Part shown: piece by piece, positions 1 to 64,000 of the stretch
Layout of the letters: each line of letters opens with the position of its first letter
How positions within the stretch are numbered: position 1 is the first letter of the stretch
Translations under genes and position numbers: made by a program
NCBI GenBank assembly: GCA_016784965.1
Contig: JADHTQ010000020.1
Span: forward strand, 1-64,000
DNA length: 64,000 bases
Origin: Bacteriovoracaceae bacterium
Lineage (GTDB): Bacteria; Bdellovibrionota; Bacteriovoracia; Bacteriovoracales; Bacteriovoracaceae
Direction: 5' to 3'
Notes under the pieces: generated by a model
Database searches by the model: none
Seen by the model: the letters and a program-made list of their open reading frames with translations, nothing else
What the model was told of the DNA's origin: nothing

Positions 1-2
1 AC

Positions 3-122
3 TTTTCTTTGTATAATAGGCCAACATTTATTGTTTGCAGACTGCTTAAGGAAAAATATCGTAAAAATGACCATGTCAATGACCAGGACAGGTATTTGAA
101 GATCAGATCAAGTTTAGGATGA
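3..122 (+). CDS. Possible 3' end of a gene entering from the left
   Basis: The reading frame starting at base 3 stays open for 39 codons to a TGA at 120-122 and encodes a basic, mixed-composition tail containing RPTFIVCRLLKEKYRKND. The other two plus-strand frames are shorter or look less protein-like. A hairpin followed by eight T residues lies about 117 bp downstream in the right orientation to end this transcript. The product cannot be identified from 39 residues, and the call could simply be a chance open frame at the window edge. Confidence 0.3.
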   Translation, partial: FSLYNRPTFIVCRLLKEKYRKNDHVNDQDRYLKIRSSLG

Positions 123-238
123 AAAATTCAGGTTAAGGAACCAAATTGAAACTAACTATATTTTCTTTAATAATAGTGTATAACCGATTCATAAAAAGTT
201 ATTTAGTTTTTGTTTCCCCCCACAAAAATTATATTAAT

Positions 239-277
239 GAGGGTAAGTTGAGTTAAGCAATTTACCCTCTTTTTTTT
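239..277 (+). terminator. Rho-independent terminator, possibly bidirectional
   Basis: GAGGGTAA (239-246) pairs perfectly with TTACCCTC (262-269) across a 15-base loop, followed by eight T (270-277). The T-run fits a plus-strand transcript from the left edge. On the minus strand the same stem lies about 20 bp after the livF stop and is followed by an AT-rich stretch ending in five T, so it may also end the liv operon. Confidence 0.6.
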
Positions 278-291
278 CTGGAATTTTTTGA

Positions 292-1008
292 TTAATGACC
301 CAAGTATGCTTTTTGAATTTCTGGATTTTGAATTAATTCACTCGCTGGTCCTTGCATATTGATGGTACCAGTAGTTAAAACATAGGCCTGTGTTGCAATT
401 TTAAGTGCTGCGTATGCATTTTGTTCAACAATTAAAATAGTTGTTCCTCTTTGATTGATCTCTTGAATTGCTTTAAATATAGTTTTAACCAAAATGGGAG
501 CAATACCCAAAGATGGCTCGTCAAGTAGAAGGAGTTGAGGGCGTGCCATCACGGCCCTCGAAATTGCCAACATCTGCTGTTCACCACCTGAAAGTGTGCC
601 GGCTACTTGTTTTCTTCTTTCTTTTAAAACGGGAAAAAGATTAAATACATAATCTTCATCGCTGCGAATTTGTTCTTTATCACTTCTTAAATAGGCGCCA
701 AGATCGAGGTTTTCCTTGACCGTGAGATCTGGAAAAATTAAACGTCCCTCAGGTGATTGAGCTATACCTAAAGAAACAATTTTGTGAGCTGGGTATTTAA
801 AAATTGGCTCATTATTAAATAAAATTTTTCCTGATGATATCGGAAGGATGCCACTAATGGCCTTTAGAGTCGTTGTTTTGCCAGCTCCATTGGCACCTAA
901 AATGGCCACAATTTCTCCACGCTTAACCTCTAAGCTAATACCTTTTATAGCATGAATGGCATCATAGTAGACATTTATATTGTCTACTAACAAAAGCGAA
1001 GATTGCAT
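292..1008 (-). CDS. livF: Branched-chain amino acid ABC transporter ATPase LivF
   Basis: Cytoplasmic ATPase of a high-affinity branched-chain amino acid (or related amino acid/amide) importer. Visible are Walker A GANGAGKT (residues 38-45), the ABC signature LSGGEQQ, Walker B LLLLDEPS followed by LGIAP, and the switch histidine region (here IVEQN, the usual LivF form). Its length of 238 aa is normal. It is the last gene of a five-gene leftward operon, 17 bp after livG. LivF and LivG are separated by the LivF-specific VEQNA motif and the shorter length. Substrate specificity cannot be read from the ATPase. Confidence 0.94.
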   Translation of the reverse strand: MQSSLLLVDNINVYYDAIHAIKGISLEVKRGEIVAILGANGAGKTTTLKAISGILPISSGKILFNNEPIFKYPAHKIVSLGIAQSPEGRLIFPDLTVKENLDLGAYLRSDKEQIRSDEDYVFNLFPVLKERRKQVAGTLSGGEQQMLAISRAVMARPQLLLLDEPSLGIAPILVKTIFKAIQEINQRGTTILIVEQNAYAALKIATQAYVLTTGTINMQGPASELIQNPEIQKAYLGH

Positions 1009-1025
1009 AAAATATATCCTTTCAT

Positions 1026-1799
1026 TTATTGTGTACCAAGATATGCTTCAATCACTTTTGGATTTCCTTGGATGTCTTTAGGCAATCCATGGGCGATTTG
1101 CATTCCATAATCAACAACATGTATTTTTTCACATACCTCCATTACTAATTTCATATCATGTTCAATGAGCAAAATAGCAATTTGGAATTTATCTCTAAGC
1201 CATCTGATTAGATCAGTTAGCTCTTTAGTTTCTTTAGGATTCATCCCCGCAGCGGGCTCATCGAGCAGAAGAACTTTTGGTCTTGTTGCTAATGCCCTGG
1301 CAATTTCTAAGCGTCGTTGCATACCATAGGGAAGATTTTTTGCGAGGTAATTTTTTTTATCACTTAAGTCAAAGATCTCTAAAAGCTCAAGAGTTTCATT
1401 TTCTAATCTCTTCTCTTCCGAGTGAAATTTTTTATTTCTAAAAACGGATGACAATAAACCATAATTCATGCGGAAGTGACCTGCGATGCGAATGTTATCA
1501 AAAACTGTTAGGTCTTTAAATAATCTTATATTCTGAAAGGTTCTAGCAATTCCTAATTGAGTTATAACTGCCGGCCTTCTATTTTTAATGCTTTTTTGGT
1601 CTAAAATGATGTCACCAGCACTGGGTGTGTATATACCGGTGATCATGTTGAAGATGGTTGTCTTGCCTGCACCATTGGGCCCTATTATGCCGATAAGGTC
1701 AGTTTTTTTTAGTTGTATACAAAAGTTATCTACTGCAACTAGACCACCAAATCTCATGGTTATTTCTTTTGTTTCTAGGATAACTGAGTTGTCGAGCAT
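1026..1799 (-). CDS. livG: Branched-chain amino acid ABC transporter ATPase LivG
   Basis: Second ATPase of the importer. Walker A GPNGAGKT lies near residues 40-47, the Q-loop context is ARTFQNIRLF, which is typical of LivG, the signature region is LPYGMQRRLEIARAL, Walker B is LLLDEPAAGMNP and the switch region is LIEHDM. The length is about 257 aa. The ATG at 1799 shares one base with the livM stop codon; a GTG one codon upstream is also possible. Translational coupling within the operon is likely. Confidence 0.94.
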   Translation of the reverse strand: MLDNSVILETKEITMRFGGLVAVDNFCIQLKKTDLIGIIGPNGAGKTTIFNMITGIYTPSAGDIILDQKSIKNRRPAVITQLGIARTFQNIRLFKDLTVFDNIRIAGHFRMNYGLLSSVFRNKKFHSEEKRLENETLELLEIFDLSDKKNYLAKNLPYGMQRRLEIARALATRPKVLLLDEPAAGMNPKETKELTDLIRWLRDKFQIAILLIEHDMKLVMEVCEKIHVVDYGMQIAHGLPKDIQGNPKVIEAYLGTQ

Positions 1800-2671
1800 C
1801 ACAGTTTGGACCTTCTAAACCATGACTTTATGTCAAGTTCATGCTTACCAAATATTCCACCGGGACGAGCAAGCATTAAGATGATTAATAGTAGTGAATA
1901 TACAACCATCCTCCACTGAGATATGGTTTCACCAAAAAAACGAAGCAACTCTGGTAGAACAGTTAAAATGATTGCACCAATAATAGAGCCAGTGATAGAG
2001 CCAAGCCCACCAAGGATTACCATTAATAAAATAATTACACTCCATAAAAAAGTAAAACCGTTGGGGTGTAAAAATTGTTGAGCGTGGGCAAACAAAGATC
2101 CTGCTAAACCGGCAAATCCCGCACCGATAACGAATGCGAGAGTTTTATATTTAAAAGTGTGTATACCCATACTTTCTGCTGCAATCTCATCTTCTCTGAT
2201 ACTAATAATAGCGCGTCCATGAGTGCTGTTAATTATATTTGCAATAATGATTATAGTTATAACTACCCATGAATATACCCAAAATAGATTGCTCCAATTT
2301 GGTATGTTAGTAAATCCTCTGGCTCCCCCTACAACATCGAGGTTAACAATTACAATTCTGATAATTTCGCTAAAACCTAAAGTGGCAATTGCTAAATAGT
2401 CACCTCTTAATCTAAGACATGGAACACCTATAATAACACCAGCAAAAGCGGCACTTATAAAGCCCACGATGCAAGAGATGAAAAGATTTATAAAGTCAGG
2501 CACCGGCAAGGCCATGTATACGCTGTAAGCAGCTCCAGTATAGGCACCAACTGCCCAAAAACCAGCATGGCCCAAGGAAAATTGCCCACAAATCCCATTG
2601 ATAAGATTGAGGCTAACCGCCAAAATGATGAATATACCTGTGTTGAGAGTAAGGTGTGCTATGTAATCCAT
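1799..2671 (-). CDS. livM: Branched-chain amino acid ABC transporter permease LivM
   Basis: Inner-membrane permease of 290 aa with eight or more hydrophobic helices. It carries the family stretch INGICGQFSLGHAGFWAVGAY near the N-terminus, RLRGDYLAIATLGFSEIIRI in the middle and a cytoplasmic EAA-like loop ESMGIHTFKYK. It is on the short side for LivM because it lacks the N-terminal extension seen in some proteobacteria. Its start shares one base with the end of livH, so the two permease subunits are probably translated in equal amounts. Confidence 0.93.
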   Translation of the reverse strand: MDYIAHLTLNTGIFIILAVSLNLINGICGQFSLGHAGFWAVGAYTGAAYSVYMALPVPDFINLFISCIVGFISAAFAGVIIGVPCLRLRGDYLAIATLGFSEIIRIVIVNLDVVGGARGFTNIPNWSNLFWVYSWVVITIIIIANIINSTHGRAIISIREDEIAAESMGIHTFKYKTLAFVIGAGFAGLAGSLFAHAQQFLHPNGFTFLWSVIILLMVILGGLGSITGSIIGAIILTVLPELLRFFGETISQWRMVVYSLLLIILMLARPGGIFGKHELDIKSWFRRSKL

Positions 2672-3570
2672 TACACTTTCTCTTTTATATTTTTACCTAA
2701 AATACCAGTAGGCTTTACTAATAGAATAAATATTAAAATGGCAAAAGCTATAGCATCTCGATAGGTACTGGCCCAAAATCCCATTACTAAATTTTCGGCT
2801 ATACCTAAAATTAATCCACCGACTACTGCACCAGGAATGTTTCCAATTCCTCCTAAAACTGCAGCAACAAATGCTTTAAGACCCGGGATAAGCCCCATCA
2901 TAGGCTCAATGGTGCTATAGTATAGTCCTACCAAAACTCCAGCAGCACCGGCCAGGGATGCACCTATAAAAAAGGTAATAGAGATAATGCGATTTGTGTT
3001 TATTCCCATTAGCTCAGCTGCTTCGCGATTATAACTAGTTGCTCGCATCGCCTTACCAACCTTGGTGTAGCCAACTAACCACCAAAGAAAAAGCATCAAG
3101 ACAAAAGTGACACCCACGATGATTATTTGGGTACTGGTGAACATGATCTCTCCAAACATAAAGGTTTGATCATTGATGACTGAAGGAAACGCCTTGGGTT
3201 CAGCTCCGATTACTCCTTGGCCTAGATATTGAAAAAAAAGTGAAGTACCAAGTGCCGTGATTAGTGCTGGAATTCGACCTGCACTTCTGATAGGTCGATA
3301 CACTAATCGCTCCACTATAACGGCTACTATACCTGATCCAATCATGGCAACTGGGAATGCTATCCACAATGAATGGCCAGCTATTACCACGTAAAAGCCA
3401 AGAAAAGCTCCTATCATGTAGAACTCACCGTGAGCAAAATTGATGAGTCTTATAATTCCATAGACCATGGTATAGCCCAAGGCAATTAAAGCATAGATGC
3501 TTCCCTGGGCCAGTCCATTTATAAAATATTGAACTAGATCATAAAAAAAGTAGATAGTGTCTTCAAGCAT
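2671..3570 (-). CDS. livH: Branched-chain amino acid ABC transporter permease LivH
   Basis: Inner-membrane permease of 299 aa and partner of LivM. Diagnostic stretches are NGLAQGSIYALIALGYTMVYG at the N-terminus, INFAHGEFYMIGAF, and the EAA loop with NREAAELMGINTNRIIS. A typical C-terminal segment GGIGNIPGAVVGGLILG follows. It begins 5 bp after the stop of the binding-protein gene and overlaps livM by one base, so it belongs to the same transcript. Confidence 0.94.
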   Translation of the reverse strand: MLEDTIYFFYDLVQYFINGLAQGSIYALIALGYTMVYGIIRLINFAHGEFYMIGAFLGFYVVIAGHSLWIAFPVAMIGSGIVAVIVERLVYRPIRSAGRIPALITALGTSLFFQYLGQGVIGAEPKAFPSVINDQTFMFGEIMFTSTQIIIVGVTFVLMLFLWWLVGYTKVGKAMRATSYNREAAELMGINTNRIISITFFIGASLAGAAGVLVGLYYSTIEPMMGLIPGLKAFVAAVLGGIGNIPGAVVGGLILGIAENLVMGFWASTYRDAIAFAILIFILLVKPTGILGKNIKEKV

Positions 3571-3575
3571 ATAAC

Positions 3576-4733
3576 TTATGGATCAACTTTTTGGACGAAG
3601 ACATTGCCAGCAGGTGTAGTTTTTAAAACGACTGCACTTTTAACCGCATTTCTGTTTTTATTTATTGTTATATTTCCAGTGATTGCTGAGAAATTTTTAG
3701 TGTTATTAATGGCCACTTTTATCTCTTCACGGCTTAGATTTTTAGCATTTTTTAGAGCGTTGGCCAAGATGAAAGTAGCATCATAACCCAAAGCTGCCAT
3801 TGCGCCTGGTCTTTCATTATATTCCTTTTTAAACTCCTTAACAAAATTTTGCACTTTAGGGCTGCTATCATCGGGAGAAAAGTGAGAACTTAAATAATGA
3901 CCAGTGATGGCCTCTTTACCAGCAAGTTGCTGTAATTTTGGAGAATCCCATCCATCTCCACCGAGAAATGGTACATTAAATCTCATCTGATGAGCTTGCT
4001 TTAAAATAAGGCCCACTTCAGTGTAATATCCAGGAACAAAGATGACGTCTGGCTTCTTTCTCTTAACTCTTCTTAAAATGCTTCTAAAATCAACATCTTT
4101 TTGCTGATAAGCAAAATCATCTTTTGAAACGATAGTTCCTCCAAATTCTTGGAATTTTTGCCTAAAAACCTTTGCTAGACCTTTTGAGTAATCATTAGCG
4201 TTATCAACAATAATTGCGGCCCTTGATTTTTTTAATGTCTCTTTAGCAAATTTGGCCATTACCACACCCTGAAAATCATCAGTAAAACAGGCACGACTGA
4301 TATAATCACCCATCATAGTGACTTTTGGGTTGGTCGAAGAAGGAGTAAGAAGAGGCACTTTAGCTTTTTGGGCTATCGGAGCACCGGCCAAAGTATTACT
4401 ACTAGCAACTGCGCCAAGTACTACAGATACTTTATCCATATCGATAAGTTTTCTAACTGCATTGGCCGACTCAAGTGGCTCACCTTTGTTATCTTCTAGA
4501 ATCAACCTGATTTTTCGTCCAGCAATTCCTTCTTTATTAATTGTTTTTAAAGCTAATTTGATACCACTTATACTTTCTTGACCAAAAGTAGCGGTAGGAC
4601 CAGTCATGGCGAAGACTGCACCGACGTCTATGGTTGGCTTTGATTTATTTGAATAAGCGTTAGACACAGTTAAGGAAATGATTCCAAGATAAATTAGGAT
4701 ATTTTTTATAATTTTTATGAAAGACGAATTCAT
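3576..4733 (-). CDS. livK: Branched-chain amino acid ABC transporter substrate-binding protein
   Basis: Periplasmic type-I binding protein of 385 aa. An N-terminal signal peptide (hydrophobic residues 8-25, cleavage expected after SNAYS) precedes the family start IDVGAVFAMTGPTATFGQES. Other family features are LILEDNKGEP, VLGAVASSNTLAGAPIAQKAKVPLLTP and a DG-containing hinge GGDGWDS. A strong ribosome binding site, GAGGAG, lies 6 bases before the ATG. It is the first gene of the liv operon; the promoter should lie in 4734-4868. Whether the ligand is Leu/Ile/Val, another amino acid or an amide cannot be told. Confidence 0.92.
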   Translation of the reverse strand: MNSSFIKIIKNILIYLGIISLTVSNAYSNKSKPTIDVGAVFAMTGPTATFGQESISGIKLALKTINKEGIAGRKIRLILEDNKGEPLESANAVRKLIDMDKVSVVLGAVASSNTLAGAPIAQKAKVPLLTPSSTNPKVTMMGDYISRACFTDDFQGVVMAKFAKETLKKSRAAIIVDNANDYSKGLAKVFRQKFQEFGGTIVSKDDFAYQQKDVDFRSILRRVKRKKPDVIFVPGYYTEVGLILKQAHQMRFNVPFLGGDGWDSPKLQQLAGKEAITGHYLSSHFSPDDSSPKVQNFVKEFKKEYNERPGAMAALGYDATFILANALKNAKNLSREEIKVAINNTKNFSAITGNITINKNRNAVKSAVVLKTTPAGNVFVQKVDP

Positions 4734-4868
4734 TTTTGACTCCTCAATTTACTGAAGTTTTTTAAGTAAGTGGTAAGCTAAACAAAATAATTAGAATTAT
4801 TTTGCTATAAAGTCAATGTTCTTGAAATTATTATCTATCCAGGAACTCTTAAATGTAAGAAAGTGTGA

Positions 4869-5270
4869 TTAATGATGGTTTTCTAGAACATGAGGAAAAA
4901 GAATCAGTTCTTCGGATTTCATTCTAAGTGTTAGTAGTTCCAGAAGATTCTTTAGATTATTCTTTAGTTCATTTTGGTTTTTGATTTCATGATAAGTATC
5001 AAAAAAATATACTACATTATCGCGTAACATATTGTATTCGTCTGAGAACACCTGCAGCATTCTTACATTAAAAGTGTCAAATTTTGTTGCATGTTTTACC
5101 TTTTTAAAGAATAGGTCCCTCTCTTTATCCATGTGAAACAATAATAAGCCTTTTAATGAACTCATCTTAGGATCCATATCTGCTCCATAAAAATCATCAC
5201 AATCGATTGATTTAAAAAAATCAATTATCGAAGAGTGTTCATCTAAAAGGTCATTAATTGTGTGTCGCAC
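4869..5270 (-). CDS. Hemerythrin-like four-helix protein with incomplete ligand set
   Basis: A protein of 133 aa predicted to be all helical, with HHE-domain hallmarks: LLDEHSSI, then LLLFHMDKERDLFF, then SEELILFPHVLENHH. I chose the GTG at 5270 because GGAGG lies 5 bases upstream of it; an ATG at 5294 in the same frame has no such site. Classical hemerythrin-like proteins bind a di-iron centre for O2, NO or iron handling. Here the third and fourth helix histidines appear replaced (SDEYNML and LRMKSEE), so iron binding may be altered. It stands alone downstream of the liv promoter region. Confidence 0.55.
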   Translation of the reverse strand: MRHTINDLLDEHSSIIDFFKSIDCDDFYGADMDPKMSSLKGLLLFHMDKERDLFFKKVKHATKFDTFNVRMLQVFSDEYNMLRDNVVYFFDTYHEIKNQNELKNNLKNLLELLTLRMKSEELILFPHVLENHH

Positions 5271-5410
5271 GACAACCTCCAAGGCAAAAAACATACCTAC
5301 TATAATTATATCCCTGCATTAAGCTTTCTCATAAATTAGTGCAAGCATTTTGTTACTAGGTTTTATAACTGCCTGTAATTCAAATAAATGAGTGAATTAT
5401 AAGCATTATT

Positions 5411-5448
5411 AAAAGTGCCAAAATATTGGGTCAAAATGGGGCCTTTTT
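5411..5448 (-). terminator. Weak hairpin after the small secreted-protein pair
   Basis: AAAAG-T-GCC (5411-5419) can pair with GGCCTTTT (about 5440-5447), with one bulged base. On the minus strand the stem is followed by TTTTAATAA, which fits termination of the leftward transcript ending at 5454. The loop is long (about 20 bases), so this is tentative. Confidence 0.35.
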
Positions 5449-5453
5449 GGAAT

Positions 5454-5735
5454 TTATCTAATAATATTAACTACTTTTTTTCTTTTAAAACCGTAGGGAT
5501 TTGCCCTTCTTGTGATGTATTTAAGTGGAACATCATACTTGAAAGTATCATTTACCTTTAATGTGATTCCCATTTTAACTATAAACTCTCTGTTTACATG
5601 AATTGTTCTCTTTTTATTCTTTATAAAATAACTTACTTTATTAAATCCTGTTACTTTTCCCTCAATGGGAATTAAAACACCTGCAGAGATTTGGAATGTA
5701 AGTATAAAAAAAAAGATGGTCGAAGTTAACCGCAC
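5454..5735 (-). CDS. Small exported protein of unknown function
   Basis: 93 aa with an N-terminal signal peptide (residues 1-18, ending SAG) followed by a basic, beta-rich stretch (GKVTGFNKVSYFIKNKKRTI). No cysteine and no recognised domain. It starts 12 bp after the stop of the upstream 439-aa gene on the same strand, so the two are probably co-transcribed and may work together in the periplasm. Confidence 0.6.
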   Translation of the reverse strand: MRLTSTIFFFILTFQISAGVLIPIEGKVTGFNKVSYFIKNKKRTIHVNREFIVKMGITLKVNDTFKYDVPLKYITRRANPYGFKRKKVVNIIR

Positions 5736-5747
5736 AGCTTAGGCCTT

Positions 5748-7067
5748 TTACAAGTTTCGTGTCCCAGAAGTGCCTGATGGCCCTGGAGCAGCTTCTGTGG
5801 GTACCGGTGATATTTCACTTATGTTTTTTGTATAAATATCATCACATCTGGAGGCCACTTTTTCGTAATCGTTTCTTGATTGTACAGTTGGATTGGTAAT
5901 AATCGATGCATCGCGACCGATAATTCTTTTTAATTCAGGGTCTTTTAAGTTTGATGCAATATGCCCTATCATTTTATCATATGAGGGTAAAGCATTGTGG
6001 TCTACGTGGTCTCCAGGGTAGAACTCAAGGGCACTTCCTGTGAAGCTACATTTTGGATAATAGAGATTTTTTCCTACCTGAATGTACTTGTAATCTTCTT
6101 TTACAATTCCACCATAATCAGCATTTTTTACCGATCTAATAACTGGATTTTTTTGTACAACTGCAGGGCAACGATAAGTAACTTTTGGTTTAAGTGTGTG
6201 TCCCTTTGATTTTAATACCTGGCACTCAGTATTGCCAATTTTCACTTTAAAATTTTCTTTAACGTCTCCAGTTTTTTTAAATTCTTTTAAAGCTTGTGAT
6301 GCGATATAGTCCATTATAGATGTGCGCATGGCCTCAACACCTAAAACTTTGGAGGAATCATTTATATCTTTGTTTGGATTGCGGTAAAAATCTACTCCAT
6401 AAGCAAACATGGCACAAAGTAGAAGATCTGAAGGTCCTTGAACTTTCTGAAGTTGTTTGGAGCTTAAATAGCTATTGCGCGAAAAGTGGGGTACTCCATA
6501 TTGGCTGGGATTGTTGTTGTTGGTAGTCATTGCCCATTCAAGCTTGAATCCAGGTTGCTTTCCATAGATAGAGCCCAAGGCGGCACTGATTTTGCGTCCT
6601 TTTTCAGCTTTTCCAGTAGGAAATTCAGTAAAATCAGATACTGTAAGTCCCTGTAATAATCCAATCGTTTTTTTGCGTAGAAACATTTTTTTTAGTTTTT
6701 CACGAGTCAATCCGGCTTCTTTTAAAGCTTCATCAGTTATGGCCTCATCTAGATATCCAAAGATCTCAGCAATAGAATTTTCTGTTGAAAAGAGAGTGTC
6801 TCTTTGGTCGATGGCCCATGCCCACATATCACCAAAGCTGTCATGAAAAATAAATGGAGAGTCAGAAAGTACTTTATCACCATCTCCGACAACTTTTGCT
6901 GCAAATGATAATTCTTGATCTGCAGGCGTTTGCTTAGAGAGTCCTCTAGTTTTAAATTGCTTTTTTGCAGGTTGCACTACTAAATCAAAAGGTTTGTAAG
7001 AGCAGGCCATTACTTGATTTATTGAAACGGCTATAAAAAATATAAAAAATAGTAAATAGATCTTCAT
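5748..7067 (-). CDS. Exported protein, possibly a lipoprotein, of unknown function
   Basis: 439 aa. A hydrophobic signal segment (residues 3-19) ends in VMAC at residues 19-22, which could be a lipobox; if so the mature protein would be lipid-anchored at Cys22. The mature part has scattered cysteines (LLLCAMF, TECQVL, YRCPAV, PKCSFT, SRCDDI) that could form disulphides, and a Pro/Gly/Ser/Thr-rich C-terminal tail. A GGGGAG site precedes the ATG. No family is recognised. It heads a two-gene leftward transcript divergent from the hydrolase gene at 7239. Confidence 0.65.
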   Translation of the reverse strand: MKIYLLFFIFFIAVSINQVMACSYKPFDLVVQPAKKQFKTRGLSKQTPADQELSFAAKVVGDGDKVLSDSPFIFHDSFGDMWAWAIDQRDTLFSTENSIAEIFGYLDEAITDEALKEAGLTREKLKKMFLRKKTIGLLQGLTVSDFTEFPTGKAEKGRKISAALGSIYGKQPGFKLEWAMTTNNNNPSQYGVPHFSRNSYLSSKQLQKVQGPSDLLLCAMFAYGVDFYRNPNKDINDSSKVLGVEAMRTSIMDYIASQALKEFKKTGDVKENFKVKIGNTECQVLKSKGHTLKPKVTYRCPAVVQKNPVIRSVKNADYGGIVKEDYKYIQVGKNLYYPKCSFTGSALEFYPGDHVDHNALPSYDKMIGHIASNLKDPELKRIIGRDASIITNPTVQSRNDYEKVASRCDDIYTKNISEISPVPTEAAPGPSGTSGTRNL

Positions 7068-7238
7068 GACTTCTCCCCTTCCAGGAAATTAAAATTGTTT
7101 GCCACCAGACCCAATTATTGTCCCTTAAATTCGATCAATACTCAATAGGCATTATTCACTGCTTGCACATATACATGTACTTTGGTAGGAGTTTTAGCAG
7201 GGGGATAGGCCCTTAAACTTACAAAATGGAGCAGTGCA

Positions 7239-8336
7239 ATGAAGCTTTCAAATTTAATAATTATTTTTGTGTTAGCGCAACTAGTTAATTTTTCTGCGAT
7301 TGCCTCACCTTGCCTAGACGCAAGCAGCTGTAGGGGCATGATTACTATGTCGGGTAAAAAAATACCATATTACAGAAATTATCCTTTGAGTGGTCCAAAT
7401 GTATCGGTCAGTAAGGCAATTGTAGTAATTCATGGAAATGGTCGAACTGCAAGTAGCTATTTTGAGTCTATTGTTCAAGCTGCTAGAATTGCCGAAGGCA
7501 GGTATCGTTCTCGTGCAACTTCAAGTACCATTATTGTTGCCCCTCACTTTCGTTTTAAATCTGATATGGATAATGCCGAAGCCTCTAAAAGCTTGTATTG
7601 GGATAATGGCTGGAAAGCAGGAAATGATGCAAAAAATAAACAAATTAGCTCCTATCAAGTTATTGACCACATTCTTGGTAGGTTAAATGACAGAAATAGA
7701 TTTCCCAAGTTAAAAAAAATTACAATGGTCGGACATTCGGCCGGAGGACAGTTTGTACAGCGTTATGCAGCGGGATCAAAGAAGCCATCTTCACTTAGAT
7801 CTAGCTTGGGTATCAAGTTTATTGTCGCCAATCCCTCAAGCTATATGTATTTAAATGATAAAAGAAGAGTTCCAGGTACAAGTAATTTTTCCTTACCATT
7901 TGTAGTTATCCCCTTTCCCCCCTTTGTGGCACCTCATCCAAAATTTCCTAAAGTGAAGGAGGATGATGAATCTGATGATAATAGTAAGCGCAATATGTTT
8001 TGTCCCGACAGTTATCATAAATACAAATATGGTATGAATGGGCGAAACCGTTACATGAATAAATCCTCAAAATCTACAACTCGTTCTCAATACAAAAAAA
8101 GAAGTGTGGTCTATTTTCTTGGAACTGACGATGATGTTTGGGATGAGGATCTTGCGATCTCTTGCTCGGCCATGGTTCAAGGAAAAAATCGCTATCAAAG
8201 AGGTGCAAACTTTAAAAAGTTTATGGATAAGTTCTATAATGGGCATAAACACAGCTTTAAAAAGGCCCAAGGAATCGGTCATACAAGTAGGGGCATGTTT
8301 AAATCTGACGAAGGTGTAAAACTTCTTTTCTACTAG
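7239..8336 (+). CDS. Secreted alpha/beta-hydrolase
   Basis: 365 aa with a signal peptide (about residues 1-23). The alpha/beta-hydrolase fold is indicated by a strand and oxyanion segment IVVIHGNGRTASSYF, the nucleophile elbow TMVGHSAGGQF (Ser in G-H-S-A-G), an acid candidate in the loop LGTDDDVWDED, and a late histidine in KAQGIGHTSRGMF. Relatives include esterases and peptidase-like hydrolases acting outside the cell; the substrate is unknown. The segment between the elbow and the acid loop holds a lysine-rich insert. GGAG upstream supports the ATG. It converges with the parvulin gene 13 bp downstream. Confidence 0.72.
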   Translation: MKLSNLIIIFVLAQLVNFSAIASPCLDASSCRGMITMSGKKIPYYRNYPLSGPNVSVSKAIVVIHGNGRTASSYFESIVQAARIAEGRYRSRATSSTIIVAPHFRFKSDMDNAEASKSLYWDNGWKAGNDAKNKQISSYQVIDHILGRLNDRNRFPKLKKITMVGHSAGGQFVQRYAAGSKKPSSLRSSLGIKFIVANPSSYMYLNDKRRVPGTSNFSLPFVVIPFPPFVAPHPKFPKVKEDDESDDNSKRNMFCPDSYHKYKYGMNGRNRYMNKSSKSTTRSQYKKRSVVYFLGTDDDVWDEDLAISCSAMVQGKNRYQRGANFKKFMDKFYNGHKHSFKKAQGIGHTSRGMFKSDEGVKLLFY

Positions 8337-8349
8337 GAAAGTAAAGTCT

Positions 8350-9168
8350 TTATTTCAACTTATCTCTATGGATTTTGATTTTTGCCTTTGATCTCATATC
8401 GGCAAAGTATTTTGCTAGGATTTTATCTCTTTTTTGGTCATAAACTACTTTTTTGTAGCGTTGAAGGGCAATATCTTTAAAATTTCTGATTGCCATGAGT
8501 TTTATTATATGGAAACCAAATTGTGTTCTAACAGGCGGAGAGATATATCCAGGTTTTTTGCCCCTAATTGCCTTAAAGTATTCTGGAGCAAGGTTGACAG
8601 CAGGTTGAAATCCTACATCACCACCATTTTTGGCAGCAGCAGTTTGGGCATATTTATTTGCTAGTTCTGCAAACCTGTCAGGGGAGTTTTTAAGCATGGC
8701 ATACAGTTTTAGTGCTTGCTCTAGGGCCAACTTTTCCTCTTTCACTTTAGGATCAATGGGGAGCCTTAGAAGAATGTGAGCAGTACGATACTCAGGGTGT
8801 GATTTGTAGTACTGTTTTACATCATCATCGCTGACTTTAATTTTCTTTAAACTGTGCTCTAGATCTTTGGAAATTTGCGCATGGTAGAGAATATCTTCCA
8901 TCTTTCTTTTTACTAATGGATTACTTGATAGTTTTTCTTTTTTTGCCTTTTGGATTCCAAGCTCGCGGTTAATTAGATCGTTGATCACCTTATCTCTTGT
9001 TACCATAGTGCTTCCGACAAACATCATATTTTGTCTGTAGGTTTGAAGAAATACTGACTTGGTGATTTTAGATCCATTAACAGTTGCAACGATATCGTCT
9101 TTTTTGCTAGCGTGGGCAGTAGTTATTAGCGTCAAAAATGTGATCAACAATAATAATTTATTTTTCAT
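8350..9168 (-). CDS. Periplasmic parvulin-type peptidyl-prolyl isomerase (SurA/PrsA-like)
   Basis: 272 aa. A signal peptide (residues 1-20, ending AHAS) is followed by a helical SurA_N-like region (residues 25-130) and one parvulin domain (about 130-235). Parvulin hallmarks are EYRTAHILLRL, FAELANKYAQT, AKNGGDVGFQ and PPVRTQFGFHIIKL. Such proteins isomerise Xaa-Pro bonds and chaperone outer-membrane or secreted proteins. The neighbouring hydrolase and exported proteins are possible clients, but nothing in the sequence shows this. Confidence 0.85.
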   Translation of the reverse strand: MKNKLLLLITFLTLITTAHASKKDDIVATVNGSKITKSVFLQTYRQNMMFVGSTMVTRDKVINDLINRELGIQKAKKEKLSSNPLVKRKMEDILYHAQISKDLEHSLKKIKVSDDDVKQYYKSHPEYRTAHILLRLPIDPKVKEEKLALEQALKLYAMLKNSPDRFAELANKYAQTAAAKNGGDVGFQPAVNLAPEYFKAIRGKKPGYISPPVRTQFGFHIIKLMAIRNFKDIALQRYKKVVYDQKRDKILAKYFADMRSKAKIKIHRDKLK

Positions 9169-9227
9169 ACCAAAAATCCCTTTTATAAAAAAATAACTTA
9201 TCTATAAGTATTGATATATATTAAACG

Positions 9228-12200
9228 TTAGCACGACATTATCTGTTCTGCCACATTTTTTGAGAACTTAACCAAATCTTGTTGTTCAACTATTGTCTTA
9301 TGGCTGTAAATTACCTTGTAATCTGGAGTGAAACGATAGACTTTGGGTCTTGAAATAAATGTTTCGACAACTTTATTTCGAAGTTCTAAATTGTTTTGCA
9401 AAATGTTTTGGTCAAATTTTATGGAAATAACTTTTCCAGCAACCTGGATGGTGCTGATACCACAATTTTGAAGATAAATCTTGGATTCGAATAAGGTGAA
9501 TAAGTTGCTTAGCTCCTGTGGATAAATGCCAAAAATATCTGAGATTTCATCCATGTAATTATTCAAATCAACGATAGAGGAACAATTGGAAAGTTTTTTA
9601 TAATATTTAAGCCTCATAGATGAATCATCAATGTAGTGATTTGGAATGTATGCAGCAAATGGAGTGGAAATTTCAATATCTTTACTGATAACTTTTTTCT
9701 CCCCTTTAATTTCCTGTATTGTCTCCTTTAAAAGCTCAGTGTATAGCTCAAGACCAATGGCTTCAATGTGTCCAGACTGCTCACCTCCCAAGATATCTCC
9801 AGCGCCACGAATTTCTAGATCGCACGAGGCCAAAGAAAATCCTGAACCGATATCGGCGTAGGTATGTAAGGCCTTTAAGCGAGCTTCGGCCTGAGCATTT
9901 AGTTTATTATGTTTTGGGATTACAAAGTAAGCGTATGCCTTTTTTTCAGATCTACCGATTCTACCTCGCAGTTGATGAAGTTGCGACAAACCAAAAGTAT
10001 CGGCCCGATCAATAATCATAGTGTTGGCATTGGGAATATCGAGCCCAGACTCAATAATCGTAGTGGATAACAAAATTTGGTAGCTACCAGCATAGAAGGC
10101 ATTAACTCTTTTTTCTAGCTCCCTCTCTGGTAGTTGTCCATGGGCCATAATAATCTTGGCTTTTGGAACCAACTCCCTTAGGTTGGCCAGAAAAATTTCC
10201 ATATCATTGACTCTGTTGTGAACATAAAAAACCTGGCCTCCTCTTGATAGTTCCTTTTCAATTGCCGTTTTAATGGTATATGGATCTTCCTGGATTATAT
10301 AAGTTTTAATTGACTGCCGCCTTGGAGGTGCTGTCTGAATTAATGATAGATCTCTAATGCCCAAAAATGCCAATTGGAGAGTCCTAGGGATTGGAGTGGC
10401 AGTCATGGTTAAAAAATCTACACTGGATTTTAGAAGCTTTAGCTTCTCTTTGTGACCCACGCCAAACCTTTGCTCTTCATCCACAACTACTAATCCTAAA
10501 TCTTTGTATTTAACAGTGTCTGATAGAAGTTTATGAGTCCCGATGATGATATCGATTTTTCCTTGTAGTAGATCTTCTTTAATGGCCTTTGTCTCTTTGG
10601 GAGTTTTAAAGCGCGATAAAAATTCAATGTTGACGGCAAAATCTTTAAATCGCTCACAAAAGGAATTGTAGTGTTGAAGAGCTAAGATAGTTGTTGGGAC
10701 CAAAATGGCGCTCTGTTTTTTATCTAAAACGGCTTTGAAAGCACACCTCATAGCAACTTCAGTTTTTCCAAATCCTACATCTCCACAGACCAAATGATCC
10801 ATTGGTAAGTGGTTTTGCATAGAAGAAATGACATTTTCTATTGCTTGCATTTGATCGGGTGTTTCCTCAAAGGGAAATGCTAATTCGAACTCATTAAAGT
10901 GATGGTCTGGTGGTGAAAAGGCATAAGCTGAAGAAGATTGACGTTCGGCTTGAAGTCGTAAAAGATCAAATGCTAATTTTTTTACCGATTTATAGGCCCG
11001 CTCTTTAAGGGCCTTAAATTTGTTGGATCTAAGATTTGCAACCTTGAGGTTAGCGTTTGAATCTGCATGCTTTTGGATCAAGTTCATCTTGTAAACTGGT
11101 AGATAAACCTTATCATTGCCCTCATACAGGATGACGATGTAATCGGTCTTATTATCACCAATATCAAGTGATTCAAGACCTTGATACTCCCCTATCCCGT
11201 GTGTGTTGTGGATAACATAATCACCTTTTTTCATGGTGGAGAGTTGTTCAGCAAAAAGATCTATTTTTTTGATTGCTGACTTTTTGATTTTTCTTTGTTT
11301 TTTGGTGAAAAGATCACCATCAGTCAACAAAAGTAGTTTTTCAGCGCTGTAAAAAAACCCTTCGTTGAGCTCAAAGTCAATAAATTCTATTCGATGTAAA
11401 AGGTCACTTGAGAATTCATTTTGCTCAAAGAGATATTTAATTTCATTTTTTGAACTGGTGCTATTGGTTGAAATCAAAATGTGACCACTGTATTTGAAAA
11501 ATTCTTTTAAAAAAACCAAGGCATCTTTTAAAAATTGAAATTTATCTCCTGTAGTAGAAACATGCCTTAAAAGAAACATTTTGGCATTTTCAATTTTTAG
11601 GCTGATGCTACTTTTTAAATCACCGCCTAACTTGCTGATAATAGGCAGTTTGTCAACTTCAATTCGCTTAAAACACTTCAATTCATCTAGCAAACTACAG
11701 GAGTAAAGATTGTTGGGTTTTGGTAGAATTTGATCACTATTGCTGTCATTGTTACACTGTTCGAATTCGCTTCTTAAAAGCTCTAAATACTCTGTCGTAT
11801 TTTGATAAGTACTACTACTTTCAAGCACTGTTATTAGTGTGTTCTGAGGGTCAAGGTAATCTAAAAGTCTAGCTTCATTTTTAAAAAATAAAGAGCTGTA
11901 AACTGGATAATTTTCAAATAATTGATTTTGGGCCAGAGTTGAAAAGATATGCTTTCTTTTTTCGAATTTGGCCTTAAATTGAGGTCCAGGCATTGGGATA
12001 TTTTCTCTTAGACACCCTCTAAATTCAGAATTTGATAAAATATTTGGAGATGGACAAAGGTGAAGTGTTTTATATGATGTGGATCTATTTGTTTTTTGAG
12101 TAACAAGGTCTATGGCAAAAATCTCTTCGAGCATATCATCGAAGTAGTGAATTCTTACAGGAAAACCTGAAGTTGGAAAAATATCGAATATCTCTCCTTT

Positions 12201-12728
12201 TTGGGCAAATGTACCTGGCTCCTCAACGGTTGTAGAGGATGAATAGCCTATAGAAACCAACTTGCGGGCTAATTCGTGTGGTGCAACAATATCGCTTACT
12301 TCTAAGTCTATGCTGTGCTCTTCAAACAGCGATTTAGGTATTGAATTGAGTATTGGTCCCTCAAATGTACAGACGATTATTTTTGGAAGATTAGAGTATA
12401 CGATTTTATCAAGCGCTTTAAAGCGGGTATATAAGTTTTTCTCTGATGATAAAATGTAAGTATAGGGCGATGACTCAGATCCCGGATAGTAGCAAATTTC
12501 ATGAGTTGTTATATTTTTTTTCAAGGATGAATATAAATTTTCAGCTATATCGATACTTGGACAAATTATTACATGGTCCTTATGGCCAAGCTTTTTAAAG
12601 CTCGTACTCGTTAAGTAAGTTAGAAAAAAGGGCCAAATTGCTGGCGAGAAGCCATCTATTTGAAATGCAGGGCTATCATCTTGCTGCCAATCGACAATTT
12701 TATTGATTAAAGGATTAAACAAATTCAT
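9228..12728 (-). CDS. mfd: Transcription-repair coupling factor Mfd
   Basis: 1166 aa, normal for the family. Domains in order: UvrB-homology region with YYPGSESSPY; the RNA-polymerase interaction (CarD-like) domain KKGDYVIHNTHGIGEYQGL near residues 500-560; a RecG-like helicase with Walker A GDVGFGKTEV and DEEQ box VVVDEEQRFGVGHKEKL; helicase motifs TATPIPRTL and QLRGRIGRS; and the C-terminal TRCF regulatory domain. Mfd removes RNA polymerase stalled at lesions and recruits UvrA. The start is taken at the ATG at 12728; a TTG one codon earlier is possible. It is divergent from the Nuo-like cluster with only about 58 bp between the two starts. Confidence 0.96.
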   Translation of the reverse strand: MNLFNPLINKIVDWQQDDSPAFQIDGFSPAIWPFFLTYLTSTSFKKLGHKDHVIICPSIDIAENLYSSLKKNITTHEICYYPGSESSPYTYILSSEKNLYTRFKALDKIVYSNLPKIIVCTFEGPILNSIPKSLFEEHSIDLEVSDIVAPHELARKLVSIGYSSSTTVEEPGTFAQKGEIFDIFPTSGFPVRIHYFDDMLEEIFAIDLVTQKTNRSTSYKTLHLCPSPNILSNSEFRGCLRENIPMPGPQFKAKFEKRKHIFSTLAQNQLFENYPVYSSLFFKNEARLLDYLDPQNTLITVLESSSTYQNTTEYLELLRSEFEQCNNDSNSDQILPKPNNLYSCSLLDELKCFKRIEVDKLPIISKLGGDLKSSISLKIENAKMFLLRHVSTTGDKFQFLKDALVFLKEFFKYSGHILISTNSTSSKNEIKYLFEQNEFSSDLLHRIEFIDFELNEGFFYSAEKLLLLTDGDLFTKKQRKIKKSAIKKIDLFAEQLSTMKKGDYVIHNTHGIGEYQGLESLDIGDNKTDYIVILYEGNDKVYLPVYKMNLIQKHADSNANLKVANLRSNKFKALKERAYKSVKKLAFDLLRLQAERQSSSAYAFSPPDHHFNEFELAFPFEETPDQMQAIENVISSMQNHLPMDHLVCGDVGFGKTEVAMRCAFKAVLDKKQSAILVPTTILALQHYNSFCERFKDFAVNIEFLSRFKTPKETKAIKEDLLQGKIDIIIGTHKLLSDTVKYKDLGLVVVDEEQRFGVGHKEKLKLLKSSVDFLTMTATPIPRTLQLAFLGIRDLSLIQTAPPRRQSIKTYIIQEDPYTIKTAIEKELSRGGQVFYVHNRVNDMEIFLANLRELVPKAKIIMAHGQLPERELEKRVNAFYAGSYQILLSTTIIESGLDIPNANTMIIDRADTFGLSQLHQLRGRIGRSEKKAYAYFVIPKHNKLNAQAEARLKALHTYADIGSGFSLASCDLEIRGAGDILGGEQSGHIEAIGLELYTELLKETIQEIKGEKKVISKDIEISTPFAAYIPNHYIDDSSMRLKYYKKLSNCSSIVDLNNYMDEISDIFGIYPQELSNLFTLFESKIYLQNCGISTIQVAGKVISIKFDQNILQNNLELRNKVVETFISRPKVYRFTPDYKVIYSHKTIVEQQDLVKFSKNVAEQIMSC

Positions 12729-12760
12729 CAATTTTTAGTCCTAATAAAGTTTAACCAAAT

Positions 12761-12766
12761 ATTATA
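12761..12766 (-). promoter_or_regulatory. mfd: Putative -10 box for mfd
   Basis: On the minus strand TATAAT occurs about 33 bases before the mfd ATG. No convincing -35 is seen at 16-18 bp, so only the -10 is claimed. The short divergent spacer must also serve the nuoA-like gene. Confidence 0.35.
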
Positions 12767-12786
12767 TCTATGTTATCATTGTCGCC

Positions 12787-13020
12787 ATGACAAATAAAAA
12801 ATATGGTTCTTATACAATAAAGACCGCTGCAACCATCATTGTGTTTTTAATATTATATATTCAAGTACTATGTCTATTTCTTTGGATCTTTGCTTACAAT
12901 GGAGGAAGTGTCTCCGCCAACCGGGATTTTTTATATAAAGAGCTTATTGCATGTGTTATATTTTTCTTCCTAAATTATATAATAATACTTAAATCTGGAA
13001 TAATTAGGCGGAAAAACTAA
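12787..13020 (+). CDS. nuoA: Truncated NuoA-like complex I subunit
   Basis: 77 aa, against about 120-147 in the family. VFLILYIQVLCLFLWIFAYN (residues 19-38) aligns with the NuoA second helix (consensus FxxFDVExxFLxPW), and a third hydrophobic segment follows. The first helix and the cysteine-containing loop that contacts the peripheral arm are absent, and there is no room upstream to restore them. The conserved Asp and Glu of the second helix read Tyr24 and Gln26. Its position directly before nuoH-like, and its one-base stop/start overlap with it, support the assignment despite the low similarity. Confidence 0.6.
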   Translation: MTNKKYGSYTIKTAATIIVFLILYIQVLCLFLWIFAYNGGSVSANRDFLYKELIACVIFFFLNYIIILKSGIIRRKN

Positions 13021-14030
13021 TGGATACTGGGGTGTTACAATATGCTGTGCGAGTTGTTGTAATCTTATGTGTTGTACTAATTCTCGTTCCATTAGTTGCA
13101 TATATTGAACAACGTTTTTTCATTTTAAAATTAAAGAATCTAGGCAGGTATAGGTTATATCAATTCTTTTTTGATCATATGAAGACCATGTTTAAAGATA
13201 ACAAAAGGTGTAAAAAACAAGGTTATCATACACTTTTGTTAGCAACTTCGTTGTTACCACTTGCTGCAATACCTCTGTTTAGTTCTTTTAATTACAGAGG
13301 ACAGTCACTTGTTTTTGAGTTAATTGATCCTCATTGGAGCTTCTTTTACATACTTATCACTTTATGCTTGATATCCATTGTTGAATTATTGATTAGCTAT
13401 CTTATACAAGGAAAAGTTAGTAAAGGTGCTATTCGAGCTGGTATTTTTAATATTGGCAATGATTTATGTATTATACTTTCTTTGCTTGCACTACTCTTTA
13501 TCTACAAAACCTTTAATCTGCATGAAATTATAATTATACAAAATGAGCCTCTTTGGCACTTCTTTCCAAGATGGGGGATTTTTGTCCAACCACTTGCAGG
13601 TTTAGTTTTTCTTATATGCTTAATGGTCAAGCTCAATCTTGCACCATTTAATTCAGATAGTGCACCGTCAGAATTGATATATTCAAAATATCTGGGTTAT
13701 TCACCCTACTCATTTATGATCGCTGTAATAAGTAGGTATTTATACATGATTTCATTGATTTTAATTTTTGTTACTTTTTTTATGGGGGGATACAATATAC
13801 TACCTTTTTTTACAGATGTGATAGAGCGGTATCCACATACAATTACACTATTTCAAATTCTCTCAGTAATTTTAAAAATGTTTATTGTATTACTGCTTTT
13901 TACTTGGCCCAAAGGCTTAATCTCTACTTTTAAAATTGATATGGTACTAGAGATAAGCTTAAAAAGGAGTTTGATTTTTGCTATTATTAATCTTTTTACT
14001 ACAATAACGATTGTTCATTATGGCTATTGA
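13020..14030 (+). CDS. nuoH: Divergent NuoH-like complex I membrane subunit
   Basis: 336 aa with about eight hydrophobic helices. Family traces are an ER-like pair in the first cytoplasmic turn (VAYIEQRFF) and the quinone-loop segment NLAPFNSDSAPSELIYSKYLGYSPYSF, which matches the NuoH consensus around APFD-x5-SEL and EYSG. Within it the usual ETNR reads KLNL and the PEAE acids read DSAP, so several conserved charged residues are lost. NuoH normally forms the quinone chamber with NuoB/NuoD, neither of which is encoded in the window. It overlaps its upstream neighbour by one base and nuoJ-like by 11. Confidence 0.75.
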   Translation: MDTGVLQYAVRVVVILCVVLILVPLVAYIEQRFFILKLKNLGRYRLYQFFFDHMKTMFKDNKRCKKQGYHTLLLATSLLPLAAIPLFSSFNYRGQSLVFELIDPHWSFFYILITLCLISIVELLISYLIQGKVSKGAIRAGIFNIGNDLCIILSLLALLFIYKTFNLHEIIIIQNEPLWHFFPRWGIFVQPLAGLVFLICLMVKLNLAPFNSDSAPSELIYSKYLGYSPYSFMIAVISRYLYMISLILIFVTFFMGGYNILPFFTDVIERYPHTITLFQILSVILKMFIVLLLFTWPKGLISTFKIDMVLEISLKRSLIFAIINLFTTITIVHYGY

Positions 14031-14529
14031 TTTAATCTTTTCGTCTATATGTATTGTCTGTGCTATTTGTGCTGTGGTGGTGAAGGATCGCTTGATGTCC
14101 ATAGTATTTCTTATGTCACTTACAATTTTTATTTCAGCTATATACTACAGATTTGGGATGTATGTTGTTGCGATCTCAAACTTGCTGCTTTATTTGGGAG
14201 GGATTTTATTTTCAACTTTGTTGATATTATCTCAAATTAGTATTTTTGATAACAAGTCATATACTGCTAAACATCTCGCTCATTCTAAGAAGTACCTCAT
14301 ATTGATATTGCCAGCAACTTTTTTTGCAGTTTTTACTTATTTTTTATCAATTAATAAAAATTATTACAAACAAATAGTAGATATAAAGTTCAATTTAGTC
14401 GCAATTAGTAATCATGTTTTAATAAAACACTATTTTACAAGTGCTTTATTATTAATTCTAATAACTATTGCAATTTTTATAATATTGAACGTTTATAGAA
14501 ATTATATTTTAAACTCTAAGGATACTTAG
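14020..14529 (+). CDS. nuoJ: NuoJ-like complex I membrane subunit
   Basis: About 169 aa, five hydrophobic segments, near the family length. NLLLYLGGILFSTLLIL corresponds to the NuoJ helix 3 region (consensus xLLYVGAIMVLFLFVxM) that carries the pi-bulge. I chose the ATG at 14020, inside the end of nuoH-like, over a TTG three codons earlier. Position between H and K matches the standard order. NuoJ helps couple quinone chemistry to the proton path. Confidence 0.72.
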   Translation: MAIDLIFSSICIVCAICAVVVKDRLMSIVFLMSLTIFISAIYYRFGMYVVAISNLLLYLGGILFSTLLILSQISIFDNKSYTAKHLAHSKKYLILILPATFFAVFTYFLSINKNYYKQIVDIKFNLVAISNHVLIKHYFTSALLLILITIAIFIILNVYRNYILNSKDT

Positions 14530-14814
14530 ATGTTATTTTATTATACAGCATTTATACTATTTACAATTGGCTTGATAGGGATACTCATTAAAAGAAGTCT
14601 TATATCAATATTTTTCTCAATTTTAATTATGGTAAATGGAGTAAGTTTATTCTTAAATTTATTGACAAAAACTGTTGGTAACTATGAGGGGCAGACATTA
14701 TCAATGTTTACTATGTTGTTGGTGTTAATTCAGTTACTGATTTTTTTAATGTTTATCCTTGTCTTCTTGAGTAATAAAAAGACCGAATCGACTGATGGAT
14801 TAGAAAATGTTTGA
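14530..14814 (+). CDS. nuoK: NuoK-like complex I subunit lacking both conserved glutamates
   Basis: 94 aa, three helices, aligning without gaps to E. coli NuoK from my memory of that sequence: GLIGILIKRSL matches GLTGLVIRRNL and EGQTLSMF matches DGQVMYIL. At the two positions holding the essential proton-path glutamates (E36 and E72 in E. coli) this protein has Leu32 and Gln68. It follows nuoJ-like directly and overlaps nuoL-like by 8 bases. The fold is recognisable, but proton transfer through the usual NuoK route looks impossible. Confidence 0.82.
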   Translation: MLFYYTAFILFTIGLIGILIKRSLISIFFSILIMVNGVSLFLNLLTKTVGNYEGQTLSMFTMLLVLIQLLIFLMFILVFLSNKKTESTDGLENV

Positions 14815-16183
14815 TGTTCAAATATACTCATTTAATTTTGCCGTTGATGAATTATCGTTAGCCTTTTTAACATTTTTTTCTGTTACAACAGTTGTGTTAC
14901 TAATTAGTATATTGTGGAGTTTCTATAAAAATAAAATCAAAGTTAATAGTGGGATGTTTATAACATTTATCACCATGATCTTGTTTCATATATTTTCATT
15001 TCTTGCTAAAAATGCTTTTACCTTTATTATTGTACAGACAGTTATCATTCTTCTTGTAACATATATTGTATATTTCCATAATGCTTTTAAGCTTGCAGTA
15101 GGCGGCGGTGTTAAAATGAGGGAGACATTAACAACTGAGTATGTAGGCCATGGACTTGTTACAGTAGCTATTATTGGTCTTTGTGCGATCTTGAACACTA
15201 CAGTATTTGCTGATTTTAATAACACATCTTTAGAACTCATTAACAATAGTTCAGGAATCTTGAGCACCTTACTCACATTTTTAATACTTGGATTTATGGT
15301 AAGAATATTAGGTATCAAATCATACAATTTAGATTTAAAAGACTTGTCTACACAATGGATGGTTATTTTTTTTCATTATGCAATATTTAGAGGACTTTTT
15401 GGCGTAATGATATTATGTCGATTCTTGTTTCTATTTAAATATTTGGGATATTTATCTAATATTTTGGTATGGTGGATACTATTATTTACTATAATGCATG
15501 TACTGAAGCTACTAATTCAAAAAGATTTGAATAAGATTCTTATTCATACAATTATTGCCCAAATGTTATTTGCATACTTTTTATGTGTAATTAATACATC
15601 TATGACTCGTGTTTTGATCTTCGTATTTCCACTCACTATATTAAGTATTTTATTGGTCTATCTCTTTTATGCACTGGTAAAGATGAAACTTGGCAAGAAT
15701 CTATTTAATGATTTGACATACGTCCCCATAATTGCAGTTGTATCAACAATTATAATGTTTAGCTATGTAGGAGCAATTAGGTTATTTGATGGTGACATAC
15801 TGTTACCTATAATATCGTTAGTATCAAATATTGTAATTGTTGCCGTACCCTACTACTTTAATATTATTGGTCCCTATAATAAGCAGTTAGAGCAAATAAA
15901 ATACAAATTCTATTCAATATGGGATGCAGTTGAAAATTACTTCTATATTGAGCAAATGATTTTGTCAGTATTTAAGACAATTAATTTAGTCTCGACACTG
16001 CTTGTAAGGATCATAGATAAGTATTTAGTGAGGAGCGTATTTAATTTTATTGGAGTGTTGATGTATCAATCCGGTAACTATATGGACTATATAAATGCCA
16101 GGACGACTCATCATGCACTAATGTATATATTAGTAGGTTTGTTAAGCATAATGTTGGTTATTGCGGCCCACATTCATAGTTAA
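14807..16183 (+). CDS. nuoL: Shortened, divergent NuoL-like subunit
   Basis: 458 aa, about 150 residues shorter than typical NuoL (about 610), with roughly 12 hydrophobic segments. The C-terminal part is the best match: ENYFYIEQMILSVFKTIN...IIDKYLVRSVFNFIG...MYQSGNYMDYINARTTHHALMYI resembles the NuoL lateral-helix and anchor region. The first antiporter half is weakly conserved. The usual WE of helix 5 reads VQ, and the GKSAQxPLHTWLPDA segment cannot be found, the aligned stretch being ILGIKSYNLDLKDL. Assignment rests on the C-terminus and gene order. Its start overlaps the end of nuoK-like. Confidence 0.65.
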   Translation: MFDVQIYSFNFAVDELSLAFLTFFSVTTVVLLISILWSFYKNKIKVNSGMFITFITMILFHIFSFLAKNAFTFIIVQTVIILLVTYIVYFHNAFKLAVGGGVKMRETLTTEYVGHGLVTVAIIGLCAILNTTVFADFNNTSLELINNSSGILSTLLTFLILGFMVRILGIKSYNLDLKDLSTQWMVIFFHYAIFRGLFGVMILCRFLFLFKYLGYLSNILVWWILLFTIMHVLKLLIQKDLNKILIHTIIAQMLFAYFLCVINTSMTRVLIFVFPLTILSILLVYLFYALVKMKLGKNLFNDLTYVPIIAVVSTIIMFSYVGAIRLFDGDILLPIISLVSNIVIVAVPYYFNIIGPYNKQLEQIKYKFYSIWDAVENYFYIEQMILSVFKTINLVSTLLVRIIDKYLVRSVFNFIGVLMYQSGNYMDYINARTTHHALMYILVGLLSIMLVIAAHIHS

Positions 16184-16206
16184 GTTTAGGAGTATTTAAA
16201 AATTTA

Positions 16207-17661
16207 ATGACGGATATAAACTTTTTAATACAATTTTTTATCTTACTATTTTGGGTGATTGGATTTTTTATAGCACCATTGGATGGCAAAACTATTAAAA
16301 TGTATTCAATGGTGGGTGCTTCAATATTTTTAGTTTTTTCATTGCGACTTGCAATGATGGTAAAAAATCTAAATCTAGTTAGCGTTCTAGCTAAAGTAAG
16401 TGTCAGTGAGCAATATGGTTTAAATTTGTTACTCGGTCTTGATGGGCTTTCTTATGTGTTTGTTGTCTTAAATGCACTGATGCTGTTAATTGCAACGTTT
16501 ACATGCTGGAATCTCGAACTGAAAAGATACAAGATATTTTTCACGTCATTATTTACTCTTGCGTGGTCACTAAATGCGGCTTTGCTGTCTTTAAATGTAT
16601 TGCCGTTTTATGTGTTTGGTGAAATGGCGATACTACCAACATTTATTTTAGTGAGTTTATTTCGTAGTAACGATGCAACGGAAGATAATTTTTTCTTTAT
16701 TGTGATTTCTGTGTCTAGCGGTGTGATACTTAGTGTCTTAATGTATCTGTGCGCAAATGCCTATGAGCTATATGGCAATTATGATCTTACGCTGGCGGTG
16801 ATAAAAGACTTAAAATTAAAGTATAATGGCATTTTTTCTCCAGCATTTTTGGTGTTTACTCTGTTATCCATTGCTTCCATGGCAAAGATGTCGATTTTTC
16901 CATTTCACAACATAAGAAATAAAATTTTTATAAATGTTCCACTACCTGCCATATTGTTAATCGATGGTATTTTTTTAAAGATGGCAGCATATGGATTATT
17001 GAGATTTATCATACCTGGTTTTAGAGAAGTTGTGACAGATGTTGGGTTTTATTTTGTTTGTATCGGGATATTTTCAATTCTTTTTACATCGATATTAGTA
17101 ATGAGTGAGACTAAAATATTGAAAATAATTTCATTTAGCTCTGCCACTCACTTAGGTATTGTTGCTGTCGGTTTGTTTGCAATGAATGATATTTCAGTAG
17201 TTGGATCAATAATTCATCTGATGAGTTCAGTTTTATTAATCACTGGGGCCTTGATGATTGTTAAATTGTTTCATAAAAATTTTGCTAAACATACCAATGA
17301 TAGAAGTAGGCTTTTAACACTTAGCATGCTTATAATATTAATTTTAGGACCACCTATAACTGTCGGTTTTATTGGCAGCTTCATGACGGTTGTAGGCATT
17401 GTAAATTATAGTGGATTAATTGGTCTAATTTTTTCCATCAGTTTATTGATTTTTGGATTTAATTGCATAAGGTCAATTCTTAGATCAAGTTTTACCAACT
17501 ATTTGTATATGACAGTGACTAATGAGGGACAAATTGCATCTATTTTTGAACAAGTTTCTTTTGTATGCATATTTGTTTTAGTGGTTTTAATTGGTGTTTT
17601 TCCCACACCTATAATTGAGTTGATTAAGTGGCCAATTAAATATCTAGTGAGTGTTTTATGA
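16207..17661 (+). CDS. nuoM: NuoM-like antiporter-type subunit
   Basis: 484 aa, near family length, 13-14 hydrophobic helices. It keeps core NuoM residues: Glu139 in FYVFGEMAILPTF, Lys227 in MAKMSIFPFH and Lys258 in GIFLKMAAYGLLRF, matching the helix 5 Glu and helix 7/8 Lys of canonical proteins. The WLPDAHVEAPT loop between the two lysines is replaced by NIRNKIFINVPLP. This is the best conserved member of the cluster, so a proton channel could still operate here. It starts 23 bp after nuoL-like. Confidence 0.85.
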   Translation: MTDINFLIQFFILLFWVIGFFIAPLDGKTIKMYSMVGASIFLVFSLRLAMMVKNLNLVSVLAKVSVSEQYGLNLLLGLDGLSYVFVVLNALMLLIATFTCWNLELKRYKIFFTSLFTLAWSLNAALLSLNVLPFYVFGEMAILPTFILVSLFRSNDATEDNFFFIVISVSSGVILSVLMYLCANAYELYGNYDLTLAVIKDLKLKYNGIFSPAFLVFTLLSIASMAKMSIFPFHNIRNKIFINVPLPAILLIDGIFLKMAAYGLLRFIIPGFREVVTDVGFYFVCIGIFSILFTSILVMSETKILKIISFSSATHLGIVAVGLFAMNDISVVGSIIHLMSSVLLITGALMIVKLFHKNFAKHTNDRSRLLTLSMLIILILGPPITVGFIGSFMTVVGIVNYSGLIGLIFSISLLIFGFNCIRSILRSSFTNYLYMTVTNEGQIASIFEQVSFVCIFVLVVLIGVFPTPIIELIKWPIKYLVSVL

Positions 17662-17694
17662 TAAACTTTACTTTTTTTTCGATGAAGAATTTTT

Positions 17695-18735
17695 ATGGGT
17701 AGATTTGTACAATTTTTCTTTATATTAGTAAGCGTTGCCATATCATATGGCTTAATTATGACAAATGATTTTTGTTCTTGGATCTTTTTGCTGGAAATTA
17801 TGGCGGTTGTAGAATACTCATCACTGTATTTTTCTGATCAAATGTACTCTAAAGATGCAGCTATAAAACATATTATTTTACATATTACAATGTTGCTATT
17901 TTGTCTTATAAGTGTAGGTCTGTTCTACGCAAGCACACACTCTTTGGACTTTATGCAATATAAAATTTATAATCAGGAGATCTTTTTAATTTTTGTATCA
18001 ATGTATGTTATTTACACAGTTTTTAAGTTAGGGGCATTTCCTTTTCATTCATGGTCAGTTAATTTTTGTTCTAATGCTAATGAAGGGACCATTATCAACG
18101 GTTTATTAATCAACAGATTGGTTGTTGCATATATATTAATCAATTTAGGCCAAAAGTTTATAATGAGGTTGCAACCTGACTCTCAGCTTTTAATCAAAAA
18201 TATTGTTTATATCTTTGCCGTAAGTGGAACATTTTATGGATATTTTATGACAATAGTGCAGAAAAAATATAAAAATATTTTCATTTATCTGCTAGTAGCA
18301 CACATGAGTACCATTATTTATATAATGAGTTTTAACCAAGAATTGAGTAACTCAAAAGAGCTTATTTTTTATTTAGTAGCTGTAGTTTGTGCTGCAACAG
18401 GTGGATTGATAGTAAGAAATAAGCTGTTGGTAACAATTTTTCTAATAAGTATGATAGGATTTCCTCTCACTGCGGGATTTTCGGCAAAACTGTTGTTATT
18501 TGTCAGTTATTTTAAATTCACACCAGAATTTGATGTATTTCTATTGTTTCTGCCACTGATGTTTGGTTACGTTCATAGCTTAAAATTGATAAATGGAGTG
18601 TATTATCTTGATGAAAATCATCAAAAACACAAAAATTTTGATAACATTAAAGCAGATAGTGTTTTATTAAAAATCATTAAGACCATACTAGTATTATTTG
18701 TGGTTTTTGGTGGATTGGTGCCCTTTAATATATGA
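17695..18735 (+). CDS. nuoN: Shortened NuoN-like antiporter-type subunit
   Basis: 346 aa, against about 450-490 for typical NuoN. It keeps VFKLGAFPFHSW with Lys111 (canonical FKLSAVPFHMW) and GFPLTAGFSAKLLLF (canonical GIPPTAGFIGKFYLF). The sequence DVYEGAP after the first motif is changed to NFCSNANEGT. About 10 hydrophobic segments are present, so three or four helices are missing relative to canonical NuoN. It ends one base before the start of the GYF/TPR gene, which indicates a common transcript. Confidence 0.75.
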   Translation: MGRFVQFFFILVSVAISYGLIMTNDFCSWIFLLEIMAVVEYSSLYFSDQMYSKDAAIKHIILHITMLLFCLISVGLFYASTHSLDFMQYKIYNQEIFLIFVSMYVIYTVFKLGAFPFHSWSVNFCSNANEGTIINGLLINRLVVAYILINLGQKFIMRLQPDSQLLIKNIVYIFAVSGTFYGYFMTIVQKKYKNIFIYLLVAHMSTIIYIMSFNQELSNSKELIFYLVAVVCAATGGLIVRNKLLVTIFLISMIGFPLTAGFSAKLLLFVSYFKFTPEFDVFLLFLPLMFGYVHSLKLINGVYYLDENHQKHKNFDNIKADSVLLKIIKTILVLFVVFGGLVPFNI

Positions 18736-18736
18736 A

Positions 18737-21700
18737 ATGAAGAAAAAATACAAATTACGACTCAAAAGCAAAAGAATTGTCGGGCCCTTTACAAAAGAGC
18801 AGCTGGGAGAGCTTTATTTAAAGGGTCATATTGATGGTACTGAACAATTTCAAATATTTCCAGGTGGACAATGGCATGGACTGACTCATTTTAAGGAAGT
18901 TGAACAACTGATACTAAAGATAATCTCAAAGGACATCTCCTCTAAGGATCTAAAAGAGAACTTTGAATCTGAAACGATAATTAATTTATCGTTGGCCAAA
19001 TTTAAAGACAAAATAAAACATGATAATGCAAAAAAAGCATCAGATAAGCCTAAAAGTGCTAAAAAGAATGATGTGAAAAATAAACCAAAAGTAGATGGAG
19101 ACTTTAAAGAATTTAAATATGTAAAAAAAGATAAAAAGATTGAGTTTGACCCATCAGTAGTTGAAGAGCCAGAGGAAAAAGAGGTTGAGCAAAAAAATGA
19201 AGTTGAGAAGACTAGAGTCATAAGAGCTGCCAAAAGTGGAATACATGGACAAACTAAAACATTTTTAAACCCTGATTTTGCTCCAATTGTTGTAGAAGAG
19301 GAGGAAATTGAGGAACCAGAAGAAGAGGTAATTGAAGAAGAAGTTGTTTCTAACGATGGCAAAACCGAGTTTGTTGATCTAAAAAATTTACTTCCAGAAT
19401 TAAAAAAGGACGTTAAGGTTGTTGAAAAAGACTTTAATAAAAAACTTGTAGAAATCCAAAAACAAAAAGATGAAATAGAAAGAAAAAAGCTAGAAAGAGC
19501 AAACGCAACAGATGATGACGATGATGACGACGATGAAGAAGATGAAGAAGATGCAAAACAGAAGAGAAAAAAGAAAATTATTTTATTTCTTGTTTTACTA
19601 GTAGGTGCCTATCTATTTCTAGATGAAGATAATCCTGTCAAAACTCCAATAAAACCATTTAAAGTGGTAATTTCATTTCCTGTGTCTGAAGAATTTGAAA
19701 AGGCAGAAGAAGCTGTAGAGTATTATAAACAGGGAGTAAAAGCTTATAGGGTTGGAAGGTACACTGATAAAGCTTTGGCCCTAAAAAAGTTTCATAGGTC
19801 ATTAGAGTTGCGCATGAAAAATAATGCGTCTTTAGGATATCTCATTATGATTTATGCGGAATTATACAATGATGCTAAAGATAAAAGGCAAGCAGGAGCA
19901 GCCATTTTTAATTTGATTCGATATTCAAAAAATTTAATCCTTTCTGATATAAATATTGTTATGGGCCTTGCTATATTCTATACAAAGCTTAGAAAGTTTG
20001 ATGCTGCAAGAAATATGGTGGAGACTTATTTAAGATTTACACAAAGACTACATGATGATGATGATGAAGTAGATGAACGTACCTTGGCTTTAAGAAAAAA
20101 GGCAGATAAACCATCATTGAAACTCTTATCGGTGTACTTAAGAATTCTTATTGAAATTGGAGATTTTATAGAAGCAGAAAAGGTTTTTGAAAAGTTAAAA
20201 GATGTTAAAATCCTTCCCATAGAGGGATATAATGCTTTGGCCAGATACTTGGAAGTAACTGGTAACCAAGAAGAGGTGTTAGCTATTGTAAAAAAAGAAA
20301 GAAAAATATATCCAAAACACGTTAGTAGCTGGTTTGATTATGCAGATTACTTGGGTAAAACAAAAAATATAAAAGAATATAAGAAAGTGATGAGGGCAAT
20401 TAAAATCTTGAGAGCTGAAAGATCTCCAGTTTTTTACGCAAAATTTCTAGAATATCAAGGTGATCTAAAAGGAATGACTGATGACAAAGTTGCTGCAGCA
20501 AAATACTACAGGAAATCTCTAAAAATCCATGAAACGGATGAGTTAAGATCTAAATTGGCTGCTTTTGAAAGAGGCGGAGAAAAAAAGATCAATCGTTGGA
20601 TTCTCGAAAGTCAGGTAGTAAAAATAATGAGAAAAGCTAAAGTTGAAATGAAGAGGAAAAATTGGGATAAGGCCTTTATATATGCCGTTGAAGCTGAAGA
20701 TCTATACGACACTTACATTCCTGCATTACTTCTTTTGGCGCAAGTTCAAATTGTAAGAGGGTTTTATGAATCTGCACTTGAAACACTTGAAAAGCTAATT
20801 GAGGAATTTCCAACTAACGAAAAGATAAATTTTGCATTGATAAATGCATATATAGGATCTTATCGTATGGAGGATGCTCGCAAGCAGATCCATCTAGTGT
20901 CTACATCCAAATTTGTAACAACTTATGAATATGCATCGGTACTGGGAAGATATTACCTTGAAAGAGGGGATGTGCTTTTAACCTTAAAATGGATGCATGA
21001 AAGTGTGTCAAGAAATCCAGTGAATGACGAAGATTATTTTTTATTGGCAAAGATATATTTAGATCTTAGAAAATATAAAAAGGGAAAGATGACTTTGATG
21101 AAGGCAATTGACCTCGATCCCCAAAATGTAAATTATCAAGCGCTATATGCGCGTACTCTTTATGAACTAGATAGTGCAGAGGTGGCCATTGGTTATTTAA
21201 GAGGTCTTCTGAAAAAATACCCAGATCACCCGAAACTTTTGGCAGGGATAGCAACTTATTACTATAGAAGTGGGCAGATAAAAAACTTCGAAGTATATAA
21301 AAGAAAAATTGAGTTGTTACCAGATAGAGATCCGGAGTTTTTTAGATTTCTAATCAAGGTATTTATGCAAGATGAACAAACTGATGAAGTTATTAAGTAC
21401 TGTGAAGAGTTGTTAAAAGTAGAGCCTGGAGACTTAAAGACACGTATGATTTTAGGTGAGAATTACTTGTTTAAAAATGATTTTGATAGGTCTTTAAAAG
21501 CCTTTTTAAGCATTGAATCTAGGTTAAAATCTTTTCCGCGAACATATTATTTTATCGCAAAGTTGTACATTATGAAAAAGAATTATGAAAAGGCCATGGA
21601 ATATGCAGAAAAGGAGATTGCTGCGAATAAAAACTTAGAGTATGGCTACTTCATAAAGGGTGAAATTTTAAAAGAACAAGGAAAGATAAATTTGTCAATT

Positions 21701-21991
21701 GGGCAATATGAAAGAGCACTTTCCATAAATGGAAAATATGTTGAAGCACTACTATCTCTTGCATACATTAAATATCACCATAAACTTCTATATGATGAAG
21801 CCCGTGAGTACTATGCACGTGCAAAGAAAGAGGACCCCGCAAATCCTGGTATTTATCTTCATTTAGGTAATGTATATAAGGAAATGGGGCAAGGAGATCT
21901 TGCCCATAATGCTTATAAAGTATATCTTGAATTAAGACCTGATGCCCCCAAAAAACGACAGATAAAAGAGATAATGCAATTTCTTAAATAG
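18737..21991 (+). CDS. GYF-like / single-TM / TPR envelope protein
   Basis: 1084 aa from the ATG at 18737, one base after the nuoN-like stop. An upstream in-frame start at 18698 would lie inside nuoN. Order: a GYF_2-like N-terminus (residues 1-60; KRIVGPFTKEQLGELYLKGHI, FQIFPGGQWHGL); a charged low-complexity linker (60-275) ending in an Asp/Glu run; a lysine patch; one TM helix (about 278-296, IILFLVLLVGAYLFL); then more than ten TPR-like helical repeats to the C-terminus. The likely topology is GYF in the cytoplasm and TPRs in the periplasm. GYF plus TM resembles the gliding protein GltJ/AgmX and long TPR arrays resemble GltI/AgmK of Myxococcus. The link with the Nuo-like arm is not explained by known biology. 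Confidence 0.7.
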   Translation: MKKKYKLRLKSKRIVGPFTKEQLGELYLKGHIDGTEQFQIFPGGQWHGLTHFKEVEQLILKIISKDISSKDLKENFESETIINLSLAKFKDKIKHDNAKKASDKPKSAKKNDVKNKPKVDGDFKEFKYVKKDKKIEFDPSVVEEPEEKEVEQKNEVEKTRVIRAAKSGIHGQTKTFLNPDFAPIVVEEEEIEEPEEEVIEEEVVSNDGKTEFVDLKNLLPELKKDVKVVEKDFNKKLVEIQKQKDEIERKKLERANATDDDDDDDDEEDEEDAKQKRKKKIILFLVLLVGAYLFLDEDNPVKTPIKPFKVVISFPVSEEFEKAEEAVEYYKQGVKAYRVGRYTDKALALKKFHRSLELRMKNNASLGYLIMIYAELYNDAKDKRQAGAAIFNLIRYSKNLILSDINIVMGLAIFYTKLRKFDAARNMVETYLRFTQRLHDDDDEVDERTLALRKKADKPSLKLLSVYLRILIEIGDFIEAEKVFEKLKDVKILPIEGYNALARYLEVTGNQEEVLAIVKKERKIYPKHVSSWFDYADYLGKTKNIKEYKKVMRAIKILRAERSPVFYAKFLEYQGDLKGMTDDKVAAAKYYRKSLKIHETDELRSKLAAFERGGEKKINRWILESQVVKIMRKAKVEMKRKNWDKAFIYAVEAEDLYDTYIPALLLLAQVQIVRGFYESALETLEKLIEEFPTNEKINFALINAYIGSYRMEDARKQIHLVSTSKFVTTYEYASVLGRYYLERGDVLLTLKWMHESVSRNPVNDEDYFLLAKIYLDLRKYKKGKMTLMKAIDLDPQNVNYQALYARTLYELDSAEVAIGYLRGLLKKYPDHPKLLAGIATYYYRSGQIKNFEVYKRKIELLPDRDPEFFRFLIKVFMQDEQTDEVIKYCEELLKVEPGDLKTRMILGENYLFKNDFDRSLKAFLSIESRLKSFPRTYYFIAKLYIMKKNYEKAMEYAEKEIAANKNLEYGYFIKGEILKEQGKINLSIGQYERALSINGKYVEALLSLAYIKYHHKLLYDEAREYYARAKKEDPANPGIYLHLGNVYKEMGQGDLAHNAYKVYLELRPDAPKKRQIKEIMQFLK

Positions 21992-21992
21992 A

Positions 21993-22229
21993 TTATTTCA
22001 CTAAGTCACAGTCTGAGATATATAGTATTGAATTAAGTGGTACGACATAGTTAGTTGAGCGTGACTTTTTATCAAGTATTTGTATTTCAACCATATAGTC
22101 AGATATTGATTTTAACTTACCTTCAAGGGTCTTGTTATTAATCAGTGTAATCTTACTAGAAACGGTATCAGTTGCCTTTGCAGTCATTCTATGTAGTGCT
22201 TTGCCTATGTTATATTTTTTCTCAGACAT
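21993..22229 (-). CDS. Small Sm-like (Hfq-fold?) protein
   Basis: 78 aa. VSSKITLINNKTLEGKLKSISDYMVEIQIL...STNYVVPLNSILYI follows the Sm1/Sm2 pattern of Hfq and related proteins (VxIxLxNGxxLxGxxxSFDxFxVxL...VxxxAIxxI), preceded by a short N-terminal helix as in Hfq. The diagnostic Hfq KH motif is not present. It could be a divergent Hfq/LSm-type RNA-binding protein or an unrelated small beta-barrel. It converges with the TPR gene, with one base between the stops. Confidence 0.45.
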   Translation of the reverse strand: MSEKKYNIGKALHRMTAKATDTVSSKITLINNKTLEGKLKSISDYMVEIQILDKKSRSTNYVVPLNSILYISDCDLVK

Positions 22230-22327
22230 TTTTGCTCCGTTGTTAGTCTCTTTTTAGATGATTCTAAAGTGTATAATCGGAATTGGTAGAAATTACATTA
22301 GAGTTACTTAAGGTTTAGTTAGTATAG

Positions 22328-22343
22328 TGGCACGGATCTTGAA
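22328..22343 (+). promoter_or_regulatory. Sigma-54-like element with imperfect -12
   Basis: TGGCACGGATCTTGAA matches the -24 half of the sigma-54 consensus (TGGCACG) and TTG of the -12 half, but the essential GC at -12 reads GA. It lies 40 bases before the ATG at 22383. It is reported because the -24 match is exact; function is doubtful. Confidence 0.25.
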
Positions 22344-22382
22344 GTAAATTATGTAAGAATATCTTGTAACAAGGAATTACAG

Positions 22383-22898
22383 ATGGTTACCAGGCATAAT
22401 TACTATTTTTTCTTCGGTATGGTGTTTATTTTTTTGACAGTCGTACTAAGTATTCTAAATTGGAGTACACCATATCTATTAAATTATAAAAAACAACAGG
22501 TTAAAAGCAGTAGGGGGTATAACATAGCTGTAAAAAAAGATTACACTTACAGTGTGCCGTCTAAGAAGCAGATTGATTCAAAAATTTCTAGAGTTAAAAG
22601 TCAAGGAAAGGCCTTTTTATATTTAGCAATTATCATAGCTATTGCTGCCTTTTTGTATGCTCACTTTAAAAACAAAGTATTGTCAGTTCCTAAGCCAATA
22701 AGTAGTGACAGCATTCTATTTCGCAAAATATTAGTTCAACCAAATATTGAATATAATGAAAACATAACTGTTGAAGATATTAAAAGCAAGGACATTCAAG
22801 ACGAAAAAATTGATATTTCTATAGACGATTCTATACTTGTTAGTTTAAAGGATAAAAAAGGTTCTAAGAATATTGAAAATCACGATCATTTACAATAG
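22383..22898 (+). CDS. Two-TM protein of unknown function
   Basis: 171 aa. TM1 spans about residues 8-28 (FFFGMVFIFLTVVLSIL) and TM2 about 79-95 (AFLYLAIIIAIAAFLYAHF), separated by a basic 50-residue loop. The C-terminal 75 residues are hydrophilic with several Asp/Glu/Lys. AAGGA precedes the ATG. No family is recognised. Its 3' end overlaps the convergent mutS2 stop by 13 bases. Confidence 0.6.
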   Translation: MVTRHNYYFFFGMVFIFLTVVLSILNWSTPYLLNYKKQQVKSSRGYNIAVKKDYTYSVPSKKQIDSKISRVKSQGKAFLYLAIIIAIAAFLYAHFKNKVLSVPKPISSDSILFRKILVQPNIEYNENITVEDIKSKDIQDEKIDISIDDSILVSLKDKKGSKNIENHDHLQ

Positions 22899-25270
22899 AT
22901 TTTAGTACATCCATCATTGTATTCATCAGCTTCCCATTTATAATTATCTGACTTTGATAATTTTTGACGTAGCCAACTTTTTAAAATGCCATCACCATGA
23001 CCGTGGATTATACTTAGAAATGGTATATTGCCCATATCTAGATCAACAAGTGACTTCTCAACGGTTGATTGAAATTGTTCAAGGCGCATACCGATACAAT
23101 TAATTTCAAGTGGAGAAACATCTGGTTTATCTAAGTTGATCGTTACTTTGCTTGATGAAACAGATTGTTGGTTACTTGATATCAACCTTAATGTATCGAT
23201 CTTGCATCTGAGATTAATTTTTTTATCTGAAACAGACACTTCATTTTTGCGCTGATTGAAGCTGGTTACCCTTACAACTCTTCCTAAGATTGTAGAAAAA
23301 TAGTTACTATTTACTTTAATATCTTCAGAAGATGGCACACTTGTATATTTATCATAGAGTGGATTATCTGCTTGCAGCTTAGATGAATCATCTCCCAATT
23401 GATTAAGCTGTGATTGAACATTTTTTACTTTTGAAAAAAAGGTTTTCTGGTTTCCCAATTTCTGTGATTTAACATCATTTAAGATTTTTTTTGCTTCACT
23501 GAATGTTTTATCAATTTTTTCTTGAAATTCATTTAATATTTTCTGTTTTTCTAAATGAATTAACCCCTCCATGGATTTTTTTTGGTTTTTAAGTTGAGTA
23601 TTGAGTTGTCTGTTTTTATTAAGCTCACGGTCTAGCTTTGACTTCTTAAAGGTTAACTCTTGTAGTAATGCCTCGTAAGAGAGATGTTTTTTATCAAACA
23701 TCTCTTTAGCACGTTCAGGTATTGGACTTTTTATGCCAAGTTGTCCGGCAATAATTTCAAAGATCAAAAAGGCCATAGAACTTCCAGGCTCCCCGATATT
23801 TAGTTTATATGTAGGCCTATTTCCATCGCGATCAAATCCAACATGGCATGAAATGTAATCATTATTTGAATGCATGAATGTTTTAAAAAATTGATGATGG
23901 CTAGAGATGATAATTTTAGAATCTGATTTTTTATGAATCTCCTCTAAAAAGGCGATGGCAAGAGATGATGCCTCTTCTGAAGAAGTTGAGTTAAAGATTT
24001 CATCTATGACGATTAGATTTTGGCCTGAAAGCTCGCTCAGTAAAGATAAATAATTTCGTGACTCTGAGGCGAAAGAACTAAGACCATCTATGAGGCCTTG
24101 CTGATCGTTACCAAAATAAAATATATTCTCGCAAGGTGTGATATCACCATCTGAGATGGGAAGAAATAGTCCATAGTGTAAAAAAAGGTGACTTAGGGTG
24201 ATGGCCTTGATTGCAACAGTTTTACCCCCAGTGTTGGGACCAGAAACGATAAGTCCTAACTGCTTTGAGGAAATAGAAATAGTATTTTTCACAGGATCTT
24301 CTATCAAAGGATGAAAAAGATCCTGTAAATGAGTTTGAAAATTAGAGTTAATCCTTGGACGTTTTAGATTGAGAGAGTGACAGTACTTACCTTTTGCAAG
24401 CAATAGATCTATCTCGATGAGAAAAGTTTGTGCCTTTTTAATCTGATCGTAGTGATTAAATAGAAATTTACTAAAATCAGAGCAAATTCTACTAAGTATT
24501 TCCTCCAACTCTGCCATTAAATGCTGACGTTTGTTAGACTTGATTTTTATGCTCAAAGGTGTGACAAACAAGGTTAATCCACTTGCAGAACGTGCCATTA
24601 TTGAGCCATGGTCGCTTTTATATGAATCGGAACGAATGGCCAAGACGTAGTGATCATTAACTATATCATGTTCACTAAACTGTAATGCATCAGTGTAAAA
24701 AGGATTTTTTGCTATTTGGTTAATTTCATGTCTAAGTTCTTTTTCTATCTCTTGAATTTTTGTAAATATTTTTGATAGTTCGGGGTGCCGTTGGTAGTTT
24801 ATGGTTCCATTTGGACTGACAAATGAGCGAATTTTGACTATAAAGTTTCTGTTTATTTGATTGAATGCAGTTTGGTCAATTTCAAATTCAGAAGCTTTCA
24901 CCCAGTTTTTGAATTTTTTATAAAGTGATTTGTAAGCTTCAAGAGTGAGGCAAATAAAATTAAGTTCTGCAATAGTTGCAAAATGACCTATTTTAATACG
25001 CTCTATATTTGAAAACATTGCTTTATCTGAGGGAATCTGTTCTATATATTGATAGATATGGCTTGCATCACAGCCAAGCTCATTAAAGAAGAATTCAATT
25101 GAGTCAAATTCATGCTCAATTTGGGAGATATTCTTGGAGGTAATAGGGCGGTTTAGAATTTCTTTTGTCTCATCGAAATGTGCGAGTATAATTATTCTAT
25201 TAACAATGTATCCCCAATCAAGGAGATCCAACTCAGATTGATTATTTATATTAAGAAGATTAAACGCCAT
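22886..25270 (-). CDS. mutS2: MutS2 ATPase with C-terminal Smr nuclease domain
   Basis: 794 aa, the usual MutS2 length. Core features: a MutS-type ATPase with Walker A GPNTGGKT (near residue 342), Walker B LIVIDEIFNSTS and signature ESRNYLSLLSEL; a long coiled coil (about 530-620); and a C-terminal Smr domain with LEINCIGMRLEQF and IIHGHGDGILKSWLR. Known members act on collided or stalled ribosomes or suppress recombination, not mismatch repair. The ATG at 25270 lies in the CATG that also starts the divergent NFACT gene, an arrangement that fits a joint role in ribosome rescue. No clear ribosome binding site precedes it. Confidence 0.93.
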   Translation of the reverse strand: MAFNLLNINNQSELDLLDWGYIVNRIIILAHFDETKEILNRPITSKNISQIEHEFDSIEFFFNELGCDASHIYQYIEQIPSDKAMFSNIERIKIGHFATIAELNFICLTLEAYKSLYKKFKNWVKASEFEIDQTAFNQINRNFIVKIRSFVSPNGTINYQRHPELSKIFTKIQEIEKELRHEINQIAKNPFYTDALQFSEHDIVNDHYVLAIRSDSYKSDHGSIMARSASGLTLFVTPLSIKIKSNKRQHLMAELEEILSRICSDFSKFLFNHYDQIKKAQTFLIEIDLLLAKGKYCHSLNLKRPRINSNFQTHLQDLFHPLIEDPVKNTISISSKQLGLIVSGPNTGGKTVAIKAITLSHLFLHYGLFLPISDGDITPCENIFYFGNDQQGLIDGLSSFASESRNYLSLLSELSGQNLIVIDEIFNSTSSEEASSLAIAFLEEIHKKSDSKIIISSHHQFFKTFMHSNNDYISCHVGFDRDGNRPTYKLNIGEPGSSMAFLIFEIIAGQLGIKSPIPERAKEMFDKKHLSYEALLQELTFKKSKLDRELNKNRQLNTQLKNQKKSMEGLIHLEKQKILNEFQEKIDKTFSEAKKILNDVKSQKLGNQKTFFSKVKNVQSQLNQLGDDSSKLQADNPLYDKYTSVPSSEDIKVNSNYFSTILGRVVRVTSFNQRKNEVSVSDKKINLRCKIDTLRLISSNQQSVSSSKVTINLDKPDVSPLEINCIGMRLEQFQSTVEKSLVDLDMGNIPFLSIIHGHGDGILKSWLRQKLSKSDNYKWEADEYNDGCTKIYCK

Positions 25271-25271
25271 G
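25268..25271. promoter_or_regulatory. Overlapping divergent start codons (CATG)
   Basis: Minus-strand ATG of mutS2 (25270-25268) and plus-strand ATG of the NFACT gene (25269-25271) overlap by two bases in one CATG. No intergenic DNA exists, so each gene's promoter and leader must lie in the other's coding sequence. A plus-strand TATATT at 25247-25252 could be the -10 of the NFACT gene and would give a leader of about 10 bases. Confidence 0.7.
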
Positions 25272-26645
25272 ATACAAAACTATAACACGTTAAAAGCTAA
25301 CATATATAATTATAATAGTATATTTTTGTCTGGAAAAGAAAACATATTTGGAAAGATCCAAAAGATTTACAGTTCACCTCACTTGATTTGTCTAACTGTA
25401 AGGTTTCCAGGTAATACCAGATATTTATACTTAGGTAGGGGAAACCACTATGAGGGTATATGGGAGGGAAGTAAAATTCCGCCATCTGAAATCAGAATTC
25501 GTGAAAGATTTTTAGAATATTTCCGGAAATATTTAAAGGGTGCAACAACCGGTAAGATTATATTAGATGAATTAGACCGAATTGTGACGATCCCATATTT
25601 TAAAGATGGTCGGCAACAATACATCTCTTTTTTTTATAAAGGTCGCTCTCTATATTTTTTGAATATTTATTATAAAAAAGGTTGGAAAATTTTCCTATCA
25701 TGGCAGTTACTTAAAAAAGACTCAATTGTTATTGAGGGCGAAATTGAAGATAGTGTATATAAAATCATCTATGGTTACTTCGATCAGCTTGGAAGACGTG
25801 ATGTAAAAGATAAAGAACAAAAGTCCGAACCTTGTATGTCAATAGACGACTATTTTGCAAAGGAAAAAAAGAGGTATCAAACCAATAAATTACCCAAGCG
25901 AAAAATGAAATATCTACAAAGAAAAGAAGTACGTATTGCACAGGATTTAAAAAAAGTAAAAAAATGGAAGGAGCTTAAACAGTTGATTGAGGAGCAAAAT
26001 TTTGAGTTTATCAGTGATACATTTTGTGGGTATAAATTTAAGTTTGATAAGGAGTGGAATCATTACAAAAAGTTAGATTTAGTTTATAAAAAAATAAAGA
26101 GATTAAAGATGGCAGAGGAGCTTCTAACAAAAAGGATACAGGAGCATAAAAAGATATGTGAAAGAGCAATTAAGGAACAAAATATAGGTGGAGAGACCAC
26201 GAAGATAAAATATATCTCTCCAGTTTGGCATACTCCTAAGCTAAAAAAAATGAATGGAATTGATGTTAAAAAAGATATCGTGGAGTTTACTTTTTCGGAG
26301 GGTACGACAGCTGCAGTCGGGAAAAATGTACATGCAAATGACTATTTAAGAAATGTCTGGAGTAAAAAATCCCATTACTGGTTCCACATTGAAGGTTATA
26401 AAAGTGGTCATCTCATTGTTAAAACCGATGATATTACTTGGTTTAGTGAAAATGACTTTATGGTGCTTGGCTCAATCTTAAAAGATTACGCAGGACTTGA
26501 AATAGATATGATACCCTTGATATATACTCAGGTAAAAAATATCAAGGGCCTAAAGGGTTCTGCTGGTAGCGTAACATACAAAAAAGCAAAATTTATTAAA
26601 GTCAAATATCTAAAAATTTGGCGTGATTATATTTCATTTGATTAG
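25269..26645 (+). CDS. rqcH: NFACT-family protein, RqcH-type ribosome quality control factor
   Basis: 458 aa, shorter than Bacillus RqcH (about 570). N-terminal NFACT-N: GKIQKIYSSPHLICLTVRFPG and the Asp-Arg pair (Asp103-Arg104 in ILDELDRIV), which in RqcH is needed for alanine tailing. A coiled-coil middle (about 220-300) follows, then NFACT-R: ANDYLRNVWSKKSHYWFHIEGYKSGHLIVK and TQVKNIKGLKGSAGSVTY. Such proteins bind 60S/50S-nascent chain complexes and recruit Ala-tRNA. About 28 residues precede the GKIQKIY motif, which matches the family start. The shorter length suggests a trimmed helix-hairpin or middle region. Confidence 0.85.
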   Translation: MIQNYNTLKANIYNYNSIFLSGKENIFGKIQKIYSSPHLICLTVRFPGNTRYLYLGRGNHYEGIWEGSKIPPSEIRIRERFLEYFRKYLKGATTGKIILDELDRIVTIPYFKDGRQQYISFFYKGRSLYFLNIYYKKGWKIFLSWQLLKKDSIVIEGEIEDSVYKIIYGYFDQLGRRDVKDKEQKSEPCMSIDDYFAKEKKRYQTNKLPKRKMKYLQRKEVRIAQDLKKVKKWKELKQLIEEQNFEFISDTFCGYKFKFDKEWNHYKKLDLVYKKIKRLKMAEELLTKRIQEHKKICERAIKEQNIGGETTKIKYISPVWHTPKLKKMNGIDVKKDIVEFTFSEGTTAAVGKNVHANDYLRNVWSKKSHYWFHIEGYKSGHLIVKTDDITWFSENDFMVLGSILKDYAGLEIDMIPLIYTQVKNIKGLKGSAGSVTYKKAKFIKVKYLKIWRDYISFD

Positions 26646-26680
26646 CTTTGAAGGTATTATTAGTAGATGGAGGTGTAAAA

Positions 26681-27493
26681 ATGCAAATGCTTAAATATAT
26701 CTTGCTGGTGATGATGGTTGTATTGGCAAATAATATGCATGCATCAGTTGGTATCAAAGTCGTACAAAAATTTGATACCAATCTATATAATCCCGTTGAT
26801 GAAGGCTTGAGGGACTTAGTGTTTGAGCTTAGATTTTCAAACTTGGCAGAAATGATTAATAAGAAAAAATCATTTGGAAAGATAGATAAAGTCTTTTTTA
26901 AAGTTTACTGGAATTATCCCAAAAAGTTAAAAGTTGAGGTAATTGGTATACCAAGTGGCTTAATGCATTTGAAAGTTGAACTGATAAAAATGGTTGTGGG
27001 CAACATGGATTATATAATGCCAAAAAAGTTACTTGATACTCTGCACGGATATGAATTAACTTCAAAGAAAAAGGAGCAAGGAATATTTGTAAAGGGCGTG
27101 GATAAAACTTACAAAAAAAATGTGAATCAAATACATATGCATTTTCAAGAAAATGGGGCCTTAGAACTACTTAAAATGTTAAGTCCACATGGGACAACAG
27201 ATACGACTTTCACTTCATCAAAAAAACCATGGAGTAAAAATAAATTTGTACTGGATGAAAATGAGGTAAGAAGTTACCCAGGAGGGAATACTGTTATAAC
27301 CACAAATAGTATAACCTATAAAGTTGTTGAAAAAATTGGATTACCTGAACAAGTAGTAAATGTCACCAAGCAAGTATTTACGGGAAATAAAAAAAGTAAA
27401 ACCATAGAATCTCAAAGAGTGATTACTTTCAGTAAATACAAAGTAAATACCGGTGAGGCAAATAAGCTTTTTAACAGTTTCAGAGTGAGATAA
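26681..27493 (+). CDS. Exported protein, possibly LolA-like
   Basis: 270 aa from the ATG at 26681, chosen because GGAGG lies 7 bases upstream; an open frame extends 33 bases further 5'. A signal peptide (residues 1-20, ending MHAS) is followed by a beta-rich mature part with patterns such as KVFFKVYWNYPKKLKVEVIGIP that recall lipoprotein carrier or outer-membrane-lipid-binding folds. I cannot confirm a family. It sits 35 bp after the NFACT gene and just before the Bat operon. Confidence 0.6.
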   Translation: MQMLKYILLVMMVVLANNMHASVGIKVVQKFDTNLYNPVDEGLRDLVFELRFSNLAEMINKKKSFGKIDKVFFKVYWNYPKKLKVEVIGIPSGLMHLKVELIKMVVGNMDYIMPKKLLDTLHGYELTSKKKEQGIFVKGVDKTYKKNVNQIHMHFQENGALELLKMLSPHGTTDTTFTSSKKPWSKNKFVLDENEVRSYPGGNTVITTNSITYKVVEKIGLPEQVVNVTKQVFTGNKKSKTIESQRVITFSKYKVNTGEANKLFNSFRVR

Positions 27494-27503
27494 AGGTATA
27501 AAA

Positions 27504-28454
27504 ATGGATACAAGCATCAGAGAGCGCATCAGTCAGACACTAGAACAGGCCAAAAGTATTATTTTTGGACAAGACGATATGTTAGATGCAATTGTGGCCG
27601 CGCTGGTGTGTGATGGTCATCTGTTAATTGAAGGGATGCCAGGACTTGGTAAAACACTTAGTGTCTCCACCATCAGCAAACTGGCAGATCTGTCTTTTAA
27701 AAGAATTCAATTTACCCCAGACCTGCTTCCATCAGATTTAATTGGCACAATGATCTATAATCAACAAAAAGAGTCATTTATAACTAAGTTTGGTCCACTT
27801 TTTACTCAGCTTTTACTGGCAGATGAAATAAATAGATCTCCAGCTAAGGTACAGGCCGCACTACTTGAGGCGATGGCCGAAAAACAAGTTACTATTGGTG
27901 AAAAAACTCATATTTTATCAAGCCCTTTTGTAGTTTTAGCTACTCAAAATCCCATCGATCAAGAGGGGACGTATCAACTTCCGGAGGCACAATTAGATAG
28001 ATTTATGATGAAGATCTACGTAGATTATCCGTCATTTGACGCAGAAAAAAGTATTCTAGATCTAAAAAAAGATTCAGTTAATAGTTTAAGTCAGCTTCTA
28101 TCAACGGACGATATTTTAGAAGCACAAGAAGTGGTTGAAAATATTTATGTTGATGAAAAAATAAAAGACCTTATAGTTAAGATCGTACAGGCAACAAGAC
28201 CTGGAAACGAAAGATTTCTGAAAGAGTATGATGGTGCAATTTTAGCAGGTGCATCTCCTCGAGCATGTATTTGGCTATATCGAATAGGAAAATTTATTGC
28301 CTTTATGGATGATAAAGATTTTGTTTCTCCAGAACATGTTTTAAAAGTTATTCCGTCGGTTCTTGGACATAGAATCATATTATCCTATGAGGCTTCGATC
28401 GATAATATTAGCACTAGAGACGTAGCTTTAAAAATCGCAAAAACGATGATTTGA
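27504..28454 (+). CDS. moxR: MoxR-family AAA+ ATPase
   Basis: 316 aa. Walker A GMPGLGKT, the MoxR signature RIQFTPDLLPSDLIGT, Walker B LLADEINRSPAKVQAALLEAMAEKQVT, sensor 1 ATQNPIDQEGTYQLPEAQLDRF, and a lid domain with GASPRA. MoxR ATPases act as chaperones that load or remodel VWA-domain partners, and those partners follow immediately (BatA, BatB). It is the first gene of a tight six-gene rightward operon, 10 bp after the preceding exported-protein gene. Confidence 0.93.
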   Translation: MDTSIRERISQTLEQAKSIIFGQDDMLDAIVAALVCDGHLLIEGMPGLGKTLSVSTISKLADLSFKRIQFTPDLLPSDLIGTMIYNQQKESFITKFGPLFTQLLLADEINRSPAKVQAALLEAMAEKQVTIGEKTHILSSPFVVLATQNPIDQEGTYQLPEAQLDRFMMKIYVDYPSFDAEKSILDLKKDSVNSLSQLLSTDDILEAQEVVENIYVDEKIKDLIVKIVQATRPGNERFLKEYDGAILAGASPRACIWLYRIGKFIAFMDDKDFVSPEHVLKVIPSVLGHRIILSYEASIDNISTRDVALKIAKTMI

Positions 28455-28455
28455 T

Positions 28456-29304
28456 ATGGATATTCAATCTGTAAAAAAGGTAGTTGGAAAATTAAAGTCC
28501 AACTTATTTAAGAATTCAAATTCGTATTCAATAGGTATGCTTAGATCACATTTTAGAGGTACTGGCCTTCAGTTTAAAGAACATCAAGTTTATAGACACG
28601 GAGATGATATCCGCTTCATTGACTGGAAGGTTTTGGCCAGAACAAACGTGCCCTATATCAAAACTTTTGAAGAGGAGAGAAATGTCGAAATTGCAGTGGT
28701 GCTAGATGTCGGTCCATCGATGCTATCTGGATTTGAGGGAATATCTAAACTTCAGGCCAGTATTGAGATTTGCTGTTTACTGTATTTGCTCTCACAGGAG
28801 ACTGGAGATTATGTTTATACAACAATTGTAAGTAAAGATATAACCCATGTCCCAAAAGGCTCTGGTGAGCGGGGAATCATCCAATTTATATCAATATTGG
28901 AAAGACAAAAAATTATTGATGAACATGGCAATATAAATTTACTATATCAAGATAGACGGAGCGTTGATGAAGAAACGAGGATGAAGTCTATTTTAAAGCA
29001 TCTTGCAAAAAGAAGAGAGCTTGTCTTGTTGTCAGATTTTTATGACTTTTTTGATGTTGATTCACTAAAGAGAATTTTATTTAGAAGTCATGTCCACTGC
29101 TTTCAGATTCTTTCACCACTAGATGAAGCCCAGTGGGCACCATTTGCGTTGCATGTAAGTGAAGATACATCTTATTCAAAAGGAAAAATGTGTACTGTAA
29201 ATTTTAGTACCGAACAACAGTTAATCAAAGTATTAGGTAAGAGATTTAAAAAACTTAAAGTTCATGGTCGTTACTTAGAAGAATTTGTTAAGGAGATGAT
29301 GTAG
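28456..29304 (+). CDS. DUF58 protein of the Bat operon
   Basis: 282 aa, a VWA-like fold protein. The hallmark stretch is VYRHGDDIRFIDWKVLARTNVPYIKTFEEERNVEIAVVLDVGPSM. The last part would be the metal-site DxSxS in true VWA proteins but reads DVGPS, so metal binding is probably weakened. DUF58 proteins are regular partners of MoxR and Bat proteins at the inner membrane. It begins one base after moxR and overlaps the next gene by one base. Confidence 0.9.
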   Translation: MDIQSVKKVVGKLKSNLFKNSNSYSIGMLRSHFRGTGLQFKEHQVYRHGDDIRFIDWKVLARTNVPYIKTFEEERNVEIAVVLDVGPSMLSGFEGISKLQASIEICCLLYLLSQETGDYVYTTIVSKDITHVPKGSGERGIIQFISILERQKIIDEHGNINLLYQDRRSVDEETRMKSILKHLAKRRELVLLSDFYDFFDVDSLKRILFRSHVHCFQILSPLDEAQWAPFALHVSEDTSYSKGKMCTVNFSTEQQLIKVLGKRFKKLKVHGRYLEEFVKEMM

Positions 29305-30122
29305 TGGTTTATAGGTTTTTGCTACCTATATTCGTGATGCTTATGATAAATATATCATATAGCTATGAGCTTAGAGCAAAGTTATCATTGCAGGATACAA
29401 AAAAGTTACTACTATTTCCCGGAGATATATTTTCAGCACATATGATTATCTGGAGCACGAAAGAGGGTGATTCGTCTTTTGTCTCAGATGTAGAACAAGA
29501 GATTTCAAAATTAGTTGGAAACAAAATCTTAAAATCAATATATGTTATTGACATTAGCGACGTTTCTAGAAATGAGACAAACGTTGATGTATTGGAATTC
29601 AATTTATCTCTTGCGTTGATTGATAACATGAGGAGATTGAAATCATATAGATGGAATATAGGCAAACACAGAATAAGAGTTGAGTTAGAGGGTTTGCTTT
29701 TTGCTGAAAAAAAGATTCAACCTACTAAGAAATATATAATATTAGATCAAGTGGTTAAAAAGGAAGCTAACACCTGGTGGTATAAACTGTTGATCTTTGT
29801 AATAGCTGTCTCAGTCGGTGGATATAAGGTTAATGAGTATTTGAAAATTAAAAAAGAAAATAAAATTTTGAAAGACAAATTAGAAAATTCAAATTATTGG
29901 AAGAATAAATTTGAATCAGCTCAAACCAGAGAGCAGCTAGAGGAGATCTATCGCATAAGAAAAAGTTGGAGAGAGTTAAAAATCGACAATGAAAAAGTTG
30001 ATAATTTTTTTGTCTGCATAAACGAAAAACAATATAAGCAACAATGGACAGAGTACGAAATGTATGAAGTCAAAGAGTCACTAAAGAAAATAACAGAAAG
30101 TATTGAGTGTCAAGATGCTTGA
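29304..30122 (+). CDS. Single-TM protein in the Bat operon (DUF4381-like position)
   Basis: 272 aa from a GTG at 29304 that shares a base with the previous TAG; AAGGAG lies about 7 bases upstream. A signal peptide or anchor (1-18) is followed by about 135 periplasmic residues, one TM helix (about 157-173, WYKLLIFVIAVSVGGY) and a charged cytoplasmic coiled tail. In other Bat operons a protein of the same topology (DUF4381) sits at this position between DUF58 and BatA. I assign it by position and topology only. Confidence 0.6.
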   Translation: MVYRFLLPIFVMLMINISYSYELRAKLSLQDTKKLLLFPGDIFSAHMIIWSTKEGDSSFVSDVEQEISKLVGNKILKSIYVIDISDVSRNETNVDVLEFNLSLALIDNMRRLKSYRWNIGKHRIRVELEGLLFAEKKIQPTKKYIILDQVVKKEANTWWYKLLIFVIAVSVGGYKVNEYLKIKKENKILKDKLENSNYWKNKFESAQTREQLEEIYRIRKSWRELKIDNEKVDNFFVCINEKQYKQQWTEYEMYEVKESLKKITESIECQDA

Positions 30123-31068
30123 ATTTAGTAATCCACTATACGGTTTGTTTGGAGTATGTTGTTTACTCTTATGGCTAATAAACTACTTTAAACTATTCAA
30201 AAAACCACAGTTTTTTATACCGAAACGTTTTCAAAAAAAATCCTTCAAGTGGAGAAGAGCAGTTGTGGTCATTATTGGTGTAATTGCCTGGAGTTTAATT
30301 AGTATATCAGTTATGGAGCCAAGAGCTCCTCTTGGGTACGCTAATAATACAATTGAGGTCAATGATATATTTTTTGTGGTAGATGTGTCTGCATCGATGA
30401 CTGCAAAGGATTTTAAACCAAATCGTTTAGAGGTTTCTAAAAATAAGATTAGAGAATTTATAGATTTAAGGCCAAAAGATAGAATAGGAATAATTTTATT
30501 CTCTCAAAAAGTATATACCCTTCTGCCTTTGTCAACAGATTTAAAACTTATAAAGAAAATGGTAAAAAAAATTAATATAGATAGATTTTTAGGATCTGGA
30601 ACAAATATTGGTGATGCTTTGGCACTTGCTGTAGCTAGAGGTGCAAGGTCGCTTGCCAAAAACAAAGTGATTGTTCTTTTGACAGATGGTGTAAGCCAGT
30701 GGGGAAGCTTGACACCAATAGAAGCTGCCAAAGTAGCACGAGACAACAAAATGAAAATATATGCAATAGGTGTAGGAAAAGACCCCAATGCGAGATTACC
30801 AGGTGGAAGACTCATTCCAGGAGGAAGCACAGATGTTGGAGTTTTACAAAAAATTGCGGCAATTACCAATGGCAAATGGTACTTAGCAAAAAGTGCTAAT
30901 GCTCTAAAGAAAGTATTTGCAGAAATTAACAAAATAGAAAGGAGTAAAATAAAAGTTCATGGGCAAGTAGTTTATGATGAGATTTATCTAAAGTTTCTAA
31001 TATTTGGAGTTTTATTATTAATGGCCACAGAATTGGCCAGAAGATTTATAACAAAAGAAGGAATATGA
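30115..31068 (+). CDS. batA: BatA, VWA-domain inner-membrane protein
   Basis: About 317 aa from the ATG at 30115 (overlapping the previous gene by 8 bases; a TTG lies 12 bases upstream). Two N-terminal TM helices, a VWA domain with an intact MIDAS, DVSASMTAKDFKPNR, SGTNIGDALALA and VIVLLTDG, and a C-terminal TM helix. The type matches BatA: aerotolerance/stress proteins with the VWA domain in the periplasm between TM helices. It is likely regulated by the upstream MoxR. Confidence 0.9.
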   Translation: MLEFSNPLYGLFGVCCLLLWLINYFKLFKKPQFFIPKRFQKKSFKWRRAVVVIIGVIAWSLISISVMEPRAPLGYANNTIEVNDIFFVVDVSASMTAKDFKPNRLEVSKNKIREFIDLRPKDRIGIILFSQKVYTLLPLSTDLKLIKKMVKKINIDRFLGSGTNIGDALALAVARGARSLAKNKVIVLLTDGVSQWGSLTPIEAAKVARDNKMKIYAIGVGKDPNARLPGGRLIPGGSTDVGVLQKIAAITNGKWYLAKSANALKKVFAEINKIERSKIKVHGQVVYDEIYLKFLIFGVLLLMATELARRFITKEGI

Positions 31069-32783
31069 GCTTTTTATATTGGAAGTATTTTCCGATATTT
31101 TTATTGATATTTTTGCTATTTATCTTTTTTCAAATGAGAAGGGATAGACTTTATTCAAAGTGGATCTATAAATATTGGTTTTTGGTCAGATCCATCAAAA
31201 ACAAAATATCATCAATATTATATTACCTTGCATTTTTTATATTACTTCTTGCATGCTTGGATTTTAGAGGTGAGGAGCAGAGTATTAAAGGTGAAATCCC
31301 AGATCAAAAAACTATAATACTAATAGATGCCTCTGCAAGTATGCTAACTGAAGATGTATCACCTAATAGATATAATAAGGCACTACTACTTGCAAAACAT
31401 TTTGTAAAAAGGGCTGTAGGACATAAGATTGCAATCGTTGTATTTTCTAATATTCAAAAGAGAGTAATTCCATTTACAGATGATATCGATCTATTAAACT
31501 CTAGGATACAGGCCTTAGAAAAAGTAGATATCAGAAGGAATGGGTCAAATATTTTTAATGCTATAAAAGAATCACTAATTTATTTTAATGTACAAGAAAC
31601 AAGAAACATAAATGGCAATTTGCTAATTTTTACCGATTTTGAAGATACCAGTAGTACAAGAGGATTGCGCAGGGGTGAAATACCAAATTCATTAAATGTA
31701 GCGGTAGTAGGTATTGGGACTTTAAATGGAGGACTAATCCCCCTGAGGTCACAAACTGGGGTTTTAGAACGTCATAAAAGATATAAGGGGAAAAACGTAG
31801 TATCTAAACTTGATGAAAAAGCCTTAAAGAGACTAGGTGGGAATATTAAAAATTTTAAATACTGGGTGTCACAGTCTCTAACATTGCCTACAGAGGAGGT
31901 AATTAATTTCTTTAGAAGTAAGTTTAAAAAGAAATTGAGAAATAGTGAATACAAAATAAGACCTGTGTATGCAAAATATTTAGTGGTGCCAGCATTGTTG
32001 TTAATAATTATTTCGCTGATATTTAAGATGAGCAATACTTTCACTAGTACAGTGATCGTTACAATTTACATTTTGTCAAACCTGATTTACTCAACTCCAC
32101 TAGCAGCCAAAGATAAATATCTCACCAAAAAGATTGAAGACTACAAACAGAAGATGAGAAATGGTATGTTAGATAGAAGTGGCAGACTAAAGCTTGCAGA
32201 GTACTTACTCAGAAATAAAAAAGAAAAAGAGGCCCTTGAAATATATGAAGAAAATATTTCAAAAAAAGGTAAGCATACAAAACAAACATTATTTAATTAT
32301 GGTACAGCACTACTTGCTTCTGGAGAGATCAAAAAAGCAAAAGATTTGTATCAGAGCATATTAGATAAGTTGCCTAAGACAAAAGACAAAAAGGATTTGG
32401 CACTTATAGATTCAATTAGAAAAAATGTACTGCTTACATTAAAATCCAAACTTAACAAAAAAGACAAAAAGAAAAAGGGTAAGAAGAAAGAAAAAGACAA
32501 GAGTGACAAAGGTAAGAAAAAAGGCAAAGGAAAAGGCAAAAAGGATAAAAAGAAACAAAGCAAGGGGACAGCAGGCAAAGGTCAAAATAATGCCCAAAAA
32601 CCAAAAGAGAAAAAAGCACAAACTCTTGAGATGAAAGAAAGTATGATGCGTTTAAGGAAGAAATTGGTAAAAATACCTGCGGTATTAAAACAAATTTTAG
32701 ATGATGATAAAATGATTCAAAGAAAAAAAATAAGTACTTCACTTAGGCGATTTCAAAGAACAGCAACTAAAAAGGATTGGTGA
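31065..32783 (+). CDS. batB: BatB-BatC fusion: VWA plus TPR plus lysine-rich tail
   Basis: 572 aa. N-terminal TM helices, a VWA domain with DASASMLTEDVSPNRYNKA and LIFTDFED, a TM pair near residues 300-345, then a TPR-like segment (EAL-x-YEENISKKG...LFNYGTALLASGEIKKAKDLYQSIL), a strongly lysine-rich stretch (residues about 462-525) and a C-terminus ending KKDW. Separate BatC proteins in other bacteria are periplasmic TPR proteins that also end in a K-D-W-type tail, so this gene looks like batB and batC joined. ATGA overlaps link it to batA. Confidence 0.85.
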   Translation: MSFLYWKYFPIFLLIFLLFIFFQMRRDRLYSKWIYKYWFLVRSIKNKISSILYYLAFFILLLACLDFRGEEQSIKGEIPDQKTIILIDASASMLTEDVSPNRYNKALLLAKHFVKRAVGHKIAIVVFSNIQKRVIPFTDDIDLLNSRIQALEKVDIRRNGSNIFNAIKESLIYFNVQETRNINGNLLIFTDFEDTSSTRGLRRGEIPNSLNVAVVGIGTLNGGLIPLRSQTGVLERHKRYKGKNVVSKLDEKALKRLGGNIKNFKYWVSQSLTLPTEEVINFFRSKFKKKLRNSEYKIRPVYAKYLVVPALLLIIISLIFKMSNTFTSTVIVTIYILSNLIYSTPLAAKDKYLTKKIEDYKQKMRNGMLDRSGRLKLAEYLLRNKKEKEALEIYEENISKKGKHTKQTLFNYGTALLASGEIKKAKDLYQSILDKLPKTKDKKDLALIDSIRKNVLLTLKSKLNKKDKKKKGKKKEKDKSDKGKKKGKGKGKKDKKKQSKGTAGKGQNNAQKPKEKKAQTLEMKESMMRLRKKLVKIPAVLKQILDDDKMIQRKKISTSLRRFQRTATKKDW

Positions 32784-34387
32784 TGATTAAATTTACAATC
32801 ATATCTATATATTTAATCCTACTAAATTGTGCTTTGGCATTTGATATTGAAACTCCAATACTTGAGGAAAAACCAATAGCTGGTATTCCATTTTACTTTA
32901 AAATAAATGTATCATCCAAAATAGAAAGTGATCCATTTATTTCATTTTCTCCGGGATCACTTGAGGTATTAGGTAAGGAGGTTAAAAAATTTCAGAAAAT
33001 GAAAAGAGGTGATAAGTTTTATCATAAAGAATACGCTTATAAGATTATAAGTAGAAGATCAGGGCGGTTTGCTATTCGTAAAATTGTAGTGGAGCTTGAA
33101 GGACAAAAATATAAAGTCAAAGACGTAGAGTACAATATTTTAAAAACCAGACCACCTCCAAGCAATCTCTTTTTACAAGTAGAATATAAAAAGAAGACGT
33201 ATTATGTTGGAGAACGAGTAGATTTAACATATTACTTATACTCTAGGGTTAACAATCAGCCACCTGATGTAAAAGAATTTCCAAAATTAGCTAAGTTTGT
33301 AAAAAGAGATTATGAGCTTGATACACTAGCTAATCAAGAAACAACAGTGGAGCTACAAGGGACAATATATAAAAAGACGCCATTATATGTAAAAACCATT
33401 TACCCAATAAATCCAGGTAAGAACAAAATTGATTCAATGGTTATAAATGCAAAATACACACATCTAGTGAGAATGTATCAAAGAAGTAAGGTGATTAGAT
33501 CAAAACCAGCGTATATAAACGTACTACCTCTGCCTGCAGAAGAGGTACCCAATGATTTTACAGGATTGGTTGGAAAACACAGAATTAAAACTATAATGAA
33601 ACGGCATAATTTTCGCATGAATACACCCATAGAAATAAAATTAGTAGTAAGTGGACCAGGTGCCCTTGAAAAATATGCTCCTCCAAAACTGTATACACAT
33701 AACAATTTAGAAGAATTTGAAACTTCAGCAGAAATTAAGACCAAAGGAGCTATAAGTGACCCAGTAAAAAAAGTTTTCCTATACACCTACTTAGGACGGG
33801 GGCCTGTGGCCCTGAGGCAAAAGCTTAAAACATTTTCCTACTTTGATCCAGAAACCGAAACATATGAGAAGGTAAGTGTGAAATTACCCCAGCTAATTGT
33901 TAGTGATGGACCAATCCCTGTTAAAAATCCCACTGGTAAAAAGTCTGTAAGCAAAAAAGCAAAAGAAATAAAAATAATTGCACCTGATTTCACTTTACAA
34001 CCATTTGCTAATAACTATTTTCACAAGATCAATATCGTTTTGATATTTGTATTAATCATAATTGTAGCAGGATTATTTATAACAAAAACGGAAGTTGATG
34101 AAGATATAAAGAAGTTGAAAAGTCTATGTGATCAGCTCCAAAAAGATGGTATTACCTACTCTAAGTTATACACAGTGTTAACGTTTCTTGAAGATAAAGA
34201 TACTCCAGAACATACACATATTAGTATAAAAGAAACACTAGCAAATAGCGAATTGTCATCTGAGAGCAAAGAGTATTTTAGTATGTTGCTAGACTGTACA
34301 GAAGGTAGTGGATATAAAAAGGATTTTAACCTAGAAAATCTACAGTTTGAGAAAAAATATTTTCAAGAAATCCTTGATATGTTTTAA
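32783..34387 (+). CDS. batD: BatD, oxygen-tolerance-type protein
   Basis: About 534 aa from the ATG at 32783, which shares a base with the batB stop codon; AGGA lies 6 bases upstream. A signal peptide is followed by repeated beta-sandwich regions (FDIETPILEEKPIAGIPFYFKINV; LFLQVEYKKKTYYVGERVDLTYYLYSR), one C-terminal TM helix (about 418-435, IVLIFVLIIIVAGLFI) and a small cytoplasmic helical tail. This is the standard BatD layout. It is the last gene of the Bat operon and is followed by a CAGGAG repeat tract. Confidence 0.85.
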   Translation: MIKFTIISIYLILLNCALAFDIETPILEEKPIAGIPFYFKINVSSKIESDPFISFSPGSLEVLGKEVKKFQKMKRGDKFYHKEYAYKIISRRSGRFAIRKIVVELEGQKYKVKDVEYNILKTRPPPSNLFLQVEYKKKTYYVGERVDLTYYLYSRVNNQPPDVKEFPKLAKFVKRDYELDTLANQETTVELQGTIYKKTPLYVKTIYPINPGKNKIDSMVINAKYTHLVRMYQRSKVIRSKPAYINVLPLPAEEVPNDFTGLVGKHRIKTIMKRHNFRMNTPIEIKLVVSGPGALEKYAPPKLYTHNNLEEFETSAEIKTKGAISDPVKKVFLYTYLGRGPVALRQKLKTFSYFDPETETYEKVSVKLPQLIVSDGPIPVKNPTGKKSVSKKAKEIKIIAPDFTLQPFANNYFHKINIVLIFVLIIIVAGLFITKTEVDEDIKKLKSLCDQLQKDGITYSKLYTVLTFLEDKDTPEHTHISIKETLANSELSSESKEYFSMLLDCTEGSGYKKDFNLENLQFEKKYFQEILDMF

Positions 34388-34401
34388 GATTTAACTGTTT
34401 A

Positions 34402-34462
<61 letters not shown>

Positions 34463-34598
34463 CAGTTGTCGTTACTAATTCAGTTTGGTGAGATGAAATA
34501 CTACTTTAAAATTCCATAAATGAAGTAAATTTAATCTTTTTAAAGTCAATTTATTAATAATCTAAGCATAGTATGTCTGTCGCAAGAAGGGAGTTGTG

Positions 34599-36320
34599 TT
34601 GAAAATTTATATTTATAGAAAGAGTATAAATAAATATTATATATCATTTATAATGATAACTGCTTTTTATTTAATATCATTATTCCCAACATTATCTAGA
34701 GCATCCACACGAAAAGCAGTGTTTGACTGCATGGAATCTATGATTCAAATTATTAATAAAAGTCATCATATTACTTTAGTACGTTATAAAAAAGATTTTA
34801 GAACCTTCACACTTTTTGGAAAAAGAAGTAATAAGAAATTTATTAAAGTAGCAAATAGTAACAAGAGCGTGAATCGACTTATTTATTTTCATGTTGAGAA
34901 TTCTTTCTTAAAGATTTTAAATGATAAAATCGTAAAAGATAAAAACTTAACTTATGCCATAAATGTTCATTACTTTGAGTTGCTATATAGTCTAATAGAA
35001 AATGATGCATATTTAAAGAGTAAGGTTAAGCTAGAGTATTCAGATTACAAAAGCTTACGTATGGGATTTGACTATAAAGATGCAGCAGACGAAGTAAAAA
35101 TCTGGAATGCACTTGCTAGGATTCAGGTACAGGTTAATAACGAGCTAAAACAACTTATGCAGGGAAGTGAGTTTAATCAATTATTATCATTATATCCAAA
35201 ATTGTTACAAGATACGGATCGTTGGTTTATAGCGGGTATAGGAAATACAGACGCACAGGCCGCAACAGTAGCCAGAGTTGCAAAAAGTTTTGAAAAATCA
35301 CTGGCAAATCCAATAATAAGATACGCAGACTTTAAAAAGATGTTACATGAGCGCCTTGTCACTATTGAATCATTGAGAAAAGAGATTCAAAATAACTACA
35401 TAAATTATCCAAGTTTGCTTCATGAAAGCAAAGTTAATGGTGAGTATGTACCATCTATCGAGCTAAATGCTATGGTAAGAAAGATTGATTTTGATAATCC
35501 AAAATATCTAGAAATTTTCCAAGACGAAATACGTGTCACTTATCGCATTGAAGTGCAAAAGCACATGTTAGCAAAAATAATTGATTATTATCGACTGGTA
35601 GATACCTTTTCACCAGCAGTATACCAAGAGGAAACGATCTTTTTTGACTTTAGTAGATCAAAGTTTGGTGTTGTATCTGTTGATATTGCAAAGGTTGGGG
35701 CTAAGGGATTACACCAGACGATGTCACACCTTGTTGGGATAGTAGATCCAGATATAGCTGTTCAAGAGGCAAGATTAGGTTATGAAATCGTAAAAACAGA
35801 GCTTGAAAATTCTCAGAAATATCTCATGCATAGTATCGGTGAACTTAACACTCACTCAGAAGTGGATTATGATTCTCAAAGAATAATCGCCTCTGGTGAT
35901 GACCTGGTTTGGTTTCCTAAAAGTAAGCTTCGTGATAAAGATAAAGTGGCACTTTTACGTTTACTGCAACATAGTTCAAATCCAAGTGAATACCGCCTAG
36001 TATTTCTTCCAAAAAAATTCGAAGATGAGGAAGTAACTATTCCAAGCCGTTATCAATCTTCTCTACTGGTTATGGGAGAAGAGTTGGAAAAAAGTATCAG
36101 AGATTTTACAACTAAAGTGATGGGAGCAACTTTACTTAATAAATTTGGGATAGGAATTGATATAAAAGTCCATAAAGAGCAGATTGTATTTAACATTATG
36201 ATTGCTACAAGGAAAAATTCATTTGAGGAATATGAAGGTGTTGTTACAGTCGCAGCTGAGAATTTTTTCAAAAACACATCAAACCTAAAAATTGGAAAAG
36301 TGATAAAAGTAAATGATTAA
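34599..36320 (+). CDS. Exported protein of unknown function
   Basis: About 573 aa. I chose TTG at 34599, which has GGGAG 5 bases upstream; a GTG one codon earlier is too close to that site. A signal anchor (residues 12-33) is followed by a mostly helical soluble region with no cysteine-rich or catalytic pattern I recognise. A short segment WFIAGIGNTDAQAATVARV (near 210-230) stands out as glycine/alanine-rich within helical context. It is monocistronic and converges with sfsA. Confidence 0.65.
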   Translation: MKIYIYRKSINKYYISFIMITAFYLISLFPTLSRASTRKAVFDCMESMIQIINKSHHITLVRYKKDFRTFTLFGKRSNKKFIKVANSNKSVNRLIYFHVENSFLKILNDKIVKDKNLTYAINVHYFELLYSLIENDAYLKSKVKLEYSDYKSLRMGFDYKDAADEVKIWNALARIQVQVNNELKQLMQGSEFNQLLSLYPKLLQDTDRWFIAGIGNTDAQAATVARVAKSFEKSLANPIIRYADFKKMLHERLVTIESLRKEIQNNYINYPSLLHESKVNGEYVPSIELNAMVRKIDFDNPKYLEIFQDEIRVTYRIEVQKHMLAKIIDYYRLVDTFSPAVYQEETIFFDFSRSKFGVVSVDIAKVGAKGLHQTMSHLVGIVDPDIAVQEARLGYEIVKTELENSQKYLMHSIGELNTHSEVDYDSQRIIASGDDLVWFPKSKLRDKDKVALLRLLQHSSNPSEYRLVFLPKKFEDEEVTIPSRYQSSLLVMGEELEKSIRDFTTKVMGATLLNKFGIGIDIKVHKEQIVFNIMIATRKNSFEEYEGVVTVAAENFFKNTSNLKIGKVIKVND

Positions 36321-36321
36321 T

Positions 36322-37035
36322 TTAGATGGCAGAAATGATTTTTTTGGCTACCTTTATTTCAGATGGTGTGATACTGCATTGATAAACTAAAATCTCAACG
36401 CCTGCAAGATGTGCTTTTTGAAGTAGCAAAACATATTCTGGATCAATTTCGATTGCCGGTGTAAAACAAGAGATATCTTCTCTTTGAATGATATAGAGCA
36501 TACAGGCCCGATCTTTGTTTTTTACAATTTTTTCAAGTTCCAATAAATGTTTCTGCCCTCTAGTGGTTACTGCATCAGGAAAAGATGCAATGTTATCACC
36601 TACTTTCAAGGTAACATTTTTTACTTCCACGAAACATCTATCCTCATCATTGTTATATAAGAGGATATCCAAGCGGCTGTTATCTCCAATTTTTACTTCA
36701 GGCTTAATAAACTTATATCCACTTAATTCTGAGATAATCCCATTTTTGATACCATCTATAGCAAGCTGATTGGTTCTGGAGGTATTTACTCCAATCCATG
36801 ATTTTCCGTTGTGAATTAGTTCAACTGAGTACTTTAGTTTTCTTTTGGGGTTATCGTGATAACTGAGTAAGGTCTTCCATCCAGGGGCCCAACAAGATTT
36901 CATACTTCCTGTATTTGCAATGTGGGCCGTTATAAGTTCGCCATTTTTAAGCTTCACATCCACCAAAAAACGTTTGTATCTTTTTTGGATGGTTCCTTCA
37001 ATTAGGGTAGTTTGAAATATCAAATCTTTCTCCAA
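36322..37035 (-). CDS. sfsA: SfsA family protein
   Basis: 237 aa, the normal length. Diagnostic stretches: AHIANTGSMKSCWAPGWKTLLSYHDNPKRKLKYSVELI near the N-terminus and the nuclease-fold core DILLYNNDEDRCFVEVKNVTLK...ASFPDAVTTRGQKHLLEL. The protein was named for sugar fermentation stimulation and contains a restriction-endonuclease-like core; its biochemical role is not established. Standalone gene on the minus strand, divergent from the gene at 37174. Confidence 0.93.
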   Translation of the reverse strand: MEKDLIFQTTLIEGTIQKRYKRFLVDVKLKNGELITAHIANTGSMKSCWAPGWKTLLSYHDNPKRKLKYSVELIHNGKSWIGVNTSRTNQLAIDGIKNGIISELSGYKFIKPEVKIGDNSRLDILLYNNDEDRCFVEVKNVTLKVGDNIASFPDAVTTRGQKHLLELEKIVKNKDRACMLYIIQREDISCFTPAIEIDPEYVLLLQKAHLAGVEILVYQCSITPSEIKVAKKIISAI

Positions 37036-37173
37036 TAACTTATGGGACTTTTTATCTTCATAGTATGTCTACATTGTTAACATACCTTTACGCTTTTTCC
37101 ACGAAATTTCATCATCAATACACACTTTTGTGTTAATAGTGTCTTAATTTATTAATAATTGCTAGGTTGAGCT

Positions 37174-38571
37174 GTGAGAAAAGTTAACATTTTGGCCACA
37201 ATTTTTACATTTTTTACCTTATCTGGAATGATATATTCTATATCTGGTGATACTAGTGCTTCTATGCAAATGCTTCGAGATCAAGATAGGCATGCAGTCC
37301 ATGTAAGATACTTGGGACTTGCTCTTTTGGACTTATCAGACCAGTTTAAAGGTGTAGACCGGGATACGTTGGACAGATTTCTCTACCTGCACGAAACAAG
37401 CAAAAGACAATTTCTAAACGGAAATACCTTTCGCATAGGAGGTCTGCAAAACGGGTTAAAGCATAACTTAAGCAGTACGGTTCACCAATCTTCTACTAAA
37501 GGTTCAGACAAGCAGTATACACGTTTATTAGAATCTTTTAGACAAGCGGATAAAGCTATTGCGGCAGATTTTTTTAGACAAGAGGGACTGCTTGGTCCAA
37601 ATGAAGCATTAGAAGATAATGCGCTTGTCCAGAAATATTTAAGAATAGAACACATTGCAAACATTGTGGAAAGAGGGAAGTCAAGTATTGATAAAAATTT
37701 ATTTAATAAAAAGGTACTCCCTGCTCACATCTATTTTGATGAAGCAAAAAATGATCTCGATTCGGCCAGGTTAGCACTGAGACTTCAATATGAGTATTAT
37801 AATATAGAAGAAAATGGTAATACCAAAAAATTGGTTAGAAATTACATGGAATATCGGTTAGCAAACTTTACACATGTTTTAAGAGTTGCCCGTTTGGGTA
37901 GAAGGTTATTGAAAGAACAAAGAGATAAGTTTGAAAATGTTGATCCAAGGATATTAGAGGAATTTCTATTACTACATTCTCAATCTCGTGTAAATACTTC
38001 ACAAGAATTTATAAATAGACACGGTATTGGCCAAAGGGAATCATTGTCTTCAAAATTGTACCAAAATTATAGTATTGATTTTCAAAACTTATCAAGTGGT
38101 TTAACAAGAGAAAACAAAACACTTATTGAACAGCTTGCTCGAATTGATCGCGAGGTAGTGATTGCTTTTTTTCGCAAAAAAGGTTTACTAGGTAAAAAAG
38201 AGCGTATTGAAGACAATGCTCTAGTTAAAACATATCTACATATCCAACAGATTGCAGACCTTGTGGATAAAGGAGGTTCTCCTGTTAGTGAAGAAGAATT
38301 TGGACGTAAAATCCTTCCTGCTCATGCTTTTTTTGCAAGAATTCTAAATGACTCTGAATCAGCATCTTTAGCTGCCATCTTAGAGCATAATTATGAACAA
38401 ATTGTTGGAGGAGATACATACATTCATAATGTCCCACTTTTGAGGTTGGCCATGAAAAGATATAACTGGGATCGCGCAACTAGTAGTTTTAAAAAATATC
38501 GAGGAGAGTGTTTACAAATAATGACAGAACACTTTTTAAACAGTCATATTCCTACATTTTCAGTCAGATAG
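37174..38571 (+). CDS. Exported protein with internal duplication, unknown function
   Basis: 465 aa from a GTG at 37174. A signal peptide (residues 1-23) is followed by two similar halves of about 200 residues each. The first contains RYLGLALLDLSDQFKGVD, LEDNALVQKYLRIEHIANIV and KKVLPAHIYFDEAKND; the second contains RLGRRLLKEQRDKFENVD, IEDNALVKTYLHIQQIADLV and RKILPAHAFFARILND. All-helical and His/Asp-containing, it might bind a ligand or metal, but no known family is recognised. The duplication is direct evidence from the sequence. Confidence 0.65.
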   Translation: MRKVNILATIFTFFTLSGMIYSISGDTSASMQMLRDQDRHAVHVRYLGLALLDLSDQFKGVDRDTLDRFLYLHETSKRQFLNGNTFRIGGLQNGLKHNLSSTVHQSSTKGSDKQYTRLLESFRQADKAIAADFFRQEGLLGPNEALEDNALVQKYLRIEHIANIVERGKSSIDKNLFNKKVLPAHIYFDEAKNDLDSARLALRLQYEYYNIEENGNTKKLVRNYMEYRLANFTHVLRVARLGRRLLKEQRDKFENVDPRILEEFLLLHSQSRVNTSQEFINRHGIGQRESLSSKLYQNYSIDFQNLSSGLTRENKTLIEQLARIDREVVIAFFRKKGLLGKKERIEDNALVKTYLHIQQIADLVDKGGSPVSEEEFGRKILPAHAFFARILNDSESASLAAILEHNYEQIVGGDTYIHNVPLLRLAMKRYNWDRATSSFKKYRGECLQIMTEHFLNSHIPTFSVR

Positions 38572-38611
38572 ATCCTTTTAGATAAATTGCTTCCAATTTA
38601 GTATTGGACAA

Positions 38612-38678
38612 TTTGCACATTTGCAAAAGACACAAAAAAATATGACATAAATACTTTGCATTGATATTATTGATGCAA
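38612..38678 (+). promoter_or_regulatory. Two inverted repeats with TTGCA-type arms upstream of the thioesterase gene
   Basis: TTTGC-N6-GCAAA at 38612-38627 and TTGCAT-N11-ATGCAA at 38656-38678. The second also holds the direct repeat ATTGAT-ATT-ATTGAT. They are 43 bases before the ATG at 38721 and could be operators; the cognate regulator is unknown. Confidence 0.35.
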
Positions 38679-38720
38679 GGTTTTAAATATTATGAACCGT
38701 ACAATCTTTAAGGAAATATT

Positions 38721-39134
38721 ATGACAGCAGATACAGACTATAATCCAAATGCTTCGGGAGATCTCGCCATAAGAACTTTAGCGATGCCCTCTGATGCAAA
38801 TCCCGATGGAGATATCTTTGGAGGTTGGGTACTATCACAGATGGATATTGCAGGCGGAGTGATTACCAAACGCTTAGTTAAAGGCAGAACTGTCACTGTT
38901 GCAGTTGATGCTATGACTTTTCATTTGCCAGTATTTGTGGGAGATCTTCTTTGCTGTTATGTAAGTGTAATTAAAATTGGTAATACATCAATCCGCGTAA
39001 AAGTTGAAGCTTGGGCCAATCGCGCATATGACCTAGAGTGGGTAAAAGTAACCGAAGGTGTTTATACATATGTTGCTGTTGATAAAAATGGTAAACCCCG
39101 AACAATTTCTAAAAGTAAAAAACAAGACAAATAG
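38721..39134 (+). CDS. yciA: YciA-type acyl-CoA thioesterase
   Basis: 137 aa single hotdog domain. IRTLAMPSDANPDGDIFGGWVLSQMDIAGGV is the YciA/ACOT signature with the catalytic Asp in the NxxGDIFGGW loop, followed by TVAVDAMTFHLPVFVGDLLCCYVSV. It hydrolyses acyl-CoA esters in the cytoplasm. AAGGA precedes the ATG. It is monocistronic, with a good terminator 47 bp after the stop. Confidence 0.92.
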   Translation: MTADTDYNPNASGDLAIRTLAMPSDANPDGDIFGGWVLSQMDIAGGVITKRLVKGRTVTVAVDAMTFHLPVFVGDLLCCYVSVIKIGNTSIRVKVEAWANRAYDLEWVKVTEGVYTYVAVDKNGKPRTISKSKKQDK

Positions 39135-39181
39135 ACTTCACAACCAAATGCACCGCAAGATGCTTTATGGCACTTCTCATT

Positions 39182-39221
39182 AGGGTCAAAAAGTTTATAA
39201 GAAGCTTTTTGGCCCTTTATT
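39182..39221 (+). terminator. Rho-independent terminator after the thioesterase gene
   Basis: AGGGTCAAAAAG (39182-39193) pairs with CTTTTTGGCCCT (39205-39216), with a single G-T wobble and an 11-base loop, followed by TTATTTA. Confidence 0.75.
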
Positions 39222-39234
39222 TATAGAAATTTAC

Positions 39235-39250
39235 TGGCACAAATTATGCA
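39235..39250 (+). promoter_or_regulatory. Sigma-54-type promoter
   Basis: TGGCACAAATTATGCA has the invariant GG (39236-39237) and GC (39248-39249) exactly 10 bases apart and matches the consensus TGGCAC-N5-TTGCA at all but one of the conserved positions. Transcription would start near 39261, about 45 bases before the ATG at 39306. It directly follows the upstream terminator, so it probably serves the secreted-protein gene alone or with the next gene. Confidence 0.65.
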
Positions 39251-39305
39251 GACAACTGTGCACATGTGCAAAGTTTTTATTAATATAATGTTCAAAGGAG
39301 TAGTT

Positions 39306-40139
39306 ATGGAAAAGAAGTATCTTAATGTATTGTTACTTTGTTTAGTTCTTTTTGGATCGATTAACTATCAGGCAAAAGCAGCTGATCAGGCTAGGTCCTA
39401 TGCAATTACCCATTGGGGTAACTGTGGAGGAAGTACTCGAGTTTGGTGGGATGATATGTGTATGGCCTGGCGTAAAAGGATGGATTCAAAAGGCTGGAAT
39501 GTCTGGTGGAACAACTTTCACCTGGTCAAAATTTCAAAATTTACAGATCCAGTTTATGCAGCTTGGGGCAAAGACAACGGTTGGTCCGGTATTGATAAAG
39601 GACATGCTTCACTCATTTGTACTCATGGGGGTCATAATAGTAATGGTTGGTATGGAGTTATGCATACTCAAGAAAATGGAGAATGTAATCTTAACGTAAA
39701 TCAAATGAAAATAGGGCCAGCATCTGGTGGAAGAATGCGTTTTTATCACATGTCATCTTGCAATAGTGTCAGGTGGAATCTAAAAACAAAGTGGTTTGGT
39801 CCAGCATCTGGTAAAGTACATGTGATAACAGGTTTTCATGGTTATATGTATATTGGTCGCAAATATGTTGGCGAATACCGCGACTTGGCTAAATATGGAT
39901 ATACAAGTAAAGGCGTAGGTAAAGTATGGATGGATAAAATGCATCATGTTGATCATTGGTACAATGCTTGGAAAACAGTTTGCCCAATCTCTTTGGGATT
40001 TGGAAATACTGCATCAGCTGCAAGTAATGCACAAAATGAAAGGTACACTAGTCGTTGGTCAAACAAAACACCATATTGGATGAATTATAGGTGGAAAAGT
40101 AAATGTAATCCAAATGGTGGACCAAAATTGCCAAAGTAA
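39306..40139 (+). CDS. Secreted DUF6345-like protein, Trp/His-rich
   Basis: 277 aa from the ATG at 39306, which has AAAGGAG 5 bases upstream; an open frame extends further 5' but lacks such a site and would overlap the promoter. A signal peptide (1-25, ending AKA) precedes a mature protein rich in Trp, His and Gly: THWGNCGGSTRVWWDD, GHASLICTHGGHNSNGWYGVMH, YHMSSCNSVRW, VITGFHGYMYIG. The pattern resembles the DUF6345 family of exported proteins, whose activity I do not know. Repeated His and Cys positions could build a metal or caspase-like His/Cys site, but this is speculation. Likely sigma-54 dependent. Confidence 0.65.
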   Translation: MEKKYLNVLLLCLVLFGSINYQAKAADQARSYAITHWGNCGGSTRVWWDDMCMAWRKRMDSKGWNVWWNNFHLVKISKFTDPVYAAWGKDNGWSGIDKGHASLICTHGGHNSNGWYGVMHTQENGECNLNVNQMKIGPASGGRMRFYHMSSCNSVRWNLKTKWFGPASGKVHVITGFHGYMYIGRKYVGEYRDLAKYGYTSKGVGKVWMDKMHHVDHWYNAWKTVCPISLGFGNTASAASNAQNERYTSRWSNKTPYWMNYRWKSKCNPNGGPKLPK

Positions 40140-40195
40140 TGTCAATAGTATTGGTAAAAAAGTGAATTTTATAATTTTAAAAATTGGAGTACAAA

Positions 40196-41212
40196 ATGAT
40201 CAAAAGAAAATATTTTATAGGAATTGTTTTTTTAGTTGGATTTGTTAGTACAAGTTTTGCTGAAAATGATTTGGGATCACCAAAAGAGGCCCATAGCTTT
40301 TTTACAAAAGATTACTCTAAGGGAGTTGAAATTGCATTTCCTAGATATCAAACTCAGAGGCTTCAGGCCAAGCTTAAAGTTATTGCTGCCAGGCATAGCC
40401 GAGGTAGTAGTCGTCTAAAAGTTAGCAATCTTAAAGAACTTGCAGCGACATTCAAAATTAGGCTTAGAGATTCTAGAGGAGAATATTTTGAAGATAAACA
40501 AAATACTTTAGAGGCAATTTCAAACCTTGGTAAAATGTATATGCACAAAAACCAAGATAACCTTGGTGCAATGAGCATGACTGCTGCAAAAAGAGAGTTA
40601 CCTAACGTACGTCGACTACATATTGATACAATGAAAAAAATTGGTATCAATCCTCAGCAACTTTTATTTTTTCAGACAGATTTTATGTTAATGCAAGGAA
40701 GAACAAATCCAAAGCTTAGCAATCAAAACAAGGAAACCCCTGTAGTCGTTGACTCGACATTTTCTTATGGACTACGACAGATTGAAGGAATTATGGTTGA
40801 AGAGAGTCATGTGAAACTATTTTCTAAAAATCAAAAGTCCGTGGGAACACTTGATACTGTGTGGCCAACATTTAAATTTCATCCACGACTTAGAAGTTTT
40901 GCATTACAGTCAAAGCAAGCGTTGATGAAGAGTATCTTACAAAAAGTTAAAATGGCAACTAGAGGTAATGAAGTTAGTATCAAAATGGCTGTTGTACTAA
41001 AACCTGTAAAAGTAGAACGCAAAGTTGTCTTTGTTCCTGCATTAAAAGTAGGGATAATGCCAACAAACGGTGAAGCCGGAGAGCTATTTTATGTTGATTT
41101 AAACAGAGAAAAAGCTCAGTATCAAAATGAAGAAACCTCAGATAAAAGATCAAGTCGTACCATTGGAAGAATACCAGGTAGAGTTGGTGGCGGAGTTTTA
41201 AGACGCATCTAA
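40196..41212 (+). CDS. Exported protein of unknown function
   Basis: 338 aa from the ATG at 40196 with GGAGT 5 bases upstream; a TTG at 40184 is less likely. A signal peptide (residues 1-22, ending SFAE) is followed by a basic mature protein without cysteine. It ends with an Arg/Gly-rich tail (GRIPGRVGGGVLRRI). It follows the DUF6345-like gene by 56 bp and may share its promoter. Its end overlaps the convergent pdxA by 15 bases. Confidence 0.62.
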   Translation: MIKRKYFIGIVFLVGFVSTSFAENDLGSPKEAHSFFTKDYSKGVEIAFPRYQTQRLQAKLKVIAARHSRGSSRLKVSNLKELAATFKIRLRDSRGEYFEDKQNTLEAISNLGKMYMHKNQDNLGAMSMTAAKRELPNVRRLHIDTMKKIGINPQQLLFFQTDFMLMQGRTNPKLSNQNKETPVVVDSTFSYGLRQIEGIMVEESHVKLFSKNQKSVGTLDTVWPTFKFHPRLRSFALQSKQALMKSILQKVKMATRGNEVSIKMAVVLKPVKVERKVVFVPALKVGIMPTNGEAGELFYVDLNREKAQYQNEETSDKRSSRTIGRIPGRVGGGVLRRI

Positions 41213-42115
41213 TGAACGTCTATGTGCTAAAATTGCAGACTCTAGTAAAAATAAACATCCACTAGGGTCTGCAGTATTTTTCCCAAAGAGTTCAAATGCA
41301 GTACCGTGGTCTACACTCATCCTAAGAAACGGAAGGCCTAGAGAGATATTAAGGCCTATTAAACCATTTCTTGCCTTAAACCAGCATAGTCCCTGATCGT
41401 GGTACATGAACACCAGAAGTTGACTACAATGCGCTTTTTGATAGAAATGAATAGTATCAGCAGAAATTGGCCCTATAAAATTTTTCCGAGGAAAATCTGC
41501 TTTTAGCTTAGAGATAGCATCTTCAATATTTTTCTCCTCTTTACCTAAAATTCCATTTTCTCCAGCATGAGGATTAATTCCTGCAAAGATTATTTCGTCA
41601 AATGGTTCAAAGTAACGTTGATAAGATTTAATGGTGAGCTTACTTTTTTTGTATATAAGATCTGTAGTGAGCTTATCTGTTACTTCATTTAAGGGGATGT
41701 GATCTGTGATCAATAGTAATTTATCATTCTGTGATGCAAACATCATAGAGATTTCATTGTTGTCGAAATGGTTGCGTAAATACTCTGTGTAACCGGCCAT
41801 ATTGCGGTCACCCAGGATTAGTTGATCTTTGGATGAAGGGAGAGTTAGAAGTATATCATTAGGTGCCTTGATCAGTTCTAAGGCCTTTTGAAGTGCTAAA
41901 GTTGTTTCTGGCAAGTGATGTTCATCTATATATACAATTTTTAACTCTTGAAACATTGCTAAAGTAAATGAAAGAAAATTTAAATTTTCAAGTAGAGTTT
42001 GCTTTGAACAAATCAAAGTAAACTGTCTTTGGCTTTCAATAGGCAATGTTTTGAAACTTTTAAAAAAGACTTCCATCCCTATTGAGCTTTGATGGCCTTG
42101 TGTAACATATATCAT
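41198..42115 (-). CDS. pdxA: 4-hydroxythreonine-4-phosphate dehydrogenase PdxA
   Basis: 305 aa, slightly shorter than usual (about 330). Visible motifs: FAGINPHAGENGILGKEE, GPISADTIHF, VFMYHDQGLCWFKA and NISLGLPFLRMSVDHGTAFELFGKNTADPSG, which carry the metal-binding histidines and aspartate. The N-terminal TxGDPAGIGPE motif reads TQGHQSSIGME, a notable change at the substrate loop. PdxA oxidises 4-phosphohydroxythreonine in the DXP-dependent pyridoxal phosphate pathway. It is downstream of the gliding cluster on the same strand. Confidence 0.88.
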   Translation of the reverse strand: MIYVTQGHQSSIGMEVFFKSFKTLPIESQRQFTLICSKQTLLENLNFLSFTLAMFQELKIVYIDEHHLPETTLALQKALELIKAPNDILLTLPSSKDQLILGDRNMAGYTEYLRNHFDNNEISMMFASQNDKLLLITDHIPLNEVTDKLTTDLIYKKSKLTIKSYQRYFEPFDEIIFAGINPHAGENGILGKEEKNIEDAISKLKADFPRKNFIGPISADTIHFYQKAHCSQLLVFMYHDQGLCWFKARNGLIGLNISLGLPFLRMSVDHGTAFELFGKNTADPSGCLFLLESAILAHRRSLDAS

Positions 42116-42194
42116 AGATGTAACCTTTAAATTAGTTTGAAAATGGTACTACCCCAGAGCATAAAATATATTGAATGCTTTAACAAGTGATAGT

Positions 42195-44228
42195 CTATTT
42201 TGTGTATAAGTTCATAGGTTGATTTACTTCAACAACGCCTCCTCCAAGAGGTGCTGGAAATTTAATTCCTCTTAGAACGTTGATGACACATCTTTGGACC
42301 TTGCGAGGTATTTTTCTTGTAGATCCACTGACTCCTGCTCTAGTAATGTGCCCTGAGGCTCCAATCACAAAATTTAAAGGAAGTATGCCATTAAAAGCAG
42401 TGGATGAATTTCTTAAAACTCTTTGGTAACAGTTTCTAAAATGGTGAATGTTGTCCATTAAAATTGCACGAATCACATCTGGGTCCATGGAGCCGAGAAT
42501 TACTTCACTGCTTGGTAAGCCTACAGTATAGATACTCTTTTTATTGACGATACCAGTCATTCCTTTACTAGTATCAAGTTTACCACTGGCCGCTCCTGTT
42601 AAGCTGCCAATATTGTGGCTGATTTTTGCACGTTTGATGGTTGCAGATTGCCCTCCAGTAGCAATAGAGGTTTCGCCTGGATCATATGCTTTGGCCACTT
42701 TTATTTTGGCCTTATTTAGTTGGCCACCTTTAGATAACAGTGCACTTACTGAACTTTTAAAGTCAAAACTTTTATATGTATCAACATGTCCTTTTGAAGC
42801 TGCCCGGGCCCTTGAGCGTTGTGGGGCCCTTGCTTTAGTTGGCTTTTTACTTCCTCCCCTTTTGGTACTAGTTGTAACGGTCTTTTTACGAGTAACTGTC
42901 GGTGCCTTTTTGGGAGTTGCCTTTTTTACCTTGGTTACACGTTTTTTGGGTTGTACTGTCTTTACAGTGGCTTTCTTTACAGTAGCTTTTTGAACGACTT
43001 TAGGAACTGTTGCCTTAGTAACCTTCTTTTTTACTTTTTTCACTGGAGCTTTTTGTACTACCTTACGGGCCTTTTTTGTTTTGATAATAGTTTTCTTTTT
43101 GGGTTTTCTGTAGAGGTGCTTTTTGTATAAAATTGTTGCGATTCTCTCGGGTGCTTTTTCTTTGTCTAATTCAGTGTCTACTTCAAACATCTCCATGCTA
43201 AAGATAAACACAGTCATAAAAATCATCATAAGTATTATGTATTTGCGCAAATCTTTATCTCTACTGATGATTGGAGCAAAATCAGTACTCGGAGGAGATT
43301 CTGTGCCACGTACAAATATTTGGAGGTTATCCTTATAAAATCTGATGATATCATTTTGCTCTAAATGTATGGATCGCATTGAGCTGGTGTCAGTAGCTCC
43401 TTGCTCACCCAAAAGCATAGTTTCATAACCATGTAATTTCTCTACAGTAATGTTGTGGCTTTCGACGTTAATAAATGGGACTTTTTCACTTGTTCCAAGA
43501 TATGGATATTCGATATCAGCCTTCTTGGGAAATTTACCGACCAATGTGTATTGTCCGCTTTTTTTAACTGGGAGATAGTCGACAGAAAAAATTTTATCTT
43601 TGAAGATAATAATTACTTCAATGGCCTTTGAATCAACTTCATAGTGAAAGATGGGATAGAGTGTATCTGTATCTTCAAAGATATATTCACTGAATTCAGC
43701 TTTGGGGTCTTTAGCTAGAGGGTATTCTATTCTTGGAACTTCCTTTTTTGAAAAAACATTCTTTCTTTTTAAAGACTCAAGCTTTGGTAACTTTTTAGTA
43801 GGTGGTTTTGGTAGATCAACAGGTGGAGCGACTTCTATTTTATCTGGAACCATTGGATCTAGCATTTCTAAAACTGGAGGCAGTACATCTCTTCTGTCAA
43901 ATTTTTTAAAAATAAATTCATGGTTTCCAAATTTTAATTTATCTCCAACTTTGAAATCTTGACTGACAACTTGTTTGCCGTTGATATAAGTACCAAACTT
44001 ACTGTTCATGTCATAGAGTGCCATTGAATCACTAGTTTTGATCTCTAAAACTGCATGAATGCCAGAAATTCCAAGAAAAGGCAAAACAATATCACAAACT
44101 TCAGAATTACCTACAAGCATGCGTTTGTTCTTTAGAATGAATCCCTTCTTATCGGTGCTCTTGGACGTGGAACATAGCTCAAATATTTCGGTGTTTGCTT
44201 TTCTTCTTTCTTGGTCTTGCCCATTCAC
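42195..44228 (-). CDS. FHA-domain / AgmX-PglI C-terminal domain gliding protein (GltG-like)
   Basis: 677 aa from a GTG at 44228. Order: an FHA domain (about 28-112; MLVGNSEVCDIVLPFLGISGIHAVLEI and YINGKQV), a second beta-rich cytoplasmic region, one TM helix (about 335-352), a long Lys/Thr/Val/Pro-rich linker, and a C-terminal TonB-like domain (about 575-677; IRAILMDNIHHFRNCYQRVL...FPAPLGGGVVEV) of the AgmX/PglI type. Myxococcus GltG has the same FHA-TM-TonB-like plan and spans the envelope as part of the gliding trans-envelope complex. It is the last gene of the cluster, after the small exported gene. Confidence 0.8.
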   Translation of the reverse strand: MNGQDQERRKANTEIFELCSTSKSTDKKGFILKNKRMLVGNSEVCDIVLPFLGISGIHAVLEIKTSDSMALYDMNSKFGTYINGKQVVSQDFKVGDKLKFGNHEFIFKKFDRRDVLPPVLEMLDPMVPDKIEVAPPVDLPKPPTKKLPKLESLKRKNVFSKKEVPRIEYPLAKDPKAEFSEYIFEDTDTLYPIFHYEVDSKAIEVIIIFKDKIFSVDYLPVKKSGQYTLVGKFPKKADIEYPYLGTSEKVPFINVESHNITVEKLHGYETMLLGEQGATDTSSMRSIHLEQNDIIRFYKDNLQIFVRGTESPPSTDFAPIISRDKDLRKYIILMMIFMTVFIFSMEMFEVDTELDKEKAPERIATILYKKHLYRKPKKKTIIKTKKARKVVQKAPVKKVKKKVTKATVPKVVQKATVKKATVKTVQPKKRVTKVKKATPKKAPTVTRKKTVTTSTKRGGSKKPTKARAPQRSRARAASKGHVDTYKSFDFKSSVSALLSKGGQLNKAKIKVAKAYDPGETSIATGGQSATIKRAKISHNIGSLTGAASGKLDTSKGMTGIVNKKSIYTVGLPSSEVILGSMDPDVIRAILMDNIHHFRNCYQRVLRNSSTAFNGILPLNFVIGASGHITRAGVSGSTRKIPRKVQRCVINVLRGIKFPAPLGGGVVEVNQPMNLYTK

Positions 44229-44253
44229 TTTTAAATCCTAAAGTTATACGTTT

Positions 44254-44505
44254 TTATCTAATTCTTTCAATTGCTTTTCTAATTTCCGGATTGAAATTTC
44301 TTCTATAAGGCAGCTTGTTTCTATACTTTCTACCAAAACGTGGTTTAATAGAAATATCACCTGGGGAGCCTGTATCACCTTCGACAATAATAGTATCAAG
44401 ATTAAATTTTTCATACTCTTTATACTTATACTTAACTCGTTCTTCTGCACTTGAAGGTAAGACTAACATGTACATAAAAATCAATATTATATTAAAGGTT
44501 TTCAT
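44254..44505 (-). CDS. Small exported protein in the gliding cluster (GltF-like position)
   Basis: 83 aa with a signal peptide (1-20, ending SSAEE), an acidic-hydrophobic core FNLDTIIVEGDTGSPGDISIK and a basic tail. It begins 2 bases after the TPR lipoprotein stop and ends 25 bases before the FHA gene, so it is clearly in the operon. In Myxococcus gltF occupies the same slot between gltE and gltG. A competing 68-aa frame on the same strand (44244-44450) lacks a signal peptide and is less likely. Confidence 0.6.
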   Translation of the reverse strand: MKTFNIILIFMYMLVLPSSAEERVKYKYKEYEKFNLDTIIVEGDTGSPGDISIKPRFGRKYRNKLPYRRNFNPEIRKAIERIR

Positions 44506-44507
44506 TT

Positions 44508-45404
44508 TTACTTCCTCAGCATTTTTTCTACTTTTAAGTAATAATTTTTCATATTGCCTAAATAATCTTTGTTAATATTGTCAAAGATTGATTGTGCTAC
44601 CTCAAGTCGACCTTTCAATTTTAAAGCGACGACATAATTTAGGGCAATGTGTGGAAAGTCCATTGCATCAAATTCCATAGATTCATAGATTGTTATTGCT
44701 TTATCAATTTCGCCCTTTTGGACATGTACATTCGCTATCCCGTTAAGCACGTCGATATCTTTATCATTATGTTTTTTAAGAGCAGAAAATTTTTGGTATG
44801 CTTTATCGTAAATCCCATATTTTAAATACATTTGGGCCATATTAAAGATGGGTGTAAGTGAGAAGGGGTTAATCTTTGATGCTTTTAAAAAGGCGGCCAT
44901 CGCCTTTTGATCTCTTCCTTGTCTCTGAAAAATAACTCCTAAATTGTTTACAGGTGGTGAGTACTTTTTATCGATATCACGGGCCTTACTATAATATAAA
45001 TGTGCCTTACGCAGTTCATTTTTTAAAAAGTAGCATGTGCCGACTTGATTCCAAAAGCTTGGATGACTTCGATAAAGCTCATATCCATCGTCTAAAACCT
45101 TCAGACCATTGTCTATATTTCCTTGATAGCATAAGGCTACACCTTTACTAATAACATTGTCTGAATCGCTGACATCGTCGAGTTTAGTAACAGGTACTCG
45201 ATTGATTGTTTCCTTTTGAAGGGAGTCAGTGTTACTAACAATTTCATTGTGAATGTCTTTGCTGCGCTTGAATGGGATTTGCCTTACTGGTTTAAAATCT
45301 TCATTTTCTATCCATGATAGATCGTCATCAATCGCTTGATCAGAATCTGAAGATGCACAACCAAATAAGAAAACTAAGGCAACTAAATAGATAGATAACT
45401 TCAT
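44508..45404 (-). CDS. TPR lipoprotein of the gliding cluster (GltE-like)
   Basis: 298 aa. The lipobox LFGC (Cys16) ends a short signal peptide, so the protein should be lipid-anchored in the envelope. The mature part has about five TPR repeats (for example NQVGTCYFLKNELRKAHLYYSKARDIDKKYSPPVNNLGVIF). ATG overlaps the previous stop (ATGA) with GGGGAGG upstream. Myxococcus GltE (AglT) is a TPR outer-membrane lipoprotein in the same gene order, D-E-F-G. Confidence 0.75.
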   Translation of the reverse strand: MKLSIYLVALVFLFGCASSDSDQAIDDDLSWIENEDFKPVRQIPFKRSKDIHNEIVSNTDSLQKETINRVPVTKLDDVSDSDNVISKGVALCYQGNIDNGLKVLDDGYELYRSHPSFWNQVGTCYFLKNELRKAHLYYSKARDIDKKYSPPVNNLGVIFQRQGRDQKAMAAFLKASKINPFSLTPIFNMAQMYLKYGIYDKAYQKFSALKKHNDKDIDVLNGIANVHVQKGEIDKAITIYESMEFDAMDFPHIALNYVVALKLKGRLEVAQSIFDNINKDYLGNMKNYYLKVEKMLRK

Positions 45405-48280
45405 TGTGCGCCTCCCCTATCCATGATTACTGACCCGGTCGGAAAATTATATTCAATGTCAAATGCCTTGTTAGCGCCACTGAAAAACCAGGCATTGTCC
45501 TCGGATAGAATGTTTTTATTCTTTATCTTTCTCCTTGCCGTTTTTATATATTCTTTTACTTTTTGCAAAAGGGGTGCAGTGATGTTGACCATACTCTTTT
45601 TAAAAGAGGAAATATATTCTTTTGACTTTTTAGGCGGGGTAAAACTTCTTATTTGATCTACAAAATTCTGGTAACTACTTGCCAGATGACGATATGTTTT
45701 AATTTGTCCCTTACCTGAGCCGATGTGTAAGATCTCAAGTGATGTAGCAGTTACTCGTTCTAGCTGTTTAAATTTTGCTTGCAGCTGCCTGTTATATCGC
45801 TTTTCAGGAAAGGATAGTTTAATGCTATTTAACTTATCTATTTTTTGCTGAAGAATTGGCATCTTAAGTTGTGCAATTATATTCAAAGCTTCAGTAGGAA
45901 CGGGGTATTTTCTTCTAAGTGATAATCGGTAGTATTTCATGATTCTTTTTTTCATGATTTGTGCCAGCTTGGGTTGAGCAATTCTGTTGTAAGCCTCATA
46001 CAATCTGAAAGTGGGGTATATCAGATTTGGCCAGTTTCCCTTAGAAGATTCAAATGCAGTTAGCAGCTCTTTAACCTCATGCCATTTTTTAGCATCGCTC
46101 AAGCTTTTAAGTAGATCAAATTTTGCCTCTTTTAAATATTTGTGAGGGATTTTGCATCCTGCTGCATTTTTTATAAGAATAGAAGATTGATCAGTCAAAT
46201 TATTTGCTAAGTAGATTACATTAGCGTTTTTAAAGAATATTTTCTTATTTTTTGATCGAGTTTTACAAAGTGTCTTTAAAAGTCGATTATTAAGTTGAGC
46301 AGACATTTTAAACTGTCTGCGATTAAATAGCTCTGAAGCCATTTTTAAAAATGAATCCTGAAATTTTTTGACATCTTTGACCAACATGTGATCCAGTGCT
46401 CTCATTGCCCAACCGAATGTACGTTTGCTATCTCCTAGTTCATGAAACAATATAGCTATATTGTAGGCAGCATTTTTTTTAATGCTTTTGTCACTTTGTG
46501 GAGATTTGTATAGTTGTAAATAACCAGCTAAAGCACCCTTTTTATCACCCTTGCTGGTGGCATTTTCAACGTTTTCAAATTGCATGGTTATAAGAAGCAA
46601 ATTGAGTTTTTTACCATATTTTTTGCTTACTAAGAATTCACCCTTTTTTATCCTTGTTGCCCATTTTTGAACAGCTGCTTTGTCACTTTTATTTTTATAA
46701 TAATCCATAATTCTAGCAAGCATCGCTTCTTGAGTTTTTAAGGCCCTTGGGAAATGTTTTTTAAAGTTCATTAGTGTGCTTTCTGAATTTAGCATATCTT
46801 TTTTGTCATAGTAGATACTAAACAACCTTTGATAGATCTTATAAGCTTTTTTAGACCTTGGATTCGTTCTCAAATATTCTTCGTATATGATAAAAAGATA
46901 CTTGTCTTTGGTCGACTGTCTAGTATTTTTTTGTCCAAGGGCGGCCATTAATCCGTTTAGTGATAATTTTGCAATTTTATTATCCATTTTGGCTTGAGCA
47001 CCTTTTAAGGATATATTGTATTGTTCTATAGAGTCACTAAACTTTCTAGAGGCATAAAGGGTTTCACCGGCATGAAAATGTGATTTGTAACGATTATTTG
47101 GATCAAGCTCGGCCAATATCATAAAGTATGCTACAGCTTGACGGGTTTTTTGGTTACGAATCTTTTTTTGATGAACATAAGTCTTCCCTACAACCTGTCT
47201 TTGTAAGATTGACGACATTTTTTCAACGTTGTATTTATATACCTTGACGTCATCACCACTCATTTGTCCACTTTTATAAATCGACAATAGAGATTCACAG
47301 ATTGTTAGATGCTTGTGATAGCGCCTGTGTCTTTCGTATAGGCCTAAAAGCAAAATATTTATTTTAAGTAACTGCTGATCATTTTCTTTATATTTTATTG
47401 CCTTAAGTAGTGTTTTTTCAGCGGCTTTTAAATTCTTCTTATCAATTAAATGCAGTGATACTTTTATCAAATTCGCGGTAATATCCTTCCCTCTTTTTTT
47501 GTAGAGTGAAACAATATCGTTATAACGTCCAGCTTCGGCATAGAAGTGACCGAGATCATTTTCAACCTTTTGCGACATATCTACAAACTTTGGATTTTTG
47601 CTTAGTGTGGTTATCTTATGCATTAAAGTGATCGCACTACTATATCTTTTAGTTCTAAAGTAGCACCACGCCAAATTATAGGCATCCTTTGTCCACCATT
47701 TATCTTTGTGTAACTTCAAAGCAGTTTTGTATAGGGGAATTGATTTTTTATATTGTTTTTTATTATAGTAGATTTCTGCTAAGGCAACACTGGATTTGGT
47801 TCTAGTCAGAGACCCTGGCCTGGAGTGTCTAATTGCTTTGGTAAAATAGCTTCTGGCCTTTTTCATGTTATTAAATTCTTTGGCGTTATAGGCAAGGTTG
47901 TAATAAACCTCTGAGATACCCTTAAACCTACCAAAACGCTTTAATATGGTAGAACTAAGACGATCTACTTTTTTAAACCACTTATTAGATTCCCTAAATG
48001 CCTTACTGGGACTTAATTTTCTGCGTTTTGCGGGACTTAAGGTCAAGTATTTATCTGATTCAATTTCTTTAATAATGCGGGCCTTCTCTAACATCAACTC
48101 TGTCACACGCAGTAGAAGTTTTGGTCTTCGACCTCTTACCTGTTTATTTAACCTTAAGACTTCCGTTAACTCTTCATCAATAACGTTAAGCAGTTCTTGC
48201 TTTCTATTAAATTCATTTGCCGATGAAGATATTGCATAGAATATAAAAAAGGCAAGTAAGACAGGTAAAAGCTTATTCAT
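45401..48280 (-). CDS. Large exported TPR protein of the gliding cluster (GltD-like)
   Basis: 959 aa from the ATG at 48280 that overlaps the preceding TGA (ATGA); a GTG three codons upstream is less likely. A signal peptide (1-20, ending SSANE) is followed by a long array of TPR-like helical repeats over most of the length, with basic composition (many Lys and Arg). Best comparison by size, topology and position is Myxococcus GltD/AgnA, a periplasmic TPR protein needed for gliding. The C-terminal 120 residues (after about 830) are less TPR-like. Confidence 0.7.
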   Translation of the reverse strand: MNKLLPVLLAFFIFYAISSSANEFNRKQELLNVIDEELTEVLRLNKQVRGRRPKLLLRVTELMLEKARIIKEIESDKYLTLSPAKRRKLSPSKAFRESNKWFKKVDRLSSTILKRFGRFKGISEVYYNLAYNAKEFNNMKKARSYFTKAIRHSRPGSLTRTKSSVALAEIYYNKKQYKKSIPLYKTALKLHKDKWWTKDAYNLAWCYFRTKRYSSAITLMHKITTLSKNPKFVDMSQKVENDLGHFYAEAGRYNDIVSLYKKRGKDITANLIKVSLHLIDKKNLKAAEKTLLKAIKYKENDQQLLKINILLLGLYERHRRYHKHLTICESLLSIYKSGQMSGDDVKVYKYNVEKMSSILQRQVVGKTYVHQKKIRNQKTRQAVAYFMILAELDPNNRYKSHFHAGETLYASRKFSDSIEQYNISLKGAQAKMDNKIAKLSLNGLMAALGQKNTRQSTKDKYLFIIYEEYLRTNPRSKKAYKIYQRLFSIYYDKKDMLNSESTLMNFKKHFPRALKTQEAMLARIMDYYKNKSDKAAVQKWATRIKKGEFLVSKKYGKKLNLLLITMQFENVENATSKGDKKGALAGYLQLYKSPQSDKSIKKNAAYNIAILFHELGDSKRTFGWAMRALDHMLVKDVKKFQDSFLKMASELFNRRQFKMSAQLNNRLLKTLCKTRSKNKKIFFKNANVIYLANNLTDQSSILIKNAAGCKIPHKYLKEAKFDLLKSLSDAKKWHEVKELLTAFESSKGNWPNLIYPTFRLYEAYNRIAQPKLAQIMKKRIMKYYRLSLRRKYPVPTEALNIIAQLKMPILQQKIDKLNSIKLSFPEKRYNRQLQAKFKQLERVTATSLEILHIGSGKGQIKTYRHLASSYQNFVDQIRSFTPPKKSKEYISSFKKSMVNITAPLLQKVKEYIKTARRKIKNKNILSEDNAWFFSGANKAFDIEYNFPTGSVIMDRGGAQ

Positions 48281-49719
48281 TTTCCACACTCTGGTTTTAA
48301 AGAGAATACATAATCGCCCAATTCATCGGCCCAAAATTCACCGTTGAAGGCCCAAAAATACTGTTTTGAGGTTCGTTGTAGGTTGGCAATATCACCTCGC
48401 CCTCTATTAAGTGCTTCGGGAAGCTTGTATAAGACGGACTTTTTTTGAGCTAAAATTTCTAGCTTAATATAGCTTAGACCTTCGAATACCTTGTCTAGTT
48501 GGTATTTATAATTTTTCAATTCCTTAAGTACGTATAGACCGATTAATTTTTTCTGGGTTGATAAAGATTCTCTTAAACCCCTTATAATTTCCACCTTAAT
48601 GCTGCTGTGTTCTAGCTTACCAACTCTATTGGCTTCCTGTCTGCCAATTTTTAAAGCATCAGTAAGATCTAAATATGTCGCATCTCTTACTATTGCAGAC
48701 AATATTTGATTCAATAAAGAACTTCCTCTCGAGCGTCCATCTGTTTTGGCCTTGCCCAGTAGATAATAATATTTATAATCTCGACCAGAGCGTTTTATAA
48801 ACTTTCCAAGCTGGACATTGGCTTTTTGATATTTGGCATAGAACGAATCTATAATTGCCTTACTATCAGACCAAAGACATAATTTTAAATAGGCCATCGC
48901 CATTAAGACATCAATCTCAGGGTTGAAAATGTGTGTAAAAATTGGCGCTTTATATGTAACTAATTTTCCTAGAGTTCTGTTGTAGTTTTTCATATAGAAA
49001 CTATTCCAGGCCTCCTCAAATAATATTTCAGGCCAAATGTAAGAACTTTTTGGTAGATCCAAATATGAAAAATTAGCTTTGTCATAATTGCCAAGGGCAA
49101 ATTCAGTACGGGGGACACCCAATATACAATAATCGCGGTTGATTTCTAGTTGCTTTATTTTGACTTCACTTTTTGTATTTCCTATAACCTGATTTGAAGC
49201 AGTAATACATTCTTTAAAGGCTGAAATAGCATTGCCATAGTTTTTTTTAATAGAGGAAATACTACCTTCTAGTAGCAGAGCAAAGGGTTTGACCGAGTGA
49301 TTTCTTGGAATAGTTCTATTTAGTTCGCGAAGGGCCTTACTATATTTGCCCAAACGAAAATATTTTTTTGCAAGGATATATCTAATTGTGGGCGCCTTTG
49401 ATCTCGACAAAATTCTCTCAGGTAAAATTTCAAATTGCTTCACCCCTACTGTTGTAATCACTTGCTCAATAAGATGATCAATGGCCGCATAATTAGTTGC
49501 ACGATTAGAGCTTAGATATTCTTTAATGAGCGGTACAGCAGAAAAATGAAGTTTATCTTTGATCAGTTTTGCAGCAATTTGAGGATATTTATGTATGTTA
49601 CGTCTTCTAATTCCAAAGTTTTTCTTTTTTGTTCTAAGTAGCGAAGCTTGTACACCTGTTATACTGACCAATAACATTATTGCCATTGAGGAGATCTTAA
49701 GTTTATATACTAAAGACAT
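48277..49719 (-). CDS. Exported TPR-like protein of the gliding cluster
   Basis: 480 aa with a signal peptide (about 1-26, ending GVQAS) and TPR-like helical repeats (RYILAKKYFRLGKYSKALREL, VLMAMAYLKLCLWSDSKAII). Translationally coupled to the next gene by an ATGA overlap. It may correspond to GltC or a second GltD-type protein of the Myxococcus system; the choice cannot be made by eye. It sits 28 bp after the beta-barrel gene. Confidence 0.65.
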   Translation of the reverse strand: MSLVYKLKISSMAIMLLVSITGVQASLLRTKKKNFGIRRRNIHKYPQIAAKLIKDKLHFSAVPLIKEYLSSNRATNYAAIDHLIEQVITTVGVKQFEILPERILSRSKAPTIRYILAKKYFRLGKYSKALRELNRTIPRNHSVKPFALLLEGSISSIKKNYGNAISAFKECITASNQVIGNTKSEVKIKQLEINRDYCILGVPRTEFALGNYDKANFSYLDLPKSSYIWPEILFEEAWNSFYMKNYNRTLGKLVTYKAPIFTHIFNPEIDVLMAMAYLKLCLWSDSKAIIDSFYAKYQKANVQLGKFIKRSGRDYKYYYLLGKAKTDGRSRGSSLLNQILSAIVRDATYLDLTDALKIGRQEANRVGKLEHSSIKVEIIRGLRESLSTQKKLIGLYVLKELKNYKYQLDKVFEGLSYIKLEILAQKKSVLYKLPEALNRGRGDIANLQRTSKQYFWAFNGEFWADELGDYVFSLKPECGK

Positions 49720-49747
49720 TCTTTTACCCTTAGTTAGAGTCTATTTT

Positions 49748-50464
49748 TTAAATATTCATTCCAAAAAGTAATCCTAAGTCATAATTTGAATAGAATCCCT
49801 CCTCGTCTGTTAGACCTTTTGTAGCTTTGTAGTGAATGGTAATTAAGTCTAAGCGAATATGAAACATGCTTGTTAGATAGAATTTTAATCCCATACCCCA
49901 CATGAGTCCTGTATGAGATTCATCTGCCCATTCCCCTGAATTACCACCGTTATTTACAATCTCTTTATTATTAGAATCGTCAAGTTTTGCAGCACCAAGC
50001 CCTATTATCCAATCAACATAAAGTATTTTGTTGAATGTATTTATCTTGGCATAAAAAGGTGACCAAAAGACCATTCCCCCCATATAGCTTTTAACATCCC
50101 TTATAAAAGGGGTAGACCCGGGTCCGCCAATGTTTCTAACAGAGTCAAACGTATCATTTTCCTCTCCAAAATTTTTTGAATAAACAAATTGGACACCCCA
50201 TTCCTCATGGAAAAAGTAGCCGGCTTTTGCCTGAATTGCCTGTCCATCCATGAAAGGGCCAGATAGAGTTAGTCCACCCCCAACGGCAGCATGAAATGTA
50301 CCACTTTTTTTAAATTTGCGATTTTGTAGTACATAAACTTCTTTGTCGGGATCAAGCCACGAAAAATCATAAGTGGAGCTTGTACCTGCATGAGAATTTT
50401 TTAGCATTATAAGCCCAAAAAAAAGAATAAAAAAAGCGAAGAAATATTGGTGTGTTTTTGTCAT
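49748..50464 (-). CDS. Outer-membrane beta-barrel protein of the gliding cluster
   Basis: 238 aa from the ATG at 50464, preceded by AGGA at 8 bases; an upstream TTG in frame is less likely. A signal peptide (1-26, ending SHAG) is followed by alternating amphipathic strands (GTFHAAVGGGLTLSGPF, AIQAKAGYFFHEEWGVQFVYSK, MWGMGLKFYLTSMFHIRLDLITIHY) and a final strand ending in GLLFGMNI. The segment EVYVLQNRKFKKSGTFHAAVG resembles outer-membrane barrel proteins found beside gliding or TPR genes in myxobacteria (GltA/GltB or CglE type). First gene of the leftward gliding cluster. Confidence 0.68.
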   Translation of the reverse strand: MTKTHQYFFAFFILFFGLIMLKNSHAGTSSTYDFSWLDPDKEVYVLQNRKFKKSGTFHAAVGGGLTLSGPFMDGQAIQAKAGYFFHEEWGVQFVYSKNFGEENDTFDSVRNIGGPGSTPFIRDVKSYMGGMVFWSPFYAKINTFNKILYVDWIIGLGAAKLDDSNNKEIVNNGGNSGEWADESHTGLMWGMGLKFYLTSMFHIRLDLITIHYKATKGLTDEEGFYSNYDLGLLFGMNI

Positions 50465-50577
50465 AGTCGCATCCTGCAAAAAGTGGTTATCCCTTTATAT
50501 TTTAACATAATGGAAGCGCGGTGCAAGCGCATAGGCAAAGCAGCAATATCGGCCCTAGTTATAAATAACGCACAGGA

Positions 50578-53500
50578 TCAGCTATTGCAGATAATTGCAA
50601 ACTGACATTTGGGACAATGAGTTTTGTTCACCGAAGATAAATCGATAAGTTTACTCCAGTGGTCTTTAAAAAATGTAGATAATTTACCAAAGTCAATTTC
50701 TTTATGGCAGAGTTTCGACTCGTCTATGTAGGCCAAAACAACGTCGATGGGATCAGACTCTTTAACAAGACCTGATTCATAACAATAATGTCCATAACAA
50801 AAGACCTGAAACCAATAAGAGTCTTCGTGTTGCTCATCTCTTTGACCAGTTTTAAAATCATATATTACTAGTTTTTTTTCTTGGCAATTTTTAGGCCTTA
50901 AAAGGAGGTCTGGAGTGCCGGAGACCATATGTCCAAAAAGTGGAAATTTAACTTGTTGTTCTGAAATGAGATCGTAATCTTCTCTATACATTTTAAGCTT
51001 ATTAAGCACCCAATAAAGGGCATTAATATCTTGAGGATCTGTGATGTATGGAGGTATTTTCCAATTAGAAGTTATTAACTCAGATATTACCTTGTGAAGT
51101 TTTGTGCCGCGATTTGCACTCGAATGGACTCCCCCACCTGTAGCGACTTCAACACTTTCATGCTCAATTTGCTTATTTTGATTATTTTGCTTCTGGCTTA
51201 ACTCCTCTAGCAATTCAATTTCATCAAAATCAATTTTACAGATATTCTGCAGATAAAATTTCCTCATACAATCACAAATGCTGGCCAACCTTGTAACTGA
51301 CAATTCAGACATAATCGCCAGGGACGGATTTGCTCCATTTCTACAAGTTTTAGATTCAATCCCTAAGTTATCTTTGTGAAATAGTGGGATACTGTTTTTC
51401 ATATTAACAGTGGAGCTATTGTCATGGTCTCGACAAATCTGAACAGATGTGACTTTAAAGATTTTGTCAGAGGTAATACTATTTTCAAACGAGCGCAGAC
51501 CATTAATCCAGCTGTTTTCTCCAAAAACCACTGGTTTATTTAAATAAGACATATCAATCCATGTTAGGCATTTTTTTGCTCTTGTACATGCGACATAAAA
51601 GAGTCTTTTTGTTTCAGAAAAATCCTTTTTCTTGCTTATTAGGCCTTCTAGTAGATACTGGGGCGATTTATATGGTTTTTTTTGGCCAGCATTTACCTTC
51701 CACTTATAACTTTGTGGAATTTTTCCAAAATAGCTGCCCGAGGTTAAAGCACTACCATTAGTATGAATTCCTCCAATAATTACGTGATCAAACTCCAGGC
51801 CTTTAGACGCATGGGTAGTCATGATTAAAACTTTTGAGGCATTTGTGCCATTTTGAAAATCAACAGTATACTGACTATCACTATTTTTTGCTAAGATAGC
51901 ATAAACTTCACATGGATCATCCATTGCAAGATCACAAATTGATTCCACAATCTCCATATTATTTGAATAGTTGGAGTTACTAATATTTAAAGCGTATAGA
52001 AATCTTCTAAAAGCTGTCTTCATACCAATTAGTAAGATATCGTTAATATATTGTGAAATTAAGCCCTCTAAGTTTATCTGGTCTACTTCTATTTTTAAAA
52101 ACTCTAAGTAACACTTAATTGCAACTTGGGTGAATTTTAAAGAATTGCTTTGTTCTAGTTGAGCGTCGATTAACAGCTTAAAAATACCAATAATGGGATC
52201 GTGTGAAAATGGAATTTTGATTTGTGCCGAAAAATCAATTTTATTTTCAAGCAGAAGTGGAATTAGGTATTGAGTGGGATTTAGTTTTTTATAGAGAATA
52301 CAAATTACTTCCCCATTGTCACCTATTATAACTTGTTTTGCCTTTATCTGATCAACAATGGCCACTGCTTCAAGGGTGTTAATTTCAGCAGTTGACAATT
52401 TATCAATGCCTTTTGCTTGATCATCTACAATATCAGCTGCAACTTTTTGCACCACACAATTTATATCAGGATCGTGACTAGTAGGAGAATTTTGAATAAC
52501 AGCATCTACAGCGTACTCATCAACTCCCTTAAAGCCGTTACCTTTATTAAAGATGTTTTTAAATAAGGAGTTGTTAAATGTAATGATGCTACTTCCAGAT
52601 CTGTAATTATTTTTTAGTGATAAGTTTAAGGGGACAGCTTTTTGACATTTTTTAAAGACACCTAGCTCTCCTCCTCTAAATCCATAAATCGCTTGCTGTA
52701 CATCACCAACGCAAAAAAGGTTTTTAAAATCGTTATTTATTAGGCGTTTGATAATTTCAAACTGGATGTTGGATGTATCTTGAAACTCATCGACAATATA
52801 GTATTTATAGTTGTTTGCTACTCTAGCGGACGTATGTTCATCTTTTAAAGCTTGTAAAACATAATACTCTAAATCAGAAAAAGTAAACCCCGTTATATCC
52901 AAATAGTGATCATCAATATAACAAAAAATTTCATGAAATAACTTTGACCATGATTGAAATTCATTTTTGTGACGAAAAAATGCCATGAAATTTTCAGTAT
53001 TGTCGTTTAAAAATTTCTTAAGTATTTTTAACTTACCCATTAAATTTACAATTTCTATATTAAACTCAGTTAGTTTGGGGGTTCTTGCGCCCTTAAAGGA
53101 GTCAAAGAAATCTAAGTATTGTTGATAAGATGACTCATCAGATAAGGTGATGTTTCTAACATTGCTGTTAAACTGTTGAAGATATTGGAACCATTTTTTT
53201 TTGTTGTCTGTAGCAAAGTTATTTAACAAGTGTTCTATATCGTCAGTGAAAAGAGACCAAAGACCTAAGATACTAAGATATTCTTTGAAATAAATTGCAA
53301 GATTATCATTATATGTACTATTTTTATCATAGTCGTCCCACATCTGCCTAAGACCTGGGTTTAAAAACACATGGTATAGGGCCTCTAAGACAGAATCCTT
53401 GTTCGATAAAAATGTATCAAAAATGTTTCCAAATTCATTAGACTTGGTTGAGTTTTTCTCAAACCAATTTGTAAAAAGGGTTTCTATTTTTTTTTTGTAA

Positions 53501-53934
53501 ACGTTGTCCGACACAATTTCAATATTTGGATTATATTGTGCAATAAGGCCACCTGATAAGAGCTTATGGCAGAAACTGTGTATTGTACCGACGTTAATTA
53601 ACAAATAATTTTTTTTAATAATCTCCCAGTTGTTTTCTGCTTTAAGTTGGGCGTGTTGATTAATCCTTTTAAAAAGTCTAACTTCTAATTCACCGGCAGC
53701 TTTTTTTGTAAAAGTCATCACTACAATAGATGATAAGAAACTTTTTAGTTTTTTAGTGTAATCAACTTCTAAGAGTTGACAATTTTCTTTATTAAATTGC
53801 TCAATTAAATAAATTATGTGCTCAACAAGAACAAATGTTTTACCAGAGCCGGCTCCAGCATTTAGCAATACTCCACCGTTATGCTCAATTGCTGCTATCT
53901 GCTCTTTATTTGGTCCCCGTATCTTTTCTTTCAA
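50578..53934 (-). CDS. UvrD-type helicase with RecB-like Fe-S nuclease domain (AddA-like)
   Basis: 1118 aa from a TTG at 53934; no ATG is available and the frame stays open about 25 codons further upstream. Superfamily 1 helicase motifs: NAGAGSGKTFVLVEHI, VVMTFTKKAAGELEVRL, YYIVDEFQDTSNIQFE, FCVGDVQQAIYGFRGG, LKNNYRS, IMTTHASKGLEFDHVIIGG and RLFYVACTRAKK. The C-terminal RecB-family nuclease has GTPDLL (near 1003) and VIYDFKTGQ (near 1025). Cys near 888 (ICDCMRKFYL) together with C-x2-C-x5-C at the C-terminus fits an AddB-type 4Fe-4S cluster. The likely role is double-strand break end processing, or defence given the divergent ZorAB pair. Confidence 0.87.
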   Translation of the reverse strand: MKEKIRGPNKEQIAAIEHNGGVLLNAGAGSGKTFVLVEHIIYLIEQFNKENCQLLEVDYTKKLKSFLSSIVVMTFTKKAAGELEVRLFKRINQHAQLKAENNWEIIKKNYLLINVGTIHSFCHKLLSGGLIAQYNPNIEIVSDNVYKKKIETLFTNWFEKNSTKSNEFGNIFDTFLSNKDSVLEALYHVFLNPGLRQMWDDYDKNSTYNDNLAIYFKEYLSILGLWSLFTDDIEHLLNNFATDNKKKWFQYLQQFNSNVRNITLSDESSYQQYLDFFDSFKGARTPKLTEFNIEIVNLMGKLKILKKFLNDNTENFMAFFRHKNEFQSWSKLFHEIFCYIDDHYLDITGFTFSDLEYYVLQALKDEHTSARVANNYKYYIVDEFQDTSNIQFEIIKRLINNDFKNLFCVGDVQQAIYGFRGGELGVFKKCQKAVPLNLSLKNNYRSGSSIITFNNSLFKNIFNKGNGFKGVDEYAVDAVIQNSPTSHDPDINCVVQKVAADIVDDQAKGIDKLSTAEINTLEAVAIVDQIKAKQVIIGDNGEVICILYKKLNPTQYLIPLLLENKIDFSAQIKIPFSHDPIIGIFKLLIDAQLEQSNSLKFTQVAIKCYLEFLKIEVDQINLEGLISQYINDILLIGMKTAFRRFLYALNISNSNYSNNMEIVESICDLAMDDPCEVYAILAKNSDSQYTVDFQNGTNASKVLIMTTHASKGLEFDHVIIGGIHTNGSALTSGSYFGKIPQSYKWKVNAGQKKPYKSPQYLLEGLISKKKDFSETKRLFYVACTRAKKCLTWIDMSYLNKPVVFGENSWINGLRSFENSITSDKIFKVTSVQICRDHDNSSTVNMKNSIPLFHKDNLGIESKTCRNGANPSLAIMSELSVTRLASICDCMRKFYLQNICKIDFDEIELLEELSQKQNNQNKQIEHESVEVATGGGVHSSANRGTKLHKVISELITSNWKIPPYITDPQDINALYWVLNKLKMYREDYDLISEQQVKFPLFGHMVSGTPDLLLRPKNCQEKKLVIYDFKTGQRDEQHEDSYWFQVFCYGHYCYESGLVKESDPIDVVLAYIDESKLCHKEIDFGKLSTFFKDHWSKLIDLSSVNKTHCPKCQFAIICNS

Positions 53935-54168
53935 TTTAGATGATTCCTGGCAACAGATTGTAAATGTATCTGGGGTAATTTTATTAAAAAATTCACTACA
54001 ATAACAGTCAATTCAAAAATTTTCTAAAGAAGCCTAAGACGCCGAGTGTCAGGCGAGTATACGTGCTATTAGTTGAGCGATTTAGTTTGAAAAAATAGCA
54101 AAAATTGCCGGTACGACACAAGAATAATTTTTATAAAGATATCATATACACCTCCGATACGCCTATAC

Positions 54169-54190
54169 AACGTGTGTGCTGGCATACGTT
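54169..54190. promoter_or_regulatory. Inverted repeat AACGT-N12-ACGTT
   Basis: Perfect 5-base arms in the divergent spacer between the helicase-nuclease gene and the ZorAB operon, 16 bases before the ATG at 54207. It could be an operator or a leader hairpin; arms this short also occur by chance. Confidence 0.25.
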
Positions 54191-54206
54191 AAAAGAGACA
54201 AAACAA

Positions 54207-54548
54207 ATGAGTAAAAAATTAGAGTATAAAATTTCAAAGATTCGTAAGATTGATGAGCTCATCAATCTTTCTAGACTCACCCAGCATTCAAAAGCAATGA
54301 ATTATTTCATAGAGACTAAGACAATTTTACAAGTTGATTTACTTCTAAATTATAAATTTGTCTACAAGCTTGAAAAAAATAAAGATTATGATGAAGAGTA
54401 TCGTATTACATTCCCCCTATTAGACATGGACGCGTGTTGTATTTCTGCTCGATTAGTCGATGAAATTTTAGCTGAACGTAAAGTTTCGAAAGAATTAATG
54501 GATGAATTGTTGGCAGAAGAACTAATGGAGAATTGTTCAAATGAGTAA
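54207..54548 (+). CDS. Small cytoplasmic protein in the ZorAB-like operon
   Basis: 113 aa from the ATG at 54207; upstream in-frame codons reach a TTG at 54105 but look non-coding. No signal peptide or TM. Basic N-terminus (KKLEYKISKIRKIDEL), a beta-like centre (YRITFPLLDMDACCISARLVDEI) and a strongly acidic C-terminus (DELLAEELMENCSNE). Its end overlaps the ZorA-like start by 8 bases, which implies coupled translation and a joint role. It resembles no Zorya component that I know and could be a regulator, effector or assembly factor. Confidence 0.65.
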   Translation: MSKKLEYKISKIRKIDELINLSRLTQHSKAMNYFIETKTILQVDLLLNYKFVYKLEKNKDYDEEYRITFPLLDMDACCISARLVDEILAERKVSKELMDELLAEELMENCSNE

Positions 54549-56304
54549 CTTATTAAATGGTCTAGCAAGTTTAATCTTTGATGTCGCTACTGCTTTTGGT
54601 CCGTTGAACAAAATCGAAATCAACAGTGCATCAGGAAAATTAATTTGTGCATTAATTGTAGTTGTGTTTGTAGTATTTGTAGTTTTGACTGCTAAGAGAT
54701 TTTATCAAAACTATTTAAAGTACGTGACAGCACGTTTTGTCCTAGAAAAAGAACACAAAGTGTTTGACGATGGCAAAAAATGCATTGTTAAGGTTTCACC
54801 TCAAGAGTTCTTTAAAGATGCTACCATTATGTACACAAAAGTTCCTCATCTGCTGACAGGCCTTGGGATTTTAGGTACGTTTATTGGTATATCCGCTTCA
54901 TTTAAGGGGATCACAGATAGTTTAAATAATGACCAGCTAGAGAGTGTATTGTCAGGCATGAAGTATGCCTTTGGTACATCGGTATTTGGTCTTGTGTTTA
55001 GTCTGATGCTTACTGCTTGGCAGAGATCTCTAAACGTTATAAACAATAAGATGAAGCAAAAATATATTGATGAGCTATCTCCAATATTTGTTAAAGAAGA
55101 CCCAATATATTATATGCGCCAACAACGAGAAGATCATCTAGCAAAAGAAGAGATGTTCAAAAATTTCTCAGAAGCATCTTCAGTAATGTCTAATGTTGTT
55201 GGTGATCTAAAAACCACACTTACTCAGTTTGGAGAGTTTGTTGACCCTAAAAAAACAGCAGAGCTGCTATCAGAAGCTGTCTCTAGTGTTATGGTTAATG
55301 AACTAAAACCCACCTTTGATGGACTATCAAAGAAATTTGATGTTCTAGAAGATATGAGGAGTTCAACTAAATCACTAAAAGAAACAAGTGATTCACTTCA
55401 TACATTTATTACAAAAGACCTTGGTAGTATCTTTAGTAGATCAGAAAAAACTATGACTCAAACTCAAGAACTAATAACAGAAGTAAATAAAGGGCTTCAA
55501 ACAACTAATGATAGTATATCAGGACAACTTAAAAACTTTCAGACACTTGAAGGAACATTATTTAGCTTTTCAGATGAGCTAAAAAGAACACTAATAGATG
55601 TCAAAGACACTATCCATAAAACAGTTGAAGAGAACATTGAGCAGCTAACTACCAGTTCAAAACACCTACTAGAGAATGTAGGAACAGAAGTAGCAGCTAC
55701 TATCACCAGTGCAAATGTTACTATGACAAGTTCTCTAAATTGTGTTTCAGATGAGTTTAAGCAGACAAGTAACTTTATAGTAGGAGAGTTAGAAGTCTTC
55801 AAAGACACATATACCAAATGTTTAGATGTATACTTATCAAAGCAAGCAGATCACTTATATAAGTACCTTGGACAAAATGCTGACAGGTTATATGAAACAG
55901 TCTTTAATTTAGATAAAGTATTTTCAAGCACTCTTAAAAATTCGAAAAAGATTGTGGACGAGCAAAACCAGCTAATTGTAAAAATTGATCAAGTCTTTGC
56001 CCTGGCTAAAGTTGAAGAAGAGTACGTGAAATCAAACCTCGAATTATTAGCTGACACAGTAGTAAAAACCAGCAATGACACCTCACTAGGCCTTAGAGAG
56101 TGCGAAGTTCAACTCAAGCAGATCTCACAAGTTATTGGTACTGATACTAAAGTATCAATTGAGCTGTTAACTGGAACCATGAGAGAAGCATTAGAAAAAT
56201 ACAAGGTAGAGATAGATAAGCATAATGCAGTCATTTTAAGCGAGATACTATTTATAGCACAATCATTGGCAGATACACAAAACGTGAAAAAATTGGCAAG
56301 TTAA
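54541..56304 (+). CDS. zorA: ZorA-like MotA/ExbB/TolQ-family protein with long coiled-coil tail
   Basis: 587 aa. Three TM helices: 33-52, 101-120 and 142-160. VPHLLTGLGILGTFIGIS is the MotA/TolQ/ExbB channel signature, followed by a conserved SGMKYAFGTSVFGLVFS. From residue 165 to the end it is a long helical/coiled-coil tail without proline-rich breaks, many Ser/Thr/Leu heptads. This plan (short MotA-like channel plus a very long cytoplasmic tail) is that of ZorA in the Zorya anti-phage system and differs from flagellar MotA, which is about 250 aa. The next gene is the matching ZorB. Confidence 0.72.
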   Translation: MSNLLNGLASLIFDVATAFGPLNKIEINSASGKLICALIVVVFVVFVVLTAKRFYQNYLKYVTARFVLEKEHKVFDDGKKCIVKVSPQEFFKDATIMYTKVPHLLTGLGILGTFIGISASFKGITDSLNNDQLESVLSGMKYAFGTSVFGLVFSLMLTAWQRSLNVINNKMKQKYIDELSPIFVKEDPIYYMRQQREDHLAKEEMFKNFSEASSVMSNVVGDLKTTLTQFGEFVDPKKTAELLSEAVSSVMVNELKPTFDGLSKKFDVLEDMRSSTKSLKETSDSLHTFITKDLGSIFSRSEKTMTQTQELITEVNKGLQTTNDSISGQLKNFQTLEGTLFSFSDELKRTLIDVKDTIHKTVEENIEQLTTSSKHLLENVGTEVAATITSANVTMTSSLNCVSDEFKQTSNFIVGELEVFKDTYTKCLDVYLSKQADHLYKYLGQNADRLYETVFNLDKVFSSTLKNSKKIVDEQNQLIVKIDQVFALAKVEEEYVKSNLELLADTVVKTSNDTSLGLRECEVQLKQISQVIGTDTKVSIELLTGTMREALEKYKVEIDKHNAVILSEILFIAQSLADTQNVKKLAS

Positions 56305-56955
56305 ATGGAAACAGCAACAGAAATAGAAAACGAAGAAGGGAATACTTTTTGGGTCAGTGTTAGTGATTTAATGGCCGGAACGATGCTCATTTTTGCACTG
56401 TTGGCCTTGATCTACATCCAAAAGCTTAATAAAACAAGATCGATCCAAGAAGAAATATTTAAAATGTTGGCAATAGAGCTCAAAAAAGCTGGAATTGCGC
56501 CTAAAATTAATCCAAAAGATGGAACGATTGAATTTAGTGATAAAATCTTTTTTCAAGTCAATAAATACTTTTTAAGTAAGGCCGGTGCAGAGCAGATTGG
56601 TAAGTTCATTCCAATTCTTGCTAAAGTCATTTTTGAAGTCGAGGGTGCAGAAAAAGAGATAATTTCAATAGATATAGAGGGACACACTTCACAAAATATA
56701 AAAAGTGCCGCCTTTATTCAAAAGATGATGGAGTTAAGTGTGAATCGCTCTCTGGCCGTCTGGAAACAAGTACAAAAAAGCAACAAAATACCGTCCTATC
56801 AGCGCTTTAACAAACTTCTGCGTGTTGCCGGAAGAGGTAATATGCTCTCTTCAACTACACGCGACGTAATAAGTGATAGGAAAGTTGTTTTTAAACTCCA
56901 ATTTTCTAATCCAATTAATAAGCTAGCAGATACAATTTTCAAACGATATAACTAG
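56305..56955 (+). CDS. zorB: ZorB-like MotB/OmpA-domain protein
   Basis: 216 aa starting at the base after the ZorA-like stop. Short acidic N-terminus, then FWVSVSDLMAGTMLIFALLALIYI (one TM, residues 16-38) with Asp21 in the SDLMAG motif at the position of the proton-accepting Asp of MotB/ZorB. A periplasmic OmpA-like domain follows (about 75-205) with IDIEGHTSQN and LSVNRSLAVWKQV for peptidoglycan binding. It pairs with ZorA to form an ion-driven stator. No terminator is evident before the next gene. Confidence 0.75.
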   Translation: METATEIENEEGNTFWVSVSDLMAGTMLIFALLALIYIQKLNKTRSIQEEIFKMLAIELKKAGIAPKINPKDGTIEFSDKIFFQVNKYFLSKAGAEQIGKFIPILAKVIFEVEGAEKEIISIDIEGHTSQNIKSAAFIQKMMELSVNRSLAVWKQVQKSNKIPSYQRFNKLLRVAGRGNMLSSTTRDVISDRKVVFKLQFSNPINKLADTIFKRYN

Positions 56956-57043
56956 CTATAAAGTACAAGATAGATACAGCTTCACAAATTCCCAAATTTT
57001 ACTTTTGACTTCCCATGCTTAGAATTTACTGGTAATTTTTCAT

Positions 57044-57049
57044 TATAAT
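57044..57049 (+). promoter_or_regulatory. Putative -10 box of the binding-protein operon
   Basis: TATAAT 22 bases before the ATG at 57071. The hexamer 17 bp upstream (AGAATT) is a poor -35, so only the -10 is proposed. Confidence 0.4.
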
Positions 57050-57070
57050 GCTTCAGATCAGGAGAATTAC

Positions 57071-58609
57071 ATGTTTGTCATAAAGATGCCAGTATTGATT
57101 ATTATAATGCTTTTTAGCTGCTTACAGACTGTATATAGCAAAGCAAGTATAAATATTGCACTATCGTCCAATCCTTCAGCGCTTAACCCCTTCTTTTCCA
57201 CTGATTCTAACTCCCAAAATATAAATAGATTAGTACACATATCCCTAACAGATTTTAATGAATCTATGGATTTTACCTGTCACCTATGTCAAACCTTTAG
57301 TGAGAAGATTATTGATGGAAAGCATCACATTTACTTCAAATTAAGGCAAGATGTTAAGTTTTGGGATAATGGGCCAGTTACTGCTTATGATGTGGAAAAG
57401 TCCGTAAAATATTTTACAGAAGAAAAGATTATAAAATCAATTTTCAGATTTGCATTCAGAAAGATTAAAAAGGTAGTTGTACACAGTAAATATGAAGTTG
57501 AATTTGTATATGACCACTTTACGATGGAAAATATATCGAACTTAACGCTGCTTAAAATTGTAAAACTAAAGCAAGTTAAAAAAAAGGCAGTCTTTGAAGA
57601 CATAATAGGTGCAGGGGCGTACCGCTTTTTATCCATAAAACCACTGGCAGTTAGTTTAGTGCCAACAAGAGATAATTTAATGCCAACACTTCAGTTTAAG
57701 GTTGTAAAAGATGAAACAACCCTGGCTTTAAAATTGATCAATAAAGAAATTGATCTATCTTTGGCCAACATTTCTCCAAGAAAGTATTTATGGCTTAAAA
57801 AAGAGGGCAAAAAGGATTTAAAATTTTGGGAAAGGGCCAGTACTAATTATAAATACATCGGAATTAATCATAAAAAAGAGTATTTAAAGGATGTGAGAGT
57901 TAGGAAGGCTCTATCGATGCTTATACCCAGGGCAGATATTTTAAAATATAAACTAAAAAAAACCGCTGTACTTGCAACTAGTATGTTCTCACCAGCATTT
58001 GCCGGTATGTACCAAGAACTTCCACTTGATAAGTATAATCCAAAGAAGGCAAAAAATTTATTACTTTCTGCGGGATTTAAATTAAACGAAAAAAACATTT
58101 TTGAAAAAGATAACAAACCATTGACCCTAGATTGGAAAGTATCCAATAACAAAGCCGCCAGAGAGATGATTGAGACTATTAGTGGCTACTTTAAAAAAGC
58201 AGGAGTACAAGTCGTTGTTACAGGCCAAGAATGGGGAACTTACATGAGAAGCTTTAAAAGTGGAAAATATGATATTGTTTTGGCCCAATGGATCGGCTTT
58301 ACGGGTCCTGAAATGCTTAAGAGTGTATTTCATAGTGCCAGTATTCCGCCAAAAGGATTAAATCGTGGCTACTATATCAACAAAGAATTAGATGACCTCA
58401 TTGACTCAGCAACTACTGTGTTAGAAAAAGTTAAAAGAAATAATTATTATAAATTGGCCCAAAATTTGGCATTTAAAGACTATGCATACATAAATCTATG
58501 GCATCCAAATGTGGTATGGATAGGCAGGAAGTGCTTAACGGACATAAAATTGCATCCCAATGGGTCCTTCTATCCGCTGCTTAATATTAAAAAGAAATGT
58601 GTAAATTGA
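57071..58609 (+). CDS. Orphan peptide-type ABC substrate-binding protein (SBP family 5)
   Basis: 512 aa. A signal peptide (1-23) includes LFSC, a marginal lipobox (Cys17). Family 5 features: NIALSSNPSALNPFFSTDSNSQNINRLVHISLTDF, FKLRQDVKFWDNGPVTAYDVEKSVKYF, GAGAYRFLSIKP, KDVRVRKALSMLIPRADIL and a C-terminal WKVSNNKAAREMIETISGYFKKAGVQV. It binds oligopeptides or other solutes in the periplasm. No cognate permease or ATPase lies in the window. AGGAG supports the start. It leads a run of genes (prmA, rsmE) starting 24 bp later, so it may share their transcript. Confidence 0.88.
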   Translation: MFVIKMPVLIIIMLFSCLQTVYSKASINIALSSNPSALNPFFSTDSNSQNINRLVHISLTDFNESMDFTCHLCQTFSEKIIDGKHHIYFKLRQDVKFWDNGPVTAYDVEKSVKYFTEEKIIKSIFRFAFRKIKKVVVHSKYEVEFVYDHFTMENISNLTLLKIVKLKQVKKKAVFEDIIGAGAYRFLSIKPLAVSLVPTRDNLMPTLQFKVVKDETTLALKLINKEIDLSLANISPRKYLWLKKEGKKDLKFWERASTNYKYIGINHKKEYLKDVRVRKALSMLIPRADILKYKLKKTAVLATSMFSPAFAGMYQELPLDKYNPKKAKNLLLSAGFKLNEKNIFEKDNKPLTLDWKVSNNKAAREMIETISGYFKKAGVQVVVTGQEWGTYMRSFKSGKYDIVLAQWIGFTGPEMLKSVFHSASIPPKGLNRGYYINKELDDLIDSATTVLEKVKRNNYYKLAQNLAFKDYAYINLWHPNVVWIGRKCLTDIKLHPNGSFYPLLNIKKKCVN

Positions 58610-58633
58610 TGTGTACACGGTAAGGAAATTTTG

Positions 58634-59611
58634 ATGAGTGAACAAACAAATTACTATATAGCCCTTGTAAGGCCATTATCCAACGACCAAAGTGATGATA
58701 TGACCAAAATTAAAAAAGCAGCATTTGAGCAATTTGATTGTCAGGGTATGGAAGAGTTTTCTTTAGATGAAGCGGATGTAGATGAATTACTAGGGGAGCG
58801 GGCGTATGGTGGAGGTGACGTCCCTCTTGAAGTCTTGGACGATGTGGAAAACTCTATAAAATATAAAAATTTATATAAGTACAAGTTCTATTTCTATGAC
58901 TGTATTGTGGATAACTTCAAAAGTTATGTCATAGAATCATTCCCTAAAATCAATATAACTACTGCACAAGAGCCTTGGAAGGATTGGAATGAAGAGTGGA
59001 TGAAAGAGTACAAACCAATCACTGTTACAAATAAAATTAAAATTGTGCCATCGTGGTACAAATTTGATGGGAACCAATCTGAAGATGATATTTATATAAA
59101 TCCAGGAATGGCCTTTGGTACTGGCGGTCATGAGACTACTTTTTTATGCCTAAAACTAATTGATTCAATCGATGAATCAGATTTAATGCACAAAAGCTGT
59201 CTAGATTTTGGTTGTGGCTCTGGTATTTTAGGTATTACTTTTTTAAAACTATTTAAAGGACCAGTAGAGTTTTGTGACATCGATAAAAAAGCTCTCGATA
59301 ACTGCAAGCAAAATCTGCTATTAAATTTTGAGAAAGAGGATCTCGATGGACAAAGGCTAGTTAGTAGAGAGAGGTTTGTTGTAGAGAAGAAATTTCAAAT
59401 TGTATTTGCAAATATTTTAGAACATATTTTATTAGAAGAAAAAAAGATCCTCACTGATTTGGTAATTCCAGACGGTTATTTAGTAACATCTGGAATTTTA
59501 AACAACCAAGTCACAAGTCTCATAGACAGTTACACAAAAAATAATGAATTTACAGTTGAGCAAAAGCTGGAAAAAGGTGAGTGGAGCGCCATTTTATTTA
59601 AAAAGGTATAA
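58634..59611 (+). CDS. prmA: Ribosomal protein L11 methyltransferase PrmA
   Basis: 325 aa from the ATG at 58634 (a TTG precedes it). N-terminal PrmA domain, then INPGMAFGTGGHETTFLCLKLI and SAM-binding motif I CLDFGCGSGILGIT, FCDIDKKALDNCKQN, and motif IV FANILEHIL, all diagnostic for PrmA. It trimethylates ribosomal protein L11. AAGGAAA lies upstream. It is followed at 2 bp by rsmE, a common pairing. Confidence 0.95.
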   Translation: MSEQTNYYIALVRPLSNDQSDDMTKIKKAAFEQFDCQGMEEFSLDEADVDELLGERAYGGGDVPLEVLDDVENSIKYKNLYKYKFYFYDCIVDNFKSYVIESFPKINITTAQEPWKDWNEEWMKEYKPITVTNKIKIVPSWYKFDGNQSEDDIYINPGMAFGTGGHETTFLCLKLIDSIDESDLMHKSCLDFGCGSGILGITFLKLFKGPVEFCDIDKKALDNCKQNLLLNFEKEDLDGQRLVSRERFVVEKKFQIVFANILEHILLEEKKILTDLVIPDGYLVTSGILNNQVTSLIDSYTKNNEFTVEQKLEKGEWSAILFKKV

Positions 59612-59613
59612 TT

Positions 59614-60345
59614 ATGAGGGCAATATTTTATGATGTGCCAACACTTGATGATCTGCAAATTGGGTCGCTTATTAAGATTGAGAAGGAGCGAGCGCATCAC
59701 TTAATCAAAGTTGTAAGGATAAATATTGGCGAGAAGATTCTATTATTAAGTGGAAAAGGCCATAAAATATTTTGTACCGTCAAGTCTGTTAGCAAATATT
59801 TAGTCGAAGTTGAAATTGAAGACATAAAGTTTTGCCCTCCAAATTCATCACTAGATTTGGCCTTATGTATGCCCAAACGCGACGCCTTTGAAGAAGTTTT
59901 AAGATTTGCAGTAGAAATTGGAATACAAAAAATCATTCCACTTTATTCAAAATTTTCAGCGCGTAATTTTAAAGTTACTAGTAGACATAGTAAGGTCATA
60001 GAAAGCGCCATAATCCAATCTAATAACCCATACGATATCAAAATTGAAGAAATAAATAAATTTGAGAGTATTGAGGAGATGGCAAAAAATTACAAAAGAG
60101 TATTCTATTTTACATCACAGTATGCACTAAATAATTACGATGACTTACACAACAAAATTGCTGACGATGCAAAATGTCTGATGATAATTGGTCCAGAAGG
60201 GGGACTTTCATTACAAGAAGAAAACCTTATAAAAACCCTAAACAATATTAAAGTTTTTCACCTACCATCCAACATCTTAAAAACTCCTACAGCAGTCTGT
60301 GTGGCCAGCGGTTTTTTAATGGGAATAGCTCAATTTAATGATTGA
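59614..60345 (+). CDS. rsmE: 16S rRNA m3U1498 methyltransferase RsmE
   Basis: 243 aa. An N-terminal PUA-like part (HHLIKVVRINIGEKILLLSGKG) is followed by a SPOUT methyltransferase with LCMPKRDAFEEVLRFAVEIGIQKIIPLYSKFS, IGPEGGLSLQEENLI and LPSNILKTPTAVCVASGFLM. In RsmE the conserved segment normally reads ILRTETA; here it reads ILKTPTA, a small change near the knot. It follows prmA by 2 bp. Confidence 0.95.
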   Translation: MRAIFYDVPTLDDLQIGSLIKIEKERAHHLIKVVRINIGEKILLLSGKGHKIFCTVKSVSKYLVEVEIEDIKFCPPNSSLDLALCMPKRDAFEEVLRFAVEIGIQKIIPLYSKFSARNFKVTSRHSKVIESAIIQSNNPYDIKIEEINKFESIEEMAKNYKRVFYFTSQYALNNYDDLHNKIADDAKCLMIIGPEGGLSLQEENLIKTLNNIKVFHLPSNILKTPTAVCVASGFLMGIAQFND

Positions 60346-60422
60346 GTGACTTTGCTTTTTATGAGAATGTATGACATAGATAGACAAATCTTTTTAAATT
60401 TACCTGTGTCGGAGGTGCATTA

Positions 60423-61166
60423 ATGGACCAGCAAGATGCTGAATTAGATGTAGATAATTTTGATTTTAGGCCAATAAACAGAGGTCTTGGTTTTCATCAA
60501 GAAAAAAAGAAAAAGCCAATTATAATTCGAAAAAGTGAACCAATGCCCAAATTTAACAGCATTAACCATCCAGCAAAGGTGAAAAAAAGCACACTTCCTC
60601 CAGGAAAAACTTATGCTAACAAGCAGGTGAGAAGAGACTCCCTTAAGTCTTTTTATGAAGCTGGAACTACTCTCGATCGGACTTCTAATTCAACCGATAC
60701 AAATAAAATAAAAGAAAAATTTTCAAATAAAGCAAAGAGTAAAAATAAGTCAAAAACCAAAAGTGCATCTAATCTTATTTTTCATCTCCAATTTGCCGCA
60801 TGGTTCGTTGATTTTATCATTGTTACTCTACTTGTGGCCGTTACATGTGTTTTGTTTGCAGTATCTCTTGACGTAGAGATAGCGCAGCTTAAAACAATAT
60901 TTTATAAAAATAATTTACTAATTGAACTATCAATCTTATTTCTTGTTTACTATACAACCTATTTTACAATACTGGATGTATCATCAACTCCTGGAAAAAC
61001 CCTCTTTAAGATAGAACTCACCAACAGCAAGGGGAAAAAGGCCAGCATTGGCCAGTGTTTTATTCGAGCAACAGTAGTTTTATTTTCCTTTATGGCCTTG
61101 TTTTTGCCCCTAATAATCGACTTTCAAGGGAAGTTATCCGACACAAAAATATCAAAAAGAAGTTAA
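60423..61166 (+). CDS. RDD-family membrane protein with basic N-terminal tail
   Basis: 247 aa. Residues 1-115 are a hydrophilic, Lys/Ser-rich cytoplasmic tail. The RDD domain follows with three TM helices: QFAAWFVDFIIVTLLVA (the Arg of RDD appears replaced), the second with VYYTTYFTILDVSSTPGKTLFKIEL, and FIRATVVLFSFMALFLPLII. Some RDD proteins act as sodium/proton antiporters; the family as a whole is of uncertain function. GGAGG supports the ATG. It starts 77 bp after rsmE. Confidence 0.82.
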   Translation: MDQQDAELDVDNFDFRPINRGLGFHQEKKKKPIIIRKSEPMPKFNSINHPAKVKKSTLPPGKTYANKQVRRDSLKSFYEAGTTLDRTSNSTDTNKIKEKFSNKAKSKNKSKTKSASNLIFHLQFAAWFVDFIIVTLLVAVTCVLFAVSLDVEIAQLKTIFYKNNLLIELSILFLVYYTTYFTILDVSSTPGKTLFKIELTNSKGKKASIGQCFIRATVVLFSFMALFLPLIIDFQGKLSDTKISKRS

Positions 61167-61167
61167 G

Positions 61168-61635
61168 ATGTTTAACCTTTCAGACCAGGCAAAAAATTTT
61201 CTAGAACAAAGCAGTCGCAAAAATAAGAGAATAGTCTTTACTAATGGGTGTTTTGACATTTTGCATACGGGTCACCTTACTTATTTAAATGAAGCAAAAA
61301 AACAAGGAGACTTGCTTTTTATTGGTTTAAATTCTGACAGTAGCATAAAAAAGATAAAAGGCCCAAATAGACCTATTAATCAAGAGAAAGAGCGAAAGTT
61401 TTTTTTAGAAAACTTAAAAGCAGTTGATTTTGTCGAAATCTTTAATGAAGAAACACCTCTAGAGCTCATAAAGAAAGTAAATCCCAGCGTTTTAGTTAAA
61501 GGCGGGGATTGGAAAGTCCATCAGATAGTAGGTCATGACCATGTTACCTCTTATGGGGGAGAAGTTTTTAGCTTATCCTTTAAGCAGGGCCTTTCAACAA
61601 CAAAATTTATACAAGGCCTTCAAGGTAAAACCTAG
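61168..61635 (+). CDS. hldE: D-glycero-beta-D-manno-heptose 1-phosphate adenylyltransferase (HldE C-terminal type)
   Basis: 155 aa, a standalone nucleotidyltransferase domain. TNGCFDILHTGHLTYLNEAK contains the HTGH (HxGH) active-site motif; GLNSDSSIKKIKGPNRPINQEKER, PSVLVKGGDWKV and GLSTTKFI complete the family pattern. The kinase half of bifunctional HldE is absent, so heptose kinase must be encoded elsewhere. It supplies ADP-heptose for the lipopolysaccharide core. One base separates it from the RDD gene. Confidence 0.93.
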   Translation: MFNLSDQAKNFLEQSSRKNKRIVFTNGCFDILHTGHLTYLNEAKKQGDLLFIGLNSDSSIKKIKGPNRPINQEKERKFFLENLKAVDFVEIFNEETPLELIKKVNPSVLVKGGDWKVHQIVGHDHVTSYGGEVFSLSFKQGLSTTKFIQGLQGKT

Positions 61636-61673
61636 TAAAAAGCTCAACTAATAAAATCAAGTACTTGGAAACA

Positions 61674-61704
61674 CGGGTATTCAATAAAAATACTTTAATA
61701 CCCG
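61674..61704 (+). terminator. Perfect hairpin after hldE, no T-run
   Basis: CGGGTATT (61674-61681) pairs perfectly with AATACCCG (61697-61704), loop 15. It is not followed by T residues on either strand, so it may be a weak terminator, an mRNA end-protecting stem or an operator. A second weaker stem (AAAAAGTC with GACTTTTT, about 61709-61746) follows and ends in five T. Confidence 0.4.
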
Positions 61705-61761
61705 AGTAAAAAAGTCAGTCTAAATAGTTGAAAAAAGGGACTTTTTCTTGAAAAAAGTACT

Positions 61762-61788
61762 TAAGTAAATTTCTATTTCTCCGACTTA
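61762..61788 (+). promoter_or_regulatory. Sigma-28 (FliA)-like promoter of flagellin gene 1
   Basis: TTAAGTAA and TCCGACTT separated by 11 bases match the flagellar sigma-28 layout (TAAAGTTT-N11-GCCGATAA) imperfectly. A similar element (TCAAGTAT, N12, GTCGATAC) precedes the second flagellin, which strengthens both. The leader to the ATG at 61892 is about 95 bases. Confidence 0.5.
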
Positions 61789-61891
61789 TGCACTGTAGCA
61801 AGAAAGATACTTGCTAAAGAGCTAAAAAGGTCACGGTTTGACTTTTTAAACATTCAACAAGGAGGTAAGAATTTTCTAGAGGAGAGTAATC

Positions 61892-62728
61892 ATGGGTGGA
61901 TTAACAATCAACACAAATGTTCAGGCCATTTCGGCGACAAGAAACTTACAAAACGTTCACAATGCACAAAGCAGGACATTAGAAAAATTATCATCTGGGT
62001 CACGTATTAACAGTGCTGCAGATGATGCTGCTGGTTTGGCGATTAGTGAAAACTTAAGATCAAGTATTAGAAGTTCAAGGCAAGCATCCAGAAATGCTAA
62101 TGATGGAATTGCTTTAATCCAAACTGCAGAAGGTGGGTTAAACGAAGTTTCAGAAATTTTGCTTAGGATGAGAGAGCTCTCAATCCAAGCTGCCAACGAT
62201 ACGCTAAGTGAAAAAGAGCGTACTTATAGTAATAAAGAAACACAGCAATTAAACCTTGAAATTGAAAGAATTGCTCAATCCACAAAATTTAACGGGATGG
62301 CACTGATCAATGGAGAGGGCGAAAAACTTGATTTTCAAATTGGTATCAGCAATGATCCAGTTAGTGACCGCTTATTCTATAACCGACCAATTATTTCATC
62401 AACACTTACAGATCTAGGTATAACAGAAGTTGATGTTTCAACCAAAGAAAGTTCTAGAAACAATTTAGACCTGATCGATGAGGCAATAGGAAGAGTGAGC
62501 TCCCATCGTGCAGAACTTGGTGCGGTTCAAAACAGAATGAGATCAACAATTCAAAACTTAGGTGTCCAGGTAGAAAGTCTATCTGCGGCGAATTCAAATA
62601 TCAGAGATACTGACGTAGCGGTGCAAAGTGCAAATCTAGCTAAAGATAATATCTTGTCACAATCGGCGACAATGGTGTTAAGTCAGGCAAAATCATCATC
62701 ACAAAATGCATTACAGTTACTTGGATAA
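61892..62728 (+). CDS. fliC: Flagellin 1
   Basis: 278 aa, a short flagellin without the variable outer domains. N-terminal D0/D1: INTNVQAISATRNLQ, RTLEKLSSGSRINSAADDAAGLAISENL and NANDGIALIQTAEGGLNEVSEILLRMRELSIQAAND. C-terminal D1/D0: VSSHRAELGAVQNRMRSTIQNL, NIRDTDVAVQSANLAKDNILSQSATMVLSQAKSSSQNALQLLG. GGAGAG precedes the ATG. It polymerises to form the flagellar filament; in predatory relatives several such flagellins are used together, probably inside a sheath. Confidence 0.95.
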   Translation: MGGLTINTNVQAISATRNLQNVHNAQSRTLEKLSSGSRINSAADDAAGLAISENLRSSIRSSRQASRNANDGIALIQTAEGGLNEVSEILLRMRELSIQAANDTLSEKERTYSNKETQQLNLEIERIAQSTKFNGMALINGEGEKLDFQIGISNDPVSDRLFYNRPIISSTLTDLGITEVDVSTKESSRNNLDLIDEAIGRVSSHRAELGAVQNRMRSTIQNLGVQVESLSAANSNIRDTDVAVQSANLAKDNILSQSATMVLSQAKSSSQNALQLLG

Positions 62729-62809
62729 TAGTAATTATTGACCACTTTGAGTCAATTAATAATTATTACCCTACTTTGTTGTTAGTGCCCGTTTACTCTC
62801 TTCAGGGCA

Positions 62810-62842
62810 GGGGAGGGGATGCTCACCTCTCCCCCTCTTTTT
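62810..62842 (+). terminator. Rho-independent terminator after flagellin 1
   Basis: GGGGAGGGG (62810-62818) pairs with CCTCTCCCC (62826-62834), one G-T wobble, 7-base loop, followed by CTCTTTTT. GTTAG (62781-62785) and CTAAC (62844-62848) flank the hairpin and may extend pairing. Confidence 0.85.
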
Positions 62843-62848
62843 GCTAAC

Positions 62849-63115
62849 AACCACCTACAACAAAAACTTCTTTCCTACCAATCGACCTTCAGTTAAATAT
62901 TGTATATAATAAATTAGCTCGTTTAATGGTAAAAAACATTGCTCTTTGCCATCTCTAAATACCTATAAATATTCAAAAAATGAAAATAATAACGAATACC
63001 TGATAAAAACACTCAAGTATTTCATGTTTTGTGTCGATACACATAATATCGGCTTAAATTAGTCGATGAAGTTTTAATTGAGCAACTTAAAAGATTAAAA
63101 CGAAGGGAGTAACAA
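62849..63115 (+). promoter_or_regulatory. Flagellin 2 upstream region with sigma-28-like element
   Basis: The stretch of 387 bp between the two flagellin genes holds the terminator above, then AT-rich DNA with no open frame of note. At 63013-63040 it has TCAAGTAT and GTCGATAC, 12 bases apart, resembling the element of the first flagellin. AAGGGAG precedes the second flagellin ATG. Nothing else is recognised here. Confidence 0.45.
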
Positions 63116-63955
63116 ATGGGGTTGAGAATTGCAACTAACATTGAATCACAAGCGGTTCAAAAGAACCTAGGTGAAGCTGGTGAGGAGATCAAAGACACTG
63201 TAGAACAGCTGTCATCCGGTCGCAGAATCAATAAATCCGCAGATGATGTTGCAGGTTTGGCGATTGCCACAAAACTTAGAGCTCAAAATTTAGGATTGCG
63301 TCAGGCTGCTAGAAATGCAAATGATGCAATTGCTTTGATTCAAACCGCTGAAGGTGGCATAAACGAAGTCAGCAACATCCTAATCAGACTCAGAGAACTC
63401 ACAATTCAATCAGCATCAGACACAGTAAGTGATTTAGAGCGAGAGTTTCTAGATAACGAGTATCAAGAGCTGACCGAAGAAGTTGAGAGGATCTCCAAAT
63501 CCACTGTATTTAATGGATGGTCTTTATTAGATGGCGGTGGAGAGCGTGGTGGATTTATCATGGAGGTTCAAATCGGCACCTACGCCAGCGAAGAAAATAT
63601 TATCCAATTTTTCACCGATGAAACCAACATAAGTAGAGAACATATCGGCATTGAAGACAGTGGTGTTTTGCTCCAAGATGATGCGCTATTTGCAATTGAA
63701 CAAGTAGATGAAGCAATTGACATGGTAAGTGAGCAAAGGGCCAAACTTGGTGCTACTCAAAGTAGACTTATGTCGACTACAAACTCTCTAGGATCGCAGA
63801 TAATCAACCAAGAGCACGCTCGATCAGTTATTGAAGATGCCGATATTGCCCACGCAACCTCTAAAATGGCGGCCCTCGGCATTATGAAAGAAGTCGGTGT
63901 GTCAACTTTAACTCAAGCAAAAAATATCCCAGCTGCAGTATTGCGGCTCCTTTAA
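63116..63955 (+). CDS. Flagellin 2 (divergent flagellin-like protein)
   Basis: 279 aa. N-terminus: LRIATNIESQAVQKNLG, QLSSGRRINKSADDVAGLAIATKLRAQ, NANDAIALIQTAEGGINEVSNILIRLRELTIQSASDTVSD. C-terminus: VSEQRAKLGATQSRLMSTTNSLG and IEDADIAHATSKMAALGIMKEVGVSTLTQAKNIPAAVLRLL. It is clearly homologous to flagellin 1 but more diverged in the middle and more acidic, so it may be a minor filament protein or form a distinct segment. Its own promoter suggests independent control. Confidence 0.93.
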   Translation: MGLRIATNIESQAVQKNLGEAGEEIKDTVEQLSSGRRINKSADDVAGLAIATKLRAQNLGLRQAARNANDAIALIQTAEGGINEVSNILIRLRELTIQSASDTVSDLEREFLDNEYQELTEEVERISKSTVFNGWSLLDGGGERGGFIMEVQIGTYASEENIIQFFTDETNISREHIGIEDSGVLLQDDALFAIEQVDEAIDMVSEQRAKLGATQSRLMSTTNSLGSQIINQEHARSVIEDADIAHATSKMAALGIMKEVGVSTLTQAKNIPAAVLRLL

Positions 63956-64000
63956 ACAATTGTGCGACTAAAAGTGTGGGATAGCTAAAATCACCCGTCA

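Follow-up and report, generated by a model that had tools for sequence, protein, structure and literature searches.

The window, a stretch of 64,000 nucleotides from a member of the Bacteriovoracaceae (GCA_016784965.1, contig JADHTQ010000020.1, positions 1 to 64,000), contains seven genes for membrane subunits of complex I in the order nuoA-H-J-K-L-M-N, followed by a gene for a TPR protein (Table 1). All seven nuo genes are degenerate. The NuoK-like frame runs from ATG to stop, encodes 94 amino acids and lies between nuoJ and nuoL. It scores above the Pfam cut-off for ND4L/NuoK (PF00420; 44.1 bits against 26.1), and phmmer aligns it with E. coli NuoK (3rko_K), gap-free through helices 2 and 3, in such a way that L32 falls on E36 and Q68 on E72. 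The same two residues pair with the equivalent glutamates of the Mycobacterium (8e9g_K), Thermus (4he8_K), Paracoccus (8qby_K) and Thermosynechococcus (6hum_E) chains, and a MAFFT alignment with relatives gives the same placement. The first-pass annotation had proposed these two substitutions from an ungapped alignment with E. coli NuoK, and the five solved chains and the MAFFT alignment bear it out. No other acidic residue takes either position, as the only ones in the protein are E53 in a loop and E86, D89 and E92 in the C-terminal tail. The fold that the annotation supposed to be retained is also predicted: AlphaFold gives three TM helices in a NuoK fold (mean pLDDT 75), and the best 41 Foldseek matches of this model in the PDB are chains of NuoK/ND4L or of the corresponding subunit in MBH/MBS and further complex I structures. 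On profile, alignment and predicted fold, the frame is a genuine NuoK homologue. An identity as MrpC was rejected, since NuoK models outscore it and a separate MrpC-like gene lies on another contig (C9); that second NuoK-like gene, which carries an insertion, was in turn rejected as a canonical NuoK.

Table 1. Features of the window. G014 is a family genome with an intact second complex I set.
Feature	Coordinates	Strand	Remarks
Predicted secreted protein	5748..7067	-	no Pfam match
Predicted secreted protein	7239..8336	+	no Pfam match; GHSAGG motif, typical for alpha/beta hydrolases
nuoA, degenerate	12787..13020	+	77 aa, canonical about 120; PF00507 weak, 14 bits
nuoH, degenerate	13020..14030	+	336 aa; PF00146 107 bits; 9/25 charged/His columns kept
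nuoJ, degenerate	14011..14529	+	169-172 aa by start choice; PF00499 24 bits, under cut-off
nuoK	14530..14814	+	L32 at E36, Q68 at E72; PF00420, phmmer, MAFFT, AlphaFold/Foldseek
nuoL, degenerate	14807..16183	+	458 aa, canonical about 675; blastp to G014 NuoL2 E=4e-11
nuoM, partly degenerate	16207..17661	+	484 aa; PF00361 79 bits; TIGR01972 163 bits, cut-off 264
nuoN, N-terminally shortened	17695..18735	+	346 aa, canonical 460; PF00361 39 bits
TPR/GYF-like partner	18734..21991	+	TPR families; GYF_2 17 bits, under cut-off
Bat-like operon	27504..34387		MoxR-type AAA ATPase, DUF58, two VWA proteins, BatD

We judged residue retention against 47-51 canonical sequences of this family; a column counts as near-invariant when at least 97% of them conserve it. 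The window keeps 1/16 such columns in NuoA, 27/73 in NuoH, 5/18 in NuoJ, 5/13 in NuoK, 27/138 in NuoL, 40/99 in NuoM and 20/38 in NuoN. Of the charged or histidine columns, 28 of 79 are kept from NuoA to NuoN, and no continuous charged axis is left in the membrane arm. In NuoA, the N-terminal part is short, the conserved loop Glu is missing and the Asp/Glu pair of the TM2 motif has become Tyr/Gln; the protein can still be matched to its counterpart in the second set of genome G031 (blastp, E=2e-6). In E. coli, the Asp of this motif (D79) feeds NuoK E36 (PMC13324432). In the NuoH loop of the quinone cavity and E-channel, six of the seven near-invariant acidic residues are changed (E216, D223, E226, E228, E238 and E251, in G014 numbering), leaving E230 alone. 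NuoL has lost several central charged residues (K399/D400-type and the TM5 Glu) and most of its charged columns. Pfam finds no match in it, and the top Foldseek matches of its AF2 model are NuoL chains, which is supporting evidence only, as the model is of low confidence (mean pLDDT 59). NuoM, with 7 of 16 charged or histidine columns kept, and NuoN are the best-preserved membrane subunits.

The soluble arm is encoded on another contig (C81). The single NuoD of the window genome is a NuoCD fusion; nuoB lies on its upstream side, and nuoI follows it directly. Between them, the two loci supply the core subunits B, C, D and I (from C81) and H, together with A, J, K, L, M and N (all from the window). 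The equivalent neighbourhood of G014, near an aat-like gene, reads lipoprotein-nuoB-nuoCD-nuoE-nuoF-nuoG-nuoI; on C81, nuoE, nuoF and nuoG are absent between nuoCD and nuoI, although the flanking genes are those of G014. Of the remaining candidates in the genome, a NuoE/NuoF-like pair (C6) adjoins a GltD/NuoG-like protein and probably makes up a soluble enzyme of its own, while a second NuoF match adjoins an RnfD-type gene. NuoD His38 and Tyr87 (Thermus numbering), the ligands of the quinone head group, have been replaced by Lys (Lys192 of the fusion) and Pro (Pro241). The quinone-site ligands are lost, the operon has no NADH module and little of the charge axis in the membrane is left, so that the two missing NuoK glutamates are one symptom of a wider loss. 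That the normal catalysis of this complex has been lost is well supported by the residues and genes missing, from which we infer the absence of activity.

Two further proteins accompany the complex. The TPR protein begins with a GYF_2-like domain, followed by a Lys/Arg-rich linker, one TM helix and a long TPR domain, which the positive-inside rule predicts to be periplasmic; orthologues occur in 115 of 129 family genomes. A cysteine-rich lipoprotein, with eight cysteines invariant in a five-sequence alignment, is encoded upstream of nuoB and, among the genomes sampled, was seen only in Bacteriovoracaceae (0 of 24 genomes of other families).

The wider family, sampled mostly through metagenome-assembled genomes and with one genome from the window's own genus, places these genes in context. 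The usual layout is a canonical complex I set (set 1, A1-N1), then a second set (set 2, A2-N2), then the TPR gene. The window genes are nearest to set 2, with identities to G014 of 28.7% for NuoH (E=3e-51), 37% for NuoK, 27% for NuoM, 26.5% for NuoN (E=8e-50) and 33% for the TPR protein. Set 2 is intact in genus g15 (G014), G031 and G028, with nuoE, nuoF, H38, Y87 and both NuoK glutamates present. In most genera of the family, on the other hand, it is degenerate, often past BLAST recognition, and the loci form a graded series from intact g15, through the half-degenerate window, G020 and genus g34, to genera g3, g44 and g8, in which the proteins are unrecognisable. The substitutions in NuoK belong to this series and are not due to chance, as the same positions have been lost to other residues in relatives: the three g34 genomes have T/G/N at E36 and Q/Y/Q at E72, and G020 keeps E at the first position and has H at the second.

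In many genera, the seven frames have no detectable Nuo similarity. For those of one Halobacteriovorax, Pfam gave nothing above chance level, although the frame in the K position still shows PF00420 at E=0.29. Profile-profile comparison with hhalign failed to detect the most degenerate frames, in g3, g44, g8, g13 and others, so that homology there rests on synteny, size order and intermediates. At 38 loci outside g15, exactly seven hydrophobic frames precede the TPR gene in the nuoAHJKLMN size order, and their sizes follow the canonical ones with Spearman rho of 0.82-1.0 (median 0.96). Iterative HMMs seeded only with the intact g15 set recruited frames of further genera in the right position for A (6), H (20), J (13) and K (16); matches in a wrong position numbered one for K and none for A, H or J, while the models for L, M and N cross-match, as expected for paralogues; since only right-position matches re-entered the models, this is a test of specificity and not an unbiased search. 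In the tree of the TPR protein, considered for single versus repeated degeneration, the backbone is unresolved.

Several loci show partial states. At L206 (4457-9920; G005, genus g6), nuoE, nuoF and nuoG, which score very low, still stand beside a degenerate nuoB-nuoCD-nuoI, an apparent intermediate ahead of their loss. In G029 (genus g30; L207 and L184), nuoEFG and the quinone-site ligands are intact while the membrane set is degenerate, lacks the NuoK glutamates and is not accompanied by Na+-NQR; the soluble and membrane halves can thus decay separately. At L203 (6998-10897; G160, genus g25), the lipoprotein and a degenerate NuoCD are retained, together with a short NuoI-like frame without cysteine motifs, and no set-2 membrane genes precede the TPR gene. 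Such membrane genes are missing from this site at six loci, in g25, g47, g33, g4 and g46, which indicates that the function is dispensable somewhere. Other families of the phylum, too, have tandem membrane arms of complex I (L242, 10500-19950; L243, 10248-19936; L244; L241). In two of these four loci, nuoE and nuoF, with a NuoC-like frame, lie inside set 2, and set 1 at L246 has separate B1, C1, D1 and I1 and no nuoEFG; set 2 thus looks like the NADH type and set 1 like the 11-subunit type.

What, then, could such a complex still do? One answer, which we regard as unlikely but which keeps the most in its favour among the alternatives, is an altered route, in which clusters N6a, N6b and N2 would pass electrons between some other donor and acceptor, NuoM and NuoN would conduct ions passively or in the manner of an antiporter, with no coupling to redox chemistry, or both. 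The window keeps all 12 cysteines that ligate these clusters (4 in NuoB, 8 in NuoI), as do most of the lineages checked, several of them degenerate. NuoM retains its TM7 and TM8 lysines and the TM7 histidine (K228, K259 and H235), and NuoN the TM5 Glu, TM7 Lys, His and distal Lys (E123, K147, K200, H207 and K379; all in G014 numbering). The NuoB2 cysteine motifs, however, were not found in g34, g22, g36 and g18, g34 has lost most of the charges of M2 and N2, and in g3, g44 and g8 these proteins can no longer be recognised. In the window itself, the elements that would link the quinone site to the membrane arm (the NuoA Asp/Glu pair, the NuoH acidic loop and NuoK E36/E72) have gone.

Rather improbable, in our view, is that set 2 serves set 1, the canonical 11-subunit complex, in a regulatory or structural capacity, for example in a supercomplex or as an inactive paralogue. 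The tandem arrangement in most genomes would suit such a role, and there are precedents in other systems for dead paralogues with a partner role (PMC5201418, PMC3663545). Set 1, however, was not found in the window genome, which encodes a single NuoD and a single complex-I NuoK, and none adjoins the set-2 loci of G009, G011, G036, G110 and G112; set 2 is thus not an accessory of set 1 in these genomes.

In close genome pairs, evolutionary rates were compared directly between the two sets of a single operon. Both sets evolve slowly in g15. In the degenerate genera, the divergence of set 2 outpaces that of the adjoining set 1 several-fold, as between G002 and G048 (33-64% identity against 90-99%), and in extreme pairs identity in set 2 falls to 20-35% where set 1 stands at 80-95%. 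The dN/dS of set 2 is below 1 wherever measurable and nominally about 0.1-0.3 in the least saturated pairs, being undefined in many others, owing to saturation of synonymous sites. About 25 genera retain the open frames and the gene order, and simulated neutral substitution at 0.5 per site put several premature stops in each frame and left all seven open in 0/50 and 0/200 runs. By these comparisons, set 2 is under weak constraint on its sequence and clear constraint to remain protein, and the least probable reading of all, that of a functionless relic under relaxed selection and heading for loss, agrees with the fast divergence, the shrinking L and M genes and the absence of the membrane genes from the site in five genera, but not with the open frames, the simulations or the low dN/dS.

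The degeneration of set 2 also has a metabolic correlate. Strong NqrB matches occur in 20 of 22 genomes with a degenerate set 2 (the window genome and 19 others) and in none of seven with an intact one (Fisher p=2e-5, uncorrected for shared ancestry); as PF03116 also covers RnfD, only strong matches in frames of about 367-418 residues were counted. The exceptions are G029 and G019, whose membrane sets are degenerate although Na+-NQR is absent. Na+-NQR has been noted in Bacteriovorax marinus (PMC4014512). The window genome, which encodes Na+-NQR, Rnf-like and NuoE/F-like genes, gave no match to subunit I of a heme-copper oxidase, which most family genomes checked possess, and this suggests an anaerobic or fermentative member of the family.

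Genes that stay intact and in order after catalysis has been lost suggest that set 2 has a different job. The first-pass annotation argued for a changed role rather than random decay; that argument gains from the loss across the whole complex, its recurrence in the family and the open frames, while its focus on NuoK does not stand, as NuoK is not the lone altered subunit. We give an even chance to the reading that set 2 is an NADH-type complex I whose catalysis is lost and which persists, together with the TPR protein and the lipoprotein, as a scaffold of the envelope without a respiratory role. First of all, the constraint that survives is on number, order, size and hydrophobicity. Second, both linked partners are exported or membrane-anchored. 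Third, set 2 persists where no other complex I is left. The window set (12787-18735 with nuoB-nuoCD-nuoI of C81) would thus descend from an NADH-type enzyme containing nuoEFG, and would no longer oxidize NADH, reduce quinone at the normal site or pump protons along the E36/E72 axis. It would be kept as an assembled membrane complex, an inner-membrane scaffold anchoring the TPR/GYF-like protein and, directly or indirectly, the lipoprotein in an envelope-spanning assembly. The probable order of events is that the two partners joined while the enzyme was still working, as in g15 and g32 now, that Na+-NQR then took over NADH:quinone oxidation, and that catalytic selection finally ended while selection for assembly alone stayed. 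More tentatively, and a little short of an even chance, a complete complex I paralogue may have become a family-wide, non-respiratory, envelope-spanning machine, whose seven fast-drifting membrane subunits keep no more than their number, order, rough size and hydrophobicity and anchor the GYF-like/TPR protein and the disulfide-rich lipoprotein, with predation, gliding or envelope transport as possible purposes.

Some observations count against the scaffold. Retention of 12/12 Fe-S cysteines would be odd for a purely structural part and may point to a redox role, and several ion-path Lys, Glu and His residues are kept in the window NuoM and NuoN. In G029 and G019 the membrane set is degenerate in the absence of Na+-NQR, G029 moreover having nuoEFG and quinone-site ligands, and set-2 membrane genes are missing from the site at six loci.

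A ten-subunit complex that loses its chemistry in most genera of a family, while its genes remain open and ordered, provides a natural experiment for separating the parts needed for assembly from those needed for catalysis. It also points to a different function in this group of bacteria, which has predators (Halobacteriovorax) among its members. The graded series from g15 through the window, G020 and g34 to g3, g44 and g8 makes the process testable. For annotation, the case calls for caution: the window genome's NuoB and NuoD score above the NCBI curated cut-offs, and automatic pipelines may thus predict complex I respiration against the sequence evidence. The open-access literature, incomplete in coverage, yielded no description of a family-wide degeneration of complex I.

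Compared with complex I (NDH-1) of E. coli and Thermus (NuoA-N), the window set shares ten core genes (B, CD, I, A, H, J, K, L, M and N), recognised by Pfam, NCBIfam, PDB sequences or fold. It differs in the lack of nuoEFG beside nuoCD and nuoI, in the loss of the quinone-site His/Tyr, NuoK E36/E72, the NuoA Asp/Glu pair and most of the NuoH acidic loop, in the shortened NuoA, NuoL and NuoN, and in its TPR and lipoprotein partners. To set 2 of g15 (G014), G031 and G028 it is orthologous by best match and by synteny, both around the membrane genes (nuoN1, set 2, TPR gene) and at the soluble locus (lipoprotein, nuoB and nuoCD upstream of the aat-like gene); those sets, unlike the window's, keep EFG, H38/Y87 and E36/E72, and that of g15 evolves as slowly as set 1. 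Mrp antiporters, MBH and the 11-subunit complexes of the Fpo type have related membrane modules, and the Fpo type has no NADH module, but their catalytic and proton-path residues are conserved, and the window set, on the other hand, derives from the type containing EFG. A closer parallel in outcome is the deranged cytochrome bc1 complex of Acetobacteraceae, in which cofactor ligands are reported to be lost while the complex is retained, and for which a structural role has been proposed (PMC10715153); set 2 concerns a different complex and involves ten subunits, most genera of a family and a drift that proceeds past recognition.

What the first reader, a model, noticed from the sequence alone, without database searches (positions are those of the whole stretch)
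25260..25280. mutS2 and rqcH share a CATG: overlapping divergent start codons
The two ATG codons overlap by two bases on opposite strands. Both products are established or proposed actors in bacterial ribosome quality control (MutS2 on collided ribosomes, RqcH tailing the nascent chain). Head-to-head overlap forces promoters into each other's coding region and may couple or oppose their expression. Neither gene has a good ribosome binding site, which suggests leaderless or short-leader mRNAs.
Basis: partly seen in the sequence, partly recalled or inferred. Interest (0 to 1): 0.62.

Follow-up and report, generated by a model that had tools for sequence, protein, structure and literature searches.

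The report
Conserved head-to-head mutS2–rqcH start overlap
In Bacteriovorax-type predatory bacteria, two genes thought to clear stalled ribosomes point away from each other and share a single CATG as both their start codons; the arrangement is old and widely kept, and each gene's likely on-switch lies inside the other gene.

Summary
mutS2 (22886-25270, -) and a short RqcH/NEMF-like gene (25269-26645, +) share CATG at 25268-25271.

It is not an accident of one genome. In the same family, mutS2 sits head-to-head upstream of rqcH in 106 of 117 loci examined. The exact CATG occurs in 67 of those 106 (29 of 37 genera); one genus has abutting starts (CATATG) in 24 more. Linkage also occurs in three other families of the phylum, with separated starts, and as a tandem rqcH-mutS2 pair in a fourth.

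Each gene's likely promoter lies inside its partner's coding sequence, firing toward the other. The window has strong sigma70-like boxes 76 nt before rqcH and 38 nt before mutS2. Boxes at the same distances in a related genus exceed synonymous-codon shuffles. This predicts leaders of about 70 and 32 nt and complementary 5' ends, not leaderless mRNAs, in this genome.

The frozen CATG alone does not prove regulation: spacing changes on the tree (11) are not fewer than the small target predicts. Expression coupling is untested.

The parts
25268..25271 (.). CATG that carries both start codons (mutS2 ATG on -, rqcH ATG on +)
   Evidence: sequence; same CATG in 67 of 106 linked loci of the family
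22886..25270 (-). mutS2, 794 aa, MutS domain V and C-terminal Smr domain
   Evidence: TIGR01069 413.5 bits, cut-off 400; MutS_V and Smr over Pfam cut-offs
25269..26645 (+). rqcH-like gene, 458 aa, short NFACT/NEMF protein
   Evidence: profile of 28 relatives hits PDB RqcH at E 1.5e-15; AlphaFold model best matches RqcH/NEMF, E 8e-16; NFACT domains below Pfam gathering score
25165..25192 (+). predicted rqcH promoter inside mutS2: TTGTCT-16-TATAAT, -10 ends 76 nt before the rqcH ATG
   Evidence: 10 of 12 consensus; about 0.008% of window + strand positions score as high; box at the same distance in genus g15, real 4.5 vs shuffled -1.8, z 8.2
25309..25336 (-). predicted mutS2 promoter inside rqcH: TTTCCA-16-TATAAT, -10 ends 38 nt before the mutS2 ATG
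   Evidence: 10 of 12 consensus; about 0.03% of window - strand positions score as high; box at the same distance in g15, z 4.1 to 5.4, best antisense -10 of the whole g15 rqcH gene
25199..25302 (.). predicted overlap of the two mRNA 5' ends (about 104 nt), if transcription starts 7 nt after each -10 box
   Evidence: inference from the two predicted promoters; no transcript data

Best explanation
This is an old, stably linked divergent pair of ribosome-quality-control genes in the Bacteriovorax/Halobacteriovorax family. SHOWN: the two genes are head-to-head with start codons fused in CATG; the state dominates the family; both genes lack a good Shine-Dalgarno site in most genera. SUPPORTED BY PREDICTION: each gene is transcribed from a sigma70-like promoter buried in the partner's first 10-35 codons, so the promoters face each other and the two mRNAs overlap at their 5' ends (about 104 nt in the window genome; mutS2 mRNA nearly leaderless in several other genera). 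INFERRED: because neither gene can be moved without losing its promoter, and because neither ATG can mutate without killing the partner's, the pair is held together by geometry. This keeps the collided-ribosome splitter (MutS2) and the nascent-chain tailing factor (RqcH) inherited together. Mutual interference between the facing promoters, or pairing of the complementary leaders, would follow physically but has not been shown.
For: Conservation: 106 of 117 loci linked, 67 CATG, 24 CATATG. On a 103-locus tree CATG needs only 9 changes. Buried promoters: both window boxes and the same distances in g15. Best antisense -10 box of the whole gene: nt 41 of 1,299 positions (g15 rqcH), nt 79 of 2,364 (g15 mutS2), nt 73 of 2,358 (g25 mutS2), nt 95 of 2,352 (g3 mutS2). 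Genus-weighted: the best antisense promoter-like site of rqcH lies in its first 60 nt in 29% of 29 genera, expected 4.3%, sense-strand control 10.5%, binomial p 1.8e-4. Synonymous codons are conserved in the first 30 codons of rqcH (g15, g3, g25) and in parts of mutS2's 5' end; in g15 the pair ranks 1 and 2 of 11 neighbouring genes for this. Pathway link: 97% of rqcH genomes encode mutS2, and MutS2 splits collided ribosomes upstream of RqcH (PMC11633108, PMC10897456; passages read). Linkage in other families, in two arrangements.
Against: A -10-only shuffle test over 30 genera gave no significant window (z 1.1 and 0.6 at best). In g25 the 5' synonymous conservation of the pair is only rank 3-4 of 9 genes. 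For rqcH's promoter in mutS2, the whole-gene test is not significant family-wide (11% vs 5% expected, sense control 12%). Within-genus z values are inflated by shared ancestry. The consensus is E. coli-like. No transcript data were available. In 10 genomes rqcH survives without a neighbouring mutS2 (an eleventh, L063, is a contig end), so the linkage is not essential.
Confidence: 0.6

Rival explanations
1. The overlap is kept because it works as a switch: the two facing promoters or the complementary leaders make expression of MutS2 and RqcH mutually exclusive or balanced.
For: Facing promoters about 100 bp apart are predicted in the window. Competition at bidirectional promoters is reported in E. 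coli when one direction is strongly activated (PMC12825309, abstract). Both genes act in one pathway (PMC11633108, PMC10897456, passages).
Against: Spacing changed 11 times on a tree of 67 substitutions per site, against 23 length changes in the 25-residue rqcH N-terminus and 18 in mutS2's; for a target of a few nucleotides that is not fewer than expected. About ten lineages lost the exact overlap or the linkage. Promoter distances differ between genera.
Confidence: 0.22
2. Pure lock-in: the overlap arose once by start-codon drift and cannot be undone by substitution, so it persists with no regulatory role; the promoters merely had to settle in partner coding sequence.
For: A substitution in the shared AT destroys both starts; escape needs an insertion that duplicates AT, as in CATATG of g25. 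The number of spacing changes fits a small target.
Against: Does not explain linkage of the same two genes in other families, with separated starts or in tandem, nor codon-level promoter constraint.
Confidence: 0.35
3. Both mRNAs are leaderless, starting at the shared CATG.
For: No SD for mutS2 in 97% of genera. In several genera mutS2's best promoter-like site has its -10 exactly 8 nt from the ATG; in g25 the full-site score there is 8.0 vs 5.4 shuffled, z 6.3; family-wide window 4-14 nt t 2.6, and 2.45 in 27 genera not used to form the idea.
Against: In the window no site above score 5 lies at that distance. The d=8 peak is largely dictated by the conserved peptide (real 0.47, shuffled 0.45). 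For rqcH the supported boxes lie 63-95 nt upstream. g15 mutS2 has an SD-like site (-6.7) and a -10 at 38 nt.
Confidence: 0.2
4. One start is misassigned and the true starts do not overlap.
For: Start codons were assigned by alignment, not by proteomics.
Against: In the window the next in-frame candidate starts are only TTG codons 39 or more nt inside. Homology reaches residue 1 on both sides in many relatives.
Confidence: 0.04

Closest known systems
Bacterial RQC module MutS2 (RqcU) and RqcH of Bacillus subtilis
   Same: Same two protein families; MutS2 splits collided ribosomes and RqcH tails the nascent chain (PMC10897456, PMC11633108, passages)
   Different: Here the genes share start codons. 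The RqcH-like protein is about 110 residues shorter and falls below Pfam's NFACT gathering scores
Divergent (head-to-head) overlapping gene pairs of prokaryotes
   Same: Overlap of opposite-strand 5' ends; PMC2174442 (passages) counts 331 divergent among 14,958 overlaps in 58 species and calls them strongly under-represented
   Different: A 2-nt start-codon overlap kept in 29 of 37 genera of one family, in one named pathway
Bidirectional promoters of Escherichia coli (Warman et al.)
   Same: Two opposed RNA polymerase sites compete for one stretch of DNA (PMC12825309, abstract)
   Different: There pseudo-symmetric boxes lie between diverging starts; here the predicted promoters face each other from inside the two genes and the transcripts overlap
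Excludon-type antisense leader overlap (recalled, no call)
   Same: Complementary 5' mRNA ends of divergent genes
   Different: Predicted overlap of about 100 nt is short, and transcripts were not observed

Membership tests
MutS2 (TIGR01069) | whole-protein score over the curated cut-off | tested here: met
   413.5 bits vs 400
MutS2 (TIGR01069) | MutS V ATPase domain plus C-terminal Smr domain | tested here: met
   both over Pfam cut-offs
RqcH / NFACT | NFACT-N and NFACT-R over Pfam gathering score | tested here: not met
   19.4 vs 31 and 22.7 vs 29.8 bits; therefore called RqcH-like
RqcH / NFACT | sequence profile and fold match solved RqcH | tested here: met
   hmmsearch E 1.5e-15 to 7aqc RqcH; Foldseek top hits RqcH, NEMF and Rqc2, E 8e-16; whole-chain TM is low (0.28), which I put down to the flexible coiled coil
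RqcH / NFACT | alanine tailing of 50S-bound nascent chains | not testable with these tools
   needs biochemistry
Leaderless mRNA | no SD and a -10 box about 7 nt before the ATG | tested here: not met
   SD absent, but no site above score 5 at that distance in the window
Bidirectional promoter sensu Warman | shared pseudo-symmetric boxes between diverging start points | tested here: not met
   predicted promoters face each other from 25165-25192 (+) and 25336-25309 (-)
Conserved divergent overlapping pair | overlap retained in relatives | tested here: met
   67 of 106 CATG, 24 of 106 CATATG

The most novel reading that the evidence does not exclude
A built-in see-saw for ribosome quality control: two promoters buried in each other's genes fire head-on across a shared start codon, so that making the ribosome splitter MutS2 opposes making the nascent-chain tailer RqcH. 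Selection for this balance, and not only mutational lock-in, would then have kept the CATG through the diversification of a whole family of predatory bacteria.
Probability: 0.18. Interest if true: 0.7.

Novelty: new variant of a known kind. Interest (0 to 1): 0.5.

Why it matters
mutS2 and rqcH were linked by genome co-occurrence (PMC11633108). Here they are physical neighbours in two different arrangements within one phylum, and in one family their start codons are fused. This is independent genomic support that they form one pathway outside Firmicutes. It also offers a compact natural test of what happens when two promoters must be written inside each other's protein code.

Tried and rejected
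A -10-only synonymous-shuffle test over 30 genera was negative; the full-site, per-genus and whole-gene tests followed, so several versions of the promoter test were run. Windows were chosen partly after seeing g1, g15 and g25, which is why repeats the test without them (mutS2 promoter at 4-14 nt t 2.45; rqcH promoter at 63-82 nt t 2.62 and 31-46 nt t 2.73; 12 windows tested in all).

Idea that unlinked rqcH (G017) keeps a relic of the mutS2 start upstream: rejected, 35 of 200 shuffles scored as high. Idea that Tyr5 of rqcH is kept only as a -10 box of mutS2: not pursued, too few unlinked lineages (read by eye). Idea that the spacing is under strong purifying selection: not supported. Co-occurrence test (114 both, 6 rqcH only, 0 mutS2 only, 9 neither, entered by hand): p 2e-10 is inflated, because the genes are adjacent and only 2 of the 9 'neither' genomes are at least 90% complete.

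Rows dropped: of 121 family genomes with an rqcH match, 4 with fragments or a marginal hit (G001, G091, G137, G008) were not fetched. One search used 117 of the 123 loci then held (6 duplicates left out). The tree used 103 of 106 linked loci (L036, L072, L117 left out). Promoter tests used the 91 CATG/CATATG loci (89 for mutS2).
Full report
OBSERVATION. CATG lies at 25268-25271. The minus-strand ATG opens a 794-aa frame (22886-25270) and the plus-strand ATG a 458-aa frame (25269-26645). The first is MutS2: TIGR01069 413.5 bits, cut-off 400, with MutS_V and Smr domains. The second is a short RqcH/NEMF-like protein. Pfam NFACT domains are below gathering score. A profile of 28 family members hits PDB RqcH at 1.5e-15. 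An AlphaFold2 model (mean pLDDT 88.1, pTM 0.54) has RqcH, NEMF and yeast RQC chains as its best PDB matches. It aligns in two parts to RqcH and is about 110 residues shorter than the 570-residue B. subtilis chain.

WHERE IT IS FROM. Loci with names found by the same protein family include Bacteriovorax, Halobacteriovorax marinus, Bacteriovoracaceae and Halobacteriovoraceae assemblies, phylum Bdellovibrionota.

CONSERVATION. The family rqcH profile matches 121 of 129 family genomes (45 of 48 genera). I examined 117 loci. In 106 mutS2 lies head-to-head upstream. In 67 of these (29 of 37 genera) both ATGs share CATG; in 24, all in genus g25, they abut as CATATG; 15 have other spacing, some of them start-choice or assembly problems. 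Eleven have no adjacent mutS2 (one of these is a contig end). On a tree of 103 loci the CATG label needs 9 changes. Named loci show the same: 26 CATG, 11 CATATG, 3 other of 40 checked (largely the same assemblies).

OUTSIDE THE FAMILY. Three of 20 outgroup stretches carry the same head-to-head pair, with starts separated by 19 nt (L163), 24 nt (L162) and roughly 100 nt (L161). By coordinates, 9 of the 31 genomes are linked: G309, G311, G360, G361 and G363 head-to-head (three of these are the stretches just named), and G042, G056, G366 and G367, all of family f7, as a tandem with rqcH upstream of mutS2. G310 is unresolved at contig ends. In the other 21 the genes lie on different contigs or tens of kilobases or more apart.

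TRANSLATION SIGNALS. Anti-SD pairing is weak at both window starts. Across genera it is at or below -4.4 kcal/mol in 22% (rqcH) and 3% (mutS2), against 50% of 42 window ORFs and 20% of random internal positions. The exception is g15 mutS2 (-6.7).

PROMOTERS. The scan finds TTGTCT-16-TATAAT at 25165-25192 (+) and TTTCCA-16-TATAAT at 25336-25309 (-). Six such sites were found in 700 bp against 3.1 (sd 1.9) in shuffles, so the count alone is weak. Scored by matrix, these two are in the top 0.008% and 0.03% of positions of their strands in the window, and nothing else above score 5 lies nearer to either start. With synonymous-codon shuffles as null, g15 shows boxes at exactly the same distances, 76 nt (z 8.2) and 38 nt (z 4.1-5.4); g25 shows 72 nt (z 9.8) for rqcH and 8 nt (full site z 6.3) for mutS2. 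In whole-gene antisense scans the top box is the one near the start for g15 rqcH, g15 mutS2, g25 mutS2 and g3 mutS2. For g25 rqcH it is not (rank 6; the top sites lie at the 3' end), nor for g3 rqcH (rank 2), g61 rqcH (rank 2) or g61 mutS2 (none). In g25 the mutS2 box is the highest-scoring of the sites passing score 4 and z 4 among 20,196 positions in 9 genes; in g15 no position met the corresponding thresholds in that version of the test. Genus-weighted, the rqcH side is significant (29% vs 4.3%, sense control 10.5%, p 1.8e-4) and the mutS2 side is not (11% vs 5%, sense control 12%). A simpler -10-only test was negative.

CODON CONSTRAINT. Synonymous codons are unusually conserved in the first 30 codons of rqcH in g15, g3 and g25, and in codons 2-11 (g15, g3) or 17-41 (g25) of mutS2; g61 shows it only in codons 17-31 of rqcH and 22-41 of mutS2. 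Against neighbouring genes the pair ranks 1 and 2 of 11 in g15 but only 3 and 4 of 9 in g25.

IS THE CATG ITSELF SELECTED? Not shown. On a tree of 67 substitutions per site the spacing changed 11 times, while the rqcH N-terminus up to its IQKI motif changed length 23 times and mutS2's N-terminus 18 times. The junction is a target of a few bases, so 11 is not fewer than neutral expectation by my rough arithmetic. Lock-in is enough to explain the exact overlap, because substitutions in the shared bases kill both starts. What needs explaining is the linkage, which recurs in other families and arrangements.

LITERATURE. PMC11633108 (passages) reports that 97% of rqcH genomes encode mutS2 and finds each gene in 5 of 6 Bdellovibrionota. 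PMC10897456 and PMC11317155 (passages) place MutS2 splitting upstream of RqcH. PMC2174442 (passages) reports that divergent overlaps are strongly under-represented. PMC12825309 (abstract and outline) describes competition at bidirectional promoters. Searches for MutS2 with RqcH (6 papers), NFACT with MutS2 (1 paper) and RqcH with the predator genera (10 of 114 papers listed, none of the 10 holding RqcH) listed no paper whose title or opening of the abstract describes this linkage; passages were read in three of these papers. Subscription papers are not covered.

VERDICT. A real, conserved and under-described arrangement. The reciprocal buried promoters are the best-supported mechanism. Regulatory coupling remains a hypothesis.

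Noticed in passing
window 22886-22898: The mutS2 3' end overlaps the 3' end of a convergent 171-aa plus-strand ORF (22383-22898) by 13 nt, so mutS2 overlaps a neighbour at both ends.
   Followed up: no
L109, L111, L120, L113, L119, L096: Where rqcH is unlinked from mutS2, the upstream co-directional ORF in three genera (g8, g24, g62) looks like signal peptidase I (lepB; name by eye, not searched).
   Followed up: no
G327, G343, G354 (family f8): rqcH and mutS2 are not adjacent but lie about 26-33 kb apart on the same contig in three genomes.
   Followed up: no
L064-L092 (genus g15 loci among them): g15 is the one genus with a clear SD-like GGTGAG before mutS2, written inside rqcH codons 4-6, and it is the genus whose mutS2 -10 box lies at 38 nt, not 8 nt.
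   Followed up: partly
L123 / L028 (G026): rqcH carries a long in-frame insertion between the coiled coil and the NFACT-R domain.
   Followed up: no
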